IMG/VR virus record: IMGVR_UViG_3300017917_001194
Location: 22,397-86,396 of that record
Reading direction: 5' to 3' (one strand)
Length of the DNA stretch: 64,000 bases
From: a virus
The translations under genes and the position numbers were made by a program. The notes under the pieces were generated by a model. That model worked only from the letters and a program-made list of their open reading frames with translations, was not told where the DNA came from and ran no database searches. The first letter of the stretch is position 1. Each line of letters opens with the position of its first letter. Shown here piece by piece: positions 1 through 64,000 of the stretch.

Positions 1-228
1 AGGAAGATTAGTCATAGCGGTTTTATAATCGTATGTCCATCCGCGATCCATGTCCCATATAGGTTCGCGATTAGATAAACTAGCCCACATGTTTTCTTGT
101 TCCATGGTGCTACGACTTAGTGGTTGCCATTCAGCACGATCATATAAGTTGTAACTGATGGCCTGCGGTAAAAGTTTTTCGTCGTAATCCTTCTCACGGA
201 TTAACACTTGTCGTCTAAGGATTTTCAT
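1..228 (-). CDS. Hypothetical protein, 3' end cut by window edge
   Basis: An open frame starts at an ATG whose first bases overlap the TGA of the upstream 82-residue gene (ATGA), and it runs off the left edge. The visible 76 residues begin MKILRRQVLIREKDYDEKLL and are rich in charged and aromatic residues (YNLYDRAEWQPLSRSTMEQE). I recognise no domain. The coupling shows that it belongs to the same leftward operon as the small paralogs to its right. Whether it carries their C-terminal motif cannot be seen. Confidence 0.7.
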   Translation of the reverse strand, partial: MKILRRQVLIREKDYDEKLLPQAISYNLYDRAEWQPLSRSTMEQENMWASLSNREPIWDMDRGWTYDYKTAMTNLP

Positions 229-473
229 TTATGTTTTAGATAATCAAATACATCGCCGTACTCATAGAACCCGCCACCTGGACTCGTATGATACCTGCGA
301 TAGACAGTTTGGCTGGGCCAATACCACTTACCCCGAACACGCTTGGGTAGACGTAATCTGTATGGTTGCCATGCCTGTTCTATCTTGATACGTTGTTCCA
401 TCTCCGCAAAATCTTTTTCCATTTTAGCAATTATACGATTGATGGTATTAGCACGTTTTTGACTTATGTTCAT
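225..473 (-). CDS. Small basic hypothetical protein (82 aa)
   Basis: It is translationally coupled on both sides: its ATG overlaps the stop of the gene before it (470-473) and its stop overlaps the next ATG. The N-terminal 35 residues look helical and charged (MEKDFAEMEQRIKIEQAWQP). The rest is aromatic and basic (GKWYWPSQTVYRRYHTSPGG). It lacks the F-x-L-[KR]-W tail of its neighbours, so it may be an outlier of the array or unrelated. Function unknown. Confidence 0.7.
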   Translation of the reverse strand: MNISQKRANTINRIIAKMEKDFAEMEQRIKIEQAWQPYRLRLPKRVRGKWYWPSQTVYRRYHTSPGGGFYEYGDVFDYLKHK

Positions 474-766
474 TGTTCAGTAATATACTTTAATTGAAAC
501 CAACTTTGTGTCGCTTGGTTGAAAAAATCTAAATGTATCTGATCTTCATAGTGATATCGATGATCAAATTCAGATACCAGTGCGTCATCGTGTACATTAA
601 ATGGAACTAATCCTTTGTGGCGTCTAACAGTAAATCCAAGTTCGCGTTTCATCTTCCACGTGATCATAATACTAGGACCATAGTCTCTTATTAACTGTCG
701 GCTTATGCTCTCCCACTCACGAGGCTTGTGAAATATAATTAAGTTTTTCTTAACGGTTATCTTCAC
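470..766 (-). CDS. Small array protein (98 aa) with degenerate C-terminal motif
   Basis: It starts with GTG directly after the TAA of the upstream gene, with no gap, and ends in an ATGA overlap with the next gene. The C-terminus (FFNQATQSWFQLKYITEQ) resembles the shared tail of the array: acidic or polar residues, then W-F-x-L-K-aromatic. The N-terminal half (KPREWESISRQLIRDYG) could be a short helix after a beta strand. No known family was recognised. Confidence 0.7.
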   Translation of the reverse strand: MKITVKKNLIIFHKPREWESISRQLIRDYGPSIMITWKMKRELGFTVRRHKGLVPFNVHDDALVSEFDHRYHYEDQIHLDFFNQATQSWFQLKYITEQ

Positions 767-1033
767 TTACAGTTCTTTGGCTTGTAGTTTCAACCAGGTT
801 ATAATTTTTGGATCACATTTCTTGTGTACATCGCGTCCGTGCTCGCGAACTAATAGAATACCATTGGCATTTTCTAACCAAACGCGACTGGCCATTTGAA
901 AGCAGGCATTGTGTAAAATCTTTTGACCAGTGCCATCAAGTTCTTCGGGGTGATATCCACGCTGAAAGGCATAACGCACAGGTTCGTTAAACAATTTAGT
1001 TCCTTGCGGAAATTCGTAGTAGTAATCAATCAT
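767..1033 (-). CDS. Small array protein (88 aa)
   Basis: I chose the ATG at 1033 because it overlaps the upstream stop as ATGA; an ATG four codons earlier is possible. The product begins MIDYYYEFPQGTKLFNEPVR and ends DPKIITWLKLQAKEL, a weak version of the array motif (W-L-K-L). The middle (ASRVWLENANGILLVREHG) looks like a beta hairpin. Function unknown. Confidence 0.7.
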   Translation of the reverse strand: MIDYYYEFPQGTKLFNEPVRYAFQRGYHPEELDGTGQKILHNACFQMASRVWLENANGILLVREHGRDVHKKCDPKIITWLKLQAKEL

Positions 1034-1314
1034 TTTGTTTTCCACTTTAATGAGAACATTGTAGCATCTTTTGCTTCTTCAAACAACCATTTACCCAGAT
1101 GTTCTTGATGTTGACCTGTACAGTTTTGGTCTACCCAGTTCTTAACCTCCATCCAGGTTTGAGTATCATCGCCATCTCCACGATAGTAATCAACTTCAAC
1201 CACAGCCCAGCCGACTCGTATCATAACATCGCATAGAACATCAAAGTCCATAGTGTGTTGCATTTCTTCAGCTAGCTCATCTACAATAACGCCTTCTAGT
1301 TCTCTTCCGTTCAT
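1030..1314 (-). CDS. Small acidic array protein with F-x-L-K-W tail (94 aa)
   Basis: The start at 1314 (MNGRELEGVIVDELAEEMQH) gives an exact ATGA overlap with the upstream gene; the longer upstream reading is an artefact of the neighbouring gene. It is strongly acidic. It carries the array pattern: a W-V-x(6) helix (VKNWVDQNCTG), then a strand and the tail KDATMFSLKWKTK. No recognised fold. Its place in a 14-gene coupled run suggests co-expression rather than a separate role. Confidence 0.75.
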   Translation of the reverse strand: MNGRELEGVIVDELAEEMQHTMDFDVLCDVMIRVGWAVVEVDYYRGDGDDTQTWMEVKNWVDQNCTGQHQEHLGKWLFEEAKDATMFSLKWKTK

Positions 1315-1538
1315 ACGCACCTCAGAGCAAATTCCACAGCCTTGGCTCGATCTTTGAAGAAGTAGTAATATCCATCTTCGGTGAACGTACAATACGCCCA
1401 CTCACCTTTTGGTACATGGTCCCAACACCAAGCGGTTTGTGACAGCAACTTATTATATCCAGCGTTAACCATGTGAGGGAAGGACTCGAGATACACATCA
1501 ATCACTCGATTCATTCTGGCTCGTTCTTTTCTACTCAT
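1311..1538 (-). CDS. Small array protein with F-x-L-R tail (75 aa)
   Basis: The start at 1538 (MSRKERARMNRVIDVYLESF) makes an ATGA overlap. A basic N-terminal helix is followed by an aromatic stretch (FTEDGYYYFFKDRAKAVEFALRCV). The tail has Cys where most paralogs have Trp or Phe. Function unknown. Confidence 0.75.
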   Translation of the reverse strand: MSRKERARMNRVIDVYLESFPHMVNAGYNKLLSQTAWCWDHVPKGEWAYCTFTEDGYYYFFKDRAKAVEFALRCV

Positions 1539-1726
1539 TGTGCCCATTTTAACCTAAACCAAGTAGCATCGCGTTCTTCTGTAAACAACACTGAGATAGA
1601 TTTATTCCTACCACGCACACCTAGGTGTAAAAAACTTGCTAACTGTTGAGCATCTAACGAAATCTCACCGCGTCTATCCCACGCACGATCTCCCGTAAGG
1701 TCAACTCTATAAGCACCAGTAGTCAT
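1535..1726 (-). CDS. Small array protein with F-x-L-K-W tail (63 aa)
   Basis: The start at 1726 (MTTGAYRVDLTGDRAWDRRG) overlaps the upstream stop. It is one of the shortest members. The ending ISVLFTEERDATWFRLKWAQ is a clear copy of the shared signature: a strand, an acidic turn, D-A, then x-F-x-L-K-W. The N-terminal part has no counterpart that I can align to the other members. Confidence 0.75.
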   Translation of the reverse strand: MTTGAYRVDLTGDRAWDRRGEISLDAQQLASFLHLGVRGRNKSISVLFTEERDATWFRLKWAQ

Positions 1727-1947
1727 GACCACCTTAATTTAAACACTACAGCATCCTGCTCGTGAGCAAAGTGATAGATGTTTTCTGCCCATTTAGCAGT
1801 AACACACCAAGGATGATCTTCGTCAACTTGATCTCTGTGTGGAGCAAGAGCACCTACATTATCCAATAACCAACAATGAATGACTTCTTCAGTTTGAACC
1901 ACACGCTCAATCATATGCAATGGTAAACTAACTTCTGCTCGAATCAT
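1723..1947 (-). CDS. Small array protein with F-x-L-R-W tail (74 aa)
   Basis: It has ATGA overlaps at both ends. It contains the W-L-L helix seen in the array (EEVIHCWLLDNVG), a middle strand (WCVTAKWAENIYHFAHE) and the tail QDAVVFKLRWS. This is one of the cleanest examples of the two-part pattern, helix plus C-terminal strand. No known domain. Confidence 0.78.
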   Translation of the reverse strand: MIRAEVSLPLHMIERVVQTEEVIHCWLLDNVGALAPHRDQVDEDHPWCVTAKWAENIYHFAHEQDAVVFKLRWS

Positions 1948-2159
1948 GCAAATCTCAACAAGAATCCTGTGTACTTCTTTTCATCTACAACTTTGATAAA
2001 CATTTCTCCATGCTCTATACCCCATTGTTCCAGCAACCATTCGCGGTATCCTTCTGGGTAACTCTGCATGGGAGTGTCGAACTCTCGACCATAAAAGTCA
2101 ATAGCACGTTGTACAGCGTCCCAATTGATCACTCTTTTATCCATCATCATTATAGTCAT
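1944..2159 (-). CDS. Small array protein with F-x-L-R-F tail (71 aa)
   Basis: It is coupled on both sides by ATGA. The sequence shows a helix with W (YREWLLEQWGIEHG), a strand (MFIKVVDE) and the tail KKYTGFLLRFA, with F in place of the final W. It aligns best with the next gene upstream, whose tail is DYTAFMLRFG, which suggests a close pair. Function unknown. Confidence 0.78.
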   Translation of the reverse strand: MTIMMMDKRVINWDAVQRAIDFYGREFDTPMQSYPEGYREWLLEQWGIEHGEMFIKVVDEKKYTGFLLRFA

Positions 2160-2380
2160 CCAAACCTCAACATAAAAGCAGTATAGTCAGCATCGTCAGG
2201 GAACTCAATCCAGAACTTGGTATCTTCCCAAAAGTACTTTCGATGACTCATATGGTGTAATCCAAAGTGCTCACGCCACAATGCACCCATGATTTTAGGA
2301 GTAACGGGTTCCATAGACATTATGACTTGGCTGGCACGATTGTATGCTTCACCTAGTTGTTCTCTAGTGGTTTTGACCAT
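2156..2380 (-). CDS. Small array protein with F-x-L-R-F tail (74 aa)
   Basis: The start at 2380 gives a 17-nt overlap with the upstream gene, the one junction inside the array without ATGA or direct abutment; no other ATG fits. It carries ALWREHFGLHH (the W helix) and ends FPDDADYTAFMLRFG. Function unknown. Confidence 0.75.
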   Translation of the reverse strand: MVKTTREQLGEAYNRASQVIMSMEPVTPKIMGALWREHFGLHHMSHRKYFWEDTKFWIEFPDDADYTAFMLRFG

Positions 2381-2708
2381 TTGGAAAGCTCAACATAAAC
2401 CAGTTTAGTGTAGCATCATCGGCAATATACAATCTATACTCTGAATACTTGATTGAGTATGCCCATGCTTTATTGTGTTCAGCAACTTCTTTATCACGTG
2501 TGGCCTTAATAATCTCGGCACGTGTTTCTACATCCTGGCTCCAACCAAATTTCTCGTTGAACCAACGACGGCATTGATCGAATTCCAATACTCCTGTGCG
2601 TAGCATAATTCGTCTAATATCAGGTCGTTGACGTTTAAACTCAACCATCCACGCAAAGTCACTGTGCCAAGCATGTCGTTTATCAAGTTTAGTTACAGTA
2701 TAGTTCAT
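2364..2708 (-). CDS. Array protein, recent paralog of 3117-3455 (114 aa)
   Basis: The start at 2708 (MNYTVTKLDKRHAWHSDFAW) makes an ATGA overlap. It is nearly a duplicate of the gene at 3117-3455: both share MNY-TKLD-RH-WH, GVLEFD-RRWFNEKFGWSQ, AWAYSIKY and ATLNWF. The block RRWFNEKFGWSQDVETRA is identical but for one residue at its end. It is the longest type in the array. Its tail (DDATLNWFMLSFPNGQNH) has L-N-W-F-x-L instead of the usual F-x-L-[KR]-W. Confidence 0.8.
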   Translation of the reverse strand: MNYTVTKLDKRHAWHSDFAWMVEFKRQRPDIRRIMLRTGVLEFDQCRRWFNEKFGWSQDVETRAEIIKATRDKEVAEHNKAWAYSIKYSEYRLYIADDATLNWFMLSFPNGQNH

Positions 2709-2932
2709 TCTAATCCCCACTTCATAACGAACGCTAGGTAATCCTTTTCCTTATGAAACTGATAGTACACAGGATTCCAACCGGACCAACAATACCTGCG
2801 ACCCTTGCCTTTGCGTCCGTAGTTCTTGATCAACCAATCGGCACGTTGCTCGTCTACGAACCAATCGTCACCTGATAACGATACATAATATTTCCAGTAT
2901 CTCCGCGAGTAACGTTTTTGTTTAGAGTTCAT
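2705..2932 (-). CDS. Small basic array protein with F-x-M-K-W tail (75 aa)
   Basis: The start at 2932 (MNSKQKRYSRRYWKYYVSLS) gives ATGA. It is very rich in Lys, Arg, Tyr and Trp, with RADWLIKNYGRKGKGRRYCW in the middle and the tail KDYLAFVMKWGLE. The strong positive charge differs from the acidic members, so the array holds both acidic and basic proteins of the same plan. Function unknown. Confidence 0.77.
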   Translation of the reverse strand: MNSKQKRYSRRYWKYYVSLSGDDWFVDEQRADWLIKNYGRKGKGRRYCWSGWNPVYYQFHKEKDYLAFVMKWGLE

Positions 2933-3120
2933 GCCCACCTCAAAGCAAACATTATAGCATCATCTACCAATTCAAATCTAGCACGACGTGTAGCGGTGCC
3001 AGGAGGGCCATAGATATTATAGTTGCCCTTGCAGTTATCTCTGCACCACTGATGTAGGGCTTCGATATCTTTGTATCGTGTGACACGAGCAGTAACTTCA
3101 GTCCAAGGTTGATTGATCAT
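2929..3120 (-). CDS. Small array protein with F-x-L-R-W tail (63 aa)
   Basis: The start at 3120 (MINQPWTEVTARVTRYKDIE) gives an ATGA overlap; the longer reading frame starts inside the upstream gene. It shows ALHQWCRDNCKG (the W helix), a basic strand (ATRRARFELVDD) and the tail DAIMFALRWA. Function unknown. Confidence 0.77.
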   Translation of the reverse strand: MINQPWTEVTARVTRYKDIEALHQWCRDNCKGNYNIYGPPGTATRRARFELVDDAIMFALRWA

Positions 3121-3455
3121 TTGTCCACCTTTGGATGACTTAGAACAAACCAATTGAGTGTGGCATCATCGTGTACATAAATTCTATAATCGTTGTACTT
3201 GATTGAATAGGCCCAAGCAGTATTAAACGCTTCTGGTAATTTGTCAAGTGGTGCTGATTTGATTATACTAGCACGAGTTTCTACATCCTGGCTCCACCCA
3301 AACTTTTCATTAAACCAACGACGACTCCGATCAAACTCTAGCACTCCAGTAGTGGTGTGTGGTGCATTGATGCGACTTTTCTTAAACTCAATCATCCACT
3401 TAAATGACTGGTGCCACGAGTGTCTGTGATCTAACTTGGTTATTTCATAGTTCAT
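3117..3455 (-). CDS. Array protein, recent paralog of 2364-2708 (112 aa)
   Basis: See the paralog at 2364-2708: long identical blocks, with the main difference in a variable segment around residues 30-40. It ends HDDATLNWFVLSHPKVDK. Its stop lies 1 nt beyond the next ATG region and it is coupled upstream by a 1-nt gap. The pair shows that this operon grows by gene duplication. Confidence 0.8.
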   Translation of the reverse strand: MNYEITKLDHRHSWHQSFKWMIEFKKSRINAPHTTTGVLEFDRSRRWFNEKFGWSQDVETRASIIKSAPLDKLPEAFNTAWAYSIKYNDYRIYVHDDATLNWFVLSHPKVDK

Positions 3456-3456
3456 G

Positions 3457-3711
3457 TTATGACCATTTTAATTGCAACATCGTCATAATATCTTGTCGTC
3501 TGATTTGATATTGGTGATTGCCCATATTATGATATTGCTTACCAGACCAGTTTCTTTCCCATGGTGTTAACCCGGATGCCGGAGTGCGTTGTTCGGCACC
3601 AAATGTTTGAGTAAGCCACTCATATAAATCGTCGGACTTATCATCAACTGCTACAGTCCAATGAGGATGATTATATCCGTTTCTGTGTTTTTGTATATAT
3701 TTGATTTTCAT
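3457..3711 (-). CDS. First gene of the small-paralog operon (84 aa)
   Basis: This is the promoter-proximal gene of the leftward array. It begins MKIKYIQKHRNGYNHPHWTV and contains LYEWLTQTFGAEQ (the W helix) and the tail DIMTMLQLKWS. No near-consensus promoter is visible in the 81 bases upstream, so the operon may depend on read-through from the MoxR gene or on a phage-specific promoter. Confidence 0.75.
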   Translation of the reverse strand: MKIKYIQKHRNGYNHPHWTVAVDDKSDDLYEWLTQTFGAEQRTPASGLTPWERNWSGKQYHNMGNHQYQIRRQDIMTMLQLKWS

Positions 3712-3792
3712 GATTACCCTTAGATCAAAAGGAAGGAGGGCAGTGCGAACACAGCCCTGTGAATCTTAATACACCACCCTCCTATAAGCTAC
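3712..3792. promoter_or_regulatory. Spacer with inverted repeat between MoxR and the small-gene array
   Basis: The spacer contains GGAGGG near 3731 and CCCTCC near 3777, which can pair to close a long hairpin of about 50 bases with an inner CAGGG/CCCTG pairing. It could be an attenuator or an RNA-processing site. There is no U-run of the kind expected for an intrinsic terminator on either strand, so the array may be transcribed from upstream. Confidence 0.35.
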
Positions 3793-4878
3793 TTAGGCGC
3801 TTGCCTGTAAAATGTACTTGCCGTAGCGTTGGTGGAACTCGTCAAAGTTCTTCAACTTAGTAGGCTGGAATGGAAGATTATAGGTTGTCAAAGCAATCCT
3901 TGCCCCCATCACAACCAACTCAGTTTCAAAGTTCTTCATCATGTAAGCAAAGAATCTATCTGCCATTTCATGGAACTTCTTGTCCTCAACCTTCTTCTCT
4001 ACAGCACCTTTCAACTCATAGCACATAGAAATCACTAGCGAATACATAGCTGACACTTCCTTGACATCCAAGCTGTCAGTTTTACCTGACAAGATGTCTT
4101 CTGGCTTGGGCATACGTCCAGCAATCTTGCGGTGTGCCATAAATTTAACAGCAAGGCCTTCACCTACAGTACCTGCGATCAAGTTCATTGTGGTGTCATC
4201 ATCGTGATCTTCGTCCTCTAACAACTGGCTCACGAATGTCCATGAACGTGGTGTGGCAAAAGCACGTGACGCTGACTTGGCATCAAAATCATACAAGTCT
4301 TGCTTGGCGAAGCTCAAGTAACCTACTACGTCCTTGTGGATTTTGTTTTGTACAGCCCACTCTTGCCAGCTAGGGAAGTCCACACGCATTTCCTGGTGAA
4401 CAAAGCGGTTGGCAAGTGGTGTTGGCATACGGAATGTTACACCTTTGTCCGACTCTCTGTTACCTGCGGCAACCAAAACTACATTGTCTGGCAATGTATA
4501 TTTGCCGATACGACGGTTCAAGATCAACTGATAAGCGGCGGCCTGAACTGAAGGTGCGGCAGAGTTCATCTCATCCAAGAATAGCACAACAATAGGATAC
4601 TGACTAGCTAGTTCTTGACTTGGCAAGTCGATAGGCTCGGCCCAGTCCATCTTACCCAAGTCCTTATTGTAGTAAGGAATACCACGGATATCGGTGGGCT
4701 CCATCTGACCTAGACGCAAGTCAATCATATAACCACCTAGTTCTTGGGTGATACCCTCAACTAGTTCTGACTTACCAATTCCTGGAGGACCCCAAAGGAA
4801 CAATGGGCGTTTGGCTTTAAATGCTTTGAGCAAACTTTTGCGAGCTTGCGAACTTGTAACTGTTCTTGATTCTGACAT
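3793..4878 (-). CDS. MoxR-type AAA+ ATPase
   Basis: This is an ATP-driven remodelling protein of the MoxR/RavA group of AAA+ ATPases. Visible are Walker A (GPPGIGKS, about residues 30-37), Walker B (VVLFLDEM, D102/E103), sensor 1 (AAGNRES, N140) and a likely arginine finger (LANRF, R158). At 361 residues it is full length for the group. MoxR proteins usually work with a von Willebrand A-domain partner and activate metal or cofactor enzymes or complexes. No such partner is seen in this window, so its client is unknown. Homologs are common in large phages. A sigma70-like promoter lies about 45 bases upstream. Confidence 0.88.
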   Translation of the reverse strand: MSESRTVTSSQARKSLLKAFKAKRPLFLWGPPGIGKSELVEGITQELGGYMIDLRLGQMEPTDIRGIPYYNKDLGKMDWAEPIDLPSQELASQYPIVVLFLDEMNSAAPSVQAAAYQLILNRRIGKYTLPDNVVLVAAGNRESDKGVTFRMPTPLANRFVHQEMRVDFPSWQEWAVQNKIHKDVVGYLSFAKQDLYDFDAKSASRAFATPRSWTFVSQLLEDEDHDDDTTMNLIAGTVGEGLAVKFMAHRKIAGRMPKPEDILSGKTDSLDVKEVSAMYSLVISMCYELKGAVEKKVEDKKFHEMADRFFAYMMKNFETELVVMGARIALTTYNLPFQPTKLKNFDEFHQRYGKYILQASA

Positions 4879-4923
4879 GGCTGTGTCCTTTATTTAAAAG
4901 TTAATAACGATACTACAAATACT

Positions 4924-4952
4924 ATTATAACGATACTGCCTTTACTGGTCAA
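4924..4952 (-). promoter_or_regulatory. Sigma70-like promoter before the MoxR gene
   Basis: On the minus strand: -35 TTGACC, 17-base spacer, -10 TATAAT. It is close to consensus and points at the MoxR gene and possibly the array beyond it. Confidence 0.75.
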
Positions 4953-5200
4953 TCCCAGGATTTCTTATCTCCATACTGTTCATTATAATCGTAACCTGCT
5001 TGATACTCGGCAACTTCTTCTGGGGTGAGTTCAATTACTGCTTCACCTCGATAAGTACCATAGGGATACCAATGGGCATTGGCTGGACGACCGTAATAAC
5101 TGTCAGCCGCACCACGATCATATAAACTACCATGACGCTTGCGATCAAACTGATCACCACGTAGAGCGTTGAATACTTGTTCTTTTTCTGATAACATCAT
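4949..5200 (-). CDS. Hypothetical protein (83 aa)
   Basis: A short acidic protein (MMLSEKEQVFNALRGDQFDR) with a Gly/Tyr-rich middle (SYYGRPANAHWYPYGTYRGE) and an acidic tail (VAEYQAGYDYNEQYGDKKSW). It sits 6 bases after its upstream neighbour and is likely co-transcribed from the promoter at 5482-5510. Two ATGs in a row make the exact start uncertain by one codon. No family recognised. Confidence 0.65.
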   Translation of the reverse strand: MMLSEKEQVFNALRGDQFDRKRHGSLYDRGAADSYYGRPANAHWYPYGTYRGEAVIELTPEEVAEYQAGYDYNEQYGDKKSWD

Positions 5201-5206
5201 TGCTCC

Positions 5207-5452
5207 TTAACTGTTTACAGTTTCGAATGGGCTGGTAGTTTCAACCACACCAAAATCCGCTTCAACTTGATCTTGGTCAACTAATAGTGTTGACACAAGT
5301 TCATCTCTCCAACGCAATCTAATAGGTTGATCAAGCAGAATGGTGTATTGAACTGCACCACCTAGTTTAACACGACTGTCAACTACTACACCAACCACAC
5401 GATCACCGTGATAGTTAGCACGAATTGTTGATCCATCTTTAGTCCAGCTCAT
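5207..5452 (-). CDS. Hypothetical small beta-rich protein (81 aa)
   Basis: The sequence alternates short strands (VVGVVVDSRVKLGGAVQYTI, IRLRWRDELVSTLLVDQDQV), suggesting a small SH3-like or KOW-like barrel, but no specific family is recognised. It is the first gene after a near-consensus sigma70-like promoter and a spacer of about 30 bases, so it is probably expressed early. Confidence 0.65.
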   Translation of the reverse strand: MSWTKDGSTIRANYHGDRVVGVVVDSRVKLGGAVQYTILLDQPIRLRWRDELVSTLLVDQDQVEADFGVVETTSPFETVNS

Positions 5453-5481
5453 CTTAACTCCTTATTATTAACTATACTAAT

Positions 5482-5510
5482 ATTGTAACAAAAGGCGAGA
5501 TTCTGGTCAA
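5482..5510 (-). promoter_or_regulatory. Sigma70-like promoter
   Basis: Minus strand TTGACC, 17 bases, TACAAT. It drives the two small genes at 5452-4949. Confidence 0.72.
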
Positions 5511-5528
5511 GTGTGCTAAGTCATTGAT

Positions 5529-5566
5529 TTTATTAAAGAAAAACCCCTTAAGAATCAAGGGGTTAT
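5529..5566 (-). terminator. Intrinsic terminator after the metallophosphoesterase gene
   Basis: On the minus strand AACCCCTTGA and its complement TTAAGGGGTT form a GC-rich stem with a short loop, followed by TTTTTC. It lies 6 bases past the stop at 5572 and separates that gene from the next promoter. Confidence 0.85.
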
Positions 5567-5571
5567 AAGTG

Positions 5572-6135
5572 TTACATACAAGGACCGTTGCCGTTCCTGA
5601 ATCCAACTGTGCCACCTTCTTCTTGAATACGCTTGATTACGTCTTCAAACAAGATGGGTGCAAAGTCGGGAGTTTGTTCTACACAAACACAATGGTACCG
5701 TAAATCTATAGCACCATCTTTCATTACACGAGCACCGTGCAAGTGACCATGAATGTTTACACCAAATCTACCCAACGACGCATCGTGGATAGGAATGTGT
5801 GATAAGATCATTCCGTTCATCACATGGTAAGCACGAAGTTCTCTAAAGTATTGACGATAGTCATCATCTCTAAAGATATCGTGGTTGCCACGGATTAACA
5901 CTTTGTCACCATTCAAACGTGCCAATGTAGTCAAAGCTCTGCGGTTAATAACCACATCGCCTAAATGGTACACTTTGTCCTTTGGACCTACACGCTCGTT
6001 CCATGCCTTGACCATAGCTTCATCCATTTCTGCTGGATCATCCCATGGACGCATTTTAGACCCGTCTGCGTTGGTAAAGCGGCACACGCCTGCATGACCA
6101 AAGTGCGTGTCGCTAACTAAAAATACTGCTGGCAT
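5572..6135 (-). CDS. Calcineurin-like metallophosphoesterase (187 aa)
   Basis: A metal-dependent phosphoesterase. The family's metal-ligand motifs all appear in order: SDTHFGH (residues 8-14), HLGDVV, IRGNHD, LSHIP and NIHGHLHG. The length fits the small phage and YfcE-like phosphodiesterases. Its substrate cannot be told from sequence; 2',3'-cyclic or other phosphodiesters, including nucleotide signals, are possible. It is a single-gene transcription unit: its own sigma70-like promoter upstream and a strong terminator right after it. Confidence 0.88.
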   Translation of the reverse strand: MPAVFLVSDTHFGHAGVCRFTNADGSKMRPWDDPAEMDEAMVKAWNERVGPKDKVYHLGDVVINRRALTTLARLNGDKVLIRGNHDIFRDDDYRQYFRELRAYHVMNGMILSHIPIHDASLGRFGVNIHGHLHGARVMKDGAIDLRYHCVCVEQTPDFAPILFEDVIKRIQEEGGTVGFRNGNGPCM

Positions 6136-6162
6136 TGTGCCCTCCTTTCTGATTAATATATA

Positions 6163-6191
6163 ATTATAACAGACTAGGAGATTTTGGTCAA
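6163..6191 (-). promoter_or_regulatory. Sigma70-like promoter before the metallophosphoesterase gene
   Basis: Minus strand TTGACC, 17-base spacer, TATAAT. It is followed by a GGAGG-type ribosome site just before the ATG at 6135. Confidence 0.78.
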
Positions 6192-6196
6192 CCGTT

Positions 6197-6628
6197 TTAC
6201 TCGGGGAAAATCCTACCTGTTACACTCATTCTAAACTGGCCCTTCTCTACACCCTGAACATCATGGTACCGATCAGCTTCGAGTATGTGCCACCGACCCG
6301 GCTCAATAACATATGAGTGCGTAAGGGTCGTTTGATCATCCTCATAAAAATTAGTAGAGACATTGCCTCCGCCGGTTTTTAATAGATAGACCAGTTTTAT
6401 TTTTGTTCCAACGTCCTTATGTTGAGGTAAATCTCCACCTATGATTTGAAATCCCCAATACATCTCTTTAGAGATATTTTCTTTGCACCAGGCATTTATT
6501 TCTTGATTAAATGAATCAGTCCACGCATAATCAGCATGTTTTACTTTAAATTTATAATCTTCTGCTTGGTTTGGCAGTTGACTAATAATATCATCTGGTA
6601 TAGGCGGAAGATTAATATAACGAATCAT
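6197..6628 (-). CDS. Small 2-oxoglutarate/Fe(II) dioxygenase-like protein (143 aa)
   Basis: A compact double-stranded beta-helix protein. Candidate iron ligands are H-x-D in LPQHKDVGTK (near residue 70) and a distal His in ADRYHDVQG, with a following Arg (GQFRMSVTGR) where the 2-oxoglutarate carboxylate would bind. Related small phage oxygenases hydroxylate proteins or small molecules; this substrate is unknown. ATGA-coupled to the 55-residue gene before it. Confidence 0.6.
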   Translation of the reverse strand: MIRYINLPPIPDDIISQLPNQAEDYKFKVKHADYAWTDSFNQEINAWCKENISKEMYWGFQIIGGDLPQHKDVGTKIKLVYLLKTGGGNVSTNFYEDDQTTLTHSYVIEPGRWHILEADRYHDVQGVEKGQFRMSVTGRIFPE

Positions 6629-6792
6629 CTACCTCGACCTGCGGCCTTTTTCATAGGCTTACCAGCACCAACTGGGGGTGCTGTTTTCTTTTTTGATGAC
6701 TTGTCATCTTTAATACCATCTTCGTTTTCTAGATGGTGTTTACCTTGCTTCTTAGCCAATGCGGCCTTAAGTGTGTCGGTTAGTTTGCTCAT
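6625..6792 (-). CDS. Small Lys-rich protein (55 aa)
   Basis: A short gene coupled at both ends: its ATG overlaps the TAA of the preceding gene by 1 nt and its TGA overlaps the next ATG. It begins MSKLTDTLKAALAKKQGKHH and ends KPMKKAAGRGR. It is highly basic with a Pro/Lys linker, which suggests nucleic-acid binding. No family identified. Confidence 0.65.
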   Translation of the reverse strand: MSKLTDTLKAALAKKQGKHHLENEDGIKDDKSSKKKTAPPVGAGKPMKKAAGRGR

Positions 6793-6953
6793 TAGTTAGA
6801 CTTCTCCTTCGAACGGCGAGGTTGTTGTTGAGACGCATATTCAGCGTCAACTAAGGCTTTCTTCCATGCACCACGTTGATGTGAATTTTTGATAATAGCC
6901 AAAGCTCGTTTAGCTTCTTTACTTAGTTTAAATGCGCCTGTTGTTTTTGCCAT
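6792..6953 (-). CDS. Small basic protein (53 aa)
   Basis: It begins MAKTTGAFKLSKEAKRALAI and continues with a helical, basic segment (HQRGAWKKALVDAEYASQQQ). A ribosome site (AGGAG) lies 7 bases upstream. It is the first gene of a three-gene unit behind a sigma70-like promoter. Function unknown. Confidence 0.65.
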   Translation of the reverse strand: MAKTTGAFKLSKEAKRALAIIKNSHQRGAWKKALVDAEYASQQQPRRSKEKSN

Positions 6954-6983
6954 TTTATTCTCCTAATTAAATATGTTAGTATC

Positions 6984-7011
6984 ATTATAGCACAAAAAAT
7001 CACAAAAGCAA
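6984..7011 (-). promoter_or_regulatory. Sigma70-like promoter
   Basis: Minus strand TTGCTT, 16 bases, TATAAT. A consensus -10 with a weaker -35. It drives the genes from 6953 leftward. Confidence 0.55.
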
Positions 7012-7035
7012 CTCAGACTGGATAACTATTTACTT

Positions 7036-8628
7036 ATGTTTGACAATTCCAAACCAAACGTTATTATTCTCGCAGATTTAACCGATGTGGTCACAATGAG
7101 TAAAACACTCGGGCCATATAAGGTAGCTAATGAGTTGCGTCGTGCTGGGTTTGAATGTATGGTATTACAACATATTCATACCATGGATTTTGAAGAGTTA
7201 AAATATCTGTTAAGCAATCTAATATCAGATCAAACTTTATTTGTTGGGATCAACACAATGTTCTATCAGGACATTGATGGGGTCGTTAAATCGCCAACCG
7301 AACCTATGTATTATAAAGAAGCACATCCTGGTGCTATGTTACCACACGGGTACAAATATAATCAAGAATTTAAAAATTTTGTTAAACTGTGCAACCCTAA
7401 TACAAAAATAGTATTAGGAGGATCCAAGTCAGTTGATGCTAGTTGGAATAAAGATTATGATTATCTAGTATTTGGGTATGCTGATGTATCAATTGTTGAA
7501 CTTGCTAGATATCTTCAAAATCCTCAAGGAAAACTTAATAAATCTTATCGAAGCATTCATGGCCCTGTTGTTTTAGACGATAGTCGTGCTGAAACATATG
7601 ATTTTAATAATACCCCTATGGGGTATGTTGACCACGATATTATACTTCCAGGAGAAACATTAAACATTGAGATAGCCCGAGGTTGTATATTTAGATGTAC
7701 TTTTTGTAGTTATCCGTTGAATGGTAAGAAGAAGTTGGATTTTATTAAACACGAAGAAATACTATATAATGAATTTATAGATAACTACCGACAATGGGGA
7801 ACAACACGTTATATTTTTTCTGATGACACGTTTAATGACAGCGCAGAAAAAATTGAGATGATTTGGCGTATTAGCAGACGTTTACCATTTGATCTTGAGT
7901 TTTGGGCATTTGTTCGACTAGACTTGTTATCCGCACATATTGACTTAACAGACAAACTTTTTGAAAGTGGGCTTCGCGGATGCTTTTTTGGAATTGAAAC
8001 CATGAATGAAAAATCGGCCCGCTCTATAGGTAAAGGTGGTAGTCGCGAAAAACAAATTGATACCTTAAAATACATTAAGGATAAATGGGGCGATAAAGTT
8101 ATATTATCAGCCGGATTTATACTTGGACTACCATATGAAGATCTTAACAGTATGAATTTAACAATTAATACGTTAGTAAGTAGACAAATACCGCTAGACC
8201 ATTGGAGTTTTTTTCCGTTAGTTATCCGGGGTGATATAACACAGCACAGTAGCAATTATCACAGTGAACTAGATAAAAATTATACAAAATACGGGTATCG
8301 TAAAATTGGAGTTGACGGAATTTTTCTTGATTGGGAAAATGATTATACAAATTATAAAGAAATACTCCAATTATCTAAATGGGCCAATGAAATCTCAACA
8401 GAACGCGGCATTCGTACAATAGATTCATACCAAGCATTTAGTATTGCCGGTTTGGGTTTTGATTTAGATTTTACAAGAATCAGATCTAATAATGAAATTG
8501 ATTGGCATAAAATTTTCTTAACCAAGCAACAACGTGCTTTAGAGTATAAAAATAAAATATACTCTATTCAAAATATCAAACCTTATTATAGCAAATCTAA
8601 GTTCAGTTGGACTTGGTCTGGAGTGTAA
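7036..8628 (+). CDS. B12-binding-type radical SAM protein (530 aa)
   Basis: The radical SAM cluster motif C-x3-C-x2-C is in ARGCIFRCTFCSYPLNG (about residues 216-232). The preceding 200 residues have the layout of the Rossmann-like N-terminal domain of cobalamin-binding radical SAM proteins (FVGINTMFYQ, IVLGGSKSVDASWNKDYDYL, VFGYADVSI), though the canonical cobalamin histidine motif is not obvious. Such enzymes methylate or rearrange unactivated carbons. It is one of the few plus-strand genes and converges on the epimerase gene with a 26-nt tail-to-tail overlap. No Shine-Dalgarno is apparent. Substrate unknown. Confidence 0.8.
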   Translation: MFDNSKPNVIILADLTDVVTMSKTLGPYKVANELRRAGFECMVLQHIHTMDFEELKYLLSNLISDQTLFVGINTMFYQDIDGVVKSPTEPMYYKEAHPGAMLPHGYKYNQEFKNFVKLCNPNTKIVLGGSKSVDASWNKDYDYLVFGYADVSIVELARYLQNPQGKLNKSYRSIHGPVVLDDSRAETYDFNNTPMGYVDHDIILPGETLNIEIARGCIFRCTFCSYPLNGKKKLDFIKHEEILYNEFIDNYRQWGTTRYIFSDDTFNDSAEKIEMIWRISRRLPFDLEFWAFVRLDLLSAHIDLTDKLFESGLRGCFFGIETMNEKSARSIGKGGSREKQIDTLKYIKDKWGDKVILSAGFILGLPYEDLNSMNLTINTLVSRQIPLDHWSFFPLVIRGDITQHSSNYHSELDKNYTKYGYRKIGVDGIFLDWENDYTNYKEILQLSKWANEISTERGIRTIDSYQAFSIAGLGFDLDFTRIRSNNEIDWHKIFLTKQQRALEYKNKIYSIQNIKPYYSKSKFSWTWSGV

Positions 8629-9376
8629 TGTTCAACTTAGTTAGATCAGCGCAGGTATAGTGTTGATAATTTGATTTAAGGACTTCTGGCATTGGCACTC
8701 GACGAATGTCTGTAGTATATCTCCTGGCAATATCTTCAAAGCTCATAGTTTGACCTGTGCCAATGTTCCATATACCCGATTCATTGATGTTTAACATTTT
8801 TAAATGAACATCCACTACACGACTTACATGAACAAAGTCACGTTGGGCCGGCTGACCTTCGAATATTTCTACATATCCTTGTTCTTCTGCTTGCTTCTTA
8901 AATTTGTAAAACGGACTGGCTTGATTACCTTTGTGTTCTTCACCTTCTGGCCCGTACACATTAAAGTAACGAAAACCTTGTGTGATAATGTCGCGTGGAT
9001 TTTGTCGTACATAGCGTTCAAATAAGTATTTTGTCCAGGCATACGGATTACGTGGATCCACCGGCGATGTTTCGTTGAACTCTGCACCTAATCCATATAC
9101 ACTAGCTGAACTGGCCCACTGAAAGTTAGCACCTGTTTCTGCGGCCAGTTCGTATAACTTTACACTGAAATCATAGTTTTGTAACATGATCTTTTCAATG
9201 TCACGTTCCATAGTTGAACTGTTGGCACCAATGTGTATGATCCAGTCAACCTTTTTAATTATAGGGAAGAATGAATCATGCCAATCAAAAGGAATCACTT
9301 CGTGTCCAGCATCGACTAATGTGTCAAACATGTGCTGGCCAATGAATCCACGATAGCCTGTGAGTAATATTTTCAC
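8603..9376 (-). CDS. hldD: ADP-heptose 6-epimerase-like SDR (HldD-like, 257 aa)
   Basis: An extended short-chain dehydrogenase with the NAD-binding TGYRGFIGQH motif at the N-terminus and the catalytic Y-x3-K (PYAWTKYLF). The segments GFRYFNVYGPEGEEHKGNQA, ASPFYKFKKQAEEQG and FEGQPAQRDFVHV closely follow the ADP-L-glycero-D-manno-heptose 6-epimerase signature. At 257 residues it is shorter than the usual 310. The heptose kinase and nucleotidyltransferase genes lie just upstream in the same operon, which supports the call. A related nucleotide-sugar epimerase is the alternative. Confidence 0.75.
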   Translation of the reverse strand: MKILLTGYRGFIGQHMFDTLVDAGHEVIPFDWHDSFFPIIKKVDWIIHIGANSSTMERDIEKIMLQNYDFSVKLYELAAETGANFQWASSASVYGLGAEFNETSPVDPRNPYAWTKYLFERYVRQNPRDIITQGFRYFNVYGPEGEEHKGNQASPFYKFKKQAEEQGYVEIFEGQPAQRDFVHVSRVVDVHLKMLNINESGIWNIGTGQTMSFEDIARRYTTDIRRVPMPEVLKSNYQHYTCADLTKLNITLQTKSN

Positions 9377-9744
9377 TGCTGACTGTCTCCGGGCAAGACA
9401 CGATAGTTGTCTTCGATAGAGTCAGCTGTGCTTACTTCGATAATGGTACCTGCTTCAATGCAGATAAGTTGATGTGGCAGTAATGGTGGATTATGCCATG
9501 TGTCGCCTTCGGCTAATGGTACCTCAATAACATTAGCAGTCTTGGTGTCAATCCACTTGACAATAAACTTACCACTTTGTACATACCATGTTTCATCTTT
9601 CTCTGCGTGAAAGTGCATGGAGAACTTTGCACCTTCAGCAAAGTTTAAGAACTTACCACAATACTTGTCGTTAGTTGCCCATATGTCTTCGCAACCCCAA
9701 CCTTTTTTAACATGACCTTTTAATCTCTTTACTGATCCTGGCAT
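9373..9744 (-). CDS. Cupin, sugar isomerase-like (123 aa)
   Basis: A single cupin domain with metal ligands in MHFHAEKDETWYVQSGKF and a distal His in PPLLPHQLICIEAG. The surrounding pattern resembles the mannose-6-phosphate isomerase type II and sugar-epimerase cupins of nucleotide-sugar operons. It overlaps the epimerase gene by 4 nt (ATGA) and the kinase gene by 16 nt. A role in making or checking the sugar precursor for the heptose set is inferred; it is not a canonical member of the ADP-heptose route. Confidence 0.7.
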   Translation of the reverse strand: MPGSVKRLKGHVKKGWGCEDIWATNDKYCGKFLNFAEGAKFSMHFHAEKDETWYVQSGKFIVKWIDTKTANVIEVPLAEGDTWHNPPLLPHQLICIEAGTIIEVSTADSIEDNYRVLPGDSQQ

Positions 9745-10505
9745 AATATTTCCTCTATTGTTGGAGCATACACTCCTGTGTGCTGTACTGTTATACTTGC
9801 GGCTTTGATAGCAAACTCAATACCCTTGCGTATGTTATTGCTGTCTAAAAATCCCACAGCCAATGCCGCTAAGAATGTATCGCCGGCGCCGCACACATCT
9901 ACAACTTCAATACTTGGTGCCGCAAATCCTTCTTCTTGATACTCAGCACCTTGAGCACCTAATGTGACAATCAAATCCTTAGGAAAGGATTTTGCTAGAC
10001 TGTGTTCATGTGCGTTGATTTTAACATAGCAACCTTCAAACCGTTTTAAGTTTGTTTTCTTTGTGTCAATAAAAATTGGTCCAGGATATTGTTTGCGTAA
10101 AGCTTCAATTAGTTCATAACTTACATAACCTTTATTATAATCACTGATTACAATAGCATCTGCATTACTAAGTGTAAAAGGTATGTGATCGAACACTAGT
10201 GGAGAGGAAGTAAAATCTGCGTCTATGCGAACTATGTGTTGCCGACTACGAATGTCAATTAGTCTTGTTTTAGTACCACGTTTCCCCTTCATCGCAACAA
10301 CTTCACAACCAAGTTCTTTTAAGTTGGCCTCGACATTGGAAACCATTCCTGGACGTGCTTCTGTGTGACTGTATCTGAATACCGGCACAGGTGCTTCGGG
10401 GCTGATACGATCTATATGTCCATACTCGTACTCGTCAATACAATCATCACCTATTAGTAATATCTTGTATTTTCTTTGTAGTCGAGTAAGGATCGAGGCG
10501 TTCAA
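9729..10505 (-). CDS. hldE: Heptose-7-phosphate kinase-like protein (HldE domain I, 258 aa)
   Basis: A PfkB/ribokinase-fold kinase matching the first domain of HldE (RfaE): [20 protein letters not shown] with PVPVFRY, a conserved ISDYNKGYV, and the GAGDTF anion-hole motif with catalytic Asp ([18 protein letters not shown]). HldE kinase domains are about 320 residues; this one is shortened in the middle. The best start is a TTG at 10505 preceded by GGGGAT, which overlaps the nucleotidyltransferase gene by 59 nt in another frame. In most bacteria the two activities are fused; here they are split. Confidence 0.78.
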
Positions 10506-10839
10506 AGTAAATTATCCCCGGAGCATGTTCTGCACCAATAACGCTGGTACCACGATGGTCAGAACCTTTGACCATAATGTCACACTGCTTTATTAGATTT
10601 ATCAAGTCTTCGTCGGTGTCGAATTCTTTTACGTCATCTACACAACGGAGAGCTCGTAACATTATAGCACGTTCTTCATAGGAATTAATAGGCCTTGCGG
10701 AACCTTTTTTCTCCCGAACACGTCTGTCCGAATCTATAGCAACGGTCAAATGATCACCTAAACTTCGAGCATAGGTTAAAAGTTCTAAGTGCCCTCGATG
10801 TAATATATCAAAGGTTCCGTTGACAAATACCTTTTTCAC
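10447..10839 (-). CDS. hldE: Heptose-phosphate nucleotidyltransferase-like protein (HldE domain II, 130 aa)
   Basis: A cytidylyltransferase-like (HIGH superfamily) domain: [16 protein letters not shown] gives the T/HxGH nucleotide-binding site at residues 8-18, followed by [18 protein letters not shown] and KGSDHRG. It matches the C-terminal adenylyltransferase half of HldE in length and motifs. Coupled to the upstream 83-residue gene by ATGA. With the kinase and epimerase it could make ADP-heptose from a heptose phosphate supplied by the host. Confidence 0.8.
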
Positions 10840-11087
10840 TCGTCAGTCCATTTACGAGTTTGGTCGAAGGACTTTTCTTGAATGGTTCTTTCTTTGAAAA
10901 ATTTACGTGGATTACCGCACATAGCACAATGACTATCACCACATGTGGTAGCGTGTATTTTGCTCAATCTGTGTTCTGGTCCTGTTGGGAATCCGTATGC
11001 TTTGGCGATGCTAGATTGTTTCTTAATAGCACGGATTTTCTTTTGAAGTCGTTTGGAATGCTTGAAACGTTCTACTTGATTGCTCAT
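10836..11087 (-). CDS. Small protein with Cys cluster (83 aa)
   Basis: A Lys/Arg-rich N-terminus ([20 protein letters not shown]) is followed by [18 protein letters not shown], a C-x4-C-x2-C arrangement that could hold zinc with the nearby His. Similar small Cys-cluster proteins recur in phage and bacterial genomes with no assigned role. It is the first gene of the ADP-heptose operon by position. No clear promoter upstream. Confidence 0.7.
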
Positions 11088-11122
11088 ATTGTGCCCTCCA
11101 CTGTTATTTACACTATAACTGA

Positions 11123-11362
11123 TTACACATCATTTTTAAACAAGTATTTGCCCAAAATAGTCACAGGCGGCATGGGTTTTACGACTAACCCAGTTCGACG
11201 CTCTACTTCTTGAATAAGTTGACGTCCTACGCCTTGACGTCTGTATTCTACATTAACAAAAATATCGCGGATTTCTGCCCGCGAATTATAAACAGCATAC
11301 CCTACAGTACGTCCTGACTCTGTGGCCAGGACGTTACCTGGGTTATGACTAAACTCAATCAT
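11123..11362 (-). CDS. Short GNAT-like acetyltransferase (79 aa)
   Basis: It carries the acetyl-CoA pyrophosphate-binding motif of GNAT enzymes, EYRRQGVGRQLIQEVERR, preceded by the strand AEIRDIFVNV. At 79 residues it is about half of a typical GNAT domain and lacks a clear C-terminal motif B (the end is GKYLFKNDV). It may be a trimmed but functional core or a decaying gene. It overlaps the AhpD-like gene by one nucleotide. Confidence 0.6.
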   Translation of the reverse strand: MIEFSHNPGNVLATESGRTVGYAVYNSRAEIRDIFVNVEYRRQGVGRQLIQEVERRTGLVVKPMPPVTILGKYLFKNDV

Positions 11363-11868
11363 TAACTGTTTAACACTTTTGCCACTGAGTTCATCACTGC
11401 CGCGATTCTACCAATATCTCGTAGTTGCTCTACAGTATAGCCTAATGCCTTCAAGCCATCGTAATGGGCTTTCACGCAGAACTCGCATTTGCCAACAATA
11501 CTTGCGGCAAGACTAAATGCTTCAAAGTTTGCCTTTGTAGTTCCGCCATGACTTGCGATTGCGTTCATTCTTAACTGCGCTGGCAGGCCTTTGAGTTGAG
11601 GATCATCAGACATTTCAACATAGGGATACCAGACATTGTTTTGGGCCATGGTGCTTGCGGCAGTCATCGCAGCATCAGCATGGACAGGGGTGTCTGCCAA
11701 CATGACAGCCAACACTTTTCCGTTGCCAGTTGCGGCCAATGCGGCCACAGCACAGCCCATGGCCACATCTGGATCTAATGTGCTACGCAAAAGGACAGCA
11801 TCAAGATTTAACTTGGTGTCCTTTGCGTATTCTGGCAACGCTTCTTTGATAGCGTCTGTGAATGCCAT
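11362..11868 (-). CDS. ahpD: AhpD-like alkylhydroperoxidase (168 aa)
   Basis: A carboxymuconolactone decarboxylase-family protein. The redox centre is CEFCVKAH: C128, C131, H135, with E116 placed 12 residues before the first Cys, exactly the proton-relay spacing known for mycobacterial AhpD. AhpD reduces AhpC. The gene directly follows an AhpC gene (1-nt overlap TAATG), so the pair should form a self-contained peroxide reductase. The reductant that feeds AhpD must come from the host. Confidence 0.85.
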   Translation of the reverse strand: MAFTDAIKEALPEYAKDTKLNLDAVLLRSTLDPDVAMGCAVAALAATGNGKVLAVMLADTPVHADAAMTAASTMAQNNVWYPYVEMSDDPQLKGLPAQLRMNAIASHGGTTKANFEAFSLAASIVGKCEFCVKAHYDGLKALGYTVEQLRDIGRIAAVMNSVAKVLNS

Positions 11869-12407
11869 TATAGTGTCTCCCCGCCGACTGTGCGGTTACA
11901 AGCACACAATTCGTTTGTTTGAAGGCTATCTAACACACGAAGAGTTTCTTCAGGTGAGCGGCCTACATTCAGATTGTTAACTGTGACATGCTGAATAACA
12001 TTATCAGGGTCAACAATAAAAGTTGCTCTTAATGGAGCACCAGCAGGAGCATAAAATACGCCTAATTGTTCAACTAAACTCAGGTCACCTCGTTGTGTAT
12101 CAGCAAACTGATTGTGGCGAATATTTTTTAGATCTGGGTGGGCATTTTGCCACGCAACAGCACAAAATTCATTGTCTGTAGATCCTGTTAAGAGCACAGC
12201 ATCTCTGTCCTCAAAATCCTGATATAATTTGTCATACCCAACAATTTCTGTGGGGCAAACAAAAGTGAAAGATTTTGGATAGTAAACGATTACTTTCCAT
12301 TTGCCAGGGAATGATTCTTCGTTGATTGTAAAGAACGCATCATCTGGTTGTCCTGGCTTAACACCTGTGATGGTAAATGCTTCAAGTTTGTGTCCTACTG
12401 TTTTCAT
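11868..12407 (-). CDS. ahpC: AhpC-type 2-Cys peroxiredoxin (179 aa)
   Basis: It reduces peroxides. The peroxidatic cysteine is C51 in SFTFVCPTEIVGYDK, and resolving cysteines lie in ELCACNRTVGG near the C-terminus. Full length for the AhpC group. An excellent sigma70-like promoter sits about 55 bases upstream, so it should be made early by host RNA polymerase. Peroxiredoxins are unusual in phages. With AhpD next door and a Dps-like protein at 62686 it suggests protection of the infected cell from oxidative damage. Confidence 0.9.
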   Translation of the reverse strand: MKTVGHKLEAFTITGVKPGQPDDAFFTINEESFPGKWKVIVYYPKSFTFVCPTEIVGYDKLYQDFEDRDAVLLTGSTDNEFCAVAWQNAHPDLKNIRHNQFADTQRGDLSLVEQLGVFYAPAGAPLRATFIVDPDNVIQHVTVNNLNVGRSPEETLRVLDSLQTNELCACNRTVGGETL

Positions 12408-12462
12408 GCTATCTCCTTAAGTTAAAAAAATTTGCTATCAGTATTTGTACTGACATGTGTAA

Positions 12463-12491
12463 AGTATAATAGTATATATCTATTAAGTCAA
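12463..12491 (-). promoter_or_regulatory. Sigma70-like promoter for ahpC-ahpD
   Basis: Minus strand TTGACT, 17-base spacer, TATACT. The spacer itself is AT-rich and contains a second possible -10 (TATACT). Confidence 0.75.
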
Positions 12492-12551
12492 GGAGATTTA
12501 TAGGTTTTTCCTGAATATTTTTTAATAAGGCTTATAGGAAAAATCAATAAC

Positions 12552-13193
12552 TCAATGATAGTGTAGTTGTTTAAGTTCTGGAAGTTTAGCCAAAAATTCC
12601 GTGTGTGGTAGAAATTCGGTGTCAAAGGTCATTGAGCTAATGTCAATGCCGTTGTCTAAGGCCTGTTGATATTTAGAATTTTCAATTATATCAAATATAA
12701 GATGCAATCGGAAAGTATCTCCCCGATTGCAATAGGTGTGATAAATTCGATTGTTTACTTCATAATATTGCCCTACATCAAAATAATGTTCTCTATCTTC
12801 TATACACCAAAAACAATCAGGATTACTAATAATAGGAACATGAATTCGATGACTGTGTTCGTGCCACCAGCATGGATCTACGTGAAATAATAACTTATCT
12901 CCTGGCATCAAACAAGCAATTTCACATTTGATAAATGTATGATCAGGATACAGTGTGTGCATCCATTGATCAACAGTTTTAAATTCATCTAATACACGTT
13001 GAACATCGTATGTTAGTTCTTGTGGTCTTTCTTGTCGAATTCCATATGGAACACGAACTATACGTGTAGTTAATATTTCATTGCGGTCAAAATCCTTTTT
13101 AGACCAGTCTAGACTTAATGCTAATTCTTGAAGATTAGCAATTACCTCCTGGGGTACTGAACCTAAATGAGTAAAGTCTGTGGTTAAAAACAT
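12552..13193 (-). CDS. Aspartyl/asparaginyl beta-hydroxylase-like dioxygenase (213 aa)
   Basis: A cupin-fold 2-oxoglutarate/Fe(II) oxygenase candidate. H-x-D appears in KLLFHVDPCWWHEHSHRIHV, a distal His in VNNRIYHTYCNRGD, and the co-substrate Arg in TFRLHLIFDI. This is the pattern of the Asp/Asn beta-hydroxylase family. Similar phage proteins have no confirmed substrate; a peptide or nucleic-acid side chain is possible. It sits between the ahpC promoter region and the tRNA array, with no close partner gene. Confidence 0.7.
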   Translation of the reverse strand: MFLTTDFTHLGSVPQEVIANLQELALSLDWSKKDFDRNEILTTRIVRVPYGIRQERPQELTYDVQRVLDEFKTVDQWMHTLYPDHTFIKCEIACLMPGDKLLFHVDPCWWHEHSHRIHVPIISNPDCFWCIEDREHYFDVGQYYEVNNRIYHTYCNRGDTFRLHLIFDIIENSKYQQALDNGIDISSMTFDTEFLPHTEFLAKLPELKQLHYH

Positions 13194-13208
13194 AAAGTAT
13201 ATTTAATA

Positions 13209-13231
13209 TTGGCGGAGACTATTGGATTCGA
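13209..13231 (-). repeat. Partial tRNA 3' end (remnant)
   Basis: The minus strand reads TTCGAATCCAATAGTCTCC then GCCA: a T-loop, the 3' acceptor strand and an encoded CCA, with no matching 5' half. It lies directly beside the intact tRNA-Ser(GCT) and resembles its end (ACTCTCCGCCA). It looks like the scar of a duplicated or recombined tRNA gene. Confidence 0.55.
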
Positions 13232-13232
13232 A

Positions 13233-13321
13233 TGGCGGAGAGTATAGGATTCGAACCTATGCACCGTTATACACAGTGACGGATTAGCAATCCGTTGCAT
13301 TAACCACTCTGCCAACTCTCC
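13233..13321 (-). tRNA. tRNA-Ser (GCT)
   Basis: Full cloverleaf with a long variable arm; anticodon stem ACGGA/TCCGT and loop TTGCTAA. CCA is encoded. Reads AGC/AGU. Confidence 0.93.
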
Positions 13322-13326
13322 TAATT

Positions 13327-13402
13327 TGGTGCTGGAGAAAGGAATCGAACCCTCGACATCCGCATTACAAGTGCGGCGCTCTACCGTCTGAGCTACTCCA
13401 GC
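13327..13402 (-). tRNA. tRNA-Thr (TGT)
   Basis: Standard 76-nt cloverleaf; anticodon loop CTTGTAA between CCGCA and TGCGG; CCA encoded. Only 5 bases from tRNA-Ser(GCT). Confidence 0.95.
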
Positions 13403-13403
13403 T

Positions 13404-13841
13404 TTAAAAACTTTTACCTTCGAGATATCTTTGCTTTCTAAAATGTCTTCCATTGCCTCTATTCTTGCCTTTATATGTTTCTGTTTGGCTATGACAATTT
13501 GGACAAATCATTGCTAAGTTATCTTCAGTTTGATTTTGGCTATTACCATCAACGTGTTCCACCTCAAGTGTCAGTGGCTTACCGTTCCATTCTATTGTGC
13601 CGCATATAGCACAACAGTGATTCTGTTTTTCTAACAGATATCTTTTAATATGAACGCTTACACCGTTTGGTCCTGCGCCTACTCTTAATCCTTCTTTCCA
13701 TTCCTTAACGTATCTTTTATATTGAGCAGTTTGTTGGCATTTTATCGAACAGTAAATATTTTTCTTACCAGGATGATAATTTGCTTCTGTACCACAATCA
13801 ATACACAAATATGTTTTAGGGTTAATTCTCTTTTTTGCCAT
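13404..13841 (-). CDS. HNH homing-type endonuclease (145 aa)
   Basis: An N-terminal zinc finger (CIDCGTEANYHPGKKNIYCS with a later C) is followed by an HNH nuclease: CCAICGTIEW, LEVEHVDGNSQNQTEDNLAM, ICPNCHSQTETYKGKNRG. It is closely similar in plan to the endonuclease at 16384-16773. It lies between tRNA genes and carries its own late-promoter-like box (CATAAATA at 13862-13869), typical for free-standing homing genes that invade intergenic sites. Confidence 0.88.
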   Translation of the reverse strand: MAKKRINPKTYLCIDCGTEANYHPGKKNIYCSIKCQQTAQYKRYVKEWKEGLRVGAGPNGVSVHIKRYLLEKQNHCCAICGTIEWNGKPLTLEVEHVDGNSQNQTEDNLAMICPNCHSQTETYKGKNRGNGRHFRKQRYLEGKSF

Positions 13842-13861
13842 GGTATAGCACTCCTTACATT

Positions 13862-13869
13862 TATTTATG
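13862..13869 (-). promoter_or_regulatory. T4-late-like promoter box (CATAAATA)
   Basis: It sits about 20 bases upstream of the HNH gene starting at 13841, followed by an AGGAG ribosome site. It matches the T4 late consensus TATAAATA at seven of eight positions. Confidence 0.6.
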
Positions 13870-13884
13870 CTATACCAATGAATT

Positions 13885-14073
13885 TTACTCTGCGGCTTCT
13901 ACCACAGGAGGCGTGTAGCCTAATTTTTGAATACGGCGTTGAATTTTAGCCACAATTTTTTTCTTACTTGCACGTTCTAACAGTTTAACCAACTGTGGTC
14001 CATTGAGACTGACAATCTTTACTTCACCGGATTTGGTGTAACCTGGCTTCTTACGATTTAATTTCTTTGACAT
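13885..14073 (-). CDS. Small basic protein (62 aa)
   Basis: It starts MSKKLNRKKPGYTKSGEVKI after a GGAG ribosome site; the longer upstream reading enters tRNA-Leu and is rejected. Very basic, with a helical half (ERASKKKIVAKIQRRIQKLG) and an acidic tip (EAAE). It resembles a small nucleic-acid binding protein, but no family is recognised. It is embedded in the tRNA array. Confidence 0.65.
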   Translation of the reverse strand: MSKKLNRKKPGYTKSGEVKIVSLNGPQLVKLLERASKKKIVAKIQRRIQKLGYTPPVVEAAE

Positions 14074-14124
14074 TATTGACTCCTTTGTTCTACTTATTTT
14101 AGTTGTTGTTGCCGATAAAAGTTT

Positions 14125-14209
14125 TGGTACGAGGGGCGGGATTCGAACCCGCAAGGCTATTCGCCGCTGGATTTTAAATCCAGTGTGTAGACCGTTCCAC
14201 CACCCTCGC
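14125..14209 (-). tRNA. tRNA-Leu (TAA)
   Basis: Long variable arm; anticodon loop TTTAAAA between CTGGA and TCCAG. CCA encoded. First acceptor pair is G-U. Confidence 0.93.
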
Positions 14210-14215
14210 AAAATC

Positions 14216-14494
14216 TTATATAGCGTCTGACAAGTTGGCCCAGGTAATATCCTTGGGATCAACGATGGCTACATTGTATTCGTACTTACGCAATAACTTC
14301 TGAGGTGGTACGGCACGACGTGGCATACCATTAACCTTGCCTGCTGTTGAATCAATTGGTTGTACCCAAACAAAAGTCTTGGAAAACTTAACCACACGTG
14401 CAATCACAATACGGTTATTAGCCACAGTGAATACGTGTTGCCCGATTTCTAATGGTTTGCCTAGTAGATCCTTAACAACATAATCGTTAATCAT
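14216..14494 (-). CDS. Conserved-looking hypothetical protein (92 aa)
   Basis: The start at 14494 (MINDYVVKDLLGKPLEIGQH) follows a GGAG site; the longer frame runs into tRNA-Gly. The product is beta-rich (HVFTVANNRIVIARVVKFSK, TFVWVQPIDSTAGK), suggesting a small barrel. It lies between tRNA-Gly(TCC) and tRNA-Leu(TAA) and is probably transcribed with them. Function unknown. Confidence 0.7.
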   Translation of the reverse strand: MINDYVVKDLLGKPLEIGQHVFTVANNRIVIARVVKFSKTFVWVQPIDSTAGKVNGMPRRAVPPQKLLRKYEYNVAIVDPKDITWANLSDAI

Positions 14495-14511
14495 ACTAAC
14501 TCCTATATAGT

Positions 14512-14585
14512 TGGAGCAGGGTAAGGGAATCGAACCCTCCGCTCTAGCTTGGAAGGCTAGGGTATTACCACTATACGAACCCTGC
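14512..14585 (-). tRNA. tRNA-Gly (TCC)
   Basis: Standard cloverleaf, 74 nt with CCA; anticodon loop CTTCCAA between CTAGC and GCTAG. Confidence 0.95.
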
Positions 14586-14594
14586 ATTTATAAT

Positions 14595-14623
14595 AATATA
14601 ACACAATCTACTATACTTGTCAA
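14595..14623 (-). promoter_or_regulatory. Sigma70-like promoter inside the tRNA array
   Basis: Minus strand TTGACA, 17 bases, TATATT, placed just upstream of tRNA-Gly(TCC). It should drive the left part of the array by host RNA polymerase. Confidence 0.7.
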
Positions 14624-14628
14624 TTAGG

Positions 14629-14713
14629 TGGTGCCCCAGGTGAGACTCGAACTCACACGCCTTTTGGGCAACGGCTTCTAAGACCGTCATGGCTACCATT
14701 ACATCACCGGGGC
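14629..14713 (-). tRNA. tRNA-Leu (TAG)
   Basis: Long variable arm (TGCCCAAAAGGCG); anticodon loop CTTAGAA between ACGGT and GCCGT; CCA encoded. Reads CUN codons. Confidence 0.93.
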
Positions 14714-14718
14714 ATATT

Positions 14719-14809
14719 TGGAGGAAGAGGTGGGATTCGAACCCACGGATCGCTCATCACGATCGCTAGTTTTCAAGACTAGAGCCATCAACCACTCGAC
14801 CACTCTTCC
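14719..14809 (-). tRNA. tRNA-Ser (TGA)
   Basis: Class II tRNA with a long variable arm; loop CTTGAAA between CTAGT and ACTAG; CCA encoded. Confidence 0.94.
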
Positions 14810-14810
14810 A

Positions 14811-14885
14811 TGGTAGTAGTGGTAAGATTCGAACTTACACCGGACCGCGTATGAAGCGGGCGCACTACCGTTATGCTACACTACC
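14811..14885 (-). tRNA. tRNA-Met-type (CAT)
   Basis: Anticodon loop TTCATAC on a CCGC/GCGG stem; CCA encoded. No three-G/three-C initiator stem, so elongator Met or a lysidine-type Ile tRNA. Confidence 0.88.
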
Positions 14886-14892
14886 ATAAATA
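14885..14892 (+). promoter_or_regulatory. Late-type box (CATAAATA) directly before a start codon
   Basis: The box ends 5 bases before the ATG at 14898, giving ATAAATATTACTATGA. Transcription from a T4-type late promoter would begin at about the ATG itself, predicting a leaderless mRNA. The same layout precedes 18360. Confidence 0.5.
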
Positions 14893-14897
14893 TTACT

Positions 14898-15404
14898 ATG
14901 AGAATAAAAGAGATTTTAACTGAAGCACATCACAGCATCATACTAACCATGCCAATTGGACCATGGAAAGTGCAAATCGATTCTCATGCGTATGCTACAT
15001 TACCTGCTCGTAATATTCCGTTAGAAAACTTTACCAATATGATAAGTTATATGTGTTATCTACCGGATGTTCTTCCGACAATTCCTGTTGGGCGCGGTGC
15101 ATATTTTCAAGACACAAATACTGCTATTTCAATATATGTAACACGTGTAGCTGACAATGTCGTTAGAGTAGAAACAGTGTTGGACCGCACAATGAAGCCA
15201 AAGCAACCTTTATTCCGCAGACCAGTGCCTGCACCGGACATGAAAAATCTTAAGCCTGTTGACTACAGCGCAATAAAGGCTGATGTACAAGCCCGCGGTA
15301 GAGATGCAGTTAGTCAAGACTTGGAAAAAACTCTACAACCTATCACACCCGTTAACCGAGCTGAGCGAAGAAAATTCGCCAAAGTAATGCGTCGTTTAAA
15401 ATAA
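14898..15404 (+). CDS. Putative small virion-type protein (168 aa)
   Basis: One of the few plus-strand genes. The N-terminus MRIKEILTEAHHSIILTMPI has the short [MR]-x-[IA]-K/S-E-I/F start also seen in the likely virion protein at 63116-63313 (MRASEFVVETA). The middle is beta-rich (TAISIYVTRVADNVVRVETV) and the C-terminus is basic (NRAERRKFAKVMRRLK). It is probably expressed late because of the box directly upstream. No family recognised, and it stands alone between tRNA genes. Confidence 0.65.
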   Translation: MRIKEILTEAHHSIILTMPIGPWKVQIDSHAYATLPARNIPLENFTNMISYMCYLPDVLPTIPVGRGAYFQDTNTAISIYVTRVADNVVRVETVLDRTMKPKQPLFRRPVPAPDMKNLKPVDYSAIKADVQARGRDAVSQDLEKTLQPITPVNRAERRKFAKVMRRLK

Positions 15405-15440
15405 TCTACCATATAAAAATACTCTTGTGTAAAAATGTTT

Positions 15441-15620
15441 TTATATGGTGGGACTGCTCGGATTCGAACCGAGACTCTTACCGGTTAAAAGCCGGATGTT
15501 TTGGCCAGTTAAACTACAATCCCTCATTTTCTCTTTACGTCGTAGAGCTTTGTTGCTCTTGCGGTGCGAGCCCGCCTTCCGTTTATTTGCTAGTACAGCA
15601 AATGGATTTCTTGGTTTCAT
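15441..15620 (-). CDS. Small basic protein reading through tRNA-Lys (59 aa)
   Basis: It begins MKPRNPFAVLANKRKAGSHR after an AGGAG ribosome site and continues KSNKALRRKEKM, a sequence with the look of the short basic proteins found in many phages (MKPRNP..A...KAG.HRKS.KALRR). The frame then continues on the same strand through the whole tRNA-Lys gene and stops 3 bases beyond it. The functional part is probably the first 33 residues, the tRNA-encoded tail being accidental. Confidence 0.6.
   Translation of the reverse strand: MKPRNPFAVLANKRKAGSHRKSNKALRRKEKMRDCSLTGQNIRLLTGKSLGSNPSSPTI
15446..15523 (-). tRNA. tRNA-Lys (TTT)
   Basis: Loop CTTTTAA on a CCGG/CCGG stem; T-arm CTCGG/CCGAG; CCA encoded. 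Wholly inside the reading frame of the 59-residue gene. Confidence 0.92.
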
Positions 15621-15642
15621 TTTATTCTCCTTTGTTAAAAAT

Positions 15643-15717
15643 TGGCCCGCCGTGCAGGAATCGAACCCACATTCTAGAGGTAGAAGCTCTATGTCCTATC
15701 CATTGAACGAACGGCAG
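15643..15717 (-). tRNA. tRNA-Arg (TCT)
   Basis: Loop CTTCTAC between TAGAG and CTCTA. The acceptor CTGCCGT pairs with ACGGCGG; discriminator G, CCA encoded. Reads AGA/AGG. Confidence 0.88.
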
Positions 15718-15722
15718 TTATT

Positions 15723-15817
15723 TGGTAGCAGATCTAGGATTTGAACCTAGCCGTTCCGGCCCATCTAGCCAGTCTCCAGAGTTTATAAGTCTCCGCCGCA
15801 CTCCAGTGCTATCTGCC
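15723..15817 (-). tRNA. Unusual class II-like tRNA, anticodon loop CTTATAA (TAT, Ile?)
   Basis: A 95-nt tRNA with a standard T-arm (CTAGG/CCTAG), an encoded CCA and an acceptor of six pairs plus G-U. The 27-base variable region folds as CTGGC/GCCGG. The loop CTTATAA gives anticodon TAT, but its closing pair is A-A, so the loop may open to nine bases. A long variable arm is normal for Leu, Ser or Tyr, not Ile. The D-loop is very short. Identity is uncertain. Confidence 0.6.
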
Positions 15818-15818
15818 T

Positions 15819-15894
15819 TGGGGTGCTGTATGGGACTCGAACCCATATTAACGGAATCACAATCCGTGGTGTTAACCTTTACACTAACTGCACC
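15819..15894 (-). tRNA. tRNA-His (GTG)
   Basis: Loop TTGTGAT between ACGGA and TCCGT; extra 5' G opposite C73 typical of tRNA-His; CCA encoded. One A-A mismatch in the acceptor. Confidence 0.92.
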
Positions 15895-15895
15895 A

Positions 15896-16369
15896 TTAAC
15901 CGTTGGCTATATTAAGGCTCTTGTACCTATCTGCCGCATAGCTAGCCGCGAATGCTCGGGGCTTGACCATTGGAATAACATTACAAGTACCACGGATATA
16001 ACCTATGGCTTGACCGCATACGTTAGAACTAGCGTAGTGTTCATCTGGGTTTAAGTCTAGGTGAACTTCAACATGGCGATTTTCTAGTACGTCTGCTAAT
16101 TTTAAATACAATTCACTTGCTTTATACACTTCGGTCATCAAGCGAGTGTTAGGACGATCCACGCGATCATAATCACGTTCACGTGAGACTTCGCCAAATA
16201 TCTTACAGCCATTGTTGCCGTTGATGTGTACAACTATAACCGCTGTATAGTCCGCATACCACGCATGATTTACTTGTAATCGTTCACTATCCACACCGAT
16301 ATAAATTTTAGTATCTGGTGTTTGTGCTTCAATGAACGCTTTTAATGCTGGTATGTCAAACTTTTTCAT
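15896..16369 (-). CDS. RNase H-like YkuK-family protein (157 aa)
   Basis: It matches the DUF458/YkuK family of RNase H-fold proteins: an N-terminal strand with the first acidic residue (KIYIGVDSERLQ), a strand pair (YTAVIVVHINGNNGCKIFGE) and the later acidic motif VEVHLDLNPDEHYASS. YkuK proteins have no settled function; nuclease activity is expected from the fold. It ends 2 bases before tRNA-His and is the only non-endonuclease enzyme inside the array. Confidence 0.8.
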   Translation of the reverse strand: MKKFDIPALKAFIEAQTPDTKIYIGVDSERLQVNHAWYADYTAVIVVHINGNNGCKIFGEVSRERDYDRVDRPNTRLMTEVYKASELYLKLADVLENRHVEVHLDLNPDEHYASSNVCGQAIGYIRGTCNVIPMVKPRAFAASYAADRYKSLNIANG

Positions 16370-16383
16370 TTAATCCTCACTGG

Positions 16384-16773
16384 TTAATTTGTTGGTAAAC
16401 CTCTTGCCGCTCTGCCTTTACCCCTGTTTTTTCCTTTATAGGTGTCAGTAGTAGCATGACAATTAGGACATAGCAATCTTAAATTTTCTAACTTATTATT
16501 ACCGGCATTGCCATCTATGTGATCTAAATCTAAAGGTATTTTGTTACCTAACCAAGTTTTACCCTTGCACATAGAACATTGATGTCCTTGTATTTTTTTC
16601 ACAAACTCTCTAATAGCCGGGCGTGACCAAACAGAATAGTCACCTTCTTCTAATTTTTTCAGATTATTTTGCTGTCGACCTTCAAAGTAACATTTACGAC
16701 AACAATACATATTAGAGTTACTCAATCGTTTAGGCATAAACGATGTGTTACAAGTTTTACAAACATAGTCCAT
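16384..16773 (-). CDS. HNH homing-type endonuclease (129 aa)
   Basis: A zinc finger (CKTCNTSFMPKR...YCCRKC) precedes the HNH domain: QCSMCKGKTW, LDLDHIDGNAGNNKLENLRL, LCPNCHATTDTYKGKNRGKG. It shares the C-terminal TYKGKNRG-G-R block with the protein at 13404-13841, so the two come from one lineage. It sits next to the YkuK gene and tRNA-Val. A late-type box (ACTAAATA) lies about 20 bases upstream. Confidence 0.88.
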   Translation of the reverse strand: MDYVCKTCNTSFMPKRLSNSNMYCCRKCYFEGRQQNNLKKLEEGDYSVWSRPAIREFVKKIQGHQCSMCKGKTWLGNKIPLDLDHIDGNAGNNKLENLRLLCPNCHATTDTYKGKNRGKGRAARGLPTN

Positions 16774-16793
16774 AACATTATTCTCCTATATCG

Positions 16794-16801
16794 TATTTAG
16801 T
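16794..16801 (-). promoter_or_regulatory. Weak late-like box (ACTAAATA)
   Basis: Upstream of the HNH gene at 16773, followed by a GGAG ribosome site. Six of eight matches to TATAAATA. Confidence 0.4.
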
Positions 16802-16816
16802 ATAATGTCATTATTT

Positions 16817-16890
16817 TGGTGCTTCGTGAAAGAATCGAACTTCCGTGTCCCACTTGTAAGGAGGGCATTCTGCCATTAAATTAACGAAGC
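16817..16890 (-). tRNA. tRNA-Val (TAC)
   Basis: Loop CTTACAA on a CCCTC/GTGGG stem with one T-T mismatch; CCA encoded. Confidence 0.9.
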
Positions 16891-16895
16891 ATGCG

Positions 16896-16972
16896 TGGCC
16901 GGTCTTGCAGGATTCGAACCCACCACCCCCTGGTTCGTAGCCAGGTACTCTATCCAAATGAGCTAAAGACCG
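16896..16972 (-). tRNA. tRNA-Arg (ACG)
   Basis: Loop CTACGAA between CCTGG and CCAGG; CCA encoded. An ACG anticodon needs host TadA editing to inosine to read all CGN codons. Confidence 0.94.
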
Positions 16973-17067
16973 AAGTATAACCCAGGGCTACCAGAGTAAA
17001 AATCACACGTCTAACAGCATGTCATTTACTGTAGATTACTGTAGGTAGTGGGCTGGGCCGTTATAAC

Positions 17068-17141
17068 TGGTAGCCAGAACAAGAATTGAACTTGTAATAA
17101 TCGCTTATCAAGCGACCGTTATACCATTTAACTATCCGGCT
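17068..17141 (-). tRNA. tRNA-Ile (GAT)
   Basis: Loop TTGATAA on a GTCGC/GCGAT stem; acceptor AGCCGGA/TCTGGCT; CCA encoded. Confidence 0.92.
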
Positions 17142-17142
17142 G

Positions 17143-17220
17143 TGGTCTCGGGTGAGGGATTCGAACTCTCGTTATTCCTGGTCCCAAACCAGGTGCCATA
17201 CCAGACTAGGCGAACCCGAG
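17143..17220 (-). tRNA. tRNA-Pro (TGG)
   Basis: Loop TTTGGGA between CCTGG and CCAGG; CCA encoded. One base from tRNA-Ile(GAT). Confidence 0.95.
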
Positions 17221-17221
17221 T

Positions 17222-17992
17222 TTAAAGTTTTGAATATTTCTCATTCCACACCCTGATTCTTTCTAATAATTCCTCATAGGTGATTGAATTTTTTTTATGT
17301 TTTGAACTATTTTTAGTATGTATAAGTAGTTCACAATTTGCCGGGTGCCTTATATGTTCCACTGGTAAGTTATTATCAAATCCATATCTACAACTAATCA
17401 TATGATCCCTACTTACTCCTCCGGTATTGTTACCTCTATTTGAGGCTTGATACCACCCGTGTGTTTTTATTAAATTAAAATTAAACTCATCTGGGTAATC
17501 TTTAAGATTAAATCTAAATTGACAATCGGCACGATAATTTTGCCATTCTGTTCTCTTTGCCCTTAACGGAATGTTTTTATAATCTATAGCACACTTTTTA
17601 CAACAGAACGTTTTAATTTTACTAAAAGTTTCAAATTGAGAATTACAGTGCTTACATTGTTTACTAATTAATTGTTTGCTCTTGGCCGGCCCTGTTTTAA
17701 ATTTTGAATAATCTTTAATAGCATTATTATAAATGGCCGCACAAGAGTTAGAACAAAATTTATTATGTCTTCTATTATACTCAAGTTTAGTACCACATTG
17801 AGCACATAGATTGGGATTTTTTATATATTTGTCAATAACATCTTCTTGGTGTCGTTTAGCTAAGATATCATATTTGCCGTTATATCCAGAGGAATATTTT
17901 GATAGATTAAGATGCGTTCTATCAACATGAGTAAATATTCCTTTTGCTGATTTAACTTCTTTACAGTATATACAACTACACAGTGTCGGCAT
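17222..17992 (-). CDS. Zinc-finger HNH-like endonuclease, homing type (256 aa)
   Basis: Several Cys2-Cys2 fingers (CSCIYCKEVKS, CAQCGTKLEY...CSNSC, CKHCNSQFET...CCKKC) are followed by a nuclease-like core GVSRDHMISCRYGFDNNLPV with HIRHPANCELLIH and SSKHKKNSIT. The same core occurs in the proteins at 18360 and 47352, showing a spreading family. Its stop lies one base before tRNA-Pro, so it inserted directly at the tRNA 5' end. A late-type box lies upstream. Confidence 0.82.
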   Translation of the reverse strand: MPTLCSCIYCKEVKSAKGIFTHVDRTHLNLSKYSSGYNGKYDILAKRHQEDVIDKYIKNPNLCAQCGTKLEYNRRHNKFCSNSCAAIYNNAIKDYSKFKTGPAKSKQLISKQCKHCNSQFETFSKIKTFCCKKCAIDYKNIPLRAKRTEWQNYRADCQFRFNLKDYPDEFNFNLIKTHGWYQASNRGNNTGGVSRDHMISCRYGFDNNLPVEHIRHPANCELLIHTKNSSKHKKNSITYEELLERIRVWNEKYSKL

Positions 17993-18021
17993 TTTTCATC
18001 TCCAAAAGTATTTTATACTAT

Positions 18022-18029
18022 TATTTATC
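18022..18029 (-). promoter_or_regulatory. Late-like box (GATAAATA)
   Basis: About 30 bases upstream of the endonuclease gene starting at 17992; a GGAG ribosome site follows. Confidence 0.5.
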
Positions 18030-18066
18030 ATTGGTGGATAATCTAATAGTTAAATTAAAACACTTT

Positions 18067-18139
18067 TGGAGATGGTCAGGATCGAACTGACTACCTTCTG
18101 CTTGCAAAGCAGATGCTCTCCCAAATGAGCTACACCCCC
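18067..18139 (-). tRNA. tRNA-Ala (TGC)
   Basis: Loop TTTGCAA between CTGC and GCAG; acceptor GGGGGTG/CATCTCC with the G3-U70 alanine pair. CCA is not encoded. Confidence 0.93.
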
Positions 18140-18143
18140 GTAA

Positions 18144-18219
18144 TGGAGCAGGATATCGGGTTCGAACCGATGACCTCGACGTTGGCAACGTGGCGCTCTA
18201 CCAGCTGAGCTAATCCTGC
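18144..18219 (-). tRNA. tRNA-Gly (GCC)
   Basis: Loop TTGCCAA; T-arm ATCGG/CCGAT; CCA encoded. One mismatch in the anticodon stem. Confidence 0.92.
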
Positions 18220-18225
18220 ATTGTT

Positions 18226-18301
18226 TGGCAGGGGATGAGTGGATCGAACACTCTCAATGGCGGGATCAAAACCCGCTGCCTTCCCATTTGGCGAATCCCC
18301 A
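18226..18301 (-). tRNA. tRNA-Gln (TTG)
   Basis: Loop TTTTGAT between GCGGG and CCCGC; CCA encoded; weak first acceptor pair as is usual for tRNA-Gln. Confidence 0.93.
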
Positions 18302-18311
18302 CTTGTACTAC

Positions 18312-18338
18312 TTGGCGGTTAAAAATAGTTCGAACCGC
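18312..18338 (-). repeat. Partial tRNA 3' end (remnant)
   Basis: The minus strand shows GCGGTTCGAACT, then TTTTTAACCG and GCCA: a T-loop and acceptor 3' strand with CCA but no 5' half. It lies between tRNA-Gln and the plus-strand endonuclease gene at 18360, whose arrival may have broken the original tRNA. Confidence 0.5.
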
Positions 18339-18346
18339 AAACTTGA

Positions 18347-18354
18347 GATAAATA
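18347..18354 (+). promoter_or_regulatory. Late-type box (GATAAATA) directly before a start codon
   Basis: GATAAATATTAGTATGA: the box ends 5 bases before the ATG at 18360, the same spacing and nearly the same bases as before 14898. It predicts a leaderless late transcript. Confidence 0.5.
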
Positions 18355-18359
18355 TTAGT

Positions 18360-19178
18360 ATGACAAAAAAATATTTTACTCAATCACAATGTAAACATTG
18401 TGGTAAAATTTACACTAAACAGAGAGATTCAAACAGATCTTTCTGCGACAATCAATGTCGTGTAAACTTCCGAATTGCTAACAAAAAAGTTATTATTAGG
18501 CCTTCTAAAACTTGCCCTAAATGTCACACTATTCACAATAAAATAGGAACATTCTGCTCTCGTAGTTGTGCCAATGGACACATTGTTACAGATAAGCATA
18601 AATCTAAATTAATGGACACTATTAATACTAAACTCACTATTAAGAACCAATTCGGTGAACACCCACGAAAATCTGCATTGCCAAAAAATATTGGCAAGAT
18701 TAGGCAATTTAATTATGTTGGCCCATATACTAAAATATACTTGTGCACCTGCAAATATTCTGGAAAGAAGTGGTATTCGCCTACAGTTAAAACCGTTCAT
18801 CCTGACTTGGGACGGACACGGAAAGAATACAGTTACTCTTGTCGTTTTCAGTTTGGAATTTCATCATTTCCAGATTGGTTTACTGATGCGTCTGAATTAA
18901 TAAACAAATACGGCTGGTACTCAACTCCCGGGTCGCGCAAAGGAATTAAAAACACAAACGGAATCTCGAGAGATCATTTATATTCGATCACCGACGGATG
19001 GACAAACAATGTTCCTCCCGAACTTATCCGGCATCCGGCGAATTGTGAGCTAGTCCCTCATCAGCAAAACCAATCTAAATATTATACTTCAAAAATAACG
19101 CTTGATGAATTATATCAACGAATACGCCAATTTAATTTGTTATATGGGCTACCCTGCACCGACTTGAACGGCGACTAA
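18360..19178 (+). CDS. Zinc-finger HNH-like endonuclease, homing type (272 aa)
   Basis: I chose the start at 18360 (MTKKYFTQSQCKHCGKIYTK); the upstream part of the open frame is tRNA-Gln in antisense. Fingers CKHCGKIYTKQRDSNRSFC and CPKCHTIHNKIGTFCSRSC precede the core NGISRDHLYSITDGWTNNVP and LIRHPANCELVPH, shared with 17222-17992. The last residues (LPCTDLNGD) are read from the antisense of tRNA-Trp, so the gene slots exactly between tRNAs on the opposite strand. Confidence 0.82.
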   Translation: MTKKYFTQSQCKHCGKIYTKQRDSNRSFCDNQCRVNFRIANKKVIIRPSKTCPKCHTIHNKIGTFCSRSCANGHIVTDKHKSKLMDTINTKLTIKNQFGEHPRKSALPKNIGKIRQFNYVGPYTKIYLCTCKYSGKKWYSPTVKTVHPDLGRTRKEYSYSCRFQFGISSFPDWFTDASELINKYGWYSTPGSRKGIKNTNGISRDHLYSITDGWTNNVPPELIRHPANCELVPHQQNQSKYYTSKITLDELYQRIRQFNLLYGLPCTDLNGD

Positions 19179-19219
19179 AAATTTTGGAGATTTCTGTGCT
19201 ACCTTTACACTACAGGGCA
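19149..19219 (-). tRNA. tRNA-Trp (CCA)
   Basis: Loop CTCCAAA on GAAAT/ATTTT; D-stem GTGT/GCAC; T-arm CGCCG/CGGTG. The 3' end reads GCCCA, so the CCA is not in the normal register. It overlaps the end of the plus-strand endonuclease gene. Confidence 0.8.
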
Positions 19220-19233
19220 ATAACTATTTAAAT

Positions 19234-19319
19234 TGGTGGAGTATCCAGGGATCGAACCGGGCGTGCCATAAGGCGGGGGATTTACAGTCCCCTGCATCAC
19301 CGTTGATGCTTCTACTCCA
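19234..19319 (-). tRNA. tRNA-Tyr (GTA)
   Basis: Loop CTGTAAA between GGGGA and TCCCC; long variable arm; CCA encoded. Confidence 0.94.
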
Positions 19320-19326
19320 AATTGTA

Positions 19327-19403
19327 TGGCATCCTGTAGGGGATTCGAACCCCTGAATGTCACCGTGAAAGGGTGATGACTTAGGCCGCTTGTCGAACAG
19401 GAT
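19327..19403 (-). tRNA. tRNA-Glu (TTC)
   Basis: Loop CTTTCAC between TCACC and GGTGA; T-arm AGGGG/CCCCT; discriminator G, CCA encoded. Confidence 0.94.
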
Positions 19404-19409
19404 AAAACC

Positions 19410-19484
19410 TGGTTGCGGGAGGAGGAATTGAACCTACCATCTGAGAGCTTATGAGACTCCCGTGCGACCACTACACTTTCCCGC
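19410..19484 (-). tRNA. tRNA-Met-type (CAT)
   Basis: Loop CTCATAA on GGAGT/GCTCT; CCA encoded. Second of three CAT tRNAs; one may be a lysidine-modified Ile tRNA for AUA. Confidence 0.88.
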
Positions 19485-19492
19485 GATTGTTC

Positions 19493-19576
19493 TGGCTCCG
19501 AAGGTAGGCTTCGAACCTACAGTGCTTTCGCGGCAGATTAACAGTCTGCTGAGTTTACCAGTTCCTCTACTTCGGA
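19493..19576 (-). tRNA. tRNA-Asn (GTT)
   Basis: Loop CTGTTAA between GCAGA and TCTGC. Unusually long variable region (about 12 bases), giving 84 nt; the body looks Tyr-like with one anticodon base changed. CCA encoded. Confidence 0.82.
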
Positions 19577-19583
19577 ATTGTCT

Positions 19584-19658
19584 TGGCGGTCTCAAGGGGT
19601 AACGATCCCCTTCTTTATGCGTGACAGGCATATGTGCGTCCATGAACACTTTGAGACC
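19584..19658 (-). tRNA. tRNA-Asp (GTC)
   Basis: Acceptor GGTCTCA/TGAGACC; loop CTGTCAC between TATGC and GCATA; CCA encoded. The T-loop is ATCGTTA instead of TTCRANY, so automatic tools may miss it. Confidence 0.85.
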
Positions 19659-19660
19659 AA

Positions 19661-19738
19661 AATCTGGTGAGTAGTTTTGTTACTCCGGACTACTACTAAC
19701 CGGGTTTCACTAATAACTGGCTGAGCCAGAATTCGTGT
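19661..19738 (-). other. Structured spacer between tRNA-Asp and tRNA-Cys
   Basis: The minus strand holds three consecutive hairpins (CTGGC/GCCAG; CCGG/CCGG; GAGTA/TACTC) and ends with ACCA at its lower-coordinate end. It has no acceptor stem and no anticodon arm I can fold. It could be a degraded tRNA or a processing spacer. Confidence 0.3.
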
Positions 19739-19739
19739 T

Positions 19740-19817
19740 TGGAGCAACGGGTGTGATTCGAACACACGGCTTTAGGGATTTGCAGTCCCTTGCATTGGGC
19801 CACTCTGCCACCGTTGC
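19740..19817 (-). tRNA. tRNA-Cys (GCA)
   Basis: Loop CTGCAAA between GGGA and TCCC; T-arm GTGTG/CACAC; CCA encoded. First tRNA of the leftward array. Confidence 0.93.
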
Positions 19818-19821
19818 ATAT

Positions 19822-19859
19822 CATACTGAAGCACACTCGAGAGAATGTGCTTTAGTATG
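19822..19859. other. Long perfect hairpin at the head of the tRNA array
   Basis: CATACTGAAGCACA pairs with TGTGCTTTAGTATG over 14 bp (one G-T), with a 10-base loop. On the plus strand it is followed by ATTTTTTG. More short inverted repeats follow to 20007 (GTTCC/GGAAC, TTGGAA/TTCCAA). No reading frame is seen here. It could be an RNase processing signal or a plus-strand terminator. Confidence 0.45.
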
Positions 19860-20007
19860 CTGTGATTTTTTGTTCCACACAAGGAACTCCATCCTACAGT
19901 CCGCCCATTTGTACTGTTTTAAGTGTAGTACAGGATCTCGTTTCCTATAACCACTCTAAATCGTTCTTGGAATGATTGTTCCAACCATTCTGCAAGCAGT
20001 TAGATAT

Positions 20008-20205
20008 CTATCTTGACCACTTGGAGTAAAGACCGCTCCGTGTTGCTATGGGGCAATCTTTTCTGGCTTCGAGTTCGGCTTGTGCCCTATCGATCTTGTT
20101 TCGGAACAATTTTGCTTTTTGTTCGTCAGTTAGAACATAGTGAGCCGCTTCGAACGCCTTTTGAACGATCGTATTATGCAATTCCGTATTGTCTATAGTC
20201 TGCAT
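20008..20205 (-). CDS. Small hypothetical protein (65 aa)
   Basis: It begins MQTIDNTELHNTIVQKAFEA after an AGGAG ribosome site and is mostly predicted helix (TDEQKAKLFRNKIDRAQAEL). It is the last protein gene before the tRNA array and lies just past a terminator, so it must have its own start of transcription or rely on leakage. No family recognised. Confidence 0.65.
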   Translation of the reverse strand: MQTIDNTELHNTIVQKAFEAAHYVLTDEQKAKLFRNKIDRAQAELEARKDCPIATRSGLYSKWSR

Positions 20206-20228
20206 CGCGTTTCTCCTTCTTTCTAAAA

Positions 20229-20262
20229 TAAAAACCCCAGGGTGTTTAGTCCTGGGGCTCTT
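20229..20262 (-). terminator. Intrinsic terminator
   Basis: Minus strand CCCCAGG, loop, CCTGGGG, then TTTTTATTTT. A strong GC stem with a U-run. Confidence 0.88.
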
Positions 20263-20284
20263 GAATAAAGTTTAAAATACAATT

Positions 20285-20401
20285 CTATTCAGAACCCCTG
20301 ATACCGTACACAATATTACCCTCTGTTGGTAGGCAGGCTGACGACCAACGTAATGCGGGCATCTGCTTACTATCAAAGGTTATGTGTCTTAAAGTATTCA
20401 T
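20285..20401 (-). CDS. Possible 38-residue protein
   Basis: An open frame MNTLRHITFDSKQMPALRWS... ends at TAG, between a perfect TATAAATA box and a strong terminator. The composition looks protein-like, but there is no clear ribosome site. The unit could instead be a short non-coding transcript of about 150 bases. Confidence 0.4.
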   Translation of the reverse strand: MNTLRHITFDSKQMPALRWSSACLPTEGNIVYGIRGSE

Positions 20402-20424
20402 AATAGTATGTATTATAGTTTAGA

Positions 20425-20432
20425 TATTTATA
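20425..20432 (-). promoter_or_regulatory. T4-late consensus box (TATAAATA)
   Basis: A perfect match on the minus strand, inside the end of the 20437-20817 transcript region. It would drive the short unit 20401-20262. Confidence 0.55.
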
Positions 20433-20436
20433 TCCG

Positions 20437-20817
20437 TCAACCTCTTTTGGTAAAATTATTTATCCCTTGTAAATCACTGGTTTCGCCACGTGCTACACGA
20501 TATGCGTCCACTGCTCGCATACGAGCTAACATTAGTCTCAAACGCATTTCATCTGTAATTACTACATCATCTTCTGTGGGTGCAATATCTACTCGTGCTT
20601 TTAATACTGTGTCTCTACGTACAATCATATACTGTTGAGCCACAGTTAAACTGTCATCATCTTCATCGTCGGCAAAATACTTGTGTATGGGCAGGTGACG
20701 TGTGGTCAGCTTGATTACTTGCTTGACTTCTGGCTCTGGTGCGGCCACTGGATCTGAAGCATAAGCAACGGCAAATATTACCGCTAATGCAGCGGTTAAA
20801 ATATATCTTGTTCTCAT
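20437..20817 (-). CDS. Exported hypothetical protein (126 aa)
   Basis: A signal peptide is visible: basic start, hydrophobic core and small residues at the cleavage site (MRTRYILTAALAVIFAVAYA). The mature part is acidic (KYFADDEDDDSLTVAQQYMI) and ends in a helix (MRLRLMLARMRAVDAYRVAR). It directly follows another secreted protein gene. Exported phage proteins may act in the envelope, for example in superinfection exclusion or lysis timing; nothing here proves it. Confidence 0.7.
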   Translation of the reverse strand: MRTRYILTAALAVIFAVAYASDPVAAPEPEVKQVIKLTTRHLPIHKYFADDEDDDSLTVAQQYMIVRRDTVLKARVDIAPTEDDVVITDEMRLRLMLARMRAVDAYRVARGETSDLQGINNFTKRG

Positions 20818-21111
20818 TTAGTTTGGTACCAATACAGTTCTATAGCAGTTACAACTAGCATCTACTATGGTTTCATAGTGGTAGCCATATGGTGCTACGG
20901 GTTGAGCAGGTGGATAATACACCGGCTGTGGTTGAACATAAACCGTTCTAGGTTGTGCGAGGGCATAACCCAATACGCCGCCTATCACTATCGGGGCGAT
21001 CCAATTCTGGCCTCCGTGGTGATGTGAATGGTTCCAATGATTCGGATTTGCCTGGCTTGAGTTCGCTATTAACATCATACTTGCAAAAAGCAGTGTGATA
21101 ACCTTTTTCAT
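20818..21111 (-). CDS. Exported Gly/His/Pro-rich small protein (97 aa)
   Basis: A clear signal peptide (MKKVITLLFASMMLIANSSQ-A) precedes a His-rich part (HWNHSHHHGGQNW), a glycine-zipper-like membrane segment (IAPIVIGGVLGYALAQP) and a Pro/Tyr-rich stretch. Two Cys near the end (ASCNCYRTV) may form a disulphide. The plan resembles small bacterial periplasmic proteins with a YMGG-type segment. Likely acts in the envelope. Confidence 0.7.
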   Translation of the reverse strand: MKKVITLLFASMMLIANSSQANPNHWNHSHHHGGQNWIAPIVIGGVLGYALAQPRTVYVQPQPVYYPPAQPVAPYGYHYETIVDASCNCYRTVLVPN

Positions 21112-21169
21112 AGTTGTTTTCCTTTGTGTGGCTCATACTATATTAACGCCTGCCCGCACGAAAAAGTTG

Positions 21170-21203
21170 ACAAGAAAAAGGCCCAATTAAGGGCCTTTTG
21201 GTT
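21170..21203 (-). terminator. Intrinsic terminator of the tmRNA unit
   Basis: Minus strand AAAAGGCCC, TTAATT loop region, GGGCCTTTTTC. It lies about 35 bases after the end of the tag-coding hairpin. Confidence 0.85.
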
Positions 21204-21490
21204 GTTTCTGTTACGAGGTAAGTCCTACCCTAAGCAGTGATTAAACTGCTAAAGTTTGGCGTTGTGCTGTACGAGCAGAGAATTTAACGTTCTTACCTGA
21301 AACAGTTACTTCGCCTTTAGATGCGTTTGCATTTACATTTATTTGCTTGGATTACGTCCATCGCCTCTCGTGTTGTCTGCTACAATACTAATTCGCCCGT
21401 CGAGTCTAAATCAGGCCCCTCATAAACATTCTACTTAAAATGCTTATGGTGGACCTGGGGAGGCACTGCCCCTCCCGTCCGAACAACCTT
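21204..21490 (-). ncRNA. ssrA: Circularly permuted tmRNA (ssrA)
   Basis: The 3' (acceptor) part comes first: TTCGGAC, a T-arm-like stem GGGAGG/CCTCCC, then CAGGTCC and ACCA (CCA at 21449-21447). After a 28-base spacer comes the 5' part, GGGCCTGATTTAGACTCGAC (from 21418), which pairs GGGCCTG with CAGGTCC including a G3-U70 alanine pair. Next is a tag frame (about 21330-21241) ending RTAQRQTLAV and a stop inside a hairpin (TTAGCAGTTTAATCACTGC), as in known tmRNAs. The acceptor part starts somewhere between 21510 and 21480. It rescues stalled ribosomes and tags peptides. The T-loop (GGCAGTG) is atypical. Confidence 0.85.
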
Positions 21491-21515
21491 TCTCTTCACT
21501 TCATACAACAATTCT

Positions 21516-21719
21516 TTACTCTCTACCCCAATCAATATGTGTCCAAATTCTATCATAAATGTAGTACGAACAAGTCCATACTATGTTAATAATGATAGCA
21601 GGTAATATTGCTTGCGTAGTACTTTGTCCAGTGATCAACAACATTACATAGGTGCTTAGTATAACCCAGCATCTGTAGATTAAAGTTTTTACTAATGTTC
21701 GCTTTTTCGTATCTTTCAT
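21516..21719 (-). CDS. DUF2061-like membrane protein (67 aa)
   Basis: The start at 21719 (MKDTKKRTLVKTLIYRCWVI) gives an ATGA overlap with the upstream gene; a longer frame is rejected. Two hydrophobic helices (WVILSTYVMLLITG, AILPAIIINIVWTCSYYIYD) and the ending RIWTHIDWG match the small DUF2061 inner-membrane family, of unknown function. The tmRNA follows directly. Confidence 0.8.
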   Translation of the reverse strand: MKDTKKRTLVKTLIYRCWVILSTYVMLLITGQSTTQAILPAIIINIVWTCSYYIYDRIWTHIDWGRE

Positions 21720-21922
21720 AATTCTTTTACCACTCCACGATAGCATAAAGGTATATACCACCACGGTTGACGTCTGGGTTTTGTTAGAGTATATTCTAAT
21801 ACCTTGCCGTTAGGACTTACCCAGGTATTATGGAATCCTAACCAAGTGCGACTACGATGCCAGCGAATACTTCCGCCCCAACGAAATCGCATCCATAACG
21901 CAAAAACCAAACAATTACACAT
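21716..21922 (-). CDS. Trp/Arg-rich small protein (68 aa)
   Basis: It begins MCNCLVFALWMRFRWGGSIR. It is unusually rich in Trp and Arg (RWHRSRTWLGFHNTWVSPNG, RRQPWWYIPLCYRG). A first gene behind a strong sigma70-like promoter and coupled to the membrane protein gene. It could be membrane-associated. No family recognised. Confidence 0.65.
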   Translation of the reverse strand: MCNCLVFALWMRFRWGGSIRWHRSRTWLGFHNTWVSPNGKVLEYTLTKPRRQPWWYIPLCYRGVVKEL

Positions 21923-22030
21923 GTGTTAATCTCCTACTATTATGTAGCGTATTTTACACGCCAAAGATTAACACAATATTAAATCTAGCCGACCCACCAC
22001 CAATTTTTTCTAAAATTGGAAACTATTACT

Positions 22031-22059
22031 AGTATATATGGTTACTGATTACTTGTCAA
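22031..22059 (-). promoter_or_regulatory. Consensus-like sigma70 promoter before the tmRNA operon
   Basis: Minus strand TTGACA, 17-base spacer, TATACT. Between it and the gene at 21922 lies a short AT-rich inverted repeat (CCAATTTT/AAAATTGG) that may be an operator or hairpin. Confidence 0.8.
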
Positions 22060-22068
22060 TTTGTATGA

Positions 22069-22797
22069 CTATTTCTTTTTATATTTAGGTAATATTCTAT
22101 GCATTGGCGGAACGGCAATGCTATCTGGAGGAACATCTTTCATTAGTGTAACTCCCATCCACACTGTGGATCCGGCACCGACTCTTAAAGGTATTCCTTT
22201 GTTATTAAATCCTCCAATGATTGTACTTCTGGCACCAATTTTCGCATGATCCTCAATGATAGCATTAGATATTAAACAACTTGATCCCAATGATACATTT
22301 CGGCCAATATATACGTCGTGGCCTATGTGCGAAGTGCAATCAAGTATGCAATGATCCCCGATGGTGATATTAGAACGTAATCCACTCCCGGGAGATATCA
22401 TAATGCCCTTGCCCATTTTAATGTTGTAACCGGGTGTATATGCACATGTAGGATCGATTAAATTAATTACATTAACTCCTGCGCGGTCTACTAGGTCTAT
22501 TCGATCCTTGCGTACTTGTTCATTATCGAGACCAATGTCATTTAAATGTTGACTACCAGTCCAAAAACTAGTTACGATAAAATCGCACTCTTCTCGCCAC
22601 TGTCTAGCCTGTTTATTTTCTGTATCTAATAGCCAATCTTCGTTTCCAATGATAGGAATGTCAAATACTGATTCGGTATTTCCGTAATAATATTTGTCTA
22701 AAATACCTAGAACTTTAATACCTAATCGATTAGTAATATGTATAGGAAGAGAAAAATCTCCCCTCACTCCAACAAAGATAACTGGTTTTTTATTCAT
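22069..22797 (-). CDS. Left-handed beta-helix acyltransferase, NeuD-like (242 aa)
   Basis: The N-terminal 110 residues form a sugar-acyltransferase-type Rossmann domain (KPVIFVGVRGDFSLPIHITN). After that come hexapeptide repeats (GKGIMISPGSGLRSNITIGD, HCILDCTSHIGHDVYIGRNV, SLGSSCLISNAIIEDHAKIG) with the catalytic His likely in TSHIGHD. This is the plan of NeuD/PglD acetyl-CoA-dependent sugar O- or N-acyltransferases. It overlaps the ketoacyl-synthase-like gene by 8 nt, so an unusual acyl group could be added. Confidence 0.82.
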   Translation of the reverse strand: MNKKPVIFVGVRGDFSLPIHITNRLGIKVLGILDKYYYGNTESVFDIPIIGNEDWLLDTENKQARQWREECDFIVTSFWTGSQHLNDIGLDNEQVRKDRIDLVDRAGVNVINLIDPTCAYTPGYNIKMGKGIMISPGSGLRSNITIGDHCILDCTSHIGHDVYIGRNVSLGSSCLISNAIIEDHAKIGARSTIIGGFNNKGIPLRVGAGSTVWMGVTLMKDVPPDSIAVPPMHRILPKYKKK

Positions 22798-23272
22798 AAT
22801 CTTTGCTCACTATCACTGATGCACATCGTCCACCAAACCCATAACTATTTTTAATAAAACTGTTACAATGCTTTTCTAAATTTTCAGTTAACAACGCTGG
22901 ATCATCGGCTAATGGATTGGTTAGCCCAAATGTTCTTGGAATGATATTATATTCTAAACTAGCTAAACCATAAATTAATTCAAGGGCACCACATGCCCCT
23001 AGTGCATGTCCTATTTTGGCTTTTGCTGAATACATGGGTACACCTGGCAGATATTTTTTCATTACACGATATTCTATATCGTCACCTAATACTGTTGCTG
23101 TTGCATGGGCACTAATGAAATCAACTGTATTCATACCTGCTTCTTTTAAGGCTTGACTAACAGACATTTCTGCCGCTATTTCATTTAAGCCGGTTAAATT
23201 TTCAAAGCAAGTTTTATAGTCGTTGCCTAGTGAATCAACAATGCCTACTCCGGTGATAGCGACTCTTGTCAT
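22790..23272 (-). CDS. Miniature ketoacyl-synthase-like protein lacking the Cys half (160 aa)
   Basis: Residues 1-32 match the start of FabF-type synthases (MTRVAITGVGIVDSLGNDYK). The chain then jumps straight to the C-terminal part: EAGMNTVDFISAHATATVLG (H56), YSAKAKIGHALGACGALELI (K84, H89) and NSYGFGGRCASVIVS. The family is about 410 residues; the central 240, holding the nucleophilic Cys, are missing with no frameshift. Both catalytic His and the Lys remain with normal spacing. It is coupled by ATGA to the gene before it. It may be a decarboxylating or structural partner, not a condensing enzyme. Confidence 0.8.
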   Translation of the reverse strand: MTRVAITGVGIVDSLGNDYKTCFENLTGLNEIAAEMSVSQALKEAGMNTVDFISAHATATVLGDDIEYRVMKKYLPGVPMYSAKAKIGHALGACGALELIYGLASLEYNIIPRTFGLTNPLADDPALLTENLEKHCNSFIKNSYGFGGRCASVIVSKDYE

Positions 23273-23877
23273 ACAGCCATCTCACGATCAAAACGACCGG
23301 ATTCTATGTAATCAAATAGTTCAGGGCGGAATCGTATACTCAATGCAATACGCACAAGACCATGATTGACAATAGGTGCATGCGGAACGTAAACATTAAT
23401 CCAGTGAGGAATCCAACTATCACATCGGCCGATTTCTTTAGCTGTGTCATCCTTAACGGCTAAGGCGTGATTAACATAGATATTTTCTCCTAGTTTGCCA
23501 TTCATTGTTTCTCTTGGCAATACTTCTGCTTCGTAAAAACCAGTATATGAATCTTCGCAGTTAGCCACTGGCAAATTTAAAGCGATGTTTCTTGCTTTCC
23601 ACAATGGAAAGTCTCTATGTATAGCATAATGTTTATTTGGTTTAACTAGAATAAGAGCGTTTTCGGCCATGCGATCTTCAAGATCCCAACTTTGAATTAG
23701 ATGTATAATATTAGGACAATTTGTTCTTAAATCATCATGTGAAACTGGAATGAAGTGTGTGTCATTGAATTGATCTAAGTCAGGCATGACAGCCTGTCTC
23801 AATTGCTCAAGATCTGTGCGATAATCTTCAATATTAATTTTAGCTGGTCTGTATAACCACTCTACTTGTTTTCTCAT
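23269..23877 (-). CDS. 2-oxoglutarate dioxygenase / Asp-hydroxylase-like protein (202 aa)
   Basis: Candidate iron-binding pattern: H-x-D in KHYAIHRDFPLWKARNIALN and a distal His in APIVNHGLVRIALSIRFRPE with the following Arg. This is the beta-hydroxylase-like fold seen in several proteins of this phage. It is the first gene of a three-gene operon with the mini ketoacyl synthase and the acyltransferase, behind a sigma70-like promoter. Substrate unknown; the operon may make one small modified metabolite or glycan group. Confidence 0.65.
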   Translation of the reverse strand: MRKQVEWLYRPAKINIEDYRTDLEQLRQAVMPDLDQFNDTHFIPVSHDDLRTNCPNIIHLIQSWDLEDRMAENALILVKPNKHYAIHRDFPLWKARNIALNLPVANCEDSYTGFYEAEVLPRETMNGKLGENIYVNHALAVKDDTAKEIGRCDSWIPHWINVYVPHAPIVNHGLVRIALSIRFRPELFDYIESGRFDREMAV

Positions 23878-23899
23878 TGGATTGCCTTTTTAATAATTA

Positions 23900-23928
23900 A
23901 TTTTATATTATTTTTTTGTAATTGTCAA
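23900..23928 (-). promoter_or_regulatory. Sigma70-like promoter
   Basis: Minus strand TTGACA, 17 bases, TAAAAT, within a very AT-rich stretch. Confidence 0.62.
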
Positions 23929-23936
23929 TGCTTGTA

Positions 23937-24045
23937 GAGTATCTACGCACGGCTGGCGTTCTAAGCGTTACACGTTAGTAAAGTGGTCGAACCACAGGCG
24001 TCATTTTGAAAGCCGACGTCGGAGAATCCGGCGTTGCAAGAGTAT
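23937..24045. other. Structured intergenic region
   Basis: The stretch holds GTGG/CCAC around TCGAA, a perfect palindrome CCGACGTCGG and a GCCG...CGGC pairing. It is GC-richer than its surroundings and has no reading frame. A small RNA, a terminator variant or a tRNA-like remnant are all possible. Confidence 0.3.
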
Positions 24046-24051
24046 TTAGTC

Positions 24052-24423
24052 TTAGACTACAGTCCAACCAAGTTTTAGCAAATCTTCACGTATTTCATCA
24101 GTAACAGTACTTTCTTTAACATACTGGTTTTCTTCGTAGTAACTCGCAGGATCTACATCACCGGCACCAAATCCTCCCATGCCACTACAGTAATAATCCA
24201 TGTAGTCCTCGTCACAGTCACGTAGAGTAGCCACAACACCGCCAGCGGCACGCCAACTACAGGCCCAAGTGTTATCAGCTAGCACTTGCCAGACATCTTG
24301 CTTTTGGAATTCGTTATTACACATGGCCGCATACAAATTTTGAGCATAGGACTTTGATGATTTCACTTTCGTGCGAAACCATTCACTTTCCATCATGTCA
24401 GTCTGCATACTATAATGTGTCAT
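24052..24423 (-). CDS. Hypothetical protein (123 aa)
   Basis: I chose the start at 24423 (MTHYSMQTDMMESEWFRTKV) because the longer frame enters tRNA-Met. The protein has a helical first half (SSKSYAQNLYAAMCNNEFQK), a central W/C-rich part (NTWACSWRAAGGVVATLRDC) and a Gly/Tyr-rich acidic region (DEDYMDYYCSGMGGFGAGDV). No known family, though it looks like a full globular protein. Confidence 0.68.
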   Translation of the reverse strand: MTHYSMQTDMMESEWFRTKVKSSKSYAQNLYAAMCNNEFQKQDVWQVLADNTWACSWRAAGGVVATLRDCDEDYMDYYCSGMGGFGAGDVDPASYYEENQYVKESTVTDEIREDLLKLGWTVV

Positions 24424-24431
24424 ATTAAATT

Positions 24432-24507
24432 TGGTGGGCGGAGCAGGACTTGCACCCACACTCCCCGAATTATGAGTTCGACGCTTTACTGTTTAAGCTA
24501 TCCGCCC
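24432..24507 (-). tRNA. tRNA-Met-type (CAT), separate from the array
   Basis: Acceptor GGGCGGA/CTCCGCC-like; loop CTCATAA on a CGAA/TTCG stem; CCA encoded. The T-loop GTGCAAG is atypical. It lies 4.6 kb from the main array and its 5' half is read as the end of the endonuclease gene. Confidence 0.85.
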
Positions 24508-25192
24508 TAAAACTATTGTTTCTAATTTGCTTAATTTCTTGTTCTTTGATTATACACAGTTTCTTAGGAAATTGCGACCATTTTGAACGATCTCTTTCTG
24601 TTTCATACCCCTTAACCTCTACATATAAGTTTAGTGATTCTATATAAAAGTCTGGAAAATATCTTCTGACACCGTTCCACTCATATTCGAATGATTCACT
24701 GGGTCTCTTTGGATCTAGTCCGTTTTCTTTTGCCCAGAGATAAAAATCAACCTCCCATTGACCCTGAAATTTTATACCATCTACAATTATTTGTTTTGTT
24801 CTTCCTCGATTTGATGATGTATATGCTTCAGGATTATTTTCCACTGCTTTTTTCATTGACAATCGATGTTTTTCTCTAATGGACTGATTTGCCCATTGTG
24901 TTTTATTTTGTTCTATAGTCGCTTGTCTTATTTTTGTTCTGCCACTGTCTGTTAAAACTTCCATTATTCTGTTAGGATTTTTTGGACATCGGCGTGTATG
25001 ATTACTCAATGCACTCTTTGTTTCGTATATTTTTTGACAATGAATACACGGAGTCGGAGGTATTATCGGATTTTTGAAATTAGATTTATTGTAAGACATA
25101 TCTAATCTAAGTGGATTTAAACTACAACGAATCTCGTGCTGTATTTTTGATTTCAGACTCTTTGCTGATTTTTGACAATATTGGCAGAACAT
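24470..25192 (-). CDS. Zinc-finger PD-(D/E)XK/Vsr-like homing endonuclease (240 aa)
   Basis: Two C2H2-type fingers (CQYCQKSAKS...H, CIHCQKIYETKSALSNHTRR) are followed by a nuclease core FQGQWEVDFYLWAKENGLDP with YFPDFYIESLNLYVEVKGYE, giving the E, D and E-x-K order of PD-(D/E)XK nucleases. Its last 12 codons lie in tRNA-Met and its stop codon TAA is in the tRNA anticodon loop, so it is inserted tightly at the tRNA 5' end. A late-type box lies upstream. Confidence 0.83.
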   Translation of the reverse strand: MFCQYCQKSAKSLKSKIQHEIRCSLNPLRLDMSYNKSNFKNPIIPPTPCIHCQKIYETKSALSNHTRRCPKNPNRIMEVLTDSGRTKIRQATIEQNKTQWANQSIREKHRLSMKKAVENNPEAYTSSNRGRTKQIIVDGIKFQGQWEVDFYLWAKENGLDPKRPSESFEYEWNGVRRYFPDFYIESLNLYVEVKGYETERDRSKWSQFPKKLCIIKEQEIKQIRNNSFRADSLNSKASNS

Positions 25193-25210
25193 TTTTATCT
25201 CCTATAAGTT

Positions 25211-25218
25211 TATTTATC
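25211..25218 (-). promoter_or_regulatory. Late-like box (GATAAATA)
   Basis: About 20 bases upstream of the endonuclease gene starting at 25192, followed by AGGAG. Confidence 0.5.
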
Positions 25219-25244
25219 ATAGGAGTCGTTTGCTTTAACTAAAA

Positions 25245-25631
25245 TTAGTTATAGTTGTCAAGAAACTTGTTTAAGTTTCCATACAGTCTGGCCATCATAG
25301 CTTCTTTGGAACCAAAGAATATGATTTGTTTTGGTATTTTCTTTTTGACTTCAATGTAGTAAGGCATTTGAAGTTTTCGATCTAGTTTAAGTATGGTCAT
25401 GCGATCGAATGTTTCCCAATTGATTTCCATTGAGTAACTTTCAAGATCCATGACCTTTTTGAATGTGAAATAACCCAAATCGGTTAGACGTAGACCTCCA
25501 CTAGCTCGAATGTTGTACCACCATATCTTCATAGCGGTGTTAGCATCCATTTCGCTACCGTCGGGTAGCTTAGATATGATTACTTCTGTAAGTTTGAGTT
25601 TGTCGCGCACATCAAGGATATACCTGGTCAC
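25245..25631 (-). CDS. Conserved-looking hypothetical protein (128 aa)
   Basis: It begins MTRYILDVRDKLKLTEVIIS. It contains a compact mixed fold: KIWWYNIRASGGLRLTDLGY, FKKVMDLESYSMEINWETFD, and a C-terminal PYYIEVKKKIPKQIIFFGSK. The pattern GLRLTDLG-YFTFKK recalls small phage proteins linked to replication, but I cannot name a family. It overlaps the upstream gene by 20 nt, so they are co-translated. Confidence 0.7.
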   Translation of the reverse strand: MTRYILDVRDKLKLTEVIISKLPDGSEMDANTAMKIWWYNIRASGGLRLTDLGYFTFKKVMDLESYSMEINWETFDRMTILKLDRKLQMPYYIEVKKKIPKQIIFFGSKEAMMARLYGNLNKFLDNYN

Positions 25632-25899
25632 CCTGCTTGAGCAGTACTACGGTGAACTTGTCAGTTTTGAATTGTGTGTTTAACTTCTTGGCCAAGTTGA
25701 TAGCATGGCCCGGGTTAGAGAAACTAACCTTTTTGTACTTAGGTCCAGGATACTGAACTAGTAGGTTAGATGTTTTGAGATTAATGGGTTGACCAGAGTA
25801 AAATACGGCCCAAGTACCTTCACTAGCTAATACCTGTTCGGTCTTATATGTGGTTTTATTAGTTTGCTCAATAAGAACTATTGGTTTAGGGCGAGACAT
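25612..25899 (-). CDS. Hypothetical protein (95 aa)
   Basis: A beta-rich protein (KPIVLIEQTNKTTYKTEQVL, EGTWAVFYSGQPINLKTSNL) with a helix (NPGHAINLAKKLNTQF) and a final strand (KFTVVLLKQGDQVYP). It partners with the 128-residue gene downstream. The endonuclease gene at 25886 has been inserted at its start and overlaps it by 14 nt. Confidence 0.7.
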   Translation of the reverse strand: MSRPKPIVLIEQTNKTTYKTEQVLASEGTWAVFYSGQPINLKTSNLLVQYPGPKYKKVSFSNPGHAINLAKKLNTQFKTDKFTVVLLKQGDQVYP

Positions 25900-26548
25900 G
25901 TAGTAATCCCTTTAATTGTTTACAATTACTTCCGTGCCAACGGACATAATTAGTTTTCTGTGTAGTTAACCCACAATGTTCACAAGTAATTTGATTGTGT
26001 GGTTTATGACAAGGATGATTATCACCTTGCTTTGCTTTGCTTATTTTAGATCTACTTTCGGCAGACTTTGTTTTACCGTACGCAGGATGTAAATTGCCAG
26101 TTTTTCCAAATAATCCATTTGCTGGTCCAAATTTTGTAGATTTAGTAATAGACTCGGCTGTATGTTTCTTTCCATAAAACGGATTATTAGATCCGGTGCG
26201 TGTGCCTTTTAATGCATTTTGTATTTTTTGACGAGTTTCTTTACTTACTGTACTACCTGCTGTAGTAAAGTTGCCATCGCCGTTATGTAAATTAAAGCTA
26301 TATGGATCATTTTTAGCATCTAATATATCTAAATAATCTGCCTCAAGTTTACGAATATATGTTGGATCACCAATGGCCAATATTTCATGAGTCCAGTCGT
26401 TGTAGGTTTCTAGTATAAGAGATTTAATTTTACTTGAACAAATATAACCGTCAGCTGGATGACACCCACGTTTTGTACGTGATCTAATATACCATTTAGA
26501 TGTCGAATGTTGGGTCCATTTATATAGGTACGCCTGTGTATTACTCAT
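25886..26548 (-). CDS. GIY-YIG homing endonuclease, Seg-like (220 aa)
   Basis: The N-terminus AYLYKWTQHSTSKWYIRSRT is a divergent GIY-YIG start, followed by the conserved Arg-rich and Glu-containing parts (ILETYNDWTHEILA, YIRKLEADYL). The centre has NUMOD3-type repeats (NNPFYGKKHTAESITKS, NGLFGKTGN, HPAYGKTKSAESRSKISKAK) and a zinc finger at the end (CEHCGLTTQKTNYVRWH). This is the T4 Seg-type plan. It has its own late box and inserted between two small phage genes. Confidence 0.88.
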   Translation of the reverse strand: MSNTQAYLYKWTQHSTSKWYIRSRTKRGCHPADGYICSSKIKSLILETYNDWTHEILAIGDPTYIRKLEADYLDILDAKNDPYSFNLHNGDGNFTTAGSTVSKETRQKIQNALKGTRTGSNNPFYGKKHTAESITKSTKFGPANGLFGKTGNLHPAYGKTKSAESRSKISKAKQGDNHPCHKPHNQITCEHCGLTTQKTNYVRWHGSNCKQLKGLLHVSP

Positions 26549-26553
26549 ACATT

Positions 26554-26561
26554 TATTTATG
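26554..26561 (-). promoter_or_regulatory. T4-late-like box (CATAAATA)
   Basis: Just before the GIY-YIG gene at 26548. The surrounding GCATAAATAAATG is identical to that before the HNH gene at 13841. Confidence 0.55.
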
Positions 26562-26577
26562 CCAAAATATAGGTATA

Positions 26578-26787
26578 TTATTTGAAACTGCCACCGTCCA
26601 TATTGACTGTAATAACCTGATCATCGGCATTGTTTTTAGGTTGTGTGCGTAGTTCTTCCAAGGCCAGCAACAACTTGGTAATGTCAGTGTGTAGGTCCTT
26701 AGCATCTTTAATGCTCATGATATAGTCTTTCTGACCACGAGCCTCAAAGCCTTGAATACGTTCTACAAATCGTTGAATGTGTATCAT
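26578..26787 (-). CDS. Small hypothetical protein (69 aa)
   Basis: It begins MIHIQRFVERIQGFEARGQK and is mostly helical (SIKDAKDLHTDITKLLLALE), ending with a short strand (QVITVNMDGGSFK). Coupled by ATGA to the MazG-like gene, with which it probably works or is co-regulated. No family recognised. Confidence 0.68.
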   Translation of the reverse strand: MIHIQRFVERIQGFEARGQKDYIMSIKDAKDLHTDITKLLLALEELRTQPKNNADDQVITVNMDGGSFK

Positions 26788-27152
26788 TCGTTAGGCATCC
26801 TTGTGAATGGTTCTAAGTTAGGTGGTTGCCACCCTTCTGGTTTCAAAACTTTTCCATCTTCACGCTTACGAACCTTGCCTGTAGCAGGATCAATCTTGGC
26901 AAAGTTAGTACGCATGACTTCGTTCCATGCCGCTTCGGCATTAGCACCTAGACTATGTATAGCACCAATAGTGACAACAAGAATATCGATAAGTGCGTCA
27001 AGATCATCGACAATATTATCGCTTTCGCATAGTTCATCGAATTCCTCTCTAATTAAATTACAATACATTTGATACTGCTGTAAGTCTTGTTTGCCCACTG
27101 TTTGGTCGCAGGCTGCCATAAATTTCCATTGGTCTAAAAAAGGATTAGTCAT
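26784..27152 (-). CDS. MazG-like NTP pyrophosphohydrolase (122 aa)
   Basis: An all-alpha nucleotide pyrophosphatase of the MazG/PRA-PH kind. The metal-binding pattern is EEFDELCESDNIVDDLDALI (E-x2-E then D-x2-D), with helices before and after. Such enzymes cleave (d)NTPs or ppGpp-like alarmones to monophosphates; in phages they may cleanse the nucleotide pool or manage the stringent response. It lies in the operon with the 5'-3' nuclease. Confidence 0.8.
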   Translation of the reverse strand: MTNPFLDQWKFMAACDQTVGKQDLQQYQMYCNLIREEFDELCESDNIVDDLDALIDILVVTIGAIHSLGANAEAAWNEVMRTNFAKIDPATGKVRKREDGKVLKPEGWQPPNLEPFTRMPNE

Positions 27153-27591
27153 TTGTGCTCGCTTGTTCTTTAGTGTGAAATGGTCCGTGGAAGTCGTAAC
27201 GTTCCAGGGCGATTAGTTTTGGATCTTGAACGATTTTCCACTTGCGTCCACGCTTGACCGTGTACCATCCTGCGGCAAACCATGATTTAGATTTCTTAGT
27301 TTTTGTATACAGTGGTAACTGTTGTTGTACGTCCCATACTGGATTGTGTACACGTGATGCCGCTGGATATCCGTGTACGCTGTGTGTATCAGGTTTGCTG
27401 GATTTTACTTGATCAACAAATTGAATGTTAGCACGTTGCGCCGCCATTCTAATTGTTTTGTACTGCTCAACTTGATTGTTGATTGTAACTTGAAAGCCAC
27501 CACCTGTGGCTTCAATGTTACCAACTTTTTCGTTGTCTTGCTGTAGTATCCAAAACTTCTTGTCTATTACAGGTTTAGCTACGATTGTCAT
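27145..27591 (-). CDS. Conserved-looking hypothetical protein (148 aa)
   Basis: A two-part protein. The first 60 residues form strands (FWILQQDNEKVGNIEATGGG, FQVTINNQVEQYKTIRMAAQ). After a polar linker comes a W-rich second part (SKSWFAAGWYTVKRGRKWKI, ALERYDFHGPFHTKEQA). It is coupled to the nuclease gene by a 17-nt overlap and to the MazG gene by 8 nt, suggesting a replication-linked role. No named family. Confidence 0.7.
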   Translation of the reverse strand: MTIVAKPVIDKKFWILQQDNEKVGNIEATGGGFQVTINNQVEQYKTIRMAAQRANIQFVDQVKSSKPDTHSVHGYPAASRVHNPVWDVQQQLPLYTKTKKSKSWFAAGWYTVKRGRKWKIVQDPKLIALERYDFHGPFHTKEQASTND

Positions 27592-28585
27592 TTAGTACTC
27601 CTTTGTATGTTTCATTCAGCCAGCGTCCAAACTGTTCTGAAAATTCGCTACACTTGTTAAGCTCATACTTGCCGCAAAACTGCATGAAGCGAACACCCAC
27701 TTGTCCTATATCTTTGTGCGATAACTGCACACGAATAGCTGAGTCAACTGCATCTTTAATCTCTTGTGGTTGTGCTGTAAGATCAATCAAATGACAGTTA
27801 CGTTCATAATCATCTAACACACGATGTTCAACACCATTGTGATCAGTCCAACGCTGTAACATCAAGTTGTTCCAGTTGTAACCTTTTTTGTCCTTATCTT
27901 CAAATGCTTCTTGTAATCCAACCTTATTCTTAGTGCCCTTGGTTCGTACGCCAGGAAAGGCACTAAACACATTATCCGAACTATCGCCACGCATACACTT
28001 TTCAAATAATAGCCACTGCGGATTAGGAATAGTTTTAGGCTGTTTGGTCTTTTTGTCGATAACTTCACGTCCTTTAGCATCATAGATACCTTTTAATGTG
28101 ATTAACTCATCTGTAATGCCGTTGTATTGATCTACGTTTTCTGCGATGAGCTGAACAAAGTCAGTATCGCTTGATACTATTGTGTGATGGTCTTGTGGGT
28201 GTAGAGCAATCCAACGAGCTATAATATCGTCAGCTTCTGCATTTTCATGACGTATTACGCTACAGTTTGTTTTGGTAGACAAGTATTTAGTCAAGTTATC
28301 ATACGTTTCCCAGAACAACTTATCTTCTTCTTGCTCATCTTCTGTTAGGGCCGCACGGGCTACAGCACGGTTCTTTTTGTAAGGCTCGTAGTAATCTTTA
28401 CGCCAACTACGCCCTTCTAGGGCAAATACCACGTGATCTGCTTTGAAGCGTGTGGCTACTTTGTTAGCGGCCATCATAGTAACGTGTAGAGCAAAGCCTA
28501 GTTTGGTCCAGGTATCACTTGCTTTGAACGCACCATGGCGGGCACGGAAAAACATATTAGCCGTATCAATTAGAACGTAGTTCAT
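27575..28585 (-). CDS. rnh: T4 RNase H-like 5'-3' nuclease (336 aa)
   Basis: A FEN-1/5'-exonuclease-family protein that removes RNA primers and flaps at the lagging strand. Visible acidic metal ligands: LIDTANMFFRARHG (residues 5-18), VVFALEGRSWRKDYYEPYKK, HENAEADDIIARW, IVSSDTDFVQLIAENVDQYN and MRGDSSDNVFSAFPGVRTKG with the helix-hairpin-helix that follows. Its length is close to T4 RNase H (about 305). It works with the phage polymerase and clamp encoded at 52-57 kb. Confidence 0.88.
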   Translation of the reverse strand: MNYVLIDTANMFFRARHGAFKASDTWTKLGFALHVTMMAANKVATRFKADHVVFALEGRSWRKDYYEPYKKNRAVARAALTEDEQEEDKLFWETYDNLTKYLSTKTNCSVIRHENAEADDIIARWIALHPQDHHTIVSSDTDFVQLIAENVDQYNGITDELITLKGIYDAKGREVIDKKTKQPKTIPNPQWLLFEKCMRGDSSDNVFSAFPGVRTKGTKNKVGLQEAFEDKDKKGYNWNNLMLQRWTDHNGVEHRVLDDYERNCHLIDLTAQPQEIKDAVDSAIRVQLSHKDIGQVGVRFMQFCGKYELNKCSEFSEQFGRWLNETYKGVLNDNRS

Positions 28586-28592
28586 TAAAACC

Positions 28593-29306
28593 CTATATTA
28601 TTTTGTTATCAACAATGTATTGTAACATAAAACGGGCAAAATAGCTATGGCCGTCCTTACCAAAATGCCATGAATCGGGCGCAACCGTTTCAATTCCGGC
28701 TGATTTGATTATACTGTTGAAAGTTTGTGTAGAATCATATGGTCCGATATAACTTTTACCCCAGTTGTGTTGTTCGTTTACAGGAATTCGAGTAAAATCA
28801 TTATTGCCGTTGACAAAGATATGTTTGATATTAAGATTTTTAAGCTCTCGATGAAATTCCCAAATTTTATCATGCCAATGCTGTGTACATAAATTCCAAT
28901 CTACATTAGCAATATAATTTTTATACGTGAGTTGTAAAGATTCTGGAACATCGTCGATACCACTAGCATTAACTTGATAGTAGGTACCATCCTCATCTTG
29001 CCATTCTTCTCGTTCCCAAGTTGACCATTGAATGATCATTAATAATTCATCTTGACCACTATAGTGGCTATCTAACCATTCTCGAGTGGTGCGTAGTATT
29101 CGTGTGTTAGAACTAGCACTTTCAGCACCACAATGAAACCCTGCTCTAATTGATCGACTTAGTAAGGTGCCCCAACTAATTGCGAGATTTTCTGGATGCG
29201 GTGCTCGACCCATGTAAAACAACTCAGGATCATCTATGGCGAATGCATGTGGATTTACTGCTTCGGCAGCCGCTGTGTGGCTGTCACCGTTTACATATAA
29301 TATCAT
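28593..29306 (-). CDS. SGNH-type hydrolase-like protein (237 aa)
   Basis: The start at 29306 (MILYVNGDSHTAAAEAVNPH) gives an ATGA overlap. The nucleophile block GDSHT, a G/N-rich block (IFVNGNNDF) and the catalytic D-x2-H pair (DSWHFGKDGHSYFARFMLQY) follow the SGNH/GDSL lipase-acylhydrolase pattern. A similar protein lies at 42256. Such enzymes remove or transfer acyl groups on glycans. It sits at the start of the glycan-modification region. Confidence 0.72.
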   Translation of the reverse strand: MILYVNGDSHTAAAEAVNPHAFAIDDPELFYMGRAPHPENLAISWGTLLSRSIRAGFHCGAESASSNTRILRTTREWLDSHYSGQDELLMIIQWSTWEREEWQDEDGTYYQVNASGIDDVPESLQLTYKNYIANVDWNLCTQHWHDKIWEFHRELKNLNIKHIFVNGNNDFTRIPVNEQHNWGKSYIGPYDSTQTFNSIIKSAGIETVAPDSWHFGKDGHSYFARFMLQYIVDNKII

Positions 29307-30118
29307 ATAAAAATTTCGTGTGGTAGTTTTGTTTGGTTGTCGACGCAATATAGTTTGTCAATGATATCTTTGTCGATAACCGTTGGATCAACATACCAAT
29401 CTTCAAAAGGTTCCCACGTGTTTGTGGAATAATTTTTAACCGCAACATTGTCAATTAATAAAAGATATCCTAACGATTTGAGATAATCTCTACTTTCTTT
29501 TTGTATCTGTTCGTTGTTGTTAAACACATCAGTTTCAAAAGTAATAGCCGAAAATCTATGAGTAGTAGGAATTCTTTTTAGACATGCTAAACTACAAGAC
29601 TCATCTAAATCAACTTGCAAGTAATCAATTTGATAATCAAATGCTTGTAACAATAATTTAAAGTCAGTATGCCAGGCGTTTGATAACATAAGGTTGCCGC
29701 CTGGTCTAAGACGTTGCCATTCTTCTTTAAGGTTTTCTCTAAAATCAATACTAACGCCGCTCCAACCAAATTCTGTTTCGAGCAAATAAGTATTGCTCAT
29801 ATATTGTGGTTCACTGGCACCAAGTTCAACAAAAGTTCCTTGTTGTTTTCCATTCATCACAGTCAATACAAAGATATCCTGCCAACTTTGCGAATAATTT
29901 TGTTTTAGTATATTACAGTTGTTAAATGGATATTTTAATCTCAAACTTGAGTGATAGATTGGATCAAACTCAATTCGAGATTCTAAGGTTTGTTTAATTC
30001 CAAAATCTGTAATGTGGTCTAAAGACTGTAAATTTAAAAATTCTTCGTAGCTAGGCCATCCTGATGGATGAGATATTCGATCGTAATTATAATTACGTTC
30101 TCGTATGCCAAACATCAA
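29303..30118 (-). CDS. FkbM-like SAM methyltransferase (271 aa)
   Basis: The SAM-binding core is FVELGASEPQYMSNTYLLET with WSGVSIDFRENL (acidic end of strand 2) and the later IDYLQVDLDESCSLACLKRI with FSAITFETD, all as in FkbM-type O-methyltransferases. The N-terminal 90 residues (QNYSQSWQDIFVL) also match this family, whose members methylate sugar hydroxyls or related groups. Coupled to the SGNH gene, so the two probably act on one glycan. Confidence 0.8.
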   Translation of the reverse strand: MMFGIRERNYNYDRISHPSGWPSYEEFLNLQSLDHITDFGIKQTLESRIEFDPIYHSSLRLKYPFNNCNILKQNYSQSWQDIFVLTVMNGKQQGTFVELGASEPQYMSNTYLLETEFGWSGVSIDFRENLKEEWQRLRPGGNLMLSNAWHTDFKLLLQAFDYQIDYLQVDLDESCSLACLKRIPTTHRFSAITFETDVFNNNEQIQKESRDYLKSLGYLLLIDNVAVKNYSTNTWEPFEDWYVDPTVIDKDIIDKLYCVDNQTKLPHEIFI

Positions 30119-30501
30119 CTTACTTCTCTACGTCCATTACCTAAGTCTTTGCTTTTTACTACTCTTCCATATTCAGGATTTATTGCTTGATCTTGTTCGT
30201 ATGTTTCTAATACTACATTACGACAAACATTTTGGAACCAACGATCTACAATATCACTTTCGGGTTCGTTGGGTTTCATTTGATATCCAGCACGTACTAA
30301 ATTAGCAATAAACTTATCATTCCAATCAAGCTCAAAACTACCTTCGCTTAGATTTTCTGGATTTACATCCATACTAAGAATGCCTACCCATGGTTCACCT
30401 TTTTCTGTAGCAATTTCTTTTTCAGTTTTCTTAGGTGCGGCTTTCTTTGGCTCCTCGGCCTTAACTGGTTTCTTCTTTTTGAATATGTCAAATATTCCCA
30501 T
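30115..30501 (-). CDS. Hypothetical protein with Lys-rich leader (128 aa)
   Basis: It starts MGIFDIFKKKKPVKAEEPKK, a short hydrophobic anchor-like piece followed by a charged linker. The folded part is EPWVGILSMDVNPENLSEGS and ELDWNDKFIANLVRAGYQMK, ending in a basic tail. It looks like a conserved phage protein with an N-terminal tether, but I cannot assign a function. Coupled on both sides. Confidence 0.7.
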   Translation of the reverse strand: MGIFDIFKKKKPVKAEEPKKAAPKKTEKEIATEKGEPWVGILSMDVNPENLSEGSFELDWNDKFIANLVRAGYQMKPNEPESDIVDRWFQNVCRNVVLETYEQDQAINPEYGRVVKSKDLGNGRREVS

Positions 30502-30746
30502 TAGTCACTCACTTTCTTAATTATCATGATCAACGCTTCGTTACTATCGAACCAACGATCGTCGATAACCGGTTCGCCTGGTCCTGTCCATATAGCACGT
30601 CCACGCATGGCTGTTTCCATCCATAACCAACGTTTTGTTTTGTAACAACGACGCGGCCAGAAACAATATTTGTACTCGTAATTGGCTCGATCCAACCAAC
30701 TGTCTTGTGCTTGCACATCATCACGATATAAACCTTGTGGATACAT
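30501..30746 (-). CDS. Small W-rich hypothetical protein (81 aa)
   Basis: It begins MYPQGLYRDDVQAQDSWLDR and has many aromatic residues (YKYCFWPRRCYKTKRWLWME), then AIWTGPGEPVIDDRWFDSNE and a short helix (ALIMIIKKVSD). It overlaps the NadE stop by one base. The C-terminal shape is loosely like the small-array proteins at 225-3711 but lacks their motif. Confidence 0.68.
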   Translation of the reverse strand: MYPQGLYRDDVQAQDSWLDRANYEYKYCFWPRRCYKTKRWLWMETAMRGRAIWTGPGEPVIDDRWFDSNEALIMIIKKVSD

Positions 30747-31489
30747 TATTTTTTAAACACCGGTATAGGTTGCATCTTGTGTAAGTTTCTAGCACGAATC
30801 TTACGATACTGATACAACACCATAGCATCAGCGTCACTCTTTGGCACAATATCCTGCTCGTCCATGATCATAGCACGTTCAAGTTCTGGATAGCCTAGGC
30901 CACCTAGTTGATCACGATCCACACGCCCATCCTCCCACAGTCCGTCTGTTGGTTCTGCTTGAATAATGCGTTCATCAATGCCTAACTCACGTCCTAGAGC
31001 CCACACTTCAGTTTTCATTAAGTCAGCAATAGGACTAATATCCACTCCACCATCGCCGTACTTGGTAAAGAAACCTACACCAAAGTCTTCAACCTTGTTG
31101 CCTGTGCCTACTACGATGCCATTACAACTTTGTGCTATTTGATACAGTGCCATCATACGCAAGCGACTACGACTGTTAGCAAACGCTAGTTCACTTGAGT
31201 AGTTACCCATGATCTCTTCAAAGCGATCAAACGTGCTAGTTAGGTTAATAATCTCTGAACGCACATTTGGATAGTTGTTGGCTAACCAGAAACAATGATC
31301 CAAACTTAAATTATGTAAATCATCACGCTGGCGAATAGGTAGTGCCACTGCGATAGTATGTAGGCCTGTGCGAGCACACAATGTACTTACCACAGCACTA
31401 TCAATACCACCCGACACACCTACTACAAGACTGGTAATGCCATTCTTCTCGGCGTAGTCTTTGATCCAAGTTGTAATTTGATCTTTCAT
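30746..31489 (-). CDS. nadE: NAD+ synthetase, ammonia type (247 aa)
   Basis: The last step of NAD+ synthesis: amidation of nicotinate adenine dinucleotide with ATP. The PP-loop is VVGVSGGIDSAVVSTLCART (about residues 22-41), and the NadE signature GTGNKVEDFGVGFFTKYGDG with GGVDISPIADLMKTEVWALG is clear. No glutaminase domain. It lies right after queE, where queC might be expected, but it has NadE and not QueC signatures. It probably supports NAD supply during infection. Confidence 0.9.
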   Translation of the reverse strand: MKDQITTWIKDYAEKNGITSLVVGVSGGIDSAVVSTLCARTGLHTIAVALPIRQRDDLHNLSLDHCFWLANNYPNVRSEIINLTSTFDRFEEIMGNYSSELAFANSRSRLRMMALYQIAQSCNGIVVGTGNKVEDFGVGFFTKYGDGGVDISPIADLMKTEVWALGRELGIDERIIQAEPTDGLWEDGRVDRDQLGGLGYPELERAMIMDEQDIVPKSDADAMVLYQYRKIRARNLHKMQPIPVFKK

Positions 31490-32355
31490 TTACCCCAACC
31501 ATTTCCCCACAAGTCCACGTGTAGTCGTGGGCTATAATACCAACCACGTTCACAACACACGTCTGCGATACGTACTTTGTTTGCTTCATATGGTGCTACA
31601 ATACCACCTTGTGGCATTAGATATACATTACCTTTAAACCCTGCCGCACGATAAGCGTCTGTTGCCTTGATTGCTTCTAACAAATGCTCATCAGTTTCTA
31701 CAACAAACTTAAGGTAAGCATGACCATGATTTTGATAATCGCAAACAATATCAGGACAGATAGCATCATCCCACTTTTCTCCACTTGCTGATAATTTAGC
31801 ACTTATACTAAATGTAACTTCACGTTTATTAGGGCCACCCCAATCATCTTGCCATTCAATTAGCCACTGCTTAAAATCTTCATGTAACTTTTGAGTACCG
31901 TTAGTTTCAAAAGTAATATTCTTAAGATCCTTCATGCGTGGGTGCTCAAGCAATTCTTGATAAGCACGTTGCCAACCTAACAACGGTTCACCACCTGTGA
32001 TAACCAAGTGTACATCATTGCCATTGTTTTGTACCCACTGATTATTAGGAGTAAGAGCTAACATCTTATCTACAAGATTTTCTGTAGTATATGTTGGACT
32101 CAAGTGTTTAAAGTCTGGGTGCCAACTTGCATAACTATCACAACCTGTGGTTACAAGTGGAAGACTGTTAAAGTCTTTGTACAATTCTACATTCTTGGCA
32201 ACTTCATCTGCCTCTGTGCTTAGTTCTCCTGGTTTACAACCAAATCCTGCACATTTAAAGTTACAACCATATGTTCGCAAAAACACTGAAGGAACGCCAA
32301 CAAAACGTCCTTCACCTTGCAAACTATAAAATATTTCGCTTACTTTTATTTTCAT
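31486..32355 (-). CDS. queE: 7-carboxy-7-deazaguanine synthase QueE (289 aa)
   Basis: A radical SAM enzyme that turns 6-carboxytetrahydropterin into 7-carboxy-7-deazaguanine (CDG). The start IFYSLQGEGRFVGVPSVFLR and the cluster region TYGCNFKCAGFGCKPGELST are typical of phage QueE, with Cys spacing C-x3-C-x4-C instead of the usual C-x3-C-x2-C. VITGGEPLLGWQ and FETNGTQKL are the SAM and substrate motifs. A further CDSY (TTGCDSYASWHPDF) is found in an insertion. Coupled to nadE and the phosphoribosyltransferase gene. Confidence 0.9.
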   Translation of the reverse strand: MKIKVSEIFYSLQGEGRFVGVPSVFLRTYGCNFKCAGFGCKPGELSTEADEVAKNVELYKDFNSLPLVTTGCDSYASWHPDFKHLSPTYTTENLVDKMLALTPNNQWVQNNGNDVHLVITGGEPLLGWQRAYQELLEHPRMKDLKNITFETNGTQKLHEDFKQWLIEWQDDWGGPNKREVTFSISAKLSASGEKWDDAICPDIVCDYQNHGHAYLKFVVETDEHLLEAIKATDAYRAAGFKGNVYLMPQGGIVAPYEANKVRIADVCCERGWYYSPRLHVDLWGNGWGK

Positions 32356-32849
32356 CTAGTCCACCAACTTTCCCATGGGAAATCAATCCAAACATCTTCT
32401 TCTGCTTTGTTTATTGTAACAGCTGAATAGTCAATTGTCAACTCCGATTTACTTGATTCGTTATCGTATAATGTGGCTACTCGAACCCGATTGTTCCAGA
32501 CCTTGGTCCAACTGACATCATCCGGTAAACACATACCTTGCCAATCCTGTTTGATCCAATTTAGAGTAGCACCGGTATCATTGATATCATCCACAATAAG
32601 GATTCGCTTGCCTGTAAGTGCATCTTCGCTCATCCATGTATTGGATTCTTCGTAAGCATGATCACGTAAGTTGACCTTGAGTGTGTGCATAGGCACATCT
32701 AAGTATTGGCTAATCATGTTAGCAGGCACTAACCCGCCACGTGTAAGTCCCACAACATAATCTGGAATCCATTGATCCTTGTGCATCTGGCGGAGAATCT
32801 CTTGCACCTGATGTTCAACATCAGTCCAAGTTACTAGTTGTTTTTTCAT
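32352..32849 (-). CDS. Type I phosphoribosyltransferase (165 aa)
   Basis: The PRPP-binding signature is RILIVDDINDTGATLNWIKQ, with VVGLTRGGLVPANMISQYLD upstream. This matches the xanthine/hypoxanthine phosphoribosyltransferase group. It could salvage purine bases into nucleotides or handle a 7-deazaguanine base. It is ATGA-coupled to queE, which supports a link with deazapurine metabolism, though not proof. Confidence 0.8.
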   Translation of the reverse strand: MKKQLVTWTDVEHQVQEILRQMHKDQWIPDYVVGLTRGGLVPANMISQYLDVPMHTLKVNLRDHAYEESNTWMSEDALTGKRILIVDDINDTGATLNWIKQDWQGMCLPDDVSWTKVWNNRVRVATLYDNESSKSELTIDYSAVTINKAEEDVWIDFPWESWWTR

Positions 32850-33442
32850 TTTAAAAAGTTTTCAAAGGTTGATCTAGGCCACAAACACATGCGGCGTTTA
32901 GGTTCATTGGTGATATATTCATTAATTGCATCTACAGGATTGTCAAAGTTGTAAGGTTCTCTTTCTAAGTTTAATTCTCTAAAGTTACCAGTAGAAATAT
33001 CATTATTATTGCCTTCAACATAACTAGTAGTTAAAATATATTTTACACGACTACGAGCTATATTTGCAATAGTTTTGACCAAATCGTTATGACTAAAGTG
33101 GAATAAACAATCTCGGCAAAATAATAAATCAACTTCGGGCAACTCATCTTGACTGATATCAATCACTCTAAAATCTACTCCAGGGTATTTAGACCTATTG
33201 CTATCAACCATAAAACTTACAATATCGCCACCGATATACTTAAATCCTTTTGGAAACTGAACAGTACTCATCCAGGAATAATCACCGCATGGTGCATCAA
33301 ACATACTTGAAATATTATACTTGTTTACAAACTTAGGCAAAGCTGTGCGTACAGGTTCAGTATAATACATTGTGCTACCTGTGCCGCACAGCACATCATT
33401 CCACCTATGATTTTTTATAATATCTTCGAATACTTCTTTCAT
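32846..33442 (-). CDS. Class I SAM methyltransferase (198 aa)
   Basis: Motif I is SSMFDAPCGDYSWM (D-A-P-C-G-D), followed by FKYIGGDIVSFMVDSN, DLLFCRDCLFHFSHND and RVKYILTTSYVEG. It is a plain Rossmann methyltransferase without a target domain, of the kind that appears in glycan and secondary-metabolite clusters. Coupled to the phosphoribosyltransferase gene. Acceptor unknown. Confidence 0.78.
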   Translation of the reverse strand: MKEVFEDIIKNHRWNDVLCGTGSTMYYTEPVRTALPKFVNKYNISSMFDAPCGDYSWMSTVQFPKGFKYIGGDIVSFMVDSNRSKYPGVDFRVIDISQDELPEVDLLFCRDCLFHFSHNDLVKTIANIARSRVKYILTTSYVEGNNNDISTGNFRELNLEREPYNFDNPVDAINEYITNEPKRRMCLWPRSTFENFLK

Positions 33443-34161
33443 AGTGCGGACAAACTCTTCATGAATCTTAATTTTTCTTCTATACCACGACTACCATGTA
33501 GATGTATAATTTGACATTCCTCTATGTCAACGCCGTTCCACAAGTCTTGTCTCCACATCTCGTTAGGATCCATCCATGGAGCCTGATAGTTTAATTTTGG
33601 TAGTAACACTTCACTTAGTCGTGGCCCTTGATTCCAGAACATATGATTTAAAATAATTTGCTCAGTATCATAACTGTCGAAGTCCCATTCGTTAGCCATT
33701 GCTAATCCTTGCTCCCAAATGGCAGTTGACATAGTTGCCGGAAAATATCTTACACCGGCATTAAAAAAATGTGAGAATTTTAATTGATATTTGTTAGGTT
33801 TGTAAAACGATCTCGGATCACTAAAATTAAACATCATAAAATGCTGGTACCTATTCCAAATATCAACAGGTGCGATAGCCATTGTATCTGGATCGGTGTA
33901 GAGAATATTACACGGAGCATTGTCCTTCCAGATTTTATAAATTTCAAAAAATGTTCTATGTAGTCCTTGGTGAATAGTATCATAATTATCAGTAATATAG
34001 ATAAATTCCCATTCGCCTTTAAGGTGCTTCTTAAAACTTGCAAGACTTGTTCTATGGGCTTCTAAATAACAACTGAATAAGTTTGGTTCATTACTCCGAT
34101 CCCTAAAGGACCAGTTGGTGCTTTTTAACTCATATAAACTTTTAACTAATATATTTTTCAT
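33439..34161 (-). CDS. Glycosyltransferase-like protein (240 aa)
   Basis: It has a GT-A look: an N-terminal strand-helix unit (NILVKSLYELKS), then EWEFIYITDNYDTIHQ, and the likely metal/nucleotide site PCNILYTDPDTMAIAPVDIW (D-P-D). The HFFNAGVRYFPAT and FDSYDTEQIILNHMFWNQGP blocks are like those of family 8/34-type transferases with an N-A-G and a D-x-x-x motif. It lies among methyltransferases and GTs. Donor and acceptor unknown. Confidence 0.6.
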   Translation of the reverse strand: MKNILVKSLYELKSTNWSFRDRSNEPNLFSCYLEAHRTSLASFKKHLKGEWEFIYITDNYDTIHQGLHRTFFEIYKIWKDNAPCNILYTDPDTMAIAPVDIWNRYQHFMMFNFSDPRSFYKPNKYQLKFSHFFNAGVRYFPATMSTAIWEQGLAMANEWDFDSYDTEQIILNHMFWNQGPRLSEVLLPKLNYQAPWMDPNEMWRQDLWNGVDIEECQIIHLHGSRGIEEKLRFMKSLSAL

Positions 34162-34901
34162 TTTTTAGGTACCATGTATAACCAGGACATATTGCTAGGA
34201 CGACCTTCATGTACTAATGCCCACTTGTCGCAATCACTTAGTTCTTTAAGAAACTCAAATTGATAAGGATCTTTTGATTTTTGATCAATTTTGTGTATAG
34301 TGTGTGTGTTAATAAATCTTGAGATTAATGTGTCGGTAATGCCAGCAATCATACAATCATGGCACTCAACCAACATAATAGATTTTTGTAAAGATGGCAC
34401 TTTTACAGGATCAAGTAAGTTGATCTCTTCACCTTCACAATCAACAATCAACAGAGGTCTCTCGGGCATGTAAATTTTTGATTCGAGCCATTCACAATTT
34501 ATAGATTTCTCACTTACATCAAGACTTCGAACACTATTTGCCAGAGCATTGTTTATAGTAACAAACATAGCCTTAATATTAATATCAATTGCCAATCCTG
34601 GTGTGTGGGGTAATCTTCTACTAAACCCTACGGCATAGTATCCCTCGGCGCAACCAATGTTAATAAACAAATCAGGTTTCTTTGCGATTGCATCTTCGAT
34701 CGCTAGGTGTAATTCATCTTCATAGACACCTAATAATTTTGCCGCAGTATCTCCGTCACCCCAGGAAGTTCTTGGCACAATAGTCATACCTTTAAACGGC
34801 CCAGTTTGTACACGACCGTCGGTGTGATGAAAGATATATGGAATAAGCTCTACACGTCGAGCATTAGCAATATCTTGTAAATGTCTTTCTAGTGCGCTCA
34901 T
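34158..34901 (-). CDS. FkbM-like SAM methyltransferase (247 aa)
   Basis: Motif I LFINIGCAEGYYAVGFSRRL with GLAIDINIKAMF (strand 2), then PLLIVDCEGEEINLLDP and KSIMLVECHDCMIAGITDTL, which follow the FkbM/O-methyltransferase layout. The N-terminal 80 residues include GPFKGMTIVPRTSWGDGDTA, a conserved lead-in of glycan-methylating enzymes. Overlapping neighbours suggest one polycistronic message. Confidence 0.75.
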   Translation of the reverse strand: MSALERHLQDIANARRVELIPYIFHHTDGRVQTGPFKGMTIVPRTSWGDGDTAAKLLGVYEDELHLAIEDAIAKKPDLFINIGCAEGYYAVGFSRRLPHTPGLAIDINIKAMFVTINNALANSVRSLDVSEKSINCEWLESKIYMPERPLLIVDCEGEEINLLDPVKVPSLQKSIMLVECHDCMIAGITDTLISRFINTHTIHKIDQKSKDPYQFEFLKELSDCDKWALVHEGRPSNMSWLYMVPKK

Positions 34902-35734
34902 TGTTTGCCACCTGAAAATTTAACTGTAAAGTGAGCCATTTGTTTGTTAACATCGTTCTCTTTGAGTTTTTGCCAAGGATCTTGTATACCGGCTTTAATG
35001 TTTCGCCAGAATGTAGTATCAAGACCTTGTTTATCCATATATTGGCTCAATAATTCTGTTTCTCTCATGCGTAAATTAATCCAAGCTATGTTGTGGAAAT
35101 CTTTTGGATTATTAGGATTACCTTCTAACAACTCCATATGCCTTTCTTGGAAGGTTGGATCATCATTATTACCAGTTAAATCTTTGCGATCATGTGTGAC
35201 ATACACTTCAATGCGTTTCCAAATGTCAAGTTTATATGCAACTTGGCTAAGCCAGGCGTCCGTCAACGGATGTGGACTAAGATAAGTGAGTTGTTCTAAC
35301 CATGCCCTCGGAACAATAGGAAAAATACTGTATGGGTGATCTTTGTGGGTGTGTACTGCTAATAATTTAAATTGTCCGGTGTGTTCGGTGATTTTACGAT
35401 CCCACCCGGATGTGTCCATTAGTGCATCATCGTTCCAGAAGAAATACCAATCGGCACTTACTGAATTTGCCAGTGTGTTAATATACTCGTTTAATCGTTG
35501 GTATCCTAGTGGTTCAAATTCTTGAACTTCATAATCAATGCCCTTATTGTCAAGGTATGGTTGCACATGTTCGTCAAAGTGTTTACGACCGACAGTGTCG
35601 TCGTTGTCAAATGCAAACATAATAATAATATCTTTTATGTCCAGCGCACGATTGACAAGTCCTATTACACTTCTTGCTAGTGCATCTGTTCTTCCCCGTG
35701 TGGGCAATAATACTGCTATTTTATATTCATTCAT
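34898..35734 (-). CDS. Glycosyltransferase family 2-like protein (278 aa)
   Basis: A GT-A protein: IAVLLPTRGRTDALARSVIG at the N-terminus binds the nucleotide, and SADWYFFWNDDALMDTSGWD carries the DxD-like N-D-D motif. The rest, including IFPIVPRAWLEQLTYLSPHP, is acceptor-side. It adds a sugar to an unknown acceptor. ATGA-coupled to purT, an odd neighbour, so the operon mixes purine and glycan genes. Confidence 0.78.
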   Translation of the reverse strand: MNEYKIAVLLPTRGRTDALARSVIGLVNRALDIKDIIIMFAFDNDDTVGRKHFDEHVQPYLDNKGIDYEVQEFEPLGYQRLNEYINTLANSVSADWYFFWNDDALMDTSGWDRKITEHTGQFKLLAVHTHKDHPYSIFPIVPRAWLEQLTYLSPHPLTDAWLSQVAYKLDIWKRIEVYVTHDRKDLTGNNDDPTFQERHMELLEGNPNNPKDFHNIAWINLRMRETELLSQYMDKQGLDTTFWRNIKAGIQDPWQKLKENDVNKQMAHFTVKFSGGKQ

Positions 35735-36879
35735 GATGTTCTTTCTGAAATTACTTTTACTTTACCAGCGGCATGTCTAGCAGTTTCTAAAGCATTATCA
35801 CCCGAAGCTAGAACCACCCCCATTCTACGATATGGACGAGTAGTAGGTTTACCAAAGATTCTAACATCTACATTCGGCACAGACAATGCATCTTCAACAC
35901 CAGTGTATTTAGGTGCAATACCGTCCCGGTCTGCTAAAATAACGGCGCTGGCACCTTCACGCGAAGTAATCACCGGAATAGGCAATCCTAATATAGCACG
36001 AGCATGTAAATCAAACTCAGTTAAATTTTGACTAATCAGTGTAACCATACCAGTGTCGTGAGGGCGTGGGCTTAGTTCACTAAAAATAACTTCGTCTTTA
36101 GTAACAAAGAATTCAACACCAAAGATGCCCGAGCCTCCAAGATCATCTGTAATAGTTTTAGCCATGTGTTGTGCGATAGCGATATGCTCAGGTTTCATTG
36201 TTTGTGGTTGCCAACTGTACTGATAATCGCCACGTTCCTGTACATGACCAATAGGATCGCAATACAATGTGGTGCCATCTTGTTGACGAATAGTTAACAG
36301 AGTAATTTCAAACTCGAAGTTGATAAACTCCTCTACAATAACTTTCTTTCTGTCTCCACGCATGTTAGCACAAGCATAGTCCCAGCTTTTAATAATATCT
36401 TCTGGATTGTGTACTACACTTTGACCTTTACCTGAGCTGCTCATAACAGGTTTAACTACAACAGGAAATCCAATGTCATTTGCTTTTAGAGCAAGTTCTT
36501 CGCCAGTCTCAGCATATTCAAATCTTGCTGTACGTAACCCGAGACTCTTGGCATTGTCACGAATCCGATCTCTATTCATAGTTAGATTAACTGCTCTGGC
36601 ACTAGGAACAATATGTTTACCTTGTGCTTCTAACTCAACTAATAGTTCAGTTCTAATTGCCTCAATCTCTGGTACAATTAAATCAGGATTATAGTATTCG
36701 ATTACTCGTTGTAGTTCACTTGCATCTAACATATCGCAAACAGTATTATAATCTGCAACTTGCATGGCAGGAGCATTTGGATAACTGTCCACGGCGATAA
36801 CAGTACAACCGAGTCTCTTGGCACTGATAACAAATTCCTTACCTAGTTCTCCCGAACCTAACAACAATATAGTTTTCAT
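35731..36879 (-). CDS. purT: Formate-dependent GAR transformylase PurT (382 aa)
   Basis: An ATP-grasp enzyme that makes formyl-GAR from GAR, ATP and formate in purine synthesis. Visible: ILLLGSGELGKEFVISAKRL at the N-terminus, NRDRIRDNAKSLGLRTARFE, VVKPVMSSSGKGQSVVHNPE (nucleotide loop), GGSGIFGVEFFVTKDEVIFS (metal-binding Glu) and ELSPRPHDTGMVTLISQNLT. It is full length. Purine genes in phages feed DNA synthesis and could raise GTP, the precursor of the 7-deazaguanine route. Confidence 0.9.
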   Translation of the reverse strand: MKTILLLGSGELGKEFVISAKRLGCTVIAVDSYPNAPAMQVADYNTVCDMLDASELQRVIEYYNPDLIVPEIEAIRTELLVELEAQGKHIVPSARAVNLTMNRDRIRDNAKSLGLRTARFEYAETGEELALKANDIGFPVVVKPVMSSSGKGQSVVHNPEDIIKSWDYACANMRGDRKKVIVEEFINFEFEITLLTIRQQDGTTLYCDPIGHVQERGDYQYSWQPQTMKPEHIAIAQHMAKTITDDLGGSGIFGVEFFVTKDEVIFSELSPRPHDTGMVTLISQNLTEFDLHARAILGLPIPVITSREGASAVILADRDGIAPKYTGVEDALSVPNVDVRIFGKPTTRPYRRMGVVLASGDNALETARHAAGKVKVISERTS

Positions 36880-37379
36880 GCAAATAAATCCTCATCCCAT
36901 ATACGATGTCCTTCACGGAATGCCATATTGCTTTGAGTTTCTCTAACTTCAACCCTAAAACACCACAATCGTTCGGCTTCACTTGGACCCCACATGTCTG
37001 GAATGTATACACCATTAACATATTTGTACAACTGATCTGCTAGACCTTCACAACCAAGTTTTGGTAGGATAGTTAGTTTAGCAAGATTACGACGTTCCAT
37101 TTCCTTGTAAAACTCAAGCTCTGGGTCATCTTCTGCTACTAACAATGTATGATCAAATTGACTTTCTAGTACGTTCTTAAGTTCTTTGAGACCACCGTAG
37201 TCGGCTGCCCAATTACGTACATCCAAATCATCTGTGCCAAAATAGAACTTCATTGAAAAACTGTAACCGTGAATTAGGTTACAGTGACTGTCGGCACGCC
37301 ATTGGCGATAAGCACAAGGGAAAGCATCATGATACTCTTTGGTGCTCACATACTTGTATTGAACTGGTAGATATGACAT
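36876..37379 (-). CDS. queD: QueD-like 6-pyruvoyl/carboxy-tetrahydropterin synthase, altered zinc site (167 aa)
   Basis: A PTPS-fold protein: FPCAYRQWRADSHCNLIHGY carries the catalytic Cys and one zinc His, FDHTLLVAEDDPELE the DHT motif, and CFRVEVRETQSNMAF the C-terminal Glu. In normal QueD the three zinc ligands are H in AAHR and both His of HGH; here the first and third are Tyr (CAYR, HGY). It may bind zinc differently or have lost the usual chemistry. It heads the purT operon behind a promoter. Compare the second QueD-like protein at 47942. Confidence 0.78.
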   Translation of the reverse strand: MSYLPVQYKYVSTKEYHDAFPCAYRQWRADSHCNLIHGYSFSMKFYFGTDDLDVRNWAADYGGLKELKNVLESQFDHTLLVAEDDPELEFYKEMERRNLAKLTILPKLGCEGLADQLYKYVNGVYIPDMWGPSEAERLWCFRVEVRETQSNMAFREGHRIWDEDLFA

Positions 37380-37397
37380 ATTATTCTCCTAAGTTAA

Positions 37398-37427
37398 ATT
37401 GTAACATAGGCTTGCAGAATTTGTAAA
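37398..37427 (-). promoter_or_regulatory. Sigma70-like promoter before the queD-purT operon
   Basis: Minus strand TTTACA, 18 bases, TACAAT. A late-like AATAAATA box lies further upstream at 37464-37471, so the operon may have two phases of expression. Confidence 0.6.
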
Positions 37428-37466
37428 GCGGGATGAATGCCGAAAAGGCCGCTGTTGAGTTGATAT

Positions 37467-39479
37467 TTATTCAATTAGTTTTATAGTTCTACTAAATTTA
37501 CTATCAGCCAAACTAATTGCCTGATAAAAGTATTGTTCGTACTGTTTGAGTGGGGTTGCTTGGTGTTGATGCCATGTAATGTCTTGGTAAGTTTGGTTAA
37601 CAAAAATTGTTTGATCGTTAATTTGATATGTGTACGATCCTCGATTTAATTGCTTGATTTTGAAATAGGTGAGCCAATCATACTCTGTATCAAACTCTCG
37701 GCCAAGATTAGGGTTATATTCCGAATCCAATACTCCATTCCGTAAGTAAATACCAAGATCTGATATAATAGGATCGTTAAGCCTCTTCGCTAAGTCATTG
37801 CATAATTTACTATAAAATAATTGTGCGTTGGTTAATGCAACAAATGCGAAATACGTTCTGGGTGGTAAAAGTATCGGGAAATCAGGATGGTAGTCGATTC
37901 CGTGTTGAGTAAATGTAACATCGTGTACCCATTGATGAATGGTCTGGTATCCTAATGCAAATAACTTTTCTAACACATCTTCGTTAGATAATTTGGGTTT
38001 GACATAATTTTTATAGATAAAATCTTGAACAAACGATGGCTCCATATGATGTGTATCTTTAATATATCTACAAAGCATAGCATTAACACCAGTGTAATCA
38101 TTTGCAAATGCTAGACCGTTAACAAGATACATGTCCACCCATTCATCCTTGGTATAGCTATAAGTTTCCACAACGCTTTCAACTGTTGGATTGTTCCAAG
38201 TGTGTGAGTTAAAGATTGCTGGATGAATTTCAAATTCTTCCTTTACTAACCAAGACTCGGTTGACATCATCTTAGGAACCGTTTGAATCTTAAATTGTTC
38301 TCTCATCTCAGGACTAAACGCTGGAGTCTCGGGTAATAATATCCATGTGTTTGGTCTAGCCGCACTGAGATTATTATTAACCAGGATGTCAATTTGATTA
38401 AGAGTTTTTTGATAATTATCGCCTGGTAGTCCAGCAATAATTTCAACTTTAACCGGTAACTCTGGAAACTTTGATCGCAAATAGTTAACACTAGCAATTT
38501 GTTTTTCTATAGGTGGATCTATGCGTTCAACATTATTTTTAATTTCTTCATCTATTGCTTGAACTGAAATTTTGTGGTGATCTAGTAAACCTTGTTCGGC
38601 TAGAAGTTCTTTAATTTTAGTAGTTCTTGCCAGGTGATTTTTAGCATTCTCGGTAACAACAGTTTTTGGGTAACCATATTTTTTTGCAACATCAACAATA
38701 TGTTCGGTTATAGCAACATCAATTTCATAAATTCCAAAGTTAGCATCAAGGGTTGAAAACAATTTTACTTTGTTCGCACCGATCCATTCAATCTCATCAA
38801 GTACAATATCAAATGGTTTTTTAACTACTTTGGTGTATGTTCCGCCACCCCAATCACAATAGATACATTTATAAGGGCATCCCCGAGACGTTTCGATTGA
38901 TCCATACATAAATTGACCAGCGTATGGTAGAAGATATTTTTCTTGAGCCTTATAGATGTTATTGGGCCACTTGAAAGATTTTTTTTCGATTCCTAATTTA
39001 CTAAAGCATCGATTTTTATCTTTGTCGGCATAGTAGATGTATGGAATTTTTTCGTAATCAGTAATAGGAAAATAATCAAGTATTTCTTTGAATACTATTT
39101 CACCGTATGCATCACTTGGAACAACAATGTCCACCCAGGGCTTTTCTTTAAAAAAATTTTCATTGTATTTGATGTGGGGTTGTGGGCCACCGTAAACAAT
39201 TAAACAATTAGGATATTGATTTTTTACCTCTTCGGCTACTTCGTCAAAAAAAGATTCATTCCAGACGTACACACTAAAACCAAATATGTCCGGTGGCGCC
39301 TTTTGACATTCATTGAGAATCTCTTCTTTAGATCTATAATCAGCGATCCATGGGTCGGCCCACTGATATTCAGTATGTTTACTACTGTTTTCTTCGAAGT
39401 AAGTTTTAAGGCTACACCAGAGCAGAGGAAGAGTTAACTCGGCAAATGAGTGTTTATTTGCCACATACACATTTTTCAT
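37467..39479 (-). CDS. B12-binding-type radical SAM protein (670 aa)
   Basis: A cobalamin-type N-terminal domain (PDIFGFSVYVWNESFFDEVA, CLIVYGGPQPH) precedes the radical SAM core with cluster motif SRGCPYKCIYCDWGGGTYTK (about residue 200). KLFSTLDANFGIYEIDVAIT and GLPGDNYQKTLNQIDILVNN belong to the core. The C-terminal 250 residues are a large extra region. This is the architecture of the P-methyltransferase/B12 radical SAM group. Its substrate is unknown. Confidence 0.82.
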   Translation of the reverse strand: MKNVYVANKHSFAELTLPLLWCSLKTYFEENSSKHTEYQWADPWIADYRSKEEILNECQKAPPDIFGFSVYVWNESFFDEVAEEVKNQYPNCLIVYGGPQPHIKYNENFFKEKPWVDIVVPSDAYGEIVFKEILDYFPITDYEKIPYIYYADKDKNRCFSKLGIEKKSFKWPNNIYKAQEKYLLPYAGQFMYGSIETSRGCPYKCIYCDWGGGTYTKVVKKPFDIVLDEIEWIGANKVKLFSTLDANFGIYEIDVAITEHIVDVAKKYGYPKTVVTENAKNHLARTTKIKELLAEQGLLDHHKISVQAIDEEIKNNVERIDPPIEKQIASVNYLRSKFPELPVKVEIIAGLPGDNYQKTLNQIDILVNNNLSAARPNTWILLPETPAFSPEMREQFKIQTVPKMMSTESWLVKEEFEIHPAIFNSHTWNNPTVESVVETYSYTKDEWVDMYLVNGLAFANDYTGVNAMLCRYIKDTHHMEPSFVQDFIYKNYVKPKLSNEDVLEKLFALGYQTIHQWVHDVTFTQHGIDYHPDFPILLPPRTYFAFVALTNAQLFYSKLCNDLAKRLNDPIISDLGIYLRNGVLDSEYNPNLGREFDTEYDWLTYFKIKQLNRGSYTYQINDQTIFVNQTYQDITWHQHQATPLKQYEQYFYQAISLADSKFSRTIKLIE

Positions 39480-39486
39480 ATTATGA

Positions 39487-39633
39487 CTACTTATTACTAA
39501 GCAGTTCAGATATCAATAAAGCACCGGACCACGAGGCAGAACTTAACCAGCCCCAAAATGCTGGGTCGTTGTCTATGTTTAAAAATATGTTAGCAACGCT
39601 AGAGATTACACCAAGTAATAATACCACTTTCAT
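39487..39633 (-). CDS. Tiny membrane protein (48 aa)
   Basis: It begins MKVVLLLGVISSVANIFLNI and ends with a second hydrophobic stretch (FWGWLSSASWSGALLISELL), two likely membrane segments. Its ATG overlaps the HIT-gene stop as ATGA, which strongly supports that it is translated. Its small size suggests a membrane modulator. Function unknown. Confidence 0.7.
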   Translation of the reverse strand: MKVVLLLGVISSVANIFLNIDNDPAFWGWLSSASWSGALLISELLSNK

Positions 39634-40019
39634 CGTTTGTATTTTCCTTTGCCCGGAATAGTGTTACGCACACCACCTGTTGGATCTTTAACATCACCCT
39701 TGCGACGTGGGATCAAATGTATGTGTGGCCAGCCTATTGTTTGTCCGGCAGCTTCGCCGTAGTTCATACCAATGTTAAATCCATCCCACTGACCTAGTTC
39801 CACCATCTTCTTGCCATAACGTACAGCATCTTCAAATGCATCAGTGAGCACACCAAAGGTATTGTACTTAGGCACAAATAATAAATGTCCATCAGTTACT
39901 GGATATTTGTCGTTGAACACCTTAACGTGATAATCTTCACTTAGAACCAAGTCCCAGGGAGCATCGCTATCATCGATGATGTCAGGTTGTGTTTCGAATA
40001 TACATTCTTTGCGTGACAT
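39630..40019 (-). CDS. HIT-family hydrolase (129 aa)
   Basis: A histidine-triad protein: IGWPHIHLIPRRKGD is the H-x-H-x-x-x motif (H-I-H with a third position replaced by Ile), and the N-terminal region YPVTDGHLLFVPKYNT fits the HINT/HIT fold. HIT proteins cleave nucleoside phosphoramidates or dinucleoside polyphosphates. It directly precedes folE in an operon of nucleotide genes. The loss of the last His is worth noting. Confidence 0.8.
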   Translation of the reverse strand: MSRKECIFETQPDIIDDSDAPWDLVLSEDYHVKVFNDKYPVTDGHLLFVPKYNTFGVLTDAFEDAVRYGKKMVELGQWDGFNIGMNYGEAAGQTIGWPHIHLIPRRKGDVKDPTGGVRNTIPGKGKYKR

Positions 40020-40021
40020 GA

Positions 40022-40717
40022 TTACCTTGGAGCAAATTCTTGCTGTAGTTTGATATTGTCCATAAACTCTTTCTTAACTGCTGGATCTGTTTTAAACACA
40101 CCAGTTAATACAGTAGTTTGGGTTAAACTAGAGTGTGCCATAATGCCGCGATTTTCACAACAACCATGTGTGGCTTGAATGTACACGCCTACGTTTTCAC
40201 TAGCAGTTGCCTTCATGATCTCTCTGGCAATATCATTACATAGTTCCTCTTGTAACGTGCCACGTCTAGCACACCATTGAGCTATTCGTGTATATTTAGA
40301 AAGGCCAATGAGTTTATGAGCGGCGATGATACCGATGTAGGCAACGCCAGAAACTGGCTGATGATGATGAGAACACATAGAACGAAGCTCGCTCCTAACC
40401 ACCAACATCCCGTCATAGCGGTCTTCAGAATCATTTGGGAAAGCTGTTGCATCTGGTGCTGGATCATATCTACCTGCCATTATTTCGTTAAAGTACATCT
40501 TGGCCAAACGACGTGCTGTGCCTTTACTGTTAGGATCGTCTTCACGATCAATTAACAGTGTGTCCAATACATTTTCAAATGCCACAGTGGCTTCATCAAT
40601 AAGTTGTGCCTTTTGTTCTTCTGTAACATAATCACTAATGTTATCGCCAGCCCAGAAGCGTTTGCCTCCTGCTCGCATTTGTTCTCTTAATACTTGTGCT
40701 AAGTTTTTTTCTGCCAT
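40022..40717 (-). CDS. folE: GTP cyclohydrolase I (231 aa)
   Basis: It converts GTP to dihydroneopterin triphosphate, the first step of the queuosine/7-deazaguanine route. The zinc-binding Cys and His are in SELRSMCSHHHQPVSG and the late QATHGCCENRGIMAHSS; IGLSKYTRIAQWCARRGTLQ is the catalytic region. Full length, no obvious defects. A good sigma70-like promoter lies 40 bases upstream. With QueD-like, QueE and DpdA-like genes this forms most of a DNA-modification pathway. Confidence 0.92.
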   Translation of the reverse strand: MAEKNLAQVLREQMRAGGKRFWAGDNISDYVTEEQKAQLIDEATVAFENVLDTLLIDREDDPNSKGTARRLAKMYFNEIMAGRYDPAPDATAFPNDSEDRYDGMLVVRSELRSMCSHHHQPVSGVAYIGIIAAHKLIGLSKYTRIAQWCARRGTLQEELCNDIAREIMKATASENVGVYIQATHGCCENRGIMAHSSLTQTTVLTGVFKTDPAVKKEFMDNIKLQQEFAPR

Positions 40718-40756
40718 TTATTTCTCCGAGTTATAAGTCGTGGATGACTTTGTTTA

Positions 40757-40785
40757 ATTGTACGTAATATTTAGACCTGTGTCAA
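40757..40785 (-). promoter_or_regulatory. Sigma70-like promoter before folE
   Basis: Minus strand TTGACA, 17 bases, TACAAT. It overlaps the end of the broken dioxygenase gene. Confidence 0.75.
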
Positions 40786-41313
40786 TAGGAATCCAGATAT
40801 TTGCATTGTATATTTGTCCTGGAATCCAGCGTTAGAACTTACATGCAATATATCACTGCTCCATATAAACCCATCGCCAGCTTTCCAATTTGTGCTAGTT
40901 TCAAACTTATCATTTAATTGGTATTGTAAGAATTGCCCCATTTTATAATCTTCAAGGTAGATGTTTGCTCGCACTTTAGTTTCGGTGCGGTTTGGGTATT
41001 GTTGTCCAATTTAGAAGAACGTGTCTCTATGAAACGGGACAACACAACCTGGCGGTTGTTTAATAGTAGATACTGTAATTACTTCCATGTTTAACTGGCG
41101 TCCTAACTCTTGATAGTCGAGTTGTGTGTCATTCCACCAAAGTTGATGTATCTTAGTATTGTGAATATTGTAGCTTTTAGGAAAGCCACCGTATTGTTCG
41201 TGAATATCTGTAAGCTCGTACACTTGGTGTTTAATACAGCTACCACTGTGTACAGAGTAATCAGCAATAAGAAGAGGTGTAAAATCAAAATCAAGATGAA
41301 CCGGTTTAAACAT
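40771..41313 (-). pseudogene. 2-oxoglutarate dioxygenase-like gene cut by one in-frame TAA
   Basis: Two open frames are in the same reading frame with only a stop between. The first ends PGCVVPFHRDTFF (H-x-D iron motif), then TAA, then IGQQYPNRTETKVRANIYLE and GFIWSSDILHVSSNAGFQDK (distal His), YTMQISGFLL. Rejoined it would be a 180-residue oxygenase. One base change (for example AAA to TAA) explains it. A GTG at 40974 could restart the second half. Either it is newly inactivated, a population variant or a sequence error, or the stop is read through. Confidence 0.75.
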
Positions 41314-41315
41314 TG

Positions 41316-41903
41316 TTAGTCCTTTATTATAATATTTCTGCAGTCTGGGTATTCAACATATTTAGGTTGTTCATTTACCTTGGGTAATAATTTAAGTCCA
41401 AGTTCCGCTTCTTCTATAGTAGGTTTATAGTGATAGCCTATCCGAAATGTTAATTGTTCTTGCCACGGCGTTATCTTAAGGTCTCTACCATCATAACGCA
41501 TCATGCTTAACTGATCATAAACCTCTACGTCATCAGTAAGTATAGCACCACCTCGGCCTATTTGTAAAGGTTTTCCATTGCCAAAACTCAAACATTGTAA
41601 TTGTTCTGGGCGGTACATATTGCGTTCGAGTCTGCGGGCACTATCCCAAATGCGTGTACCAAAAAATTGATACTCCCCAACCCAATTCTGATATTCTTCT
41701 TCTACATAAGTATATTCAATGCCTAGCTTATGCATGGTCATTGGTATGCTCAAATAAGTAAACGGGGTGAAACAAGTAGACTTCACATTGTCAAACCTCA
41801 TGCACATCTCAATAGCGTGTGTACAACAATCGGTCATCACAGCATAAGGTGCACCTGTGTATTTGGCTAACTCTTGTTCAAAATCAAATATACTATCAAA
41901 CAT
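41316..41903 (-). CDS. Short DegT/DnrJ-type aminotransferase-like protein (195 aa)
   Basis: Half-length PLP-fold protein: YAVMTDCCTHAIEMCMRF fits the N-terminal cofactor region, and LSFGNGKPLQIGRGGAILTD is the Lys motif (F-x3-K-x4-G-x-GG) of DegT/DnrJ/EryC1/StrS aminotransferases. The family is 370-400 residues; the C-terminal domain is absent. It may be a non-catalytic remnant or a minimal enzyme. It belongs to the sugar/modification operon and is coupled to the next genes. Confidence 0.7.
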   Translation of the reverse strand: MFDSIFDFEQELAKYTGAPYAVMTDCCTHAIEMCMRFDNVKSTCFTPFTYLSIPMTMHKLGIEYTYVEEEYQNWVGEYQFFGTRIWDSARRLERNMYRPEQLQCLSFGNGKPLQIGRGGAILTDDVEVYDQLSMMRYDGRDLKITPWQEQLTFRIGYHYKPTIEEAELGLKLLPKVNEQPKYVEYPDCRNIIIKD

Positions 41904-42259
41904 TATTCACTCAAATGATCTTGTTTAATTTCTCTTACAGGACAACTAAGTATTTCTGCCATTTGATTTTTGAGAGAAATTCTTTTGTTATTCCAATTTC
42001 TAATTTCGATAGCTCGACGACCTATTTCTTCTAAGTCAAGTTCTTTCTCTTTACCACATTTTAATTCAGACTCAAGATCCCATATCTTGTTATGAATGCG
42101 TTTTAACTCGTTATATTGAACTTGAATGCCACTAAAGTTAATACTACGAAATTGGTCCATGTACCAATCTAACTCAGCACGATTTAACTGGGTACGATCA
42201 AACTTTACCTCTGCGATTGCTAATCTATCTACAAGTTCTATTATAGGAAAAAATGTCAT
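41903..42259 (-). CDS. Coiled-coil hypothetical protein (118 aa)
   Basis: It begins MTFFPIIELVDRLAIAEVKF and is almost entirely helical (NRAELDWYMDQFRSINFSG, YNELKRIHNKIWDLESELKC, IEIRNWNNKRISLKNQMAEI). The plan resembles small helical proteins found in glycan and secondary-metabolite clusters (DUF6165-like), but the family name is tentative. It is ATGA-coupled to the SGNH gene and overlaps the DegT-like gene by one base. Confidence 0.65.
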   Translation of the reverse strand: MTFFPIIELVDRLAIAEVKFDRTQLNRAELDWYMDQFRSINFSGIQVQYNELKRIHNKIWDLESELKCGKEKELDLEEIGRRAIEIRNWNNKRISLKNQMAEILSCPVREIKQDHLSE

Positions 42260-42906
42260 AACAAGGTTCTCAGATGGTCCGCCCAGAGTTGATGTCCTGA
42301 TTCGTTAAGATGAATATCATTCTTGTTTATCTCGCACTTATTGTCATGTATAAATTCTAGCATAAAATTTTCTGTTTGTAAATCCAAATGGTTAACACTT
42401 TCCTTACTAAAGTAAAACGGAATATATTTGCAAGGACAACGTAATGTCACACTGTCGAGATAACTAGTAAGATTACATCTCTGTTCGTATTCGGAGTAGT
42501 AATTACTAAACCACGTATCGTAAAATTCCAACCCCGAATTTAAGGGTGTAAGTCTTTTCCATTTGTTAAAGGTACTAGCAGTTGGATTATAACTTCTAAA
42601 TAATTGCCTTGTTTTAGTTGTAAATTTCAGCGAGCGATCAATCACATCAATATGTTGAGGATTGTCTGGTTGATATTCAAAGCTTTTTCTACTGTAATGA
42701 CTCCAACCGATGACTACAATATCATCATCGGCGATGAGATGACTGTTTTCTAAAAATGTATGATAGATAAAAAAATTGTCAGCACCAGATTGGGCAAAAT
42801 TTTCATAAGAGATACTTAAACCCTCAGCTAACAGATATCCCCAAAACTTATGTTCATCTACTAAATGTGGTAAACTCATACTCTGACCAAATATCCAAAG
42901 TTTCAT
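42256..42906 (-). CDS. SGNH-hydrolase-like protein (216 aa)
   Basis: Its start LWIFGQSMSLPHLVDEHKFW has a G-x-S block, VVIGWSH is a central strand, and NDIHLNESGHQLWADHLRTL has the D-x2-H pair of SGNH hydrolases. The loops between are long. It parallels the protein at 28593. Function unknown; probably acyl removal or transfer. Confidence 0.62.
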   Translation of the reverse strand: MKLWIFGQSMSLPHLVDEHKFWGYLLAEGLSISYENFAQSGADNFFIYHTFLENSHLIADDDIVVIGWSHYSRKSFEYQPDNPQHIDVIDRSLKFTTKTRQLFRSYNPTASTFNKWKRLTPLNSGLEFYDTWFSNYYSEYEQRCNLTSYLDSVTLRCPCKYIPFYFSKESVNHLDLQTENFMLEFIHDNKCEINKNDIHLNESGHQLWADHLRTLL

Positions 42907-43931
42907 AGGTATAACACCTCAATACTCTTTGGATTGTCTAAAATATTTTGAATTTGTATGTTGTTGATGTTTGGTCTACAAGGTTGACACAAACTAACAT
43001 TAGTTTTATTGTATATGTCTTGATGCTGTTCACCTAACCATAGGTCTCTAAAGTCTCCAGTATCCCAATTACCTAATTCAAACTGTGGATTACCTTTGTT
43101 TTCACAACAAATATATATTTTGCCATCAGCACAAAACACAGGAAAGTGGAACATCTGATGGCATTTTTTATAATTACGTGGACGAATTTTGTTCATGTTC
43201 ACATAATGCGGTAGATTAAATTCTACACTCAACCGTTGTAACATATCCAACATCTCATTAGTGATAACATGAGCGTTTCCGTTTATAATAGCCGGACGAA
43301 AATATAAACCACGCCCATTTACTTGTTTGACAGTTTTAAATAGATCATGCATGGCCTCGTAGTTGTCGTTTAGTGGATTAATTAGACATTTGAAATCTAC
43401 ATTAACACCAACTGAGATTAAATTTTGAGCATTATTAATTACTCGATTGAACAAACTCTTGGCCGTTAAACTATGACGAATTTTTTCGTATAGATCCTCA
43501 GTCCCGGCATCAATGTCTATACCAATCCACGCAATTTTTTTAAGTTTCTCAACAACGATACTGTTGAGTAGGCGATCTAGGTTACTGCCATTTGTAGTAA
43601 TGCTACACAAAAATCCAAGATCGATAGTGTGTTCGATTACGTGTTCATAACCGATTAAAACTGTGGGTTCACCACCGCCTGGATAAGTTATTGTATGTGT
43701 AGTTCCATAACTATTTGGGGTATGAGCTCGCCAACTGGCTAACTTGTTTAGTAGATTGATATACTCAGTATACTTTTTTTGTACTGGTTTGTTTTTTCTA
43801 AATTCCTCACTATTGCAGTAGTAACAATCCTGATTACAAACATTGGTCAAGTCAATGTCTACCTGAGCCGGCAGAATTTTCATTGTATCTTGGTTTTTCA
43901 TCCAATGTACTAGTTCAGCGTATTGATACAT
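42903..43931 (-). CDS. Radical SAM/SPASM-like protein (342 aa)
   Basis: Cluster motif C-x3-C-x2-C in DLTNVCNQDCYYCNSEEFRK (about residues 31-38), SAM motif TITYPGGGEPTVLIGYEHVI and SITTNGSNLDRL. The C-terminus has extra Cys (CADGKIYICCENKGN and SLCQPCRPN) as in SPASM or Twitch domains that hold further clusters. SPASM proteins modify peptides or sugars. It lies between SGNH and GT genes. It could act on a peptide or sugar precursor in this cluster. Confidence 0.82.
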   Translation of the reverse strand: MYQYAELVHWMKNQDTMKILPAQVDIDLTNVCNQDCYYCNSEEFRKNKPVQKKYTEYINLLNKLASWRAHTPNSYGTTHTITYPGGGEPTVLIGYEHVIEHTIDLGFLCSITTNGSNLDRLLNSIVVEKLKKIAWIGIDIDAGTEDLYEKIRHSLTAKSLFNRVINNAQNLISVGVNVDFKCLINPLNDNYEAMHDLFKTVKQVNGRGLYFRPAIINGNAHVITNEMLDMLQRLSVEFNLPHYVNMNKIRPRNYKKCHQMFHFPVFCADGKIYICCENKGNPQFELGNWDTGDFRDLWLGEQHQDIYNKTNVSLCQPCRPNINNIQIQNILDNPKSIEVLYL

Positions 43932-44887
43932 GTTAATAAATCTTGATAATATTTTTTACCAAACTCTCCAGCAAAAAGCATTTCGGCATTCTGCTTTCTT
44001 CTTTGGTATGTAAGTTGATTAAGTTTAAATAAATCTTGACTAAGTAGATCGTTGATGATCTTGTGAACTTTATGAATCCTTAACTTCCAATCTTGTTCAT
44101 GATCGTAATACTTATGGTCAATTATATCGTCAAAGGTATCAACTCCAAGATCGGCAAGTGCTTGAATGGTTCCGGGATTTCCAATTATTAAAAAAAGTTG
44201 TCCACTAGCTATAGGTTTCCAAGTTTTTTCGGTTATAAACACCATTGGCAAAACTGTAGTTTCAGTTACTAAATGAATGTAACTGTCTGTGCATGCTGGA
44301 TGATTGATATCATAGGAACTTGCATATTCGTTTGTATTTGAAAATGTTTCCCATTCTTTTAACATCTCCGGATCTAACATATAATCATCAGCACGTTCTG
44401 GATTTGAAAAAGCGTGACGATTCATTGTAAATACCCAGTTAGAAAAATCAGGATGTTTTCTAAGTATAAGATAATTGTATATTCTATGAAATCTATGATT
44501 AAAATTTAAACTGGATAATCTATGTTTTTTTTCAAAATTATCAATAGATTCTAATTTTTTAAATTGTACATAGCTCTGATAGTACCAGTGAGAATAAAAT
44601 AGTAACCTCGGTCGAGATAAATGATCTGTTATGTTATGTGTAAGGAGAATAAAATTTATACCGTTGGACTCTAATAGGTCATATATTGCCTCGTAGATCA
44701 ATGTACCGTCTCCATAATGCTCACTGCTAAAGTCGGCAATAACTAATCGATCTTTTGGTAGATTTTTTATTTTTTCTTCACTGAGAATCCATTCTGGAAC
44801 ATCAAAAATTGTCCTAGGATCATTAAAATAAAACGTATTTGGAATGTTATTAATTATACCAATTCCATGCGTGTTGTGCGATGTCAT
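43910..44887 (-). CDS. Putative glycan-biosynthesis protein (325 aa)
   Basis: I chose the ATG at 44887 (MTSHNTHGIGIINNIPNTFY) since the longer frame reads out of the GalE gene. Blocks: LVIADFSSEHYGDGTLIYEA, FILLTHNITDHLSRP, and a conserved-looking VFITEKTWKPIASGQLFLII with GNPGTIQALADLGVDTFDD. This last motif recurs in proteins near glycosyltransferases, but I cannot name the enzyme. Overlaps the radical SAM gene by 22 nt. Confidence 0.65.
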   Translation of the reverse strand: MTSHNTHGIGIINNIPNTFYFNDPRTIFDVPEWILSEEKIKNLPKDRLVIADFSSEHYGDGTLIYEAIYDLLESNGINFILLTHNITDHLSRPRLLFYSHWYYQSYVQFKKLESIDNFEKKHRLSSLNFNHRFHRIYNYLILRKHPDFSNWVFTMNRHAFSNPERADDYMLDPEMLKEWETFSNTNEYASSYDINHPACTDSYIHLVTETTVLPMVFITEKTWKPIASGQLFLIIGNPGTIQALADLGVDTFDDIIDHKYYDHEQDWKLRIHKVHKIINDLLSQDLFKLNQLTYQRRKQNAEMLFAGEFGKKYYQDLLTCINTLN

Positions 44888-45794
44888 GTAATGTGTATTT
44901 TGGTCGCCAATTGGCCATCTGTTCAAATTTAGTTGCATCGGCTGTAAGAGTAGCCGGGTCGCCATCGCGCTTGGGACCAAACTCGATTTGAATAGGCAAG
45001 TGTGTAACACCACGAATAGCATCAACTACTTGTAAATTACTTGCACCTGTTGATGTGCCTAAGTTGTATACACCAGGCAATACCAACAACTTGTTTAGTG
45101 CTAGGATGTGTGCATCAACAATATCACTAACGTGTAAATAATCTCTTACACAGGTGCCATCATCTGTATCGTAATCGTTGCCATTACATACAAAGTGTTT
45201 ACCTAACTTGGCATTTTCAATAATGCGTGGAATGATATGTGTAGCACCTGGCTCTTGCCCATGACGAGCCTGTGGATCTGCACCACACGCATTGAAGTAG
45301 CGGAATGCTACATAATCAAAGTCGTAAGCACGAGCATAAGACTTGAGCATCCATTCAATCATTAACTTGCTTTCGCCATATGGACTGATAGGTTCTGCTG
45401 GGTCAATTTCTTGGCAAGGTGTTATAACAGGATTACCATAAGTAGCCGCACTGGAACTAAAGATTAGTCTTGGGCGATGTTCAAATGCCAACAAGTAATC
45501 GCAAAGTGCTTTGGTCTTAACAAAATTATTGTTATAATATTCTTCTGGATTGGCAATACTAGGACCGACTAAACTTGTACCAGCACAATGTATAATAGCA
45601 TCAACATTCTTTTGTGCCATCCAATTTAATCCAATGTCGCTGGCAAAGTCTGCTTGTAAAAATTTATCTAGCCAATTAAGATTTGTGGACAAAGGTCTAA
45701 GGTCAATACCGTATACTTCGTGACCTTGATCACATAGTTGTAGTACTGTTTGTCCGCCAATATAACCAGCGGCTCCGGTTACTAGCACTTTCAT
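44850..45794 (-). CDS. galE: UDP-glucose 4-epimerase (GalE-like, 314 aa)
   Basis: An extended SDR enzyme: KVLVTGAAGYIGGQTVLQL binds NAD, and ISPYGESKLMIEWMLKSYAR gives the catalytic Y-x3-K. The GalE signatures RYFNACGADPQARHG, HIIPRIIENAKLG and YDTDDGTCVRDYLHVSDIVD are present. It interconverts UDP-glucose and UDP-galactose (or the N-acetyl forms), giving donors to the GTs nearby. ATGA-coupled to the GT gene. Confidence 0.9.
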   Translation of the reverse strand: MKVLVTGAAGYIGGQTVLQLCDQGHEVYGIDLRPLSTNLNWLDKFLQADFASDIGLNWMAQKNVDAIIHCAGTSLVGPSIANPEEYYNNNFVKTKALCDYLLAFEHRPRLIFSSSAATYGNPVITPCQEIDPAEPISPYGESKLMIEWMLKSYARAYDFDYVAFRYFNACGADPQARHGQEPGATHIIPRIIENAKLGKHFVCNGNDYDTDDGTCVRDYLHVSDIVDAHILALNKLLVLPGVYNLGTSTGASNLQVVDAIRGVTHLPIQIEFGPKRDGDPATLTADATKFEQMANWRPKYTLHDIAQHAWNWYN

Positions 45795-46981
45795 TCGTAC
45801 TTGCTTTCTGCTACATGATCACGATAACGATTACCGGCTCTGTTCCACTGCTCGCCAGCACCAGTCATAATATCAACAATGCGATCAATAGTGCCATCGT
45901 TCCAGGCACTAATCTTGCCCATGTTCCGGTGCGGCTGTTTTAAAAGATTAACCAACTTATGATGTGCGTCATCAATGGACCAGGGTACATAGAGCCTATC
46001 AGGATCATTAGCAAAAGTTTCAGGGAAACTGCGATAAGCAGGATATAGAACGTTGGCACCCAAGGTATCGGCTTCAGAAACAGTATTGGATACCCAGTCC
46101 TGTAATGCACAATTAAATAACACCCGAGAATCATTAAGAAGAGCATAGTATTCGTCTTTCTTGAGGTCCTTATAAATCTTTAACAAGCCACGTGCTTCAA
46201 GTTCCTCTGCACGTTTAAGATACTTAGGATTGTTTGAACGCAGTGGACCACCCGAGAACACAGCAAACTCAACATCTGGATCTTCGTTCCAGGTTGTATG
46301 CCACGCTTCAATTAAGTCCATGAAAAAGTCTGGTTGTTTCTCTTGATCAAAACGTGCGGCAAAACACACACGTTTGGTACGTTCAGCAAACGGTTTAACA
46401 TTGAATGGACCACCCACCCGACCTAGTACTTCTTCCTTACCGAATGCTAGTCCACTGATGTTATAGATAGGAGCAGACCAGTTAGCAATACGCATATGTG
46501 CTACCATCTCTTCGTTAGTGGCAAGTATGCCTGTGACAAACTCATTGACCATTTGCTCATACAAGCTCATCCACTTGGCCATACCCCATACGTGTACAAA
46601 GTCATCTGGATCAATAGCTTGTGCTAGACAACGCACATATACACGTGGACGCTGATTGGCTGGAATCTGATCCATAATATATGGTAATGATTCGATACCT
46701 GGTTGGAACATGTCCTCGAAGTAAACAACATCCTCACCAGTACACTCACCGTTACGCATCATCTGTACCAAGTTCATCATTTGACTCATACCAAAGTAAC
46801 TGCGTCCATGTGCGTCTAACACTTGTCCTACACTAATGCTCTTGGTATTGTCAATAGTTTGACCTGGAACTACAACACAATCAATGCCGCGTCGCTTAAA
46901 CACAGCCTCATTCCATTGTTGTAGCTGAAGGGTATAACGGCCTTCGTATGGTTCGAGGCCCATGTAAAAGAGTTTACGCAT
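45791..46981 (-). CDS. GT-B glycosyltransferase-like protein (396 aa)
   Basis: A family 1-like, two-Rossmann-domain glycosyltransferase: KLFYMGLEPYEGRYTLQLQQ starts the first domain, then GEDVVYFEDMFQPGIESL and RPRVYVRCLAQAIDPDDFVH. The second domain has RVCFAARFDQEKQPDFFMDL, EFAVFSGGPLRSNNPKYLKR and SNTVSEADTLGANVLYPAYR with the donor-binding E-x7-E-like pattern. It could glucosylate a glycan or, as in T4, DNA. It sits in the sugar operon with galE. Confidence 0.8.
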   Translation of the reverse strand: MRKLFYMGLEPYEGRYTLQLQQWNEAVFKRRGIDCVVVPGQTIDNTKSISVGQVLDAHGRSYFGMSQMMNLVQMMRNGECTGEDVVYFEDMFQPGIESLPYIMDQIPANQRPRVYVRCLAQAIDPDDFVHVWGMAKWMSLYEQMVNEFVTGILATNEEMVAHMRIANWSAPIYNISGLAFGKEEVLGRVGGPFNVKPFAERTKRVCFAARFDQEKQPDFFMDLIEAWHTTWNEDPDVEFAVFSGGPLRSNNPKYLKRAEELEARGLLKIYKDLKKDEYYALLNDSRVLFNCALQDWVSNTVSEADTLGANVLYPAYRSFPETFANDPDRLYVPWSIDDAHHKLVNLLKQPHRNMGKISAWNDGTIDRIVDIMTGAGEQWNRAGNRYRDHVAESKYE

Positions 46982-46982
46982 G

Positions 46983-47204
46983 TTAGCGGTATCCTGAGAA
47001 TCTGCGGGAATCTTCTACCCACATGTTTTTGGCGTTCTTGCCTTGGATGAATTTGTTATACTGTTGCCAAGCATAACTCTTGAAATTGTAGAGATCGCTC
47101 TCGTTGAAACGATAGCCATAATCCACACAGAAGTCCAAGAAACTTTCTAAGTCATTATGAGTTTGAATGGCCTTAGCACTTGGTCGGTAAACTTGCTTAC
47201 CCAT
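46983..47204 (-). CDS. Small hypothetical protein (73 aa)
   Basis: It begins MGKQVYRPSAKAIQTHNDLE and is mostly helix (SFLDFCVDYGYRFNESDLYN, FKSYAWQQYNKFIQGKNAKN). It is the first gene of the galE operon and ends one base before the GT gene. No family recognised. Confidence 0.66.
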   Translation of the reverse strand: MGKQVYRPSAKAIQTHNDLESFLDFCVDYGYRFNESDLYNFKSYAWQQYNKFIQGKNAKNMWVEDSRRFSGYR

Positions 47205-47238
47205 TTGATGTTCCCTTAAATTTTAATTGAAAGGTTAG

Positions 47239-47278
47239 GGCGAGAAAGTTCGTATTTAATAAGGCATCCGTTCTCGCC
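47239..47278. other. Inverted repeat GGCGAGAA / TTCTCGCC
   Basis: A perfect 8-bp inverted repeat with a 24-base AT-rich loop sits in the divergent spacer between the leftward operon and the rightward endonuclease gene. It may form a terminator-like hairpin or a binding site. The T-run after it is weak on both strands. Confidence 0.4.
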
Positions 47279-47320
47279 ATTCCGGACCGCCTTTGGTAAA
47301 TTGTAATAGTTTGTCTGTGT

Positions 47321-47328
47321 CATAAATA
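47321..47328 (+). promoter_or_regulatory. T4-late-like box (CATAAATA)
   Basis: Plus strand, 24 bases before the endonuclease ATG at 47352. Confidence 0.5.
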
Positions 47329-47351
47329 ACAACGATAGAGAGGTTACCACA

Positions 47352-47960
47352 ATGCCTAAATTATTTAACCCTACATACAATGATACTTGTTTTTTCTGCG
47401 GTTGTCAAGCCCATTACATTAGTTTTAATTCCAAACAACTGCGTTGTGTTGAAAAAATTACTCAGTGCCCAGGTTTTGTTAAAAAAGCCGAAGCATCTCG
47501 ACAAAAGAACATTTCTCCAGAACAAAGACATGCTCATATGAAGCGTATGAGTCAAAACGGCAATGCCAAATTGGTTGAGCTTCATAAAGATAAACATTGG
47601 AGAAAACAGAAAAGCGAAAATATTACTAAAAGTAAAGTAAAAAATGGTTCGGCTATTGACCCATCTCTTAAAGACGCTTGGAAACTTTATGAAGATGCTG
47701 TTGACCGAATCACACGCGAAAGTTGGATTTATTATCAAGATATAATTAATCCGGGTGGTTTAATAAGAGGAAAGGAATTTGAACTGGATCATAAGTTTAG
47801 TAAGGCAGAAGGATTTAAAAATAACATACCGCCTGAATTTATCGGGCATCCTGCTAATCTTGAAATGATTAATAGGTCCGAAAACCGTAAAAAATATAAT
47901 ACCTCATCTATCACAATTAACGAATTACACCAACTCATCGGTCAAACTTTGATCGATTGA
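47352..47960 (+). CDS. HNH-like homing endonuclease (202 aa)
   Basis: A plus-strand gene inserted between leftward operons. A zinc finger CFFCGCQAHYISFNSKQLRC starts the protein, then the nuclease core GKEFELDHKFSKAEGFKNNI with GHPANLEMINRSENRKKYNT, similar to the cores at 17222 and 18360. Its last 19 bases overlap the end of the QueD-like gene on the other strand. It has a late-type box upstream. Confidence 0.82.
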   Translation: MPKLFNPTYNDTCFFCGCQAHYISFNSKQLRCVEKITQCPGFVKKAEASRQKNISPEQRHAHMKRMSQNGNAKLVELHKDKHWRKQKSENITKSKVKNGSAIDPSLKDAWKLYEDAVDRITRESWIYYQDIINPGGLIRGKEFELDHKFSKAEGFKNNIPPEFIGHPANLEMINRSENRKKYNTSSITINELHQLIGQTLID

Positions 47961-48385
47961 GCTGGATAGGATTGTAAAAATTCAATCTGAGCTCCATTCT
48001 CGTTGTCTTCACTGACATCTATTTTAATATCTCGATTTGGGTATTGTTCTGCGATTTGAAGATATAAATCTTCAGCAATCATCTCACAACTCTTAAAATC
48101 AAGATTTAAAATATCATCTTTATACAAGGATTCGACCCAACGTTTAAATTGTATAAATTCAATAGCTCGATCTGAATGTTCAACTTCGATCGCAATTTTA
48201 AAATGAAACATATGCCGGTGGGGGTTAGCTAAGAAACTTACATCATATTCCCCTGCTGTGTTTAACTTTGGATCGGTTGCAGCCGCTGGATATCTATGGA
48301 TGCCTTCGCGGGCAAATGTTACCCAGATCCATCTCTTTGCTTTTTGTTTAATGCGTTCTACTTGTTCACGTTGTTCTTGTATCAT
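47942..48385 (-). CDS. queD: QueD-like pterin synthase with intact zinc site (147 aa)
   Basis: A second PTPS-like protein. FAREGIHRYPAAATDPKLNT gives the first zinc His, FLANPHRHMFHFKIAIEVEH gives H-x-H, SCEMIAEDLYLQIAEQY holds a Cys and Glu, and KIDVSEDNENGAQIEFLQ is the C-terminal part. Unlike the copy at 36876, all three zinc ligands are present, so this may be the working 6-carboxytetrahydropterin synthase. It is ATGA-coupled to the small gene upstream and leads toward the DpdA-like gene. Confidence 0.75.
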   Translation of the reverse strand: MIQEQREQVERIKQKAKRWIWVTFAREGIHRYPAAATDPKLNTAGEYDVSFLANPHRHMFHFKIAIEVEHSDRAIEFIQFKRWVESLYKDDILNLDFKSCEMIAEDLYLQIAEQYPNRDIKIDVSEDNENGAQIEFLQSYPAQSIKV

Positions 48386-48564
48386 TGTGCTTTAATCATT
48401 CCTGGTGGTGGGTTAGAATTTTGCCATCCTTGTTTCCACCAATATTCTACAATACCGCCGGTCCAAGGGCAAGAGGAAATGGGTTCTCCGCTACGATTGG
48501 CTTCGTAACCTTTTGTCCATTCTCTCATGGCAATCTTTTGATCTGATTCGTATGTGGCTGTCAT
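48382..48564 (-). CDS. RMF-like small protein (60 aa)
   Basis: The segment REWTKGYEANRSGEPISSCP with WWKQGWQNSNPP matches the pattern of ribosome modulation factor-like proteins (R-x-W-x-x-G-Y-x-A, C-P, W-x-x-G-W). RMF binds ribosomes and shifts them to an inactive 100S state. A phage copy might alter host translation. Two upstream neighbours are coupled to it by ATGA. Only the motif supports this. Confidence 0.6.
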   Translation of the reverse strand: MTATYESDQKIAMREWTKGYEANRSGEPISSCPWTGGIVEYWWKQGWQNSNPPPGMIKAQ

Positions 48565-48830
48565 AGTTTCAAGTTTTCGTATGTGATGATTTTACCGATC
48601 TCTTCTCCGAGATCCTTCCCTTCTACTATAACATGTAGACTACGGTTGTGTCTATCCTTTTGGTGATCATAGTTTTCGGTTTCGATTACAATGCCACCAT
48701 TTGCTTTGAATACTCTAAAATGAAATCCATTTGAATCAATGCTGTTGGACCTAACTGCAACTTCAATTGGGACCGAATCACAATCGTCTTTTAGTGCCCA
48801 TGTACGTAGTTTTCTTTTAAGCCATTTCAT
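48561..48830 (-). CDS. Hypothetical protein (89 aa)
   Basis: Strand-rich: VPIEVAVRSNSIDSNGFHFR, GGIVIETENYDHQKDRHNRS, LHVIVEGKDLGEEIGKIITY. A short basic leader (MKWLKRKLRTWAL) could be a membrane- or nucleic-acid-touching helix. It overlaps its upstream neighbour by 14 nt. No family recognised. Confidence 0.65.
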   Translation of the reverse strand: MKWLKRKLRTWALKDDCDSVPIEVAVRSNSIDSNGFHFRVFKANGGIVIETENYDHQKDRHNRSLHVIVEGKDLGEEIGKIITYENLKL

Positions 48831-49272
48831 TTGGTGCCTTTATAGTAATAGTTGAAGAAGTTGTTTCGGTTGCGTATCCGTCGCTTGAGATTGAAGTACT
48901 ACAGTTAATGTTACCTCCGGTGCCCGTGCCTGTACCCCACCATATGCCTGGAAGACCTGGTCCTGTGTGTGGTGCTGTGGTAGGTGGAGTACCTGTATAT
49001 GGATATCCTGGACTATAAGGTGCTGGCGTATATGGATGTTGTTGTGCTATTTGTTGGCGCACCATTTGAATTTCGTTACGCAACGACTGAATTTGAATGG
49101 TCAACTCCATCATCTTATCACGCATCTGTTTAATCGGCCCTGGAGTTCGATTATCATCTACTTTGGTCAACGCAACAATCATCATGAGTTTTCTAAATGT
49201 ATCTTTTACCCTTGGATCATCGCTGGTCATAGCCTGATCCAACATGTCCATTAGTTGTTCTAAATCATCCAT
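48817..49272 (-). CDS. Coiled-coil/Pro-Gly-rich hypothetical protein (151 aa)
   Basis: A helical N-terminal half (LEQLMDMLDQAMTSDDPRVK, MRDKMMELTIQIQSLRNEIQ) with a coiled-coil segment is followed by a Pro/Tyr/Gly-rich linker and a strand tail (SDGYATETTSSTITIKAP). The linker is unlike the surrounding genes. Function unknown; possibly a scaffold or assembly protein. Confidence 0.65.
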   Translation of the reverse strand: MDDLEQLMDMLDQAMTSDDPRVKDTFRKLMMIVALTKVDDNRTPGPIKQMRDKMMELTIQIQSLRNEIQMVRQQIAQQHPYTPAPYSPGYPYTGTPPTTAPHTGPGLPGIWWGTGTGTGGNINCSTSISSDGYATETTSSTITIKAPNEMA

Positions 49273-49784
49273 TATTCTATCTCCTGGTCCTTACTGTATT
49301 TAGACCAATCTGTAAACACTGATCTATTTTGTAAGTCGTGTACGCTGTGACACCACACACCTGGATTAGTTGAGGCAAAGTCTACGTCATCGATCTTTAG
49401 TGTGGCATTATATCCCAACTGATTGATGTGCGGTAATTTAACACTAATCATAGGAATAAAGTTTACATAAGTTGTAAGTTCGGTGTTGGGCAAAAACTTT
49501 GCATGAGAAACATCTATGTCCAGTGTACACAAGTAACCAGCAGATAAACATTCGGCAACCATATCAATCCAATGTTTCCATTCATCTGCTGTGATATATT
49601 GTTGTGGGAAACTTTGATTAGCACCGAAGTAAATATGTTCTACTTCTTCTGTGTCGGCCCAATTTAATATATCTTCTGTAGATTGTATGCCCACAACAAA
49701 CAATGTCTTTTTGCCAAACGCCGGTGTATGTTCTACTTCTTCACCCACAAATGCTAGAGTTTTTTCGTGTCCTGGTCTATCCAT
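49272..49784 (-). CDS. Conserved-looking hypothetical protein (170 aa)
   Basis: An alpha/beta protein: KTLFVVGIQSTEDILNWADT, EEVEHIYFGANQSFPQQYIT, WKHWIDMVAECLSAGYLCTL. A possible TIM-barrel or Rossmann half. It lies directly after the DpdA-like gene with a 1-nt overlap, so it may serve DNA modification, for example as a partner subunit. No named family. Confidence 0.66.
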   Translation of the reverse strand: MDRPGHEKTLAFVGEEVEHTPAFGKKTLFVVGIQSTEDILNWADTEEVEHIYFGANQSFPQQYITADEWKHWIDMVAECLSAGYLCTLDIDVSHAKFLPNTELTTYVNFIPMISVKLPHINQLGYNATLKIDDVDFASTNPGVWCHSVHDLQNRSVFTDWSKYSKDQEIE

Positions 49785-51346
49785 TACTTCACCTCTGCTT
49801 CTAATGCATCGAGTTTATCAACTTCGTCAGCAGTAAATTCCTCGCCATGATCTTCGGGTGTGTCATCTACTACGTCAAACAGTGCGTTGAACTGTGGACG
49901 AGCACTGACTGTTTTCTTGCCTTTGAATCCACGTGTGCCGATAATGTCCATCCAATACTTGTTGTAGTGTTCAATGATAGCTTCAGCTTCATCTCTATTG
50001 GGTGTGGCAAAGATGGCATCTACAATATCTTTGAACTTGGCATGGTCGCCATTTTCATACCACATCATGTTAGGCCATGTACCGGAATCATAAGCACGAT
50101 TGGCACGTTGTACTGCTTCTAAGTGTGTCCAAACATTATGACCCATGAGCAAAGCATAACTGAAACTATCCCACGATGTTTTACCTTCTTTACCAATTTT
50201 ATTTAGGTCACCTGGTTTGTACACACAGATATCTTTCATTGTAAACAATCGAGAAATTGGACTTTCATCAAAGTGATTGATTAATCCATCTGCTACTACG
50301 GCTTGTCCATACGGACGGGCGTCTGTGCTATACTTCTTGTCATCCACAATAGGACTCATACGATAACACCATTTGTCATTGTGTGGCAAGTCAATGTGAT
50401 GATATACCTGTCCGTTAGCAGTTGCTAAGAATGGACTAGCACAGTCAAACGAGATAGTAAATGCTGGATTAACATATTTGCGAACAGCACGTTGAATATC
50501 TGTTAACAACACAGCCCACTCTAATTTACTTGTACCCAAGAAGTGCATCCAATCATGAATACCTTCTTGTAACAATCCATCATGACGTAGTGCTACAAGT
50601 CTGCGTAGTACCAAGTGTACATCACACATATTCTGACCACCCATGGCCCATCCATCAAAGTGTGTGTCTGGATACTTAACAGGATCGCAATACTCTTTCA
50701 TAATGTCATACCACTCATCTGCTGAACGATGATTGTCACCTTGTAACACGTTCAAGAACTTGGCACCACCATTATTCTTGCCCTTGCGATGCTTCATGAA
50801 ATAATCATTGTTGAACTTGGTAGCATCTACAGCTTCTTGTAGTGTGGTAATTTGACATTTGGCACTAGCGTTCTTATCGTGAATAACCCAAGTTGGAATA
50901 TCAAGAATCATGCCATAGTCAGCAACACCATCTAGCCACTTCAAGATTGCTTCACGTTTCTTTTGTGCTTTAGGGCAACCACTGTTGGCTTTCCAATCAC
51001 CCTCCCACAAACCCTTGGCAATCTGGAATCCACCTGAGTCACCTAGGATAAATGATCCTGGATCACGATTACGCACCATGTCCTCTGACCAGTCTTGCTT
51101 GGTCAAATCCAAGTTAGCGTGACCACCTGAATATAAACTCCACTTGTACGGAAACAATGCTTTCTGTGGATTAAGCCAGTTCATCATTTCCATGTCTTGA
51201 ATGCCAGCGGGCATACGTGCAGGATCAACGTAAGGACCATTTACTGGATCACGTTGCTTGCCTATGAACGTAGCATAAAAACCACTGATGGCCGGAAGGA
51301 ACACGGCATAATCATTCTGTTTTGCTGTTAAATTATCCTGCGACAT
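49784..51346 (-). CDS. dpdA: DpdA-like DNA tRNA-guanine-transglycosylase homolog (520 aa)
   Basis: A TGT-fold protein of the DpdA group, which exchanges guanine in DNA for a 7-deazaguanine. The general-acid region is PGSFILGDSGGFQIAKGLWE (D103), GWAMGGQ resembles the G-G-L-A-V-G loop, and TISFDCASPFLATANGQVYH holds the likely nucleophile D301. It is longer than bacterial TGT (about 370). The folE, queD-like and queE genes in the window make its substrate. The base could be CDG or preQ0, depending on whether queC exists elsewhere. Confidence 0.85.
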   Translation of the reverse strand: MSQDNLTAKQNDYAVFLPAISGFYATFIGKQRDPVNGPYVDPARMPAGIQDMEMMNWLNPQKALFPYKWSLYSGGHANLDLTKQDWSEDMVRNRDPGSFILGDSGGFQIAKGLWEGDWKANSGCPKAQKKREAILKWLDGVADYGMILDIPTWVIHDKNASAKCQITTLQEAVDATKFNNDYFMKHRKGKNNGGAKFLNVLQGDNHRSADEWYDIMKEYCDPVKYPDTHFDGWAMGGQNMCDVHLVLRRLVALRHDGLLQEGIHDWMHFLGTSKLEWAVLLTDIQRAVRKYVNPAFTISFDCASPFLATANGQVYHHIDLPHNDKWCYRMSPIVDDKKYSTDARPYGQAVVADGLINHFDESPISRLFTMKDICVYKPGDLNKIGKEGKTSWDSFSYALLMGHNVWTHLEAVQRANRAYDSGTWPNMMWYENGDHAKFKDIVDAIFATPNRDEAEAIIEHYNKYWMDIIGTRGFKGKKTVSARPQFNALFDVVDDTPEDHGEEFTADEVDKLDALEAEVK

Positions 51347-51701
51347 TGTCTTCCTTGACTAATGCTTCTACTATTTTAAGTTGTTCTTCTGCTTGTTTGA
51401 ACTTGTCGTATGCGTCTTTGATAGCAGGATTCTTCTCTGCCATCGCCTTCCAACGACGTTCCTCATCGATCTTTTTACCGGCCCAATCAATAACTTCTTT
51501 GGCATTTGGACTTAAATCAACTGACACATCCGAACCTATGCGATACCAATTGGCTGTGCCATCATACACTTCTAGACAGTGACTCTGTACATTGTATCGA
51601 ACCATACCTGCACTGGGCGTTCCGGGACTGATATAAGGCATACCACCACTTGTAGATTGTACGCCTATATATGTATAGTTGCCGTTTATAGAGTTAATCA
51701 T
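51333..51701 (-). CDS. Hypothetical protein, tail-fibre-like N-terminal repeat (122 aa)
   Basis: The first 55 residues (PYISPGTPSAGMVRYNVQSH, CLEVYDGTANWYRIGSDVSV) have the P-x-G-x-[MV]-R-Y-N...LE-V-Y-D-G...W pattern of short beta units seen at the ends of phage fibre proteins. A coiled helix follows (DEERRWKAMAEKNPAIKDAY). It overlaps the DpdA-like gene by 14 nt. A virion role is plausible. Confidence 0.7.
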   Translation of the reverse strand: MINSINGNYTYIGVQSTSGGMPYISPGTPSAGMVRYNVQSHCLEVYDGTANWYRIGSDVSVDLSPNAKEVIDWAGKKIDEERRWKAMAEKNPAIKDAYDKFKQAEEQLKIVEALVKEDNVAG

Positions 51702-52372
51702 TTAATCACCTGTGCTATTAAATTGTAATCCATACTGTATGCATCAAGGATTCTCTGTTTAAGTTCTGGTTGTTCATTTATCCTGCTATATAAAAAGTTT
51801 TTAATTATTTTAGAATCTTGATTTAGATTGCTATCATTACGATCAAGTTGTCCTTCTGAAACAAAACTTAATTTTAGATGATCAGATACTTTATTGTCAA
51901 CATTTGAATCACCTATATAAAAATAAACTCGTGGCGTATTTGGTAACAACTCTTCAACAAATTTATATTGTGGATACACATGATCGTCAAAAGATTCTAA
52001 GTTATCAAAAATTAATCTTTCGGTTAACCATGTATAGTTGTTTACAAAATCCTCGCCAGTTTTTCTTTGGAAGTTTGGGCCTGGGCCAAATTTTATGTTA
52101 AAAAAACTACTAGCATTTAATATCCAACTTAGTGCGTACTGAGCAAAACCGGATACCCATCTGTCTAACGGATCTCTTAATATTATTATTAATTCATTAA
52201 TGCGTTCAGCATTAAGATTGTTAATATTTGCGGCGGACCAGCCGTTTGCATTTAACCAACTGGAATAATAAGAGCTGGCATTTTTAGGAATGTTAACCAT
52301 AAACTTTGTATGATCTTGATTAACATTCCCCGATCCAGGAGTATACCCACGACGTATTAAATGCTCACTCAC
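51698..52372 (-). CDS. Sulfotransferase-like protein (224 aa)
   Basis: The 5'-phosphosulfate-binding loop is KFMVNIPKNASSYYSSWLNA (P-K-N-A-S-S), and the 3'-phosphate motif is ELIIILRDPLDRWVSGFAQY. These are the signature motifs of PAPS-dependent sulfotransferases. It would transfer sulfate to a sugar or other hydroxyl. Phage sulfotransferases are rare. It sits between the fibre-like protein and the clamp gene, so its link to the glycan genes is only inferred. Confidence 0.78.
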   Translation of the reverse strand: MSEHLIRRGYTPGSGNVNQDHTKFMVNIPKNASSYYSSWLNANGWSAANINNLNAERINELIIILRDPLDRWVSGFAQYALSWILNASSFFNIKFGPGPNFQRKTGEDFVNNYTWLTERLIFDNLESFDDHVYPQYKFVEELLPNTPRVYFYIGDSNVDNKVSDHLKLSFVSEGQLDRNDSNLNQDSKIIKNFLYSRINEQPELKQRILDAYSMDYNLIAQVIK

Positions 52373-53091
52373 TTACTTTGTGCTGGAAGAATATAGTTAT
52401 AAGTTGCCAAGCCAGAGTTAACTGTAATTTGTGCGGCACCATCATCACTAATCTTAAATGACTTGTCACCTGTTAAATCCAAGATGCTAATAACAGTCTT
52501 GATTGGCCATGCCCATGAACGCTTGAGTACACCTTGTACACTTGGTTGAAATACAAAGTTACCTGCGTGGGTGGAGTGATCACCAAAGAAGAACTTCAAA
52601 TCACCATTGTCTGTTTTTGCTTGGAATGTTACTTCCTCTGCGTTAGCACTTGCCTGCATCTTCAAACGCTGAATAGCCGCTTGTGTTGGCTCAAAGTCAA
52701 TGTGCCAGTTAACACCTTTGAACTTAACTGTTTTAAGTTTTTCGTTGACAATCTCACTTGCCATAAAGCGATAGTTATTCTTAAAGTCACCTGTGGCATT
52801 TTCAAAGTTAATGCCATCTGGTGCACCTGTGTCTTTGCGTGTGATGCTTAGTTTAGCATTCTCTTTATACTCTTGAATGTTCAACAAGATACTAAGTTTA
52901 CCCAAGTTAGGCATACCAAAGTTACCAACAAAGTCTGCTACTGGAGCGGCAAACTTGCCCTCCAATACAACTGAACGGTCTTCTGCGATGCCCGCAATAA
53001 TTGTTTCGTTAGCATCGCCTGTAATTTTTACAAGGTCAATACAGCCTAATTTGTATGTGTGTTCTACTAAGTCTAATAAATGATCTCTCAT
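52369..53091 (-). CDS. 45: Sliding clamp, T4 gp45-like (240 aa)
   Basis: A DNA polymerase processivity factor. Its length and gp45-like layout fit T4 gp45 (228): MRDHLLDLVEHTYKLGCIDL, VVLEGKFAAPVADFVGNFGM with PNLGKLSILLNI (first domain), VNWHIDFEPTQAAIQRL, and the C-terminal VISILDLTGDKSFKISDDGA. It forms a trimeric ring and, in T4, also activates late transcription. The gene has its own promoter overlapping the end of the next gene upstream, and lies in the replication block. Confidence 0.85.
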   Translation of the reverse strand: MRDHLLDLVEHTYKLGCIDLVKITGDANETIIAGIAEDRSVVLEGKFAAPVADFVGNFGMPNLGKLSILLNIQEYKENAKLSITRKDTGAPDGINFENATGDFKNNYRFMASEIVNEKLKTVKFKGVNWHIDFEPTQAAIQRLKMQASANAEEVTFQAKTDNGDLKFFFGDHSTHAGNFVFQPSVQGVLKRSWAWPIKTVISILDLTGDKSFKISDDGAAQITVNSGLATYNYILPAQSK

Positions 53092-53112
53092 GTGTTTCTC
53101 CTATGATGTTTG

Positions 53113-53141
53113 ATTATACTGGGGTTATTTAGAATTTGCAA
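53113..53141 (-). promoter_or_regulatory. Sigma70-like promoter before the clamp gene
   Basis: Minus strand TTGCAA, 17 bases, TATAAT. It lies at the boundary of the 53125-54216 gene, as if providing extra early expression for gp45. Confidence 0.6.
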
Positions 53142-54216
53142 TAGGTTCGAGTAAATTTTTTCTACCAGATTTGATAATTATTTCTTTTAATTCTTCTGCG
53201 GTGTATAAATCTCTTTTATCTTTTTCCACTAATTGAAATTCATCAACAAGATTTCTTAAAAAATGTAGCTCGGCAATCGATTTTTTAATTTTTATCTTAG
53301 CCAAAGTTTGTCCACCACGTAAACTGGTAAGATCTCCTGGTTTTTTAAATTCGATCCATGTGTTTGGTCCATCATCGTGATGTTTGAATAGTACTTCGTA
53401 GCCGATTCTCTCAGCTAGTGCTACAACCAGATTACCGGGAGTATAAGAGCTATAATTCATCTCAGTCAGTATAACTGCTTTTGCACGGTCACAATCATTG
53501 AATGTCATGATTAACACACCGCCTGGACGAAGTTTTTGATAAATTTCCTCAAGATACTGTTTGATAATTTCAAAGGGCTTAAAATTAAAGAAGTGGTAAC
53601 TAAAACAAAATCCAAATTGGCCATTGGGTATCTTTTCTAAGATTTCGTGATCCTCTGATTCTGTAATAACATATGGACGTAACCTACGTCGATATTCTGG
53701 TGTAAATTTTTGCATCACAGGATCTAATAAAGTATGTCTTATATCTATTAGATACAATGGATCAAACATAACCAAATCATCAATAAAATTTTCAAGCCCA
53801 GGACGAATAATCATGCCGGGATATTTCCATGATGAGTAACGTTTTAGTCTTGCTCGAAGTAATAAATCAGTTTCTTGATTAAATGTCAATCGGCGATTCA
53901 AGATTTGCTCATCGGTTTCTTTTGTTATTCCCTTATAAAGCTCGTAGCTTTTACTAAAGTAAGGTTTTTCTACTTCGCTGATTATCTTGTCAAGTTCGTC
54001 TTTCAGTGAATAAAAATTATCTCTGAATTGATCAAATTTTAAATTAATTTCATTGAAATGTTCCTTGAGTGTTTCTGTATGATTGCCTAATTGTACAGAC
54101 TGGCTCTCAACTAAGTGTATAACTTTGGTTAATTCTGATTGTGCCTGTTGCTTGACATCATTAACAATCTGCATGTCAATTTGATTACGGTAGGCTACTA
54201 GTTCGCTTAGTTTCAT
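53125..54216 (-). CDS. Methyltransferase-like protein with coiled-coil start (363 aa)
   Basis: I chose the ATG at 54216, 1 base after the polymerase stop; the longer frame is the polymerase tail out of frame. The first 100 residues are a coiled coil (LVESQSVQLGNHTETLKEHF). The C-terminal half has FGFCFSYHFFNFKPFEIIKQ and LRPGGVLIMTFNDCDRAKAV, the end of a SAM-methyltransferase-like fold without a clear motif I. It lies between DNA polymerase and clamp genes, which suggests a replication-linked or DNA-processing role. Confidence 0.7.
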   Translation of the reverse strand: MKLSELVAYRNQIDMQIVNDVKQQAQSELTKVIHLVESQSVQLGNHTETLKEHFNEINLKFDQFRDNFYSLKDELDKIISEVEKPYFSKSYELYKGITKETDEQILNRRLTFNQETDLLLRARLKRYSSWKYPGMIIRPGLENFIDDLVMFDPLYLIDIRHTLLDPVMQKFTPEYRRRLRPYVITESEDHEILEKIPNGQFGFCFSYHFFNFKPFEIIKQYLEEIYQKLRPGGVLIMTFNDCDRAKAVILTEMNYSSYTPGNLVVALAERIGYEVLFKHHDDGPNTWIEFKKPGDLTSLRGGQTLAKIKIKKSIAELHFLRNLVDEFQLVEKDKRDLYTAEELKEIIIKSGRKNLLEPIANSK

Positions 54217-54217
54217 C

Positions 54218-56866
54218 TTACCACTCAAACAATGTTTGGAATGTATTGTCTGTGTTAGTTGCTGATGCCAAGTCCCAATCCAACACACCCAATAAGTTGT
54301 CCACCTTGCCATCAATAACTGTGGCTTCCATTTCCGCGTCATCAAATGGTAGTTCTTTAAACCATTGTGGTAAATGCATTTCATCTGTTGGATAACCTAT
54401 ACTTGTCCACCCTAACGCATTAGGTTTCAACTTACATACAATAGTTTTCATACCATCAACAATACTCATTGAATAGTTGTCACTGTTCATCTTACGCAAG
54501 TTATTCCAGTTTAGTGCCGCACGAACGTGCCCTGGCATGTTAGTCTTGCCCTCACGTTCTTCTTTCTTGCCGTACATGGTTAAGTTGTTCACACGCTTGG
54601 GCGAACCTTTTTCCCAACCTGGGCGATCTTTAAACTCATATTTAAATGTACGAACCTTTTCAACAATACTATCACGTGTGGCACCAGTCAGTACATCATC
54701 TAAGATGTCACTTAAGAAGTCTTGAATAACTTTAGGAGTATCACTACGCTTGAGATCTAGACCCATGGCTTTTACTTTGCCGGGCTTGCCATCTACGTCC
54801 ACACGCTTGCCTTCTTTGTCAATGATCATCACAGCATAACGCTTCTTGGTAATAAACAAACCTTTTGACGCAACAACTTCTCGACCGCCTCGAATAACAC
54901 TGCCCATTTCTCTTGGACAGTGGAATGCCTGTTCCATGAATCCTGGAAAGCTCTGATTAACCTGATCAGCAATACTATCATAAAGTGCAATACAAGTTTC
55001 ATAGTTCCAAGACATACGTCCTTCTTCTACTTCCTTCTTAAGTACAGGCCAAGCAGAGAAGTAACACGAGTCTGTATCACCATAGATGATAGTTTCACCT
55101 ACGTGGTCGTATTTGCCCGTGATGCACTCATTAACGTATGCATCCATATGTTTTGCGATACTTCGCCCAGTAAGGGTAGTAGATTGCCCGATACGTTTAT
55201 CAAAAAAACGGCAACCAGGATTAAGAATGGCTCCGTATAAGCTGTTAAGATTAATTTTCTTAACCAACTGACGCTTGTCCCAGTATTCTTCATCTTCTTT
55301 GTTTGTACATTCCTTGAGCTTGGCTTGCATTTCTTTACGTTCAGCATACCAACGTTTGAGTAACCCAGGAATGATACCTTCCTTTTCAAATGTAAAAATA
55401 GTTCCGTTAGCAGAGAGACACCAGGGTTGATTACTGTCAAAAATAATCTTCCAAACTTCTGCGGCTGAGTGTACAGTTTCATCACCATCCTGCCAATCAA
55501 TGGTAATCTCTGTTCCACGTTGTTGTTCCATTACTGCTGTGTATTCTAGTGTGCCAAACAGACCTTCCCAAGCCGCGGCAAAACTCATGCCACCTCGCAT
55601 GCGTTCTTGAATATAACGATCTGTCATGGTCAGTCTAAGTTGACCGACGATGGTTTCTGGGCCCATGTTAAGTGCCCGGATCGTAGAAGGATACAGTGAG
55701 TTAATGTCGATTGATCCGATGTATTCGTGGATACCTTTTTTGGGGTAAGCAACATAGGCACCTGCGGCTTGCGTATCTTCATCTGACAATCTCTCCTTAC
55801 GGTTAGGCACTACCATTCCACGTTCGTGGGCTTCGTTAATGATCGCTTGCTCAGTTACAGCCACAGCACCCATGGTGGTTTGTAGTAGAACTGTGTTTTC
55901 GTGTGCCAGTGTGTTAGCCAAGTCTAAGAATTTTAGTCGCTTGTCTAACTTAGCCACAATCATTGTATCTTGTCTATTATAGTCAATAAACGTTTTGAAG
56001 TTTTGATTGTACAGTTGATCCAGTGTGCCTTCAAACTGCGTCTTACGTTCACCTAGCTCGTGTTCAGCAATAGCATCCAATGAGTAACTGTGACGTTCTT
56101 CATATGTGTACTTGCGATACAGTTGCATATAGTCCATATGCACACGACCAATCAAGTCAAAGGTGATGTTTTCTGCACCAAAGCGTTCAAAAGTTCTTTG
56201 CTTGGGCAGTTGATTCCATAAACAAAAACGTCTAGTGTCATCTTTACTCAACACACGAGTAATACGCATGACCATGTAGGGAATATCGAAACCTTCTGAG
56301 TTCCACCCTGACAGTGCGTCGGCATCTTCGATTAAGTCCAAGAACACACCAAGCATAGCCGCTTCATTATCAAACAACATAGTGTTAGAAAACTCACTGG
56401 CGATTTCTTCTGCGGTTTCCATGCTCATATGTTTAGGTGGAATAACCAGGGTAACCATTTGGTCTAACCAGTCTAAGTAAACTGAAATAGCCGTGATTGG
56501 ATTGAATGGGTCTTCTGGTCGACTGTAACCCTTAACCGGATCAAAGTCAACCTCAATGTCGAAAAACGCTGTTTGTAGCTTGGGTGCGTCTTGACCTTTG
56601 TAGTTGTCCTCTAGACAACGGAATATGGGATTGATATCGCTTTCATAGAGTTGCTTACCCGATTGGATACGCATTTCCTTGCGGAACTCTTTGTTGTTGC
56701 GTGTGCTGAAACGGCTTACTGGTGTGCCGTATATCGATTGGAACTTACCGCGAGGGTCATCGTAATAGAACACATAGTTAGCAGGATACTCGCGGTATTC
56801 TCTGCGACCATTAAGTCGTTCTACAACGTGAATACGATCGTGTTCTCTGTCAAATAAAGCGTCCAC
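54218..56866 (-). CDS. 43: Family B DNA polymerase, T4 gp43-like (882 aa)
   Basis: Replicative polymerase with 3'-5' exonuclease. Exo I FFDIEVDFDP (D103/E105), Exo II SGWNSEGFDIPYMVMR, Exo III YNRQDTMIVAKLDKR. Polymerase motifs SIDINSLYPSTIRALNMGPE, KKINLNSLYGAILNPGCRFF and YGDTDSCYFSAWP are intact. Length matches T4 gp43 (898). The start is unclear: a GTG at 56866 is the only standard start seen; upstream codons (IIISY) look like natural N-terminal sequence and may hint at an unusual start. Core gene of the replication block. Confidence 0.92.
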   Translation of the reverse strand: MDALFDREHDRIHVVERLNGRREYREYPANYVFYYDDPRGKFQSIYGTPVSRFSTRNNKEFRKEMRIQSGKQLYESDINPIFRCLEDNYKGQDAPKLQTAFFDIEVDFDPVKGYSRPEDPFNPITAISVYLDWLDQMVTLVIPPKHMSMETAEEIASEFSNTMLFDNEAAMLGVFLDLIEDADALSGWNSEGFDIPYMVMRITRVLSKDDTRRFCLWNQLPKQRTFERFGAENITFDLIGRVHMDYMQLYRKYTYEERHSYSLDAIAEHELGERKTQFEGTLDQLYNQNFKTFIDYNRQDTMIVAKLDKRLKFLDLANTLAHENTVLLQTTMGAVAVTEQAIINEAHERGMVVPNRKERLSDEDTQAAGAYVAYPKKGIHEYIGSIDINSLYPSTIRALNMGPETIVGQLRLTMTDRYIQERMRGGMSFAAAWEGLFGTLEYTAVMEQQRGTEITIDWQDGDETVHSAAEVWKIIFDSNQPWCLSANGTIFTFEKEGIIPGLLKRWYAERKEMQAKLKECTNKEDEEYWDKRQLVKKINLNSLYGAILNPGCRFFDKRIGQSTTLTGRSIAKHMDAYVNECITGKYDHVGETIIYGDTDSCYFSAWPVLKKEVEEGRMSWNYETCIALYDSIADQVNQSFPGFMEQAFHCPREMGSVIRGGREVVASKGLFITKKRYAVMIIDKEGKRVDVDGKPGKVKAMGLDLKRSDTPKVIQDFLSDILDDVLTGATRDSIVEKVRTFKYEFKDRPGWEKGSPKRVNNLTMYGKKEEREGKTNMPGHVRAALNWNNLRKMNSDNYSMSIVDGMKTIVCKLKPNALGWTSIGYPTDEMHLPQWFKELPFDDAEMEATVIDGKVDNLLGVLDWDLASATNTDNTFQTLFEW

Positions 56867-56902
56867 GTAGCTGATGATAATTCTCCGATATTAGATTAGG
56901 TG

Positions 56903-56910
56903 TATAAATA
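56903..56910 (+). promoter_or_regulatory. Perfect T4-late box (TATAAATA)
   Basis: Plus strand, 34 bases before the endonuclease ATG at 56944. It lies in the spacer upstream of the polymerase gene. Confidence 0.65.
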
Positions 56911-56943
56911 TACTTATATAGATGCTTGGTATAGGAAAAATAA

Positions 56944-57690
56944 ATGTCAATAACTCAAACAGAGGCACAGATCAATCGATGGAAAAACTCTCAAAGTAAA
57001 AGAATTGCCAATTGGAAATTAAAAGCATCAATAATTCACAACAATAAGTTTATATACGATAATGTAGTTTACAGCAATTCCCACGACAAAGTCAAGATAT
57101 TATGCCCGGAACACGGCGAGTTTGAGCAAAGAGCTTGCGATCATTTACATCAAAAACAAGGATGTCCAAAATGTTCTCATAATTTTCCAATTACCCATGA
57201 ACAGTTTGTTTTTAGAAGTAATGAACGGTATGGCAGTAAATTTACAATACTTTCTCAATTCATTGGAATCAAACATCCTATTAAATTGCACTGTAGAGAC
57301 CATGGTGAATTTACTCTTAAAAAAGCAGAAAAACATCTTGAACGTGCCGGAGGATGTCCAACATGTTGGTATCTCAGCCGATTAGAAAACTTAAAGCCTG
57401 GAAATATCAGCAAAGTTGAGAAAGACTGGTTAGATTCGTTAAATGTTCCGTTGCGGCAAGAAAAAATTATAATTAACGGGCAGACTTATCTTGTTGATGG
57501 ATTTAATCCAGTTACTGGCACAGTTTATGAATATTATGGATCTTTCTGGCACGGTAACCCAGAAAAGTATTCGCCGAATGAATATAATAGAAAAACTAAT
57601 ACAACATTCGGCGAATTGTATCAACGCACACTAATAAAAGAACAAGAAATAAAGAAACGGTACGCTCTTGTTACCAAATGGGGGCCTTAA
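56944..57690 (+). CDS. Vsr-like (EDxHD) homing endonuclease (248 aa)
   Basis: Zn-finger-like units with C-x2-C (GCPKCSHNFPITHEQF, GGCPTCWYLSRLENL) and CPEHGEFE repeats of the DNA-binding type come first. The catalytic core is KVEKDWLDSLNVPLRQEKII, TYLVDGFNPVTGTVYEYYGS and FWHGNPEKYSPNEYN, matching the E, D and H-x-D order of Vsr-related homing nucleases. It sits right beside the polymerase gene, a favourite target of T4-like homing genes. Confidence 0.82.
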   Translation: MSITQTEAQINRWKNSQSKRIANWKLKASIIHNNKFIYDNVVYSNSHDKVKILCPEHGEFEQRACDHLHQKQGCPKCSHNFPITHEQFVFRSNERYGSKFTILSQFIGIKHPIKLHCRDHGEFTLKKAEKHLERAGGCPTCWYLSRLENLKPGNISKVEKDWLDSLNVPLRQEKIIINGQTYLVDGFNPVTGTVYEYYGSFWHGNPEKYSPNEYNRKTNTTFGELYQRTLIKEQEIKKRYALVTKWGP

Positions 57691-57947
57691 AGCGTTTTGC
57701 CTGTCATAACTAAAATTTGTTCAAGCAATTCGTGATCTGATTGTTCTTGGCCAAATGAAGCTTTGTGTGCTAGTTTAATAGCTTTTTTAAGAATAGCAGG
57801 CTTTACTTCCATTTCTTCTGCTACTGCTTTGATAGTGTCATTCAAGCCGCCTTGGAGTGTTTCAATTTCGTGCATGACCTGCATGCCCTCATTGAGGATT
57901 TGAGTTAGTTTAGCTGTTTGTTCTACTGTGAATACGCGATCTGACAT
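57687..57947 (-). CDS. dsbA: DsbA-like dsDNA-binding protein (86 aa)
   Basis: The start at 57947 (MSDRVFTVEQTAKLTQILNE) follows a GGAG site. It is all helix: DTIKAVAEEMEVKPAILKKA, IKLAHKASFGQEQSDHELLE. Its length and plan match the small T4-type DsbA double-stranded DNA-binding protein of late regions (about 89 residues), and in such phages it lies near other core genes. The family call is moderate, not certain. Its own sigma70-like promoter precedes it. Confidence 0.55.
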   Translation of the reverse strand: MSDRVFTVEQTAKLTQILNEGMQVMHEIETLQGGLNDTIKAVAEEMEVKPAILKKAIKLAHKASFGQEQSDHELLEQILVMTGKTL

Positions 57948-57974
57948 TTGGTTCTCCTGATTAATAACAATGTT

Positions 57975-58003
57975 ATTGTACATAATAAAACGTTTAATGT
58001 CAA
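57975..58003 (-). promoter_or_regulatory. Sigma70-like promoter
   Basis: Minus strand TTGACA, 17 bases, TACAAT. It drives the DsbA-like gene at 57947. Confidence 0.75.
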
Positions 58004-58020
58004 TAGAAGTTGCTCACTTT

Positions 58021-58086
58021 TGGTAAACCGGTAGCGAATCGGTTAAACCAGCCCAGCAGCCGGGCATTCGGTCCTAAGGCCAAATT
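58021..58086 (+). other. tRNA-like structured element
   Basis: TTTGGT pairs with GCCAAA around an inner AACCG/CGGTT stem (loop with GCGAAT) and a GCCC/GGGC stem with a 7-base loop AGCAGCC. This gives a cloverleaf-like outline, but there is no U33, no T-loop sequence and no CCA. It may be a decayed tRNA or a structural RNA at a promoter. Confidence 0.35.
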
Positions 58087-58161
58087 CTATACTTCTGAAT
58101 AGGGATTAACTGGAAGATCGTCAGTGGGGTCTGGATAAACAGGATAACGATTTTCATTCAT
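58087..58161 (-). CDS. Possible 24-residue peptide
   Basis: MNENRYPVYPDPTDDLPVNP and four more residues, with an ATG that overlaps the ATGA of the upstream stop (AATGAATGA). The composition looks natural for a tail or assembly peptide, but length alone makes the call weak. Confidence 0.35.
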   Translation of the reverse strand: MNENRYPVYPDPTDDLPVNPYSEV

Positions 58162-58327
58162 TTGGGGTATACCAATCTAAATCTTTTAATTTTTCTTTAA
58201 CTTGTTGCTCGTGCCACTGTAACTCACTAGCACACATTGAAACAAATGCACTATGAGTATGCACAGACGGAGCCGAAAGAAATTTTTGATATAAAGATTT
58301 AATTAAAGAGTCTCTAAATGCTGGCAT
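58154..58327 (-). CDS. Small hypothetical protein (57 aa)
   Basis: Starts MPAFRDSLIKSLYQKFLSAP with a GGAG site, then a helical part (HSAFVSMCASELQWHEQQVK) and a short acidic end (DLDWYTPNE). It is right after the virion-type gene at 58330 and likely belongs to the same late transcript. No family recognised. Confidence 0.6.
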   Translation of the reverse strand: MPAFRDSLIKSLYQKFLSAPSVHTHSAFVSMCASELQWHEQQVKEKLKDLDWYTPNE

Positions 58328-58329
58328 GA

Positions 58330-59319
58330 TTACTCCTTAGGCACACAGTTAGGAACTGTGCGTCCATCCTTTTGTTTGGTACCAACTGGCTTGTAACCCT
58401 TCCAACATGGATTGTCTTTAGGATCACGTAGGCCTTCTTTTACATCATCTGCGGGCAACAGGCTAACTCGTTTGTCTGAACCTTCATCACGAAGTTTCTT
58501 TTCTAAACGGTCATGAACAGCACGAGCATGCTCGTAAGTTTCAAATCTTTTCCATTTTTTACCATTAACACATACCCAGTATGGATCATACTTGCCGAAT
58601 GTTTGACGACCTTCTTCTACTGCACTTTCTTCACAATTCCAACGACGACGTGCCTTGCAAATTGCCTTGTCTGGTGTTTTTTGGCAACTGATATTATGCA
58701 TTTTCATTTGGCCTTTACTACGTGAGCAGTAGCTCTTACGACGTTTGCTAGCCTTGGAACCTTTTTTAAGTTTGCTAGGTTTAGTAGTTACAGCCGTTTG
58801 TAGTTTGCTACCTGGGTGTTCGCGACGATATGCTTTAACTGCTTTCTTACTCATACCGTCCGTACGATCTTTCTTATTAGCTTTTTGCCAATCTTCATCT
58901 ACTTGCGGATCAATGCCCTGTTCCTTTTGACTTAACAAATAATCCCAAACATTTACTAACATACCTTCTGCTTTGGCAATCTTTTCTTGCACCCACTCAG
59001 GTAAATTATCACGATCCTTGATAGTATCTATTAATCCTTCTACAGCACGAGCAGTAGTATGTAGGTTAGTATGCGCCATGCCCGCTTCGTCATCATACTC
59101 ACTATCTTCGTGGAACAAGTGTGCATCTGGAGCCACTGGTCGGCGTTCTTTTTGCCAAGTCCATTCTTTGTTGCGTTTGGCCCATTCTGTGCGTGACATG
59201 CCATATGCTTGTTCAAACTCGTCATCAGACATAGAATTACGACCTCGACTGTTTAAAAAGTCTTGATATTCAATATCAAGTTCGCTCATTTTACTTTCAA
59301 ATATTTCTTGTAGAATCAT
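58330..59319 (-). CDS. Likely virion protein with Cys-rich basic domain (329 aa)
   Basis: Start at 59319 (MILQEIFESKMSELDIEYQD) by ATGA overlap. The N-terminal half is acidic and helical. Then a repeat-like basic section: GMSKKAVKAYRREHPGSKLQ, KGSKASKRRKSYCSRSKGQM, KTPDKAICKARRRWNC; and the end DNPCWKGYKPVGTKQKDGRT. This Cys/Lys/Arg-rich block is found in virion proteins of marine phages and likely touches DNA or RNA. Function not established. Confidence 0.7.
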   Translation of the reverse strand: MILQEIFESKMSELDIEYQDFLNSRGRNSMSDDEFEQAYGMSRTEWAKRNKEWTWQKERRPVAPDAHLFHEDSEYDDEAGMAHTNLHTTARAVEGLIDTIKDRDNLPEWVQEKIAKAEGMLVNVWDYLLSQKEQGIDPQVDEDWQKANKKDRTDGMSKKAVKAYRREHPGSKLQTAVTTKPSKLKKGSKASKRRKSYCSRSKGQMKMHNISCQKTPDKAICKARRRWNCEESAVEEGRQTFGKYDPYWVCVNGKKWKRFETYEHARAVHDRLEKKLRDEGSDKRVSLLPADDVKEGLRDPKDNPCWKGYKPVGTKQKDGRTVPNCVPKE

Positions 59320-61334
59320 TTTTCCCAACCCTTTTGTTGTGCTTCTTTTTGCTTATCGAGATAACGTTGTCTAATAACTTGCTTGTCTTCATACCCAATA
59401 TCTGGATTGGCCAATAACTTAGTTAAATGATTTTTAACTTCGTGCCAATGTTTTTCACTAGTCAATGGATTATAACCGGCACGTAAGGCTTCCTTAACTG
59501 GTTGTTGTGGTTGTTTAGGTTGCTGTGACTGTTTTCCAAAAATCTTTTCAAAATCCTTAAACAGTTGTCCTAACACATCTTGGTTATTGGGTTCAACACT
59601 TTCATTACTACCGACCATCTTTGTACCTGGAGTGCCTTTGTCTGTACCTTTCCAGTAGCCTGTAAATTTAGGACCAGTTGGGTGTTCGCGAGCTTGTTGC
59701 ATAGTACCTTCGCGGATAATTACCTCTTCTCCGCGTTTCTCTAATCCACGTTTAATTTCTTCCGCTTCTTTTCGGTCGGGGTACTTGGTCAATGGACTCC
59801 AGCGATCACCTCGTTTAATCCATATCGAATAATAACCTTTTTCTTGTTTAACCGGTGACCCAGAAACGCTAATTTCGTTTTCTCGCATGTTCAATCTACT
59901 TTTTAATCTTGTACCATATTGTTTCATCCACTCAGCCGCACGACGCTCTTCATCAGGTGTAGATTGATGTGTTAATTTTTCTTTTTCTCTAGCAAGTTTA
60001 TTTTTCTTAACTAATTTTTGTGTAGCAATTTGTTTTTTTACACCGGCTAATTGGTGTTGTAAAGCAGGTAACATACTTGGTGCATATGGTATGCCCATTA
60101 ACTTACTGGCGGTACGTATGGCATCTTCATAGTCCATGCTTACACCAGCTTGACCGGCATCATACATAGCTTTGGCCGCAGTGCGGAATAACACATCTTG
60201 TAATGATTGTTCTTCTGGTTGTCCTTCAATCATAGCACCAACTTGTCCGCTACCAATATCATGTACTTCATGAACACGTCTTTCTGCACCACGTGGGGAT
60301 CTTCTAAATCCACCAGCAAGTCCAGATGGAATTTCTGCTTTCTTTAAAGGTGATCTGTATATAGGAGATTGAATGCCGCCGATGTCTGCCATACCTGCAG
60401 GAACTTCTTCCGGTTTGGCAATTTTTGCTGGTTTCTTTGCAGGTGGCGTTAATTTTGTAGTAGGGGTTACGCCTACAGCTGGTGCCACTCCGGGTTGTGC
60501 AATTTTATCTGTAGCCACGCTTACTCCTAGTTGTGGCTGAGCTTCTTTATCGGCACTTCGGCGTTGTTTCATTGCACTGAGTTTTTGTGCCAACGACGCA
60601 TTGGCTTGACGTAATTGTTGTACTGTTTGTTGTAACGAACGTTCATCGTTTTCTAAATCATCAATTTCTTTTTGTTGCGCTTGATTAATAGCAGAAATTT
60701 GCTTTAGCAATTCATCTTGTTTGAGATTTACGTTTTTCATTGATGAAATAGTTTTATCTGTTTTTTCTTGATTGACTATTTCATCTTTAACTAAGGCTTC
60801 AATATCTGTTTTGGCCGCAGGGTGACGAGCACGAAGTTTTTGTAACTCACGAGCAACTGTAATATCTTTAGCGGTACGACCTGTTAATTCGTTGTCTTTG
60901 TCTTTGAAACTTTTTTTGTCTTCTTTAAACAAGTCTAACTGTTCTGGCTCAGGTGTTTCTGGTTCAGCTTCGGGTTGATTAAAATCTAATTCAGTTTGTT
61001 TTAATCGAGCAAGTAAATTTGATATCTTATCTTGACTTACTAGAGTTCTATAGATAAAGTTTGCTCGTTCAGTCTTAGTTTTAAAACTGTCATAGTAATC
61101 GGCAATATCATTGATCTCGTCACTATTAATATGGCGATTTGTGCCATTGAGAAAACTAAGAGTAATTGGAGGATTGCCTGGAGTGTCTAACGATTTCATA
61201 ATTAATGCTAAGTTAGCATTACCTAATGCACGATTTCTTGAACCTGGTACATGTGGGCCAGAAGGAACATACTCTGCTTGTGGTCTTTGGTCTTCTGGGG
61301 TACCTGGATTTTCAAATAAATCTATAGTGTACAT
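59316..61334 (-). CDS. Large coiled-coil virion-type protein (672 aa)
   Basis: The N-terminal 130 residues are globular; then long coiled coils (QDELLKQISAINQAQQKEID, DDLENDERSLQQTVQQLRQA) and a Pro/Ala linker (GVAPAVGVTPTTKLTPPAKK). Near the C-terminus a segment (GYYSIWIKRGDRWSPLTKYP and DRKEAEEIKRGLEKRGEEVI) looks like a small SPOR-like or oligomer unit. It is probably an assembly, scaffold or head protein. Overlaps its neighbours by 1-4 nt. Confidence 0.65.
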   Translation of the reverse strand: MYTIDLFENPGTPEDQRPQAEYVPSGPHVPGSRNRALGNANLALIMKSLDTPGNPPITLSFLNGTNRHINSDEINDIADYYDSFKTKTERANFIYRTLVSQDKISNLLARLKQTELDFNQPEAEPETPEPEQLDLFKEDKKSFKDKDNELTGRTAKDITVARELQKLRARHPAAKTDIEALVKDEIVNQEKTDKTISSMKNVNLKQDELLKQISAINQAQQKEIDDLENDERSLQQTVQQLRQANASLAQKLSAMKQRRSADKEAQPQLGVSVATDKIAQPGVAPAVGVTPTTKLTPPAKKPAKIAKPEEVPAGMADIGGIQSPIYRSPLKKAEIPSGLAGGFRRSPRGAERRVHEVHDIGSGQVGAMIEGQPEEQSLQDVLFRTAAKAMYDAGQAGVSMDYEDAIRTASKLMGIPYAPSMLPALQHQLAGVKKQIATQKLVKKNKLAREKEKLTHQSTPDEERRAAEWMKQYGTRLKSRLNMRENEISVSGSPVKQEKGYYSIWIKRGDRWSPLTKYPDRKEAEEIKRGLEKRGEEVIIREGTMQQAREHPTGPKFTGYWKGTDKGTPGTKMVGSNESVEPNNQDVLGQLFKDFEKIFGKQSQQPKQPQQPVKEALRAGYNPLTSEKHWHEVKNHLTKLLANPDIGYEDKQVIRQRYLDKQKEAQQKGWEK

Positions 61335-62686
61335 TATTTTTCTTCTATATAGTCAGCAGATTCATCGTGGCATCTACTGCGAGCTTTAAACATCTCTATT
61401 GCCATGCGAGCCTCATCTAAAGTTTTAAACTTTGATTTCAATGCGCGATTACCATGTCGAATTTCAAATCCTGTGTGTTTGTCACCATGTATTTCAAAAA
61501 CACGACCGTTGCCTATTTCAATGCTTTCAGAGGTAGGATTACCCCCACCGTATGTAGGATTAACTTCGGGACTCGGCGGTGGTGTAGTCTGCGGAACTAA
61601 ATCTTCATCAATATGTTTAGGTAATAAGTCTTTGTCGCCCTTGTCTTTTTTGCCAAGATCACGATCGTCTTTTTTCTTTTCTTTAATATCAGTGTCTTTT
61701 TTCTTGTCGTCAACACTGGCAAGATAGTCGTTTAATGATTTTCTAACTTTGTCTAACAACTTTTCTTCTTCTACTTTGGCTTCGCTAAGAGCTGGCGGCT
61801 CTCCTGGTAGTGTACCCGATGCGTGCCAAGGAATATCATCGGCATCAAGATTAATATCATCATGAGGAATGGTTCCAGCTTCAACTGATCCTCCAGTTGA
61901 TCCACCTTGTTCTTCTGGAGCAACTTCTTTAACAGTGTGCTTGACACCAGCACGCTTTAACATTTTACTTAATTCTTCTTCTACTGGTGGTTGACTGTAT
62001 TTCACTGGACCAAGATTTTTAGTATCATAGGGCTTCATTGGTTCTGGATCTGGAGTCCATTCATCACCAAATTCACTTTTCATTTGACGTACATAATCTT
62101 TGTAATTGATTACATCTAATGTGCTTGGAATTCTGTCTGGAATGTTGCCTTCCTTCATTCCAGGTAATGCTTTAACTACATCAGCTGGCCCCATGTCCTT
62201 TTCAGGTTGTGATTTTACTGAGTTATCAGTTCCGTTAGATGCCGCTGCTTGTGCAGTTGCTCCGGATCCAGTAGTATTAACGTTAACATTCTTATTATCT
62301 GTTTTTGGATATCCAGCTGCCCATCCTGGAGTCGGTGCAACGCCGCCTAACTTGTTAACTTCTTTCCATTTGGCCGCTACGTTTACATCGGCTTCAGCAT
62401 CGGGATTGGCAAAACGCTCGCCTTCTGGATCGTGTATAGCCAAATCTTTAGACAAGACAACCGCTTCATCAGTTTCTTCTTCCTCGCCTACTAACCAACC
62501 ATCCATTGGATGCTTTTGATAAGGTGGTTTGCTTAGAGTAGGACTGATGTCTTTGGGTTTGAACAATGCTGGCAATTGCTTGACTGATTGTTGTTGAGGA
62601 TTGAGACCATGCTTGACGGTAGTGGGAGTAACACGTCCTTCAAGTATGGCTAATCGTTCAATAATGTCTTTAATATCGTTACTCAT
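61334..62686 (-). CDS. Low-complexity virion-type protein (450 aa)
   Basis: Highly charged, with Pro/Glu/Lys-rich linkers (VASVDDKKKDTDIKEKKKDD) and short ordered parts (IIERLAILEGRVTPTTVKHG; the C-terminal SIEIGNGRVFEIHGDKHTGF and ALKSKFKTLDEARMAIEMFK). Its disorder and position between two likely structural genes suggest a capsid-internal or scaffold role. No family recognised. Confidence 0.6.
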   Translation of the reverse strand: MSNDIKDIIERLAILEGRVTPTTVKHGLNPQQQSVKQLPALFKPKDISPTLSKPPYQKHPMDGWLVGEEEETDEAVVLSKDLAIHDPEGERFANPDAEADVNVAAKWKEVNKLGGVAPTPGWAAGYPKTDNKNVNVNTTGSGATAQAAASNGTDNSVKSQPEKDMGPADVVKALPGMKEGNIPDRIPSTLDVINYKDYVRQMKSEFGDEWTPDPEPMKPYDTKNLGPVKYSQPPVEEELSKMLKRAGVKHTVKEVAPEEQGGSTGGSVEAGTIPHDDINLDADDIPWHASGTLPGEPPALSEAKVEEEKLLDKVRKSLNDYLASVDDKKKDTDIKEKKKDDRDLGKKDKGDKDLLPKHIDEDLVPQTTPPPSPEVNPTYGGGNPTSESIEIGNGRVFEIHGDKHTGFEIRHGNRALKSKFKTLDEARMAIEMFKARSRCHDESADYIEEK

Positions 62687-63126
62687 TATGCTCGTGCGTC
62701 CTTAAGAAAACTCTTAATCTGCCACATATACTTGCCATGACTGTCCTGACGTTCGGCCATAAAGTTAGCAATGTCTTCACGTCCTTCGGCTTGTGCGGCT
62801 TCAAACACTTCCATAACGATTGCTTTCATTTTTTCAGTGTCTGACAATAATTCTTCTAACATTAAACGAGCTCGTGGCACTTTAGTTTGGCCACTAATTT
62901 GTGATAATTCTTGAAAACGCTCAAAACTACCAGGAGCATAATCATCGAGTGTTCTAATATACTCAGCAATTTTATCTACTGCGCCATAGGCATCTTCATA
63001 GATGTCGGCAAAAAATTCGTGCAATTGAGCAAAATCTGGACCTTCAACATTCCAGTGGAACATATGGGCTTTAAGATAGTAAGCAAAATTGCTTGCTAAC
63101 AACTGTTTTAACAAATCACTTAGCAC
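62686..63126 (-). CDS. dps: Dps-like ferritin (146 aa)
   Basis: A four-helix DNA-protection protein. YYLKAHMFHWNVEGPDFAQL holds the conserved His and the H-W-N-V core, and HEFFADIYEDAYGAVDKIAE the D and E ligands of the Dps ferroxidase site. IRTLDDYAPGSFERFQELSQ and the last helix complete the fold. It oxidises iron with peroxide and binds DNA. Placed among virion genes, it might enter the capsid. With AhpC/AhpD it forms a stress set. Confidence 0.85.
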   Translation of the reverse strand: MLSDLLKQLLASNFAYYLKAHMFHWNVEGPDFAQLHEFFADIYEDAYGAVDKIAEYIRTLDDYAPGSFERFQELSQISGQTKVPRARLMLEELLSDTEKMKAIVMEVFEAAQAEGREDIANFMAERQDSHGKYMWQIKSFLKDARA

Positions 63127-63313
63127 GTTTTTTTCCTTTTAGCTTTTTCATCCAATCCGGTGTATTAGGAGTGGAGTCGTTTGTATATTTACCTGCAAGC
63201 ATAGATCCTCCTGATCTTCGTTGCATGCCCATTGGGGCAACAACTGTGGCTATTCCACCACTAGATGTAGCACCGCAAGATGCTGTTTCGACTACAAATT
63301 CGCTAGCTCTCAT
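63116..63313 (-). CDS. Small virion-type protein (65 aa)
   Basis: It begins MRASEFVVETASCGATSSGG, a start often seen in small virion proteins of large marine phages. The rest is Gly/Ser-rich with a basic end (DWMKKLKGKKRAK). It overlaps dps by 11 nt and the next gene by 4 nt. Function unknown. Confidence 0.65.
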   Translation of the reverse strand: MRASEFVVETASCGATSSGGIATVVAPMGMQRRSGGSMLAGKYTNDSTPNTPDWMKKLKGKKRAK

Positions 63314-63594
63314 TCGTTTATCCTTACTACATTATTTTCAACTGTTCCTGGGCCGTAATCAACTCTCATGTTTTCCACACGTATACTTGCCAAGTGCGGT
63401 GGTACTAATTCGTAGCTAATAGTGTATTCACCGGGTTCAGCTTCTATAGGAATCATTTCCTCAAGATACTGATCAGTCCATGTCCAAGTGCGTTCTGTAA
63501 ACAATTCGTCGTTAACATACACGCGATAGATAGGAGGCAATCCTTCCCAATCGCAGTCAACGTCACACAGTACACGCACAAAATTCTTGGCCAT
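63310..63594 (-). CDS. Beta-sandwich-like virion-type protein (94 aa)
   Basis: Strand-rich: FVRVLCDVDCDWEGLPPIYR, YVNDELFTERTWTWTDQYLE, EAEPGEYTISYELVPPHLAS, IRVENMRVDYGPGTVENNVV. It resembles a small jelly-roll or Ig-like virion decoration protein. ATGA-coupled downstream. Name not assigned. Confidence 0.65.
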   Translation of the reverse strand: MAKNFVRVLCDVDCDWEGLPPIYRVYVNDELFTERTWTWTDQYLEEMIPIEAEPGEYTISYELVPPHLASIRVENMRVDYGPGTVENNVVRINE

Positions 63595-63625
63595 ACTGTA
63601 TTTAGTGGTATTAAATTTTAAGGGA

Positions 63626-64000
63626 TTAAAGGCTGAATGGATCTATAATGACAATTTGGCCGTCGTCTCTACGACCTAGATTTTCAATAGAACGTAAGTC
63701 TAACGGTGCTTGCCCGCCTAGAGCATCTTCAAGATCTTGTGTGGCTAACACTAACCCGTCGATTTGTTGTTCGTCGAGTTCAGGTGGGCGTGGCGTGTTG
63801 TTGTAAAATGCGTTAAGAGCATGTTCACCGCGTGGTAGTGCGCTCATCAACTCTTCGAGATAATATAGCACATGCTCTTCACCGTGTACAGGATTTAAGT
63901 ATTCCATTTCGTAAAGGAAATAACTTTCGCCGTCTACAGTAAAATCTCCAGCGTTGTATATGCGTGGATAGTGCGGGTTACGCTGATTACGCATGAAGAA
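63626..64000 (-). CDS. Kinase-fold-like protein, 5' end cut by window edge
   Basis: Only the C-terminal part is visible; the frame is still open at the right edge, so the ATG at 63994 may be internal. It contains NPHYPRIYNAGDFTVDGESY, a Y-E-M-E-Y-L hinge-like stretch, and ends RRDDGQIVIIDPFSL, which resembles the metal-binding D-P-F end region of protein-kinase-like or aminoglycoside-kinase folds. Phage virion proteins with such a fold are known. Low certainty. Confidence 0.5.
   Translation of the reverse strand, partial: FFMRNQRNPHYPRIYNAGDFTVDGESYFLYEMEYLNPVHGEEHVLYYLEELMSALPRGEHALNAFYNNTPRPPELDEQQIDGLVLATQDLEDALGGQAPLDLRSIENLGRRDDGQIVIIDPFSL

Follow-up and report, generated by a model that had tools for sequence, protein, structure and literature searches.

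Why should a phage carry fourteen very small genes chained tail to head, most of which end in the same few residues? In the window, by which is meant the whole stretch of 64,000 nucleotides analyzed, such a chain occupies positions 225-3711 of the minus strand. Its genes measure 63-114 aa when counted from the coupled ATG starts, and there are eleven ATGA junctions, of which the eleventh leads to a fifteenth gene that lies mostly outside the window. Our answer, to which we give a probability of about one half as a whole, is that the array consists of members of a one-fold protein family, that their tail codons are used twice, that the genes form coupled cassettes, and that the products make up a repertoire for host interaction.

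Genes of the array and their probable common domain

The genes are as follows, with identities referring to orthologs or paralogs in the loci compared.

3457..3711, minus strand: gene 1, 84 aa; tail IMTMLQLKWS, with L in place of F, seen by eye; no tail-profile match, and no BLAST relative at E 0.01
3117..3455, minus strand: gene 2, 112 aa; tail NWFVLSHPKVDK; profile match (E 0.098); 28 BLAST relatives; 66% identity to its paralog gene 5
2929..3120, minus strand: gene 3, 63 aa; tail DAIMFALRWA; profile match; ortholog L004:8348-8548 (64%, BLAST)
2705..2932, minus strand: gene 4, 75 aa; tail DYLAFVMKWGLE; profile match; ortholog L004:8951-9178 (56%, BLAST)
2364..2708, minus strand: gene 5, 114 aa; tail NWFMLSFPNGQNH; profile match (E 0.021); 28 BLAST relatives
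2156..2380, minus strand: gene 6, 74 aa; tail DYTAFMLRFG; profile match; ortholog L004:9094-9399 (74%)
1944..2159, minus strand: gene 7, 71 aa; tail KYTGFLLRFA; profile match; ortholog L004:9396-9605 (45%)
1723..1947, minus strand: gene 8, 74 aa; tail DAVVFKLRWS; profile match; 77 BLAST matches in the loci compared
1535..1726, minus strand: gene 9, 63 aa; tail DATWFRLKWAQ; profile match
1311..1538, minus strand: gene 10, 75 aa; tail KAVEFALRCV; profile match (E 0.015); C in place of W, yet GAGGTG is kept in the junction sequence
1030..1314, minus strand: gene 11, 94 aa; tail DATMFSLKWKTK; profile match
767..1033 (ORF 767-1045), minus strand: gene 12, 88 aa; its tail, ITWLKLQAKEL, is degenerate; L004:11123-11404 is 84% identical; 30 BLAST matches in the loci compared
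470..766, minus strand: gene 13, 98 aa, GTG start; tail SWFQLKYITEQ; 70 BLAST matches in the loci compared
225..473, minus strand: gene 14, 82 aa; C-terminus FDYLKHK, without the tail motif
1..228, minus strand: first part of gene 15, which is 117 aa long and lacks the tail motif; runs on beyond the window as L003:4272-4625; ortholog L004:11706-12053 (48%)

A 22-residue HMM of the tail, built only from other loci in other phages, matches 10 of the 14 array ORFs at E < 0.1 and leaves the rest of the window without a match. When the 14 proteins were shuffled, 200 rounds gave 0.005 matches per set, and over all loci the HMM matches 315 sense and 3 antisense ORFs. Gene 13 can be added through its orthologs, which match the profile (e.g. 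with the tail WFQLKYL), and gene 1 by eye, so that the tail is common to 11-12 of the 14 genes. The initial annotation was thus right in the coordinates, sizes and junctions of the array but too generous in giving the motif to all fourteen, since the tail of gene 12 is degenerate and gene 14 has none; both genes are nevertheless found again in sister arrays (e.g. gene 14 as L037:11123-11470). Neither of the outcomes that it named as refuting it, unrelated folds in structural models or absence of the motif from related phages, came about, and the motif is widespread in such phages. The median dN/dS of family members is 0.17, and selection therefore acts on the protein; a reading-frame artefact was rejected on this ground and on that of the antisense control. 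The array genes almost certainly belong to one protein family.

Conservation in the members extends to D-4, A-3, F-9 and a helix in the fronts marked by W-C, WC being present in 219 of 466 members against 28 in shuffles. AlphaFold models of gene 2 (pLDDT 90, pTM 0.82) and gene 11 (pLDDT 78, with the last helix at about 90), together with a profile-profile match (hhalign of A1 against A2, E = 4e-5, aligned from helix 1 to the end), point to one beta-alpha-beta-beta-alpha domain, although the A2 model was built on a mixed paralog alignment that could favour a common fold. Judged from these predictions, it is highly probable that the members share one small alpha/beta domain, and the array would then be built from a family of phage proteins of about 60-120 residues that have this one domain in common. 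In both models F-x-L-[KR]-W is located in, or at the end of, the C-terminal helix, not in a strand as had been supposed. Nor does the tail look like a separable docking strand joined to fronts of different origin: in the models it closes the domain as its last helix, the first helix with W-C is common as well, and unrelated fronts were rejected because this helix and the hhalign match indicate homology. The recurrence of one predicted fold is what the modelling proposed at the outset brought out. As the predicted closing helix of the domain, the tail would therefore be kept first as part of the fold.

The order of elements is that of the ferredoxin-like/RRM fold, with helix 2 packing after strand 3. 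The models contain five of the six elements of the RRM topology (beta-alpha-beta-beta-alpha-beta) but lack the final strand, and the best Z of about 5 is not above background (VIA-align, 4.8 and 5.6). Foldseek gave no significant match in PDB. Among BFVD models from uncultured Caudovirales phages, it retrieved A0A6J5LGE9 (E 2e-9, 28%) and A0A6J5LVZ4 (E 2e-8, 46% identity), which are evidently family members; the records seen for these entries describe no function, family or array.

Tail codons and the start of the next gene

A 4-base NTGA overlap ends 294 of the 466 members, and Shine-Dalgarno 4-mers occur in 139 of these 294 against 18.6 expected. The typical last codons are TTG-AGG-TGG-NNA-TGA, which read L-R-W-x-stop. 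The register of the signal is locked at -9, and the Leu codon before AGG ends in G. At the motif, AGG makes up 66% of the Arg codons, compared with 8% inside genes; this share falls from 76% to 0/5 as the next start moves away, though the group without a downstream start comprises only 13 members, of which 5 have Arg. The amino acids of the motif stay conserved whatever the distance to the next start. Three junctions of the array illustrate the arrangement.

2929..2943, minus strand: dual-use tail, TTGAGGTGGGCATGA = L-R-W-A-stop; the overlapping ATG of gene 4 is preceded by GAGGTG
1723..1737, minus strand: dual-use tail, TTAAGGTGGTCATGA = L-R-W-S-stop with the start of gene 9
3117..3132, minus strand: signal kept and protein motif lost, AAAGGTGGACAAATGA = K-V-D-K-stop, preceding the start of gene 3

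L-R-W is encoded by TTGAGGTGG, for which TTACGCTGG is a synonymous alternative. A Lys codon that supplies a start codon at position -10 (AAATGG) is conceivable in a 561-kb contig, but this was rejected as a general explanation, since overall AAA shows no enrichment.

Both sequence features of a translationally coupled operon, the stop/start overlap and a Shine-Dalgarno sequence in the upstream gene, are thus present, and the array genes would be translated in a coupled manner. ATGA overlaps in such operons have been treated in general (PMC2174442), and the array shares with them both of these features; it differs in that the signal stands in a fixed register within a conserved protein motif and is repeated in hundreds of paralogs. 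From the sequence, the tail codons probably serve as the ribosome-binding site of the next gene, and much of the sameness of the tail at the nucleotide level, overlooked in the initial annotation, looks like this site. The last codons would spell L-R-W-x-stop and, at once, the Shine-Dalgarno sequence and overlapping start of the next gene, so that each gene would supply the signal for its successor. Because the start signal would travel with each gene, whole genes could be gained, lost or swapped without breaking expression.

Neighbourhood and distribution of the arrays

Two features lie upstream of gene 1.

3793..4878, minus strand: MoxR-like AAA+ ATPase (phrog_1297, E 1.5e-99; Pfam AAA), the conserved upstream border of the array
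3734..3783, minus strand: RNA hairpin between the ATPase and the array (fold -27.7 kcal/mol, z -2.6)

The hairpin was not picked up by the terminator scan and is a possible attenuator or leader. In the group of the source phage, the array sits between the MoxR ATPase and VWA genes on the same strand and can be seen to expand inside this conserved pair: the gap ranges over 69-6446 bases in 67 loci and correlates with the number of members (Spearman 0.81), while the 23 pairs with a gap below 1 kb hold 3 members altogether. The array is collinear with that of L004, with gain and loss of genes, and arrays behave like plug-in cassettes. Turnover is not extreme, since most arrays still have almost their full set of members where the ATPases are 95-100% identical. 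This linkage is seen in the group of the source phage, but the arrays listed for most other contigs and for the cultured Sinorhizobium phage Phosso (PV764938) stand elsewhere; a strict MoxR link was rejected for this reason. In other phages the arrays stand among accessory genes.

The tail DNA pattern was found in 58 viral stretches and in no bacterial or archaeal sequence, and a scan with a single protein gave no bacterial or archaeal relatives either; the family is apparently restricted to viruses. Of the 24 contigs retrieved with only the tail pattern, 16 have the ATPase as well and 8, possibly partial, show none. At least 130 tail matches were counted in the 561-kb phage contig and 22 in Phosso. 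Direct tblastn of members against 50,697 phage records gave no match, and Phosso was reached only by the tail profile and consensus tails. In the stretches of Phosso that were read, the matches mark the C-terminal ends of small annotated genes, all named 'hypothetical protein', with tails such as DAMLFKLRWS and often in overlapping runs; they differ from the present array in that A or T often replaces R or K at position +3 and that the copies are spread over several clusters, none beside the ATPase. PA5oct and Atu_ph07 gave single weak tail matches (E 0.03 and 0.05), and T4, P-SSM2, RaK2, CBB, phage G, S-TIM5, a Vibrio phage and a Salicola phage none. In PA5oct, S-TIM5, Phosso and Atu_ph07, the surroundings of the ATPase gene are free of tail-bearing ORFs.

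Searches of Pfam and PHROGs (82 members), NCBIfam and PADLOC (56 members) returned stray single-member matches only (best E 0.0016), and the family, which is also without a match in PDB, is previously unlisted in these four libraries; the initial opinion that no known system fits is borne out. No description of such arrays was found in the literature searched, a search outside which most subscription papers fall.

In large phages, small genes of the early or accessory class can form strings, such as the small ORFs of T4 and the host-takeover module of SPO1. The array resembles these strings in being a run of small, mostly uncharacterised and rapidly changing genes, and differs from them in that a single fold family makes up the whole run and the last codons probably carry the start signal of the next gene.

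Possible functions of the family

What the proteins do can be approached through their position, fold and tail. The position suggests adaptors of a phage MoxR-VWA machine, in which the common C-terminal helix would dock on the ATPase or VWA protein and the variable parts would recruit clients for remodelling. The array indeed lies between both genes on the same strand in the source phage's group, and two thirds of the contigs found by the tail pattern encode the ATPase; but the arrays listed in these contigs and in Phosso are far from it, a third of the contigs, possibly partial, show none, the short ATPase-VWA gaps are nearly devoid of members, and the clustering can arise because this gap tolerates insertions. 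We regard such adaptors as unlikely, and the same holds for nucleic-acid binders, copies of an RRM-like sheet with different sequence preferences for RNA or single-stranded DNA. The nearest folds do include RRM, KH-like and ferredoxin-like structures, the members are rich in W, Y and F, and the F-x5-A spacing at strand 3/helix 2 matches that of RRMs. The structural Z scores are nevertheless at background level, the RRM family is absent from the profile matches, including those of 82 members in Pfam, and strand-3 column -12, the putative place of the RNA-stacking aromatic as assigned without coordinates, is T, R, V or E.

The double use of the tail allows for expansion driven by DNA, where the start signal and recombination at gene ends of similar sequence would account for tail conservation and array growth, and selection for protein function would be slight. 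Codon-level selection in the tail, and the decay of the motif in genes 2 and 10 while the signal is kept, are in keeping with it. This explanation is quite improbable, however, given the low dN/dS, the persistence of the protein motif where no gene follows, and the conservation of D-4, A-3, F-9 and the W-C helix, none of which the signal needs. Least probable of all is a sorting or packaging tag directing proteins to the virion or a phage compartment: the chain does end one residue past W in 336 of the 466 members, but the overlap geometry also accounts for this fixed end, and both models make the motif helical and part of a folded domain, not a free tail. The compartment sorting suggested in the initial annotation finds no support here.

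Under the preferred reading, the variable surfaces of the common domain would bind different host or phage targets, and the array would be a changing repertoire of accessory host-interaction proteins for takeover or counter-defence. We hold a host-interaction function at slightly under even odds, and the takeover or counter-defence role proposed earlier is a reasonable guess as a candidate function. The family libraries gave no resemblance to known counter-defence proteins, and dN/dS gave no sign of positive selection, which could be anticipated in an arms race. More tentatively, the arrays may represent a novel type of phage gene-expansion system, in which a one-fold repertoire reaching at least 130 copies per genome, carried in an editable coupled chain with dual-use C-terminal codons, diversifies interactions with host defence.

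Large phages have hundreds of small genes without assigned function, to which this family alone contributes at least 130 tail matches in the 561-kb contig, and a family profile would allow annotators to label such genes. Phosso, as a cultured phage, makes the function of the family testable. Part of the conservation of a C-terminal peptide can stem from selection on DNA, which calls for caution in reading such motifs, and the dual-use tail offers a concrete mechanism by which phages may add, drop and swap small genes with expression retained.

Layout of the array and its neighbours

The virus record comprises 86,396 bases in IMG/VR, of which the window spans 22397-86396. The array lies at one edge of the window, and most of its junctions are ATGA overlaps.

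3711 down to 225, minus strand: 14 small genes
228 down past window base 1, minus strand: 15th array gene, 117 aa, running on beyond the edge
3793-4878: MoxR-like AAA+ ATPase, upstream of the array

A strong RNA hairpin on the minus strand (3734-3783; -27.7 kcal/mol, z -2.6, UUCG loop) separates ATPase from array and is possibly an attenuator or leader. Past the array and outside the window come a gene for a porin and one of DUF2201/VWA type, the kind that usually partners MoxR ATPases. The porin gene has the array on one side and the VWA gene on the other (bases 3088-4116 of L003, a stretch of this virus record, some 0.3-1.3 kb ahead of the first window base); it encodes an outer-membrane protein with a signal peptide (Pfam Porin_4, E 1.4e-45). 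Because the phage encodes such a protein, a proteobacterial, perhaps betaproteobacterial, host is hinted at. Related contigs (L015 and L027/L028) encode diverged porins (26-30% identical) upstream of their ATPase, and therefore the porin recurs.

Elsewhere, the window encodes two radical SAM proteins (7036-8628, plus strand, and 42903-43931, minus strand; Pfam E 1.3e-13, phrog_1802 E 2.4e-9), and a clear DNA polymerase (phrog_262, E 7e-198) adjoins five large ORFs (396-672 aa) that have no PHROG match at E 1e-5:

37467-39479, minus strand
45791-46981, minus strand
49784-51346, minus strand
59316-61334, minus strand
61334-62686, minus strand

The shared tail and the predicted domain

The initial annotation described 14 paralogs sharing a C-terminal F-x-L-[KR]-W tail. 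A 22-residue profile, built solely from tails of other phages and scanned against all window ORFs, matched 10 at E < 0.1, every one inside the operon; a shuffle control on the 14 array proteins gave one match in 200 sets. Gene 470-766 is a member via its orthologs and gene 3457-3711 is judged so by eye only, and to this extent the description stands; it does not extend to 767-1045, with a degenerate tail, and 225-473, with none, although both genes recur in sister arrays. Across all loci the profile gave 315 sense and 3 antisense matches. The motif recurs in related phages.

AlphaFold models of gene 2 (3117-3455; pLDDT 90) and gene 11 (1030-1314; pLDDT 78) have a common strand-helix-strand-strand-helix, so that one predicted fold recurs, and place the motif within the last helix or at its end, not in a strand as first proposed. 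Profile-profile comparison between the groups of these genes aligns them over everything from helix 1 onwards (E = 4e-5, probability 70), and W-C occurs in the first-helix region of 219 of 466 nonredundant members (784 in the fetched loci before removal of near copies) versus 28 in shuffles. From the shared predicted fold, this alignment and the W-C enrichment, the fronts are divergent parts of one domain, sometimes with N-terminal extensions; they are variable, as had been noted, but not separate parts. In related arrays, a few ORFs with array-type tails (L132:2979-3374, L157:5235-5660 and L172:3619-4044) have a P-loop-like stretch (PGEMMIFSGGRQTGKS) in the N-terminal part, which looks as though a piece of an ATPase gene had been fused on.

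Searches of Pfam, PHROGs, NCBIfam, PADLOC and PDB sequences returned nothing beyond stray weak matches, PDB structure comparison gave no match above background, and confident Foldseek matches were solely to uncharacterised proteins of uncultured phages. In outline the predicted fold resembles a ferredoxin/RRM-like domain, with no match reaching significance. The family cannot be placed in any library tested, in agreement with the earlier failure to name a known system.

Spread and turnover

Eighty loci were collected via the ATPase, and tail matches occur in 29 of 30 whole records (the window's own and 29 contigs from these loci). Two DNA patterns of the tail, which do not rely on the ATPase, matched 15 and 58 viral stretches; all 24 long contigs from these matches contain several tail matches each, from 3 to at least 130 (150 of 282 candidates scored in the latter contig), and regions of three contain long, nearly unbroken runs of members. 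The second pattern had no match in bacterial and archaeal genomes (257 Gb). Sinorhizobium phage Phosso, with 22 matches, is the only clear carrier among the cultured phages tested. In contig IMGVR_UViG_3300046616_000314 (561 kb; L174, L175), there are runs of several dozen tail-bearing genes over ~25 kb, mainly on one strand, with tails EEDAxLFKLKWL, in whose K-W codons, AAATGG, the next gene might find its start codon (at -10). Adjoining a large array, three neighbouring paralogs of 133-140 aa (L173:348-1578), with a common HLPN(A/S)AHIDRI near the N-terminus, are a second tandem family.

In 67 loci with both ATPase and VWA, between 69 and 6446 bases separate the two, and larger gaps go with more members (Spearman 0.81). 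Very close relatives mostly have similar arrays, and greater differences in content are seen at 92-95% ATPase identity; the closest relative of the window (ATPase 93% identical) shares 8 collinear genes with it, with differing members in between. Array orthologs are under purifying selection, with a median dN/dS of 0.17 versus 0.067 for the ATPase, values that are approximate owing to high dS.

Tail codons as a putative start signal, and function

At motif position +3 (Phe being 0), AGG encodes 66% of the Arg residues in the 466 members, versus 8% in gene interiors, and TTG encodes 48% of the Leu residues at +2, versus 20%. The Leu codon has G as its last base in 83% of cases when AGG follows, in 60% when AAA follows and in 49% when the next codon is another Arg codon. 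Shine-Dalgarno 4-mers precede 139 of 294 overlapping starts, versus 18.6 (range 10-29) after synonymous shuffling, and sit at -9 in the family versus spread positions in non-family ATGA junctions. AGG at +3 declines from 76% with an ATGA overlap to 57% with a close start, 2/7 with a start 13-59 bases away and 0/5 with none within 60 bases, while the protein motif remains steady across these classes ([KR] at +3, 77-94%; [WF] at +4, 77-91%; F at 0, 92-100%). Conversely, genes 3117 (gene 2) and 1311 (gene 10; 1311-1538) have partly lost the protein motif and kept the signal (AAGGTGG and GAGGTG, respectively). Taken together, these patterns suggest that selection acts on the same bases in two layers, one for the protein motif and one for the DNA signal. 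From the sequences we infer that the tail codons would act in translation as the start signal for the next gene. The array would work like other translationally coupled operons but, unusually, its putative coupling signal sits in a conserved protein motif.

As for function, the array may be a repertoire of host-interaction proteins, which would fit the copy number and turnover of its members, their small size, their restriction to phages and their position among accessory genes. As rival readings, the proteins might be adaptors of the MoxR-VWA machine or RNA binders, the array might reflect DNA-driven expansion, or the tail might be a sorting signal.

Follow-up and report, generated by a model that had tools for sequence, protein, structure and literature searches.

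Mycobacteriophages and Bacillus phage G have tmRNAs of the one-piece kind, which are not known to be permuted. Two-piece tmRNAs also occur in phages: a published survey gives 53 such structures, called by ARAGORN in 18,146 phage genomes (PMC9004378), and one tmRNA is listed for Sinorhizobium phage AP-J-162 (PMC11242549). The standard steps of trans-translation have been described (PMC3985003). Canonical SsrA tags commonly end in LAA and lead to ClpXP delivery, which is helped by SspB, and an AAV variant of the E. coli tag is degraded more slowly (PMC9382460).

We analysed a 64,000 nt stretch (the window) of an IMG/VR record that represents an 86-kb virus fragment. The Rfam model for permuted tmRNA, RF04321, matches positions 21298-21510 on the minus strand with 98.4 bits (gathering cut-off 47, E value 6.6e-18 for the 64-kb window). 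The alpha_tmRNA model RF01849 passes marginally (53.7 versus a cut-off of 50), while the beta tmRNA model RF01850 stays below its cut-off (76.5 versus 84); the alignment of the beta model to the gene continues as far as the terminator. On the minus strand the tmRNA 3′ half lies upstream of the 5′ half, with seven acceptor pairs between them, and the tmRNA folds better than 100 of 100 shuffled sequences (z = −3.67). The parts of the gene are:

21198..21510, minus strand: circularly permuted tmRNA gene, extent of the precursor approximate (RF04321 match and beta-model alignment)
21458..21476, minus strand: T-arm GGGAGG-GGCAGTG-CCTCCC with alpha-type loop and a 6-bp stem, usually 5 bp (sequence; comparison with 139 relatives)
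21457-21451, minus strand: acceptor-stem 3′ strand CAGGTCC (sequence, RF04321 match)
21450-21447, minus strand: encoded ACCA, the 3′ end of the acceptor piece (sequence, RF04321 match)
21419..21446, minus strand: intervening segment between the halves, 28 nt, without ORF (sequence, fold)
21418-21412, minus strand: acceptor-stem 5′ strand GGGCCTG (G3-U70), which opens the coding piece (sequence, RF04321 match)
21399..21418, minus strand: 5′ strand and D-loop region ATTTAGACTCGAC, start of the coding piece (sequence)
21244..21330, minus strand: tag frame of 29 codons, ANASKGEVTVSGKNVKFSARTAQRQTLAV, with resume codon GCA after UAAAU (sequence, relatives, ARAGORN)
21241..21243, minus strand: tag stop codon UAA (sequence)
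21231..21252, minus strand: hairpin whose loop contains the stop codon (stem kept through compensatory variants in long-tag relatives)
21215..21230, minus strand: tail hairpin GGGTA-loop-TACCT, 3′ of the tag (stem kept through compensatory changes in relatives)
21175..21197, minus strand: terminator hairpin AAGGCCC-TTAATT-GGGCCTTTTT (sequence, fold)

The position of the stop codon in a hairpin loop resembles the arrangement in the one-piece tmRNA of E. coli. The first-pass annotation had proposed a permuted phage tmRNA, and had made this dependent on a model match above threshold and on acceptor pairing that is conserved in related phages. The proposal stands: the RF04321 score is well above its cut-off, all described elements are present on the minus strand, among them the G3-U70 acceptor pair, the stop-codon hairpin and the terminator, and the acceptor pairing is kept in relatives by compensatory changes. 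The start of the gene lies about 20 nt further upstream than the interval that had been given for it.

Among the relatives we found 19 distinct acceptor stems with compensatory changes at pairs 4-7; since the search pattern demanded GGG...TCC and at least 6 of 7 pairs, the constancy of G3-U70 in this set is built in. The stop hairpin and the tail hairpin covary as well, the latter with the compensatory variants GCGGA/TCCGT, GAGCA/TGCTT and GATCA/TGATT. All 27 large records tested, which had been recruited by tmRNA parts or by polymerase, contain tmRNA matches above cut-off, and permuted tmRNAs are common in the clade among IMG/VR relatives. The locus had been expected to be rare, which is not supported, considering this frequency and the permuted phage tmRNAs already published (PMC9004378). 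The supposedly unusual T-loop GGCAGTG is of the alpha_tmRNA type (consensus GGCgGUA) and is present in dozens of relatives. A permuted phage tmRNA and its T-loop are thus ordinary, and the novelty of the window tmRNA is its tag.

With 29 codons, a basic character and the C-terminus LAV, ANASKGEVTVSGKNVKFSARTAQRQTLAV departs from the canonical SsrA degron, which is short and ends in LAA. A long tag had been suggested as a possibility in the first-pass annotation, and both its frame and its length turned out to be conserved. A search from the tag start revealed two discrete classes, a 13-residue ANASNDEVFALAA-like class and a 29-residue class like that of the window. By profile search, 123 stretches were found to encode a relative of the long tag, and the 80 of these that were read have 28-30 residues with in-frame indels. 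The 43 distinct long tags from related IMG/VR contigs (a 44th entry was a mis-parsed short tag and was left out) are 28-30 residues long, end in LAV (26) or FAV (17) and have net charges of +2 to +5, compared to 19 canonical tags ending in LAA, LVA or IAA with charges of −2 to 0. Chosen against circularity, a search for the stop hairpin that is blind to codons 1-27 retrieved a long tag of 28-29 aa in 41 of 41 distinct sequences. A tail-only search recovered both tag classes, a search that used the acceptor part and ignored the tag recovered a further variant (L433), and ARAGORN independently calls the same frames and the same tag class in relatives. At the level of sequence comparison, the 29-codon frame is real.

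The coding signal of the tag is modest, with dN/dS values of 0.43 (core) and 0.64 (codons 1-27). Synonymous variants, counted as a test for purifying selection on the tag peptide, were not significantly in excess (P 0.15). Our argument for the tag is consequently based on retention of frame and length and not on dN/dS. No homologues of the tag were found in PDB (chance matches only), Pfam or PHROGs, tblastn against 50,697 phage and 72,556 plasmid records gave no match, and the tag was not found elsewhere in the fetched loci. Other, unrelated long tags of 23-31 aa were seen in several loci (L426, L427, L432, L434, L435, L437, L454, L461, L473, L482), and some of these look as if a canonical tag had been extended at its N-terminus, such as ANADTFDFSAMSFTGNTVRGAANESRFVLAA from L435.

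The phage encodes a family-B DNA polymerase (PolB), for which the nearest isolates are two jumbo phages, Sinorhizobium phage Phosso and Agrobacterium phage Atu_ph07, at about 50%; no close DNA relatives were found among isolated phages. IMG/VR contains many closer relatives, the best 80 kept being about 80-91% identical, and in the closer relatives a distance of about 25-45 kb consistently separates the tmRNA from the polymerase gene. In a PolB tree of 28 phages, the distribution of long and short tags needs at least five changes, and sister phages carry short acidic LAA tags. Phages whose polymerases have clearly diverged still share very similar tag DNA, but they differ in the T-arm, in the intervening segment and in the sequence upstream of the tag. 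This suggests, as judged from these sequence patterns, that tmRNA parts are exchanged by recombination. As phages with similar polymerases carry either tag type, the tag seems to behave as a cassette that can be exchanged.

Several further features of these genomes were recorded. One 236-kb phage contig (G034, loci L317 and L338) has two permuted tmRNAs, one with a long LAV tag and one with the tag ANDESYALAA, and also a second, distant polymerase match. The window contains 24 tRNAs; 23 tRNA genes are clustered at 13233-19817 on the minus strand with small ORFs interspersed, and radical SAM proteins are encoded at 7036-8628 and 37467-39479. When the shared tail motif was used to look for the host in bacterial genomes, the single match lay inside a protein gene and was rejected as a chance match.

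In many relatives the intervening segment between the tmRNA halves holds a protein gene, which starts about 10 nt after the CCA, has a ribosome-binding site and ends with a TGA stop exactly 1 nt before the coding piece (L461, L438, L462, L442, L469, L489, L497, L094, L130, L148, L149, L090, L170, L176, L101, L126, L102, L270 and others). Full-span ORFs with a ribosome-binding site were seen 12 times, compared to 0.4 expected from shuffled sequences (maximum 3 in 300 rounds), and one family of nested ORFs has a dN/dS of about 0.08-0.26. Many further cases came from a targeted scan. Among them are a thioredoxin (Pfam, 4e-21), whose gene is enclosed by a tmRNA scoring 136 bits, and a DUF2061 membrane protein (3.5e-20); the other products are small transmembrane-like peptides and proteins of 65-123 aa without assignment. 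No ORF is present in the 28-nt segment of the window itself. An ORF for a DUF2061-like membrane protein lies at 21516-21764 on the minus strand (20.2 bits; the Pfam cut-off is 23.1) and ends 6 nt before the tmRNA match, and a similar protein is nested in the tmRNA of L438 and L462. Our literature search did not find protein genes nested in permuted tmRNA reported, which is no proof of novelty.

Taken together, the gene most probably belongs to a huge T4-like freshwater phage and encodes a working tmRNA in two pieces, which would rescue host ribosomes and add a non-canonical tag. Since the parts are intact, we infer that the phage tmRNA follows the steps of trans-translation. The tRNA-processing enzymes of the host would split the transcript in two, and the pieces would pair and be charged with alanine. 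No SmpB was found in the record itself or in the 27 large relatives, records which may be fragments, and the phage presumably uses host SmpB. Together with EF-Tu of the host, SmpB would bring the tmRNA into stalled host ribosomes during infection, and the stalled chain would gain Ala plus 29 residues. As the most probable outcome, the ribosomes would be freed and host proteases would handle the tagged products differently, by weaker or adaptor-independent delivery to ClpXP or by another protease. Because the AAV variant is degraded more slowly, a LAV end on a basic tag likely changes handling, and altered proteolysis of the tagged proteins is plausible by extrapolation from E. coli tag variants (PMC9382460). 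The idea that a phage tmRNA could redirect host ribosome rescue, raised in the first-pass annotation, is likewise plausible. A more far-reaching view, which is possible and which we put forward tentatively, is that the tmRNA of huge freshwater phages serves as a reprogrammable rescue device with an exchangeable tag, in which the long basic (L/F)AV tag would free ribosomes while directing the products to another fate than the normal destruction by SspB and ClpXP.

The long tag may instead be part of ordinary rescue and degradation, as a degron that fits the proteases of the hosts of these phages; it could have been taken over from a host tmRNA that carries this tag. This is a serious contender, though somewhat short of probable. 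The E. coli AAV variant is still degraded, only more slowly, the tag ending of Mollicutes differs and is read by Lon (PMC9382460), and tag diversity could follow host diversity. However, closely related phages switch between tag types, and no bacterial source was seen in a scan of bacterial genomes for the tail motif.

As a second alternative, the tag could act as a functional peptide and not as a mark for destruction: a small basic beta-hairpin on truncated proteins that binds the ribosome, a chaperone or a protease adaptor. AlphaFold predicts a central beta-hairpin (pLDDT about 81 there, 69 overall), and this hairpin, the reversed charge and the conserved core EVTVSGKNVKFSAR are in line with such a role. 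We nevertheless regard it as unlikely, as the peptide has no relative in Pfam, PHROGs or PDB, the dN/dS signal is weak and the structure model is small and shallow.

The copy in the window has one peculiarity. Its T-stem has six pairs, while five are the norm (which is not a curated defining feature), and a six-pair stem is absent from the 139 distinct relatives compared. ARAGORN does not call the window tmRNA, perhaps because of the six-pair T-stem, and the copy scores lower than many relatives. Considering the T-stem and the score, the window copy could be impaired. The extra pair and the missing ARAGORN call would also fit a decoy or decayed tmRNA that binds to SmpB or to stalled ribosomes but does not tag productively, similar to the RNA of mycobacteriophage DS6A, which has only the tRNA domain; an RNA of this kind inhibits tmRNA (PMC4131195). 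But the tag frame, the stop hairpin, the CCA and the identity pair are all intact, and the indels seen in relatives are in-frame and preserve frame and length, which makes a decoy improbable. Finally, a short true tag, with the long frame being a chance readthrough, is hardly credible: a 16-codon open stretch is by itself not improbable, but a frame of 28-30 codons is present in tens of distinct sequences with indels in threes only, ARAGORN agrees, and the stop-hairpin search (41/41 long tags) contradicts it.

A working tmRNA with a non-canonical tag turns phage tmRNA into a testable question, namely why a phage should encode a ribosome-rescue RNA of its own whose tag is different. Should the tag alter the fate of proteins, these phages would be manipulating quality control in the host. 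Their natural tag library provides variants for studying recognition by proteases and the rules by which trans-translation resumes and stops.

How does this tmRNA compare to known systems? Like the window phage, mycobacteriophages and Bacillus phage G carry a tmRNA of their own. The DS6A RNA consists of a tRNA domain without tag (PMC4131195), whereas the window tmRNA has a tag. Melnitz and other marine and aquatic phages (PMC9004378) are tailed phages with a permuted tmRNA, as in the window. The focus there is on a glutamine riboswitch and on an origin from the host, and long tags or tag switching are not described in the accessible part; the window phage belongs to a different clade, one of huge phages. 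The related jumbo phage Phosso also has a permuted tmRNA, but its tag ANDNVSTKVALAA has the canonical LAA ending in contrast to the LAV of the window. In Phosso this tmRNA lies in an unannotated gap of the GenBank record (L425, PV764938.1, about 349596-350198), and its intervening segment comprises several hundred nt. Gene order, the G3-U70 acceptor stem, the alpha-type T-loop and the resume context are shared between the window tmRNA and the tmRNAs of RF04321 and RF01849. The window copy differs from these by its 6-bp T-stem, by a stop hairpin of the kind present in one-piece E. coli tmRNA and by its basic 29-codon LAV tag, the commonest known tag length being 10 aa (PMC11915505).
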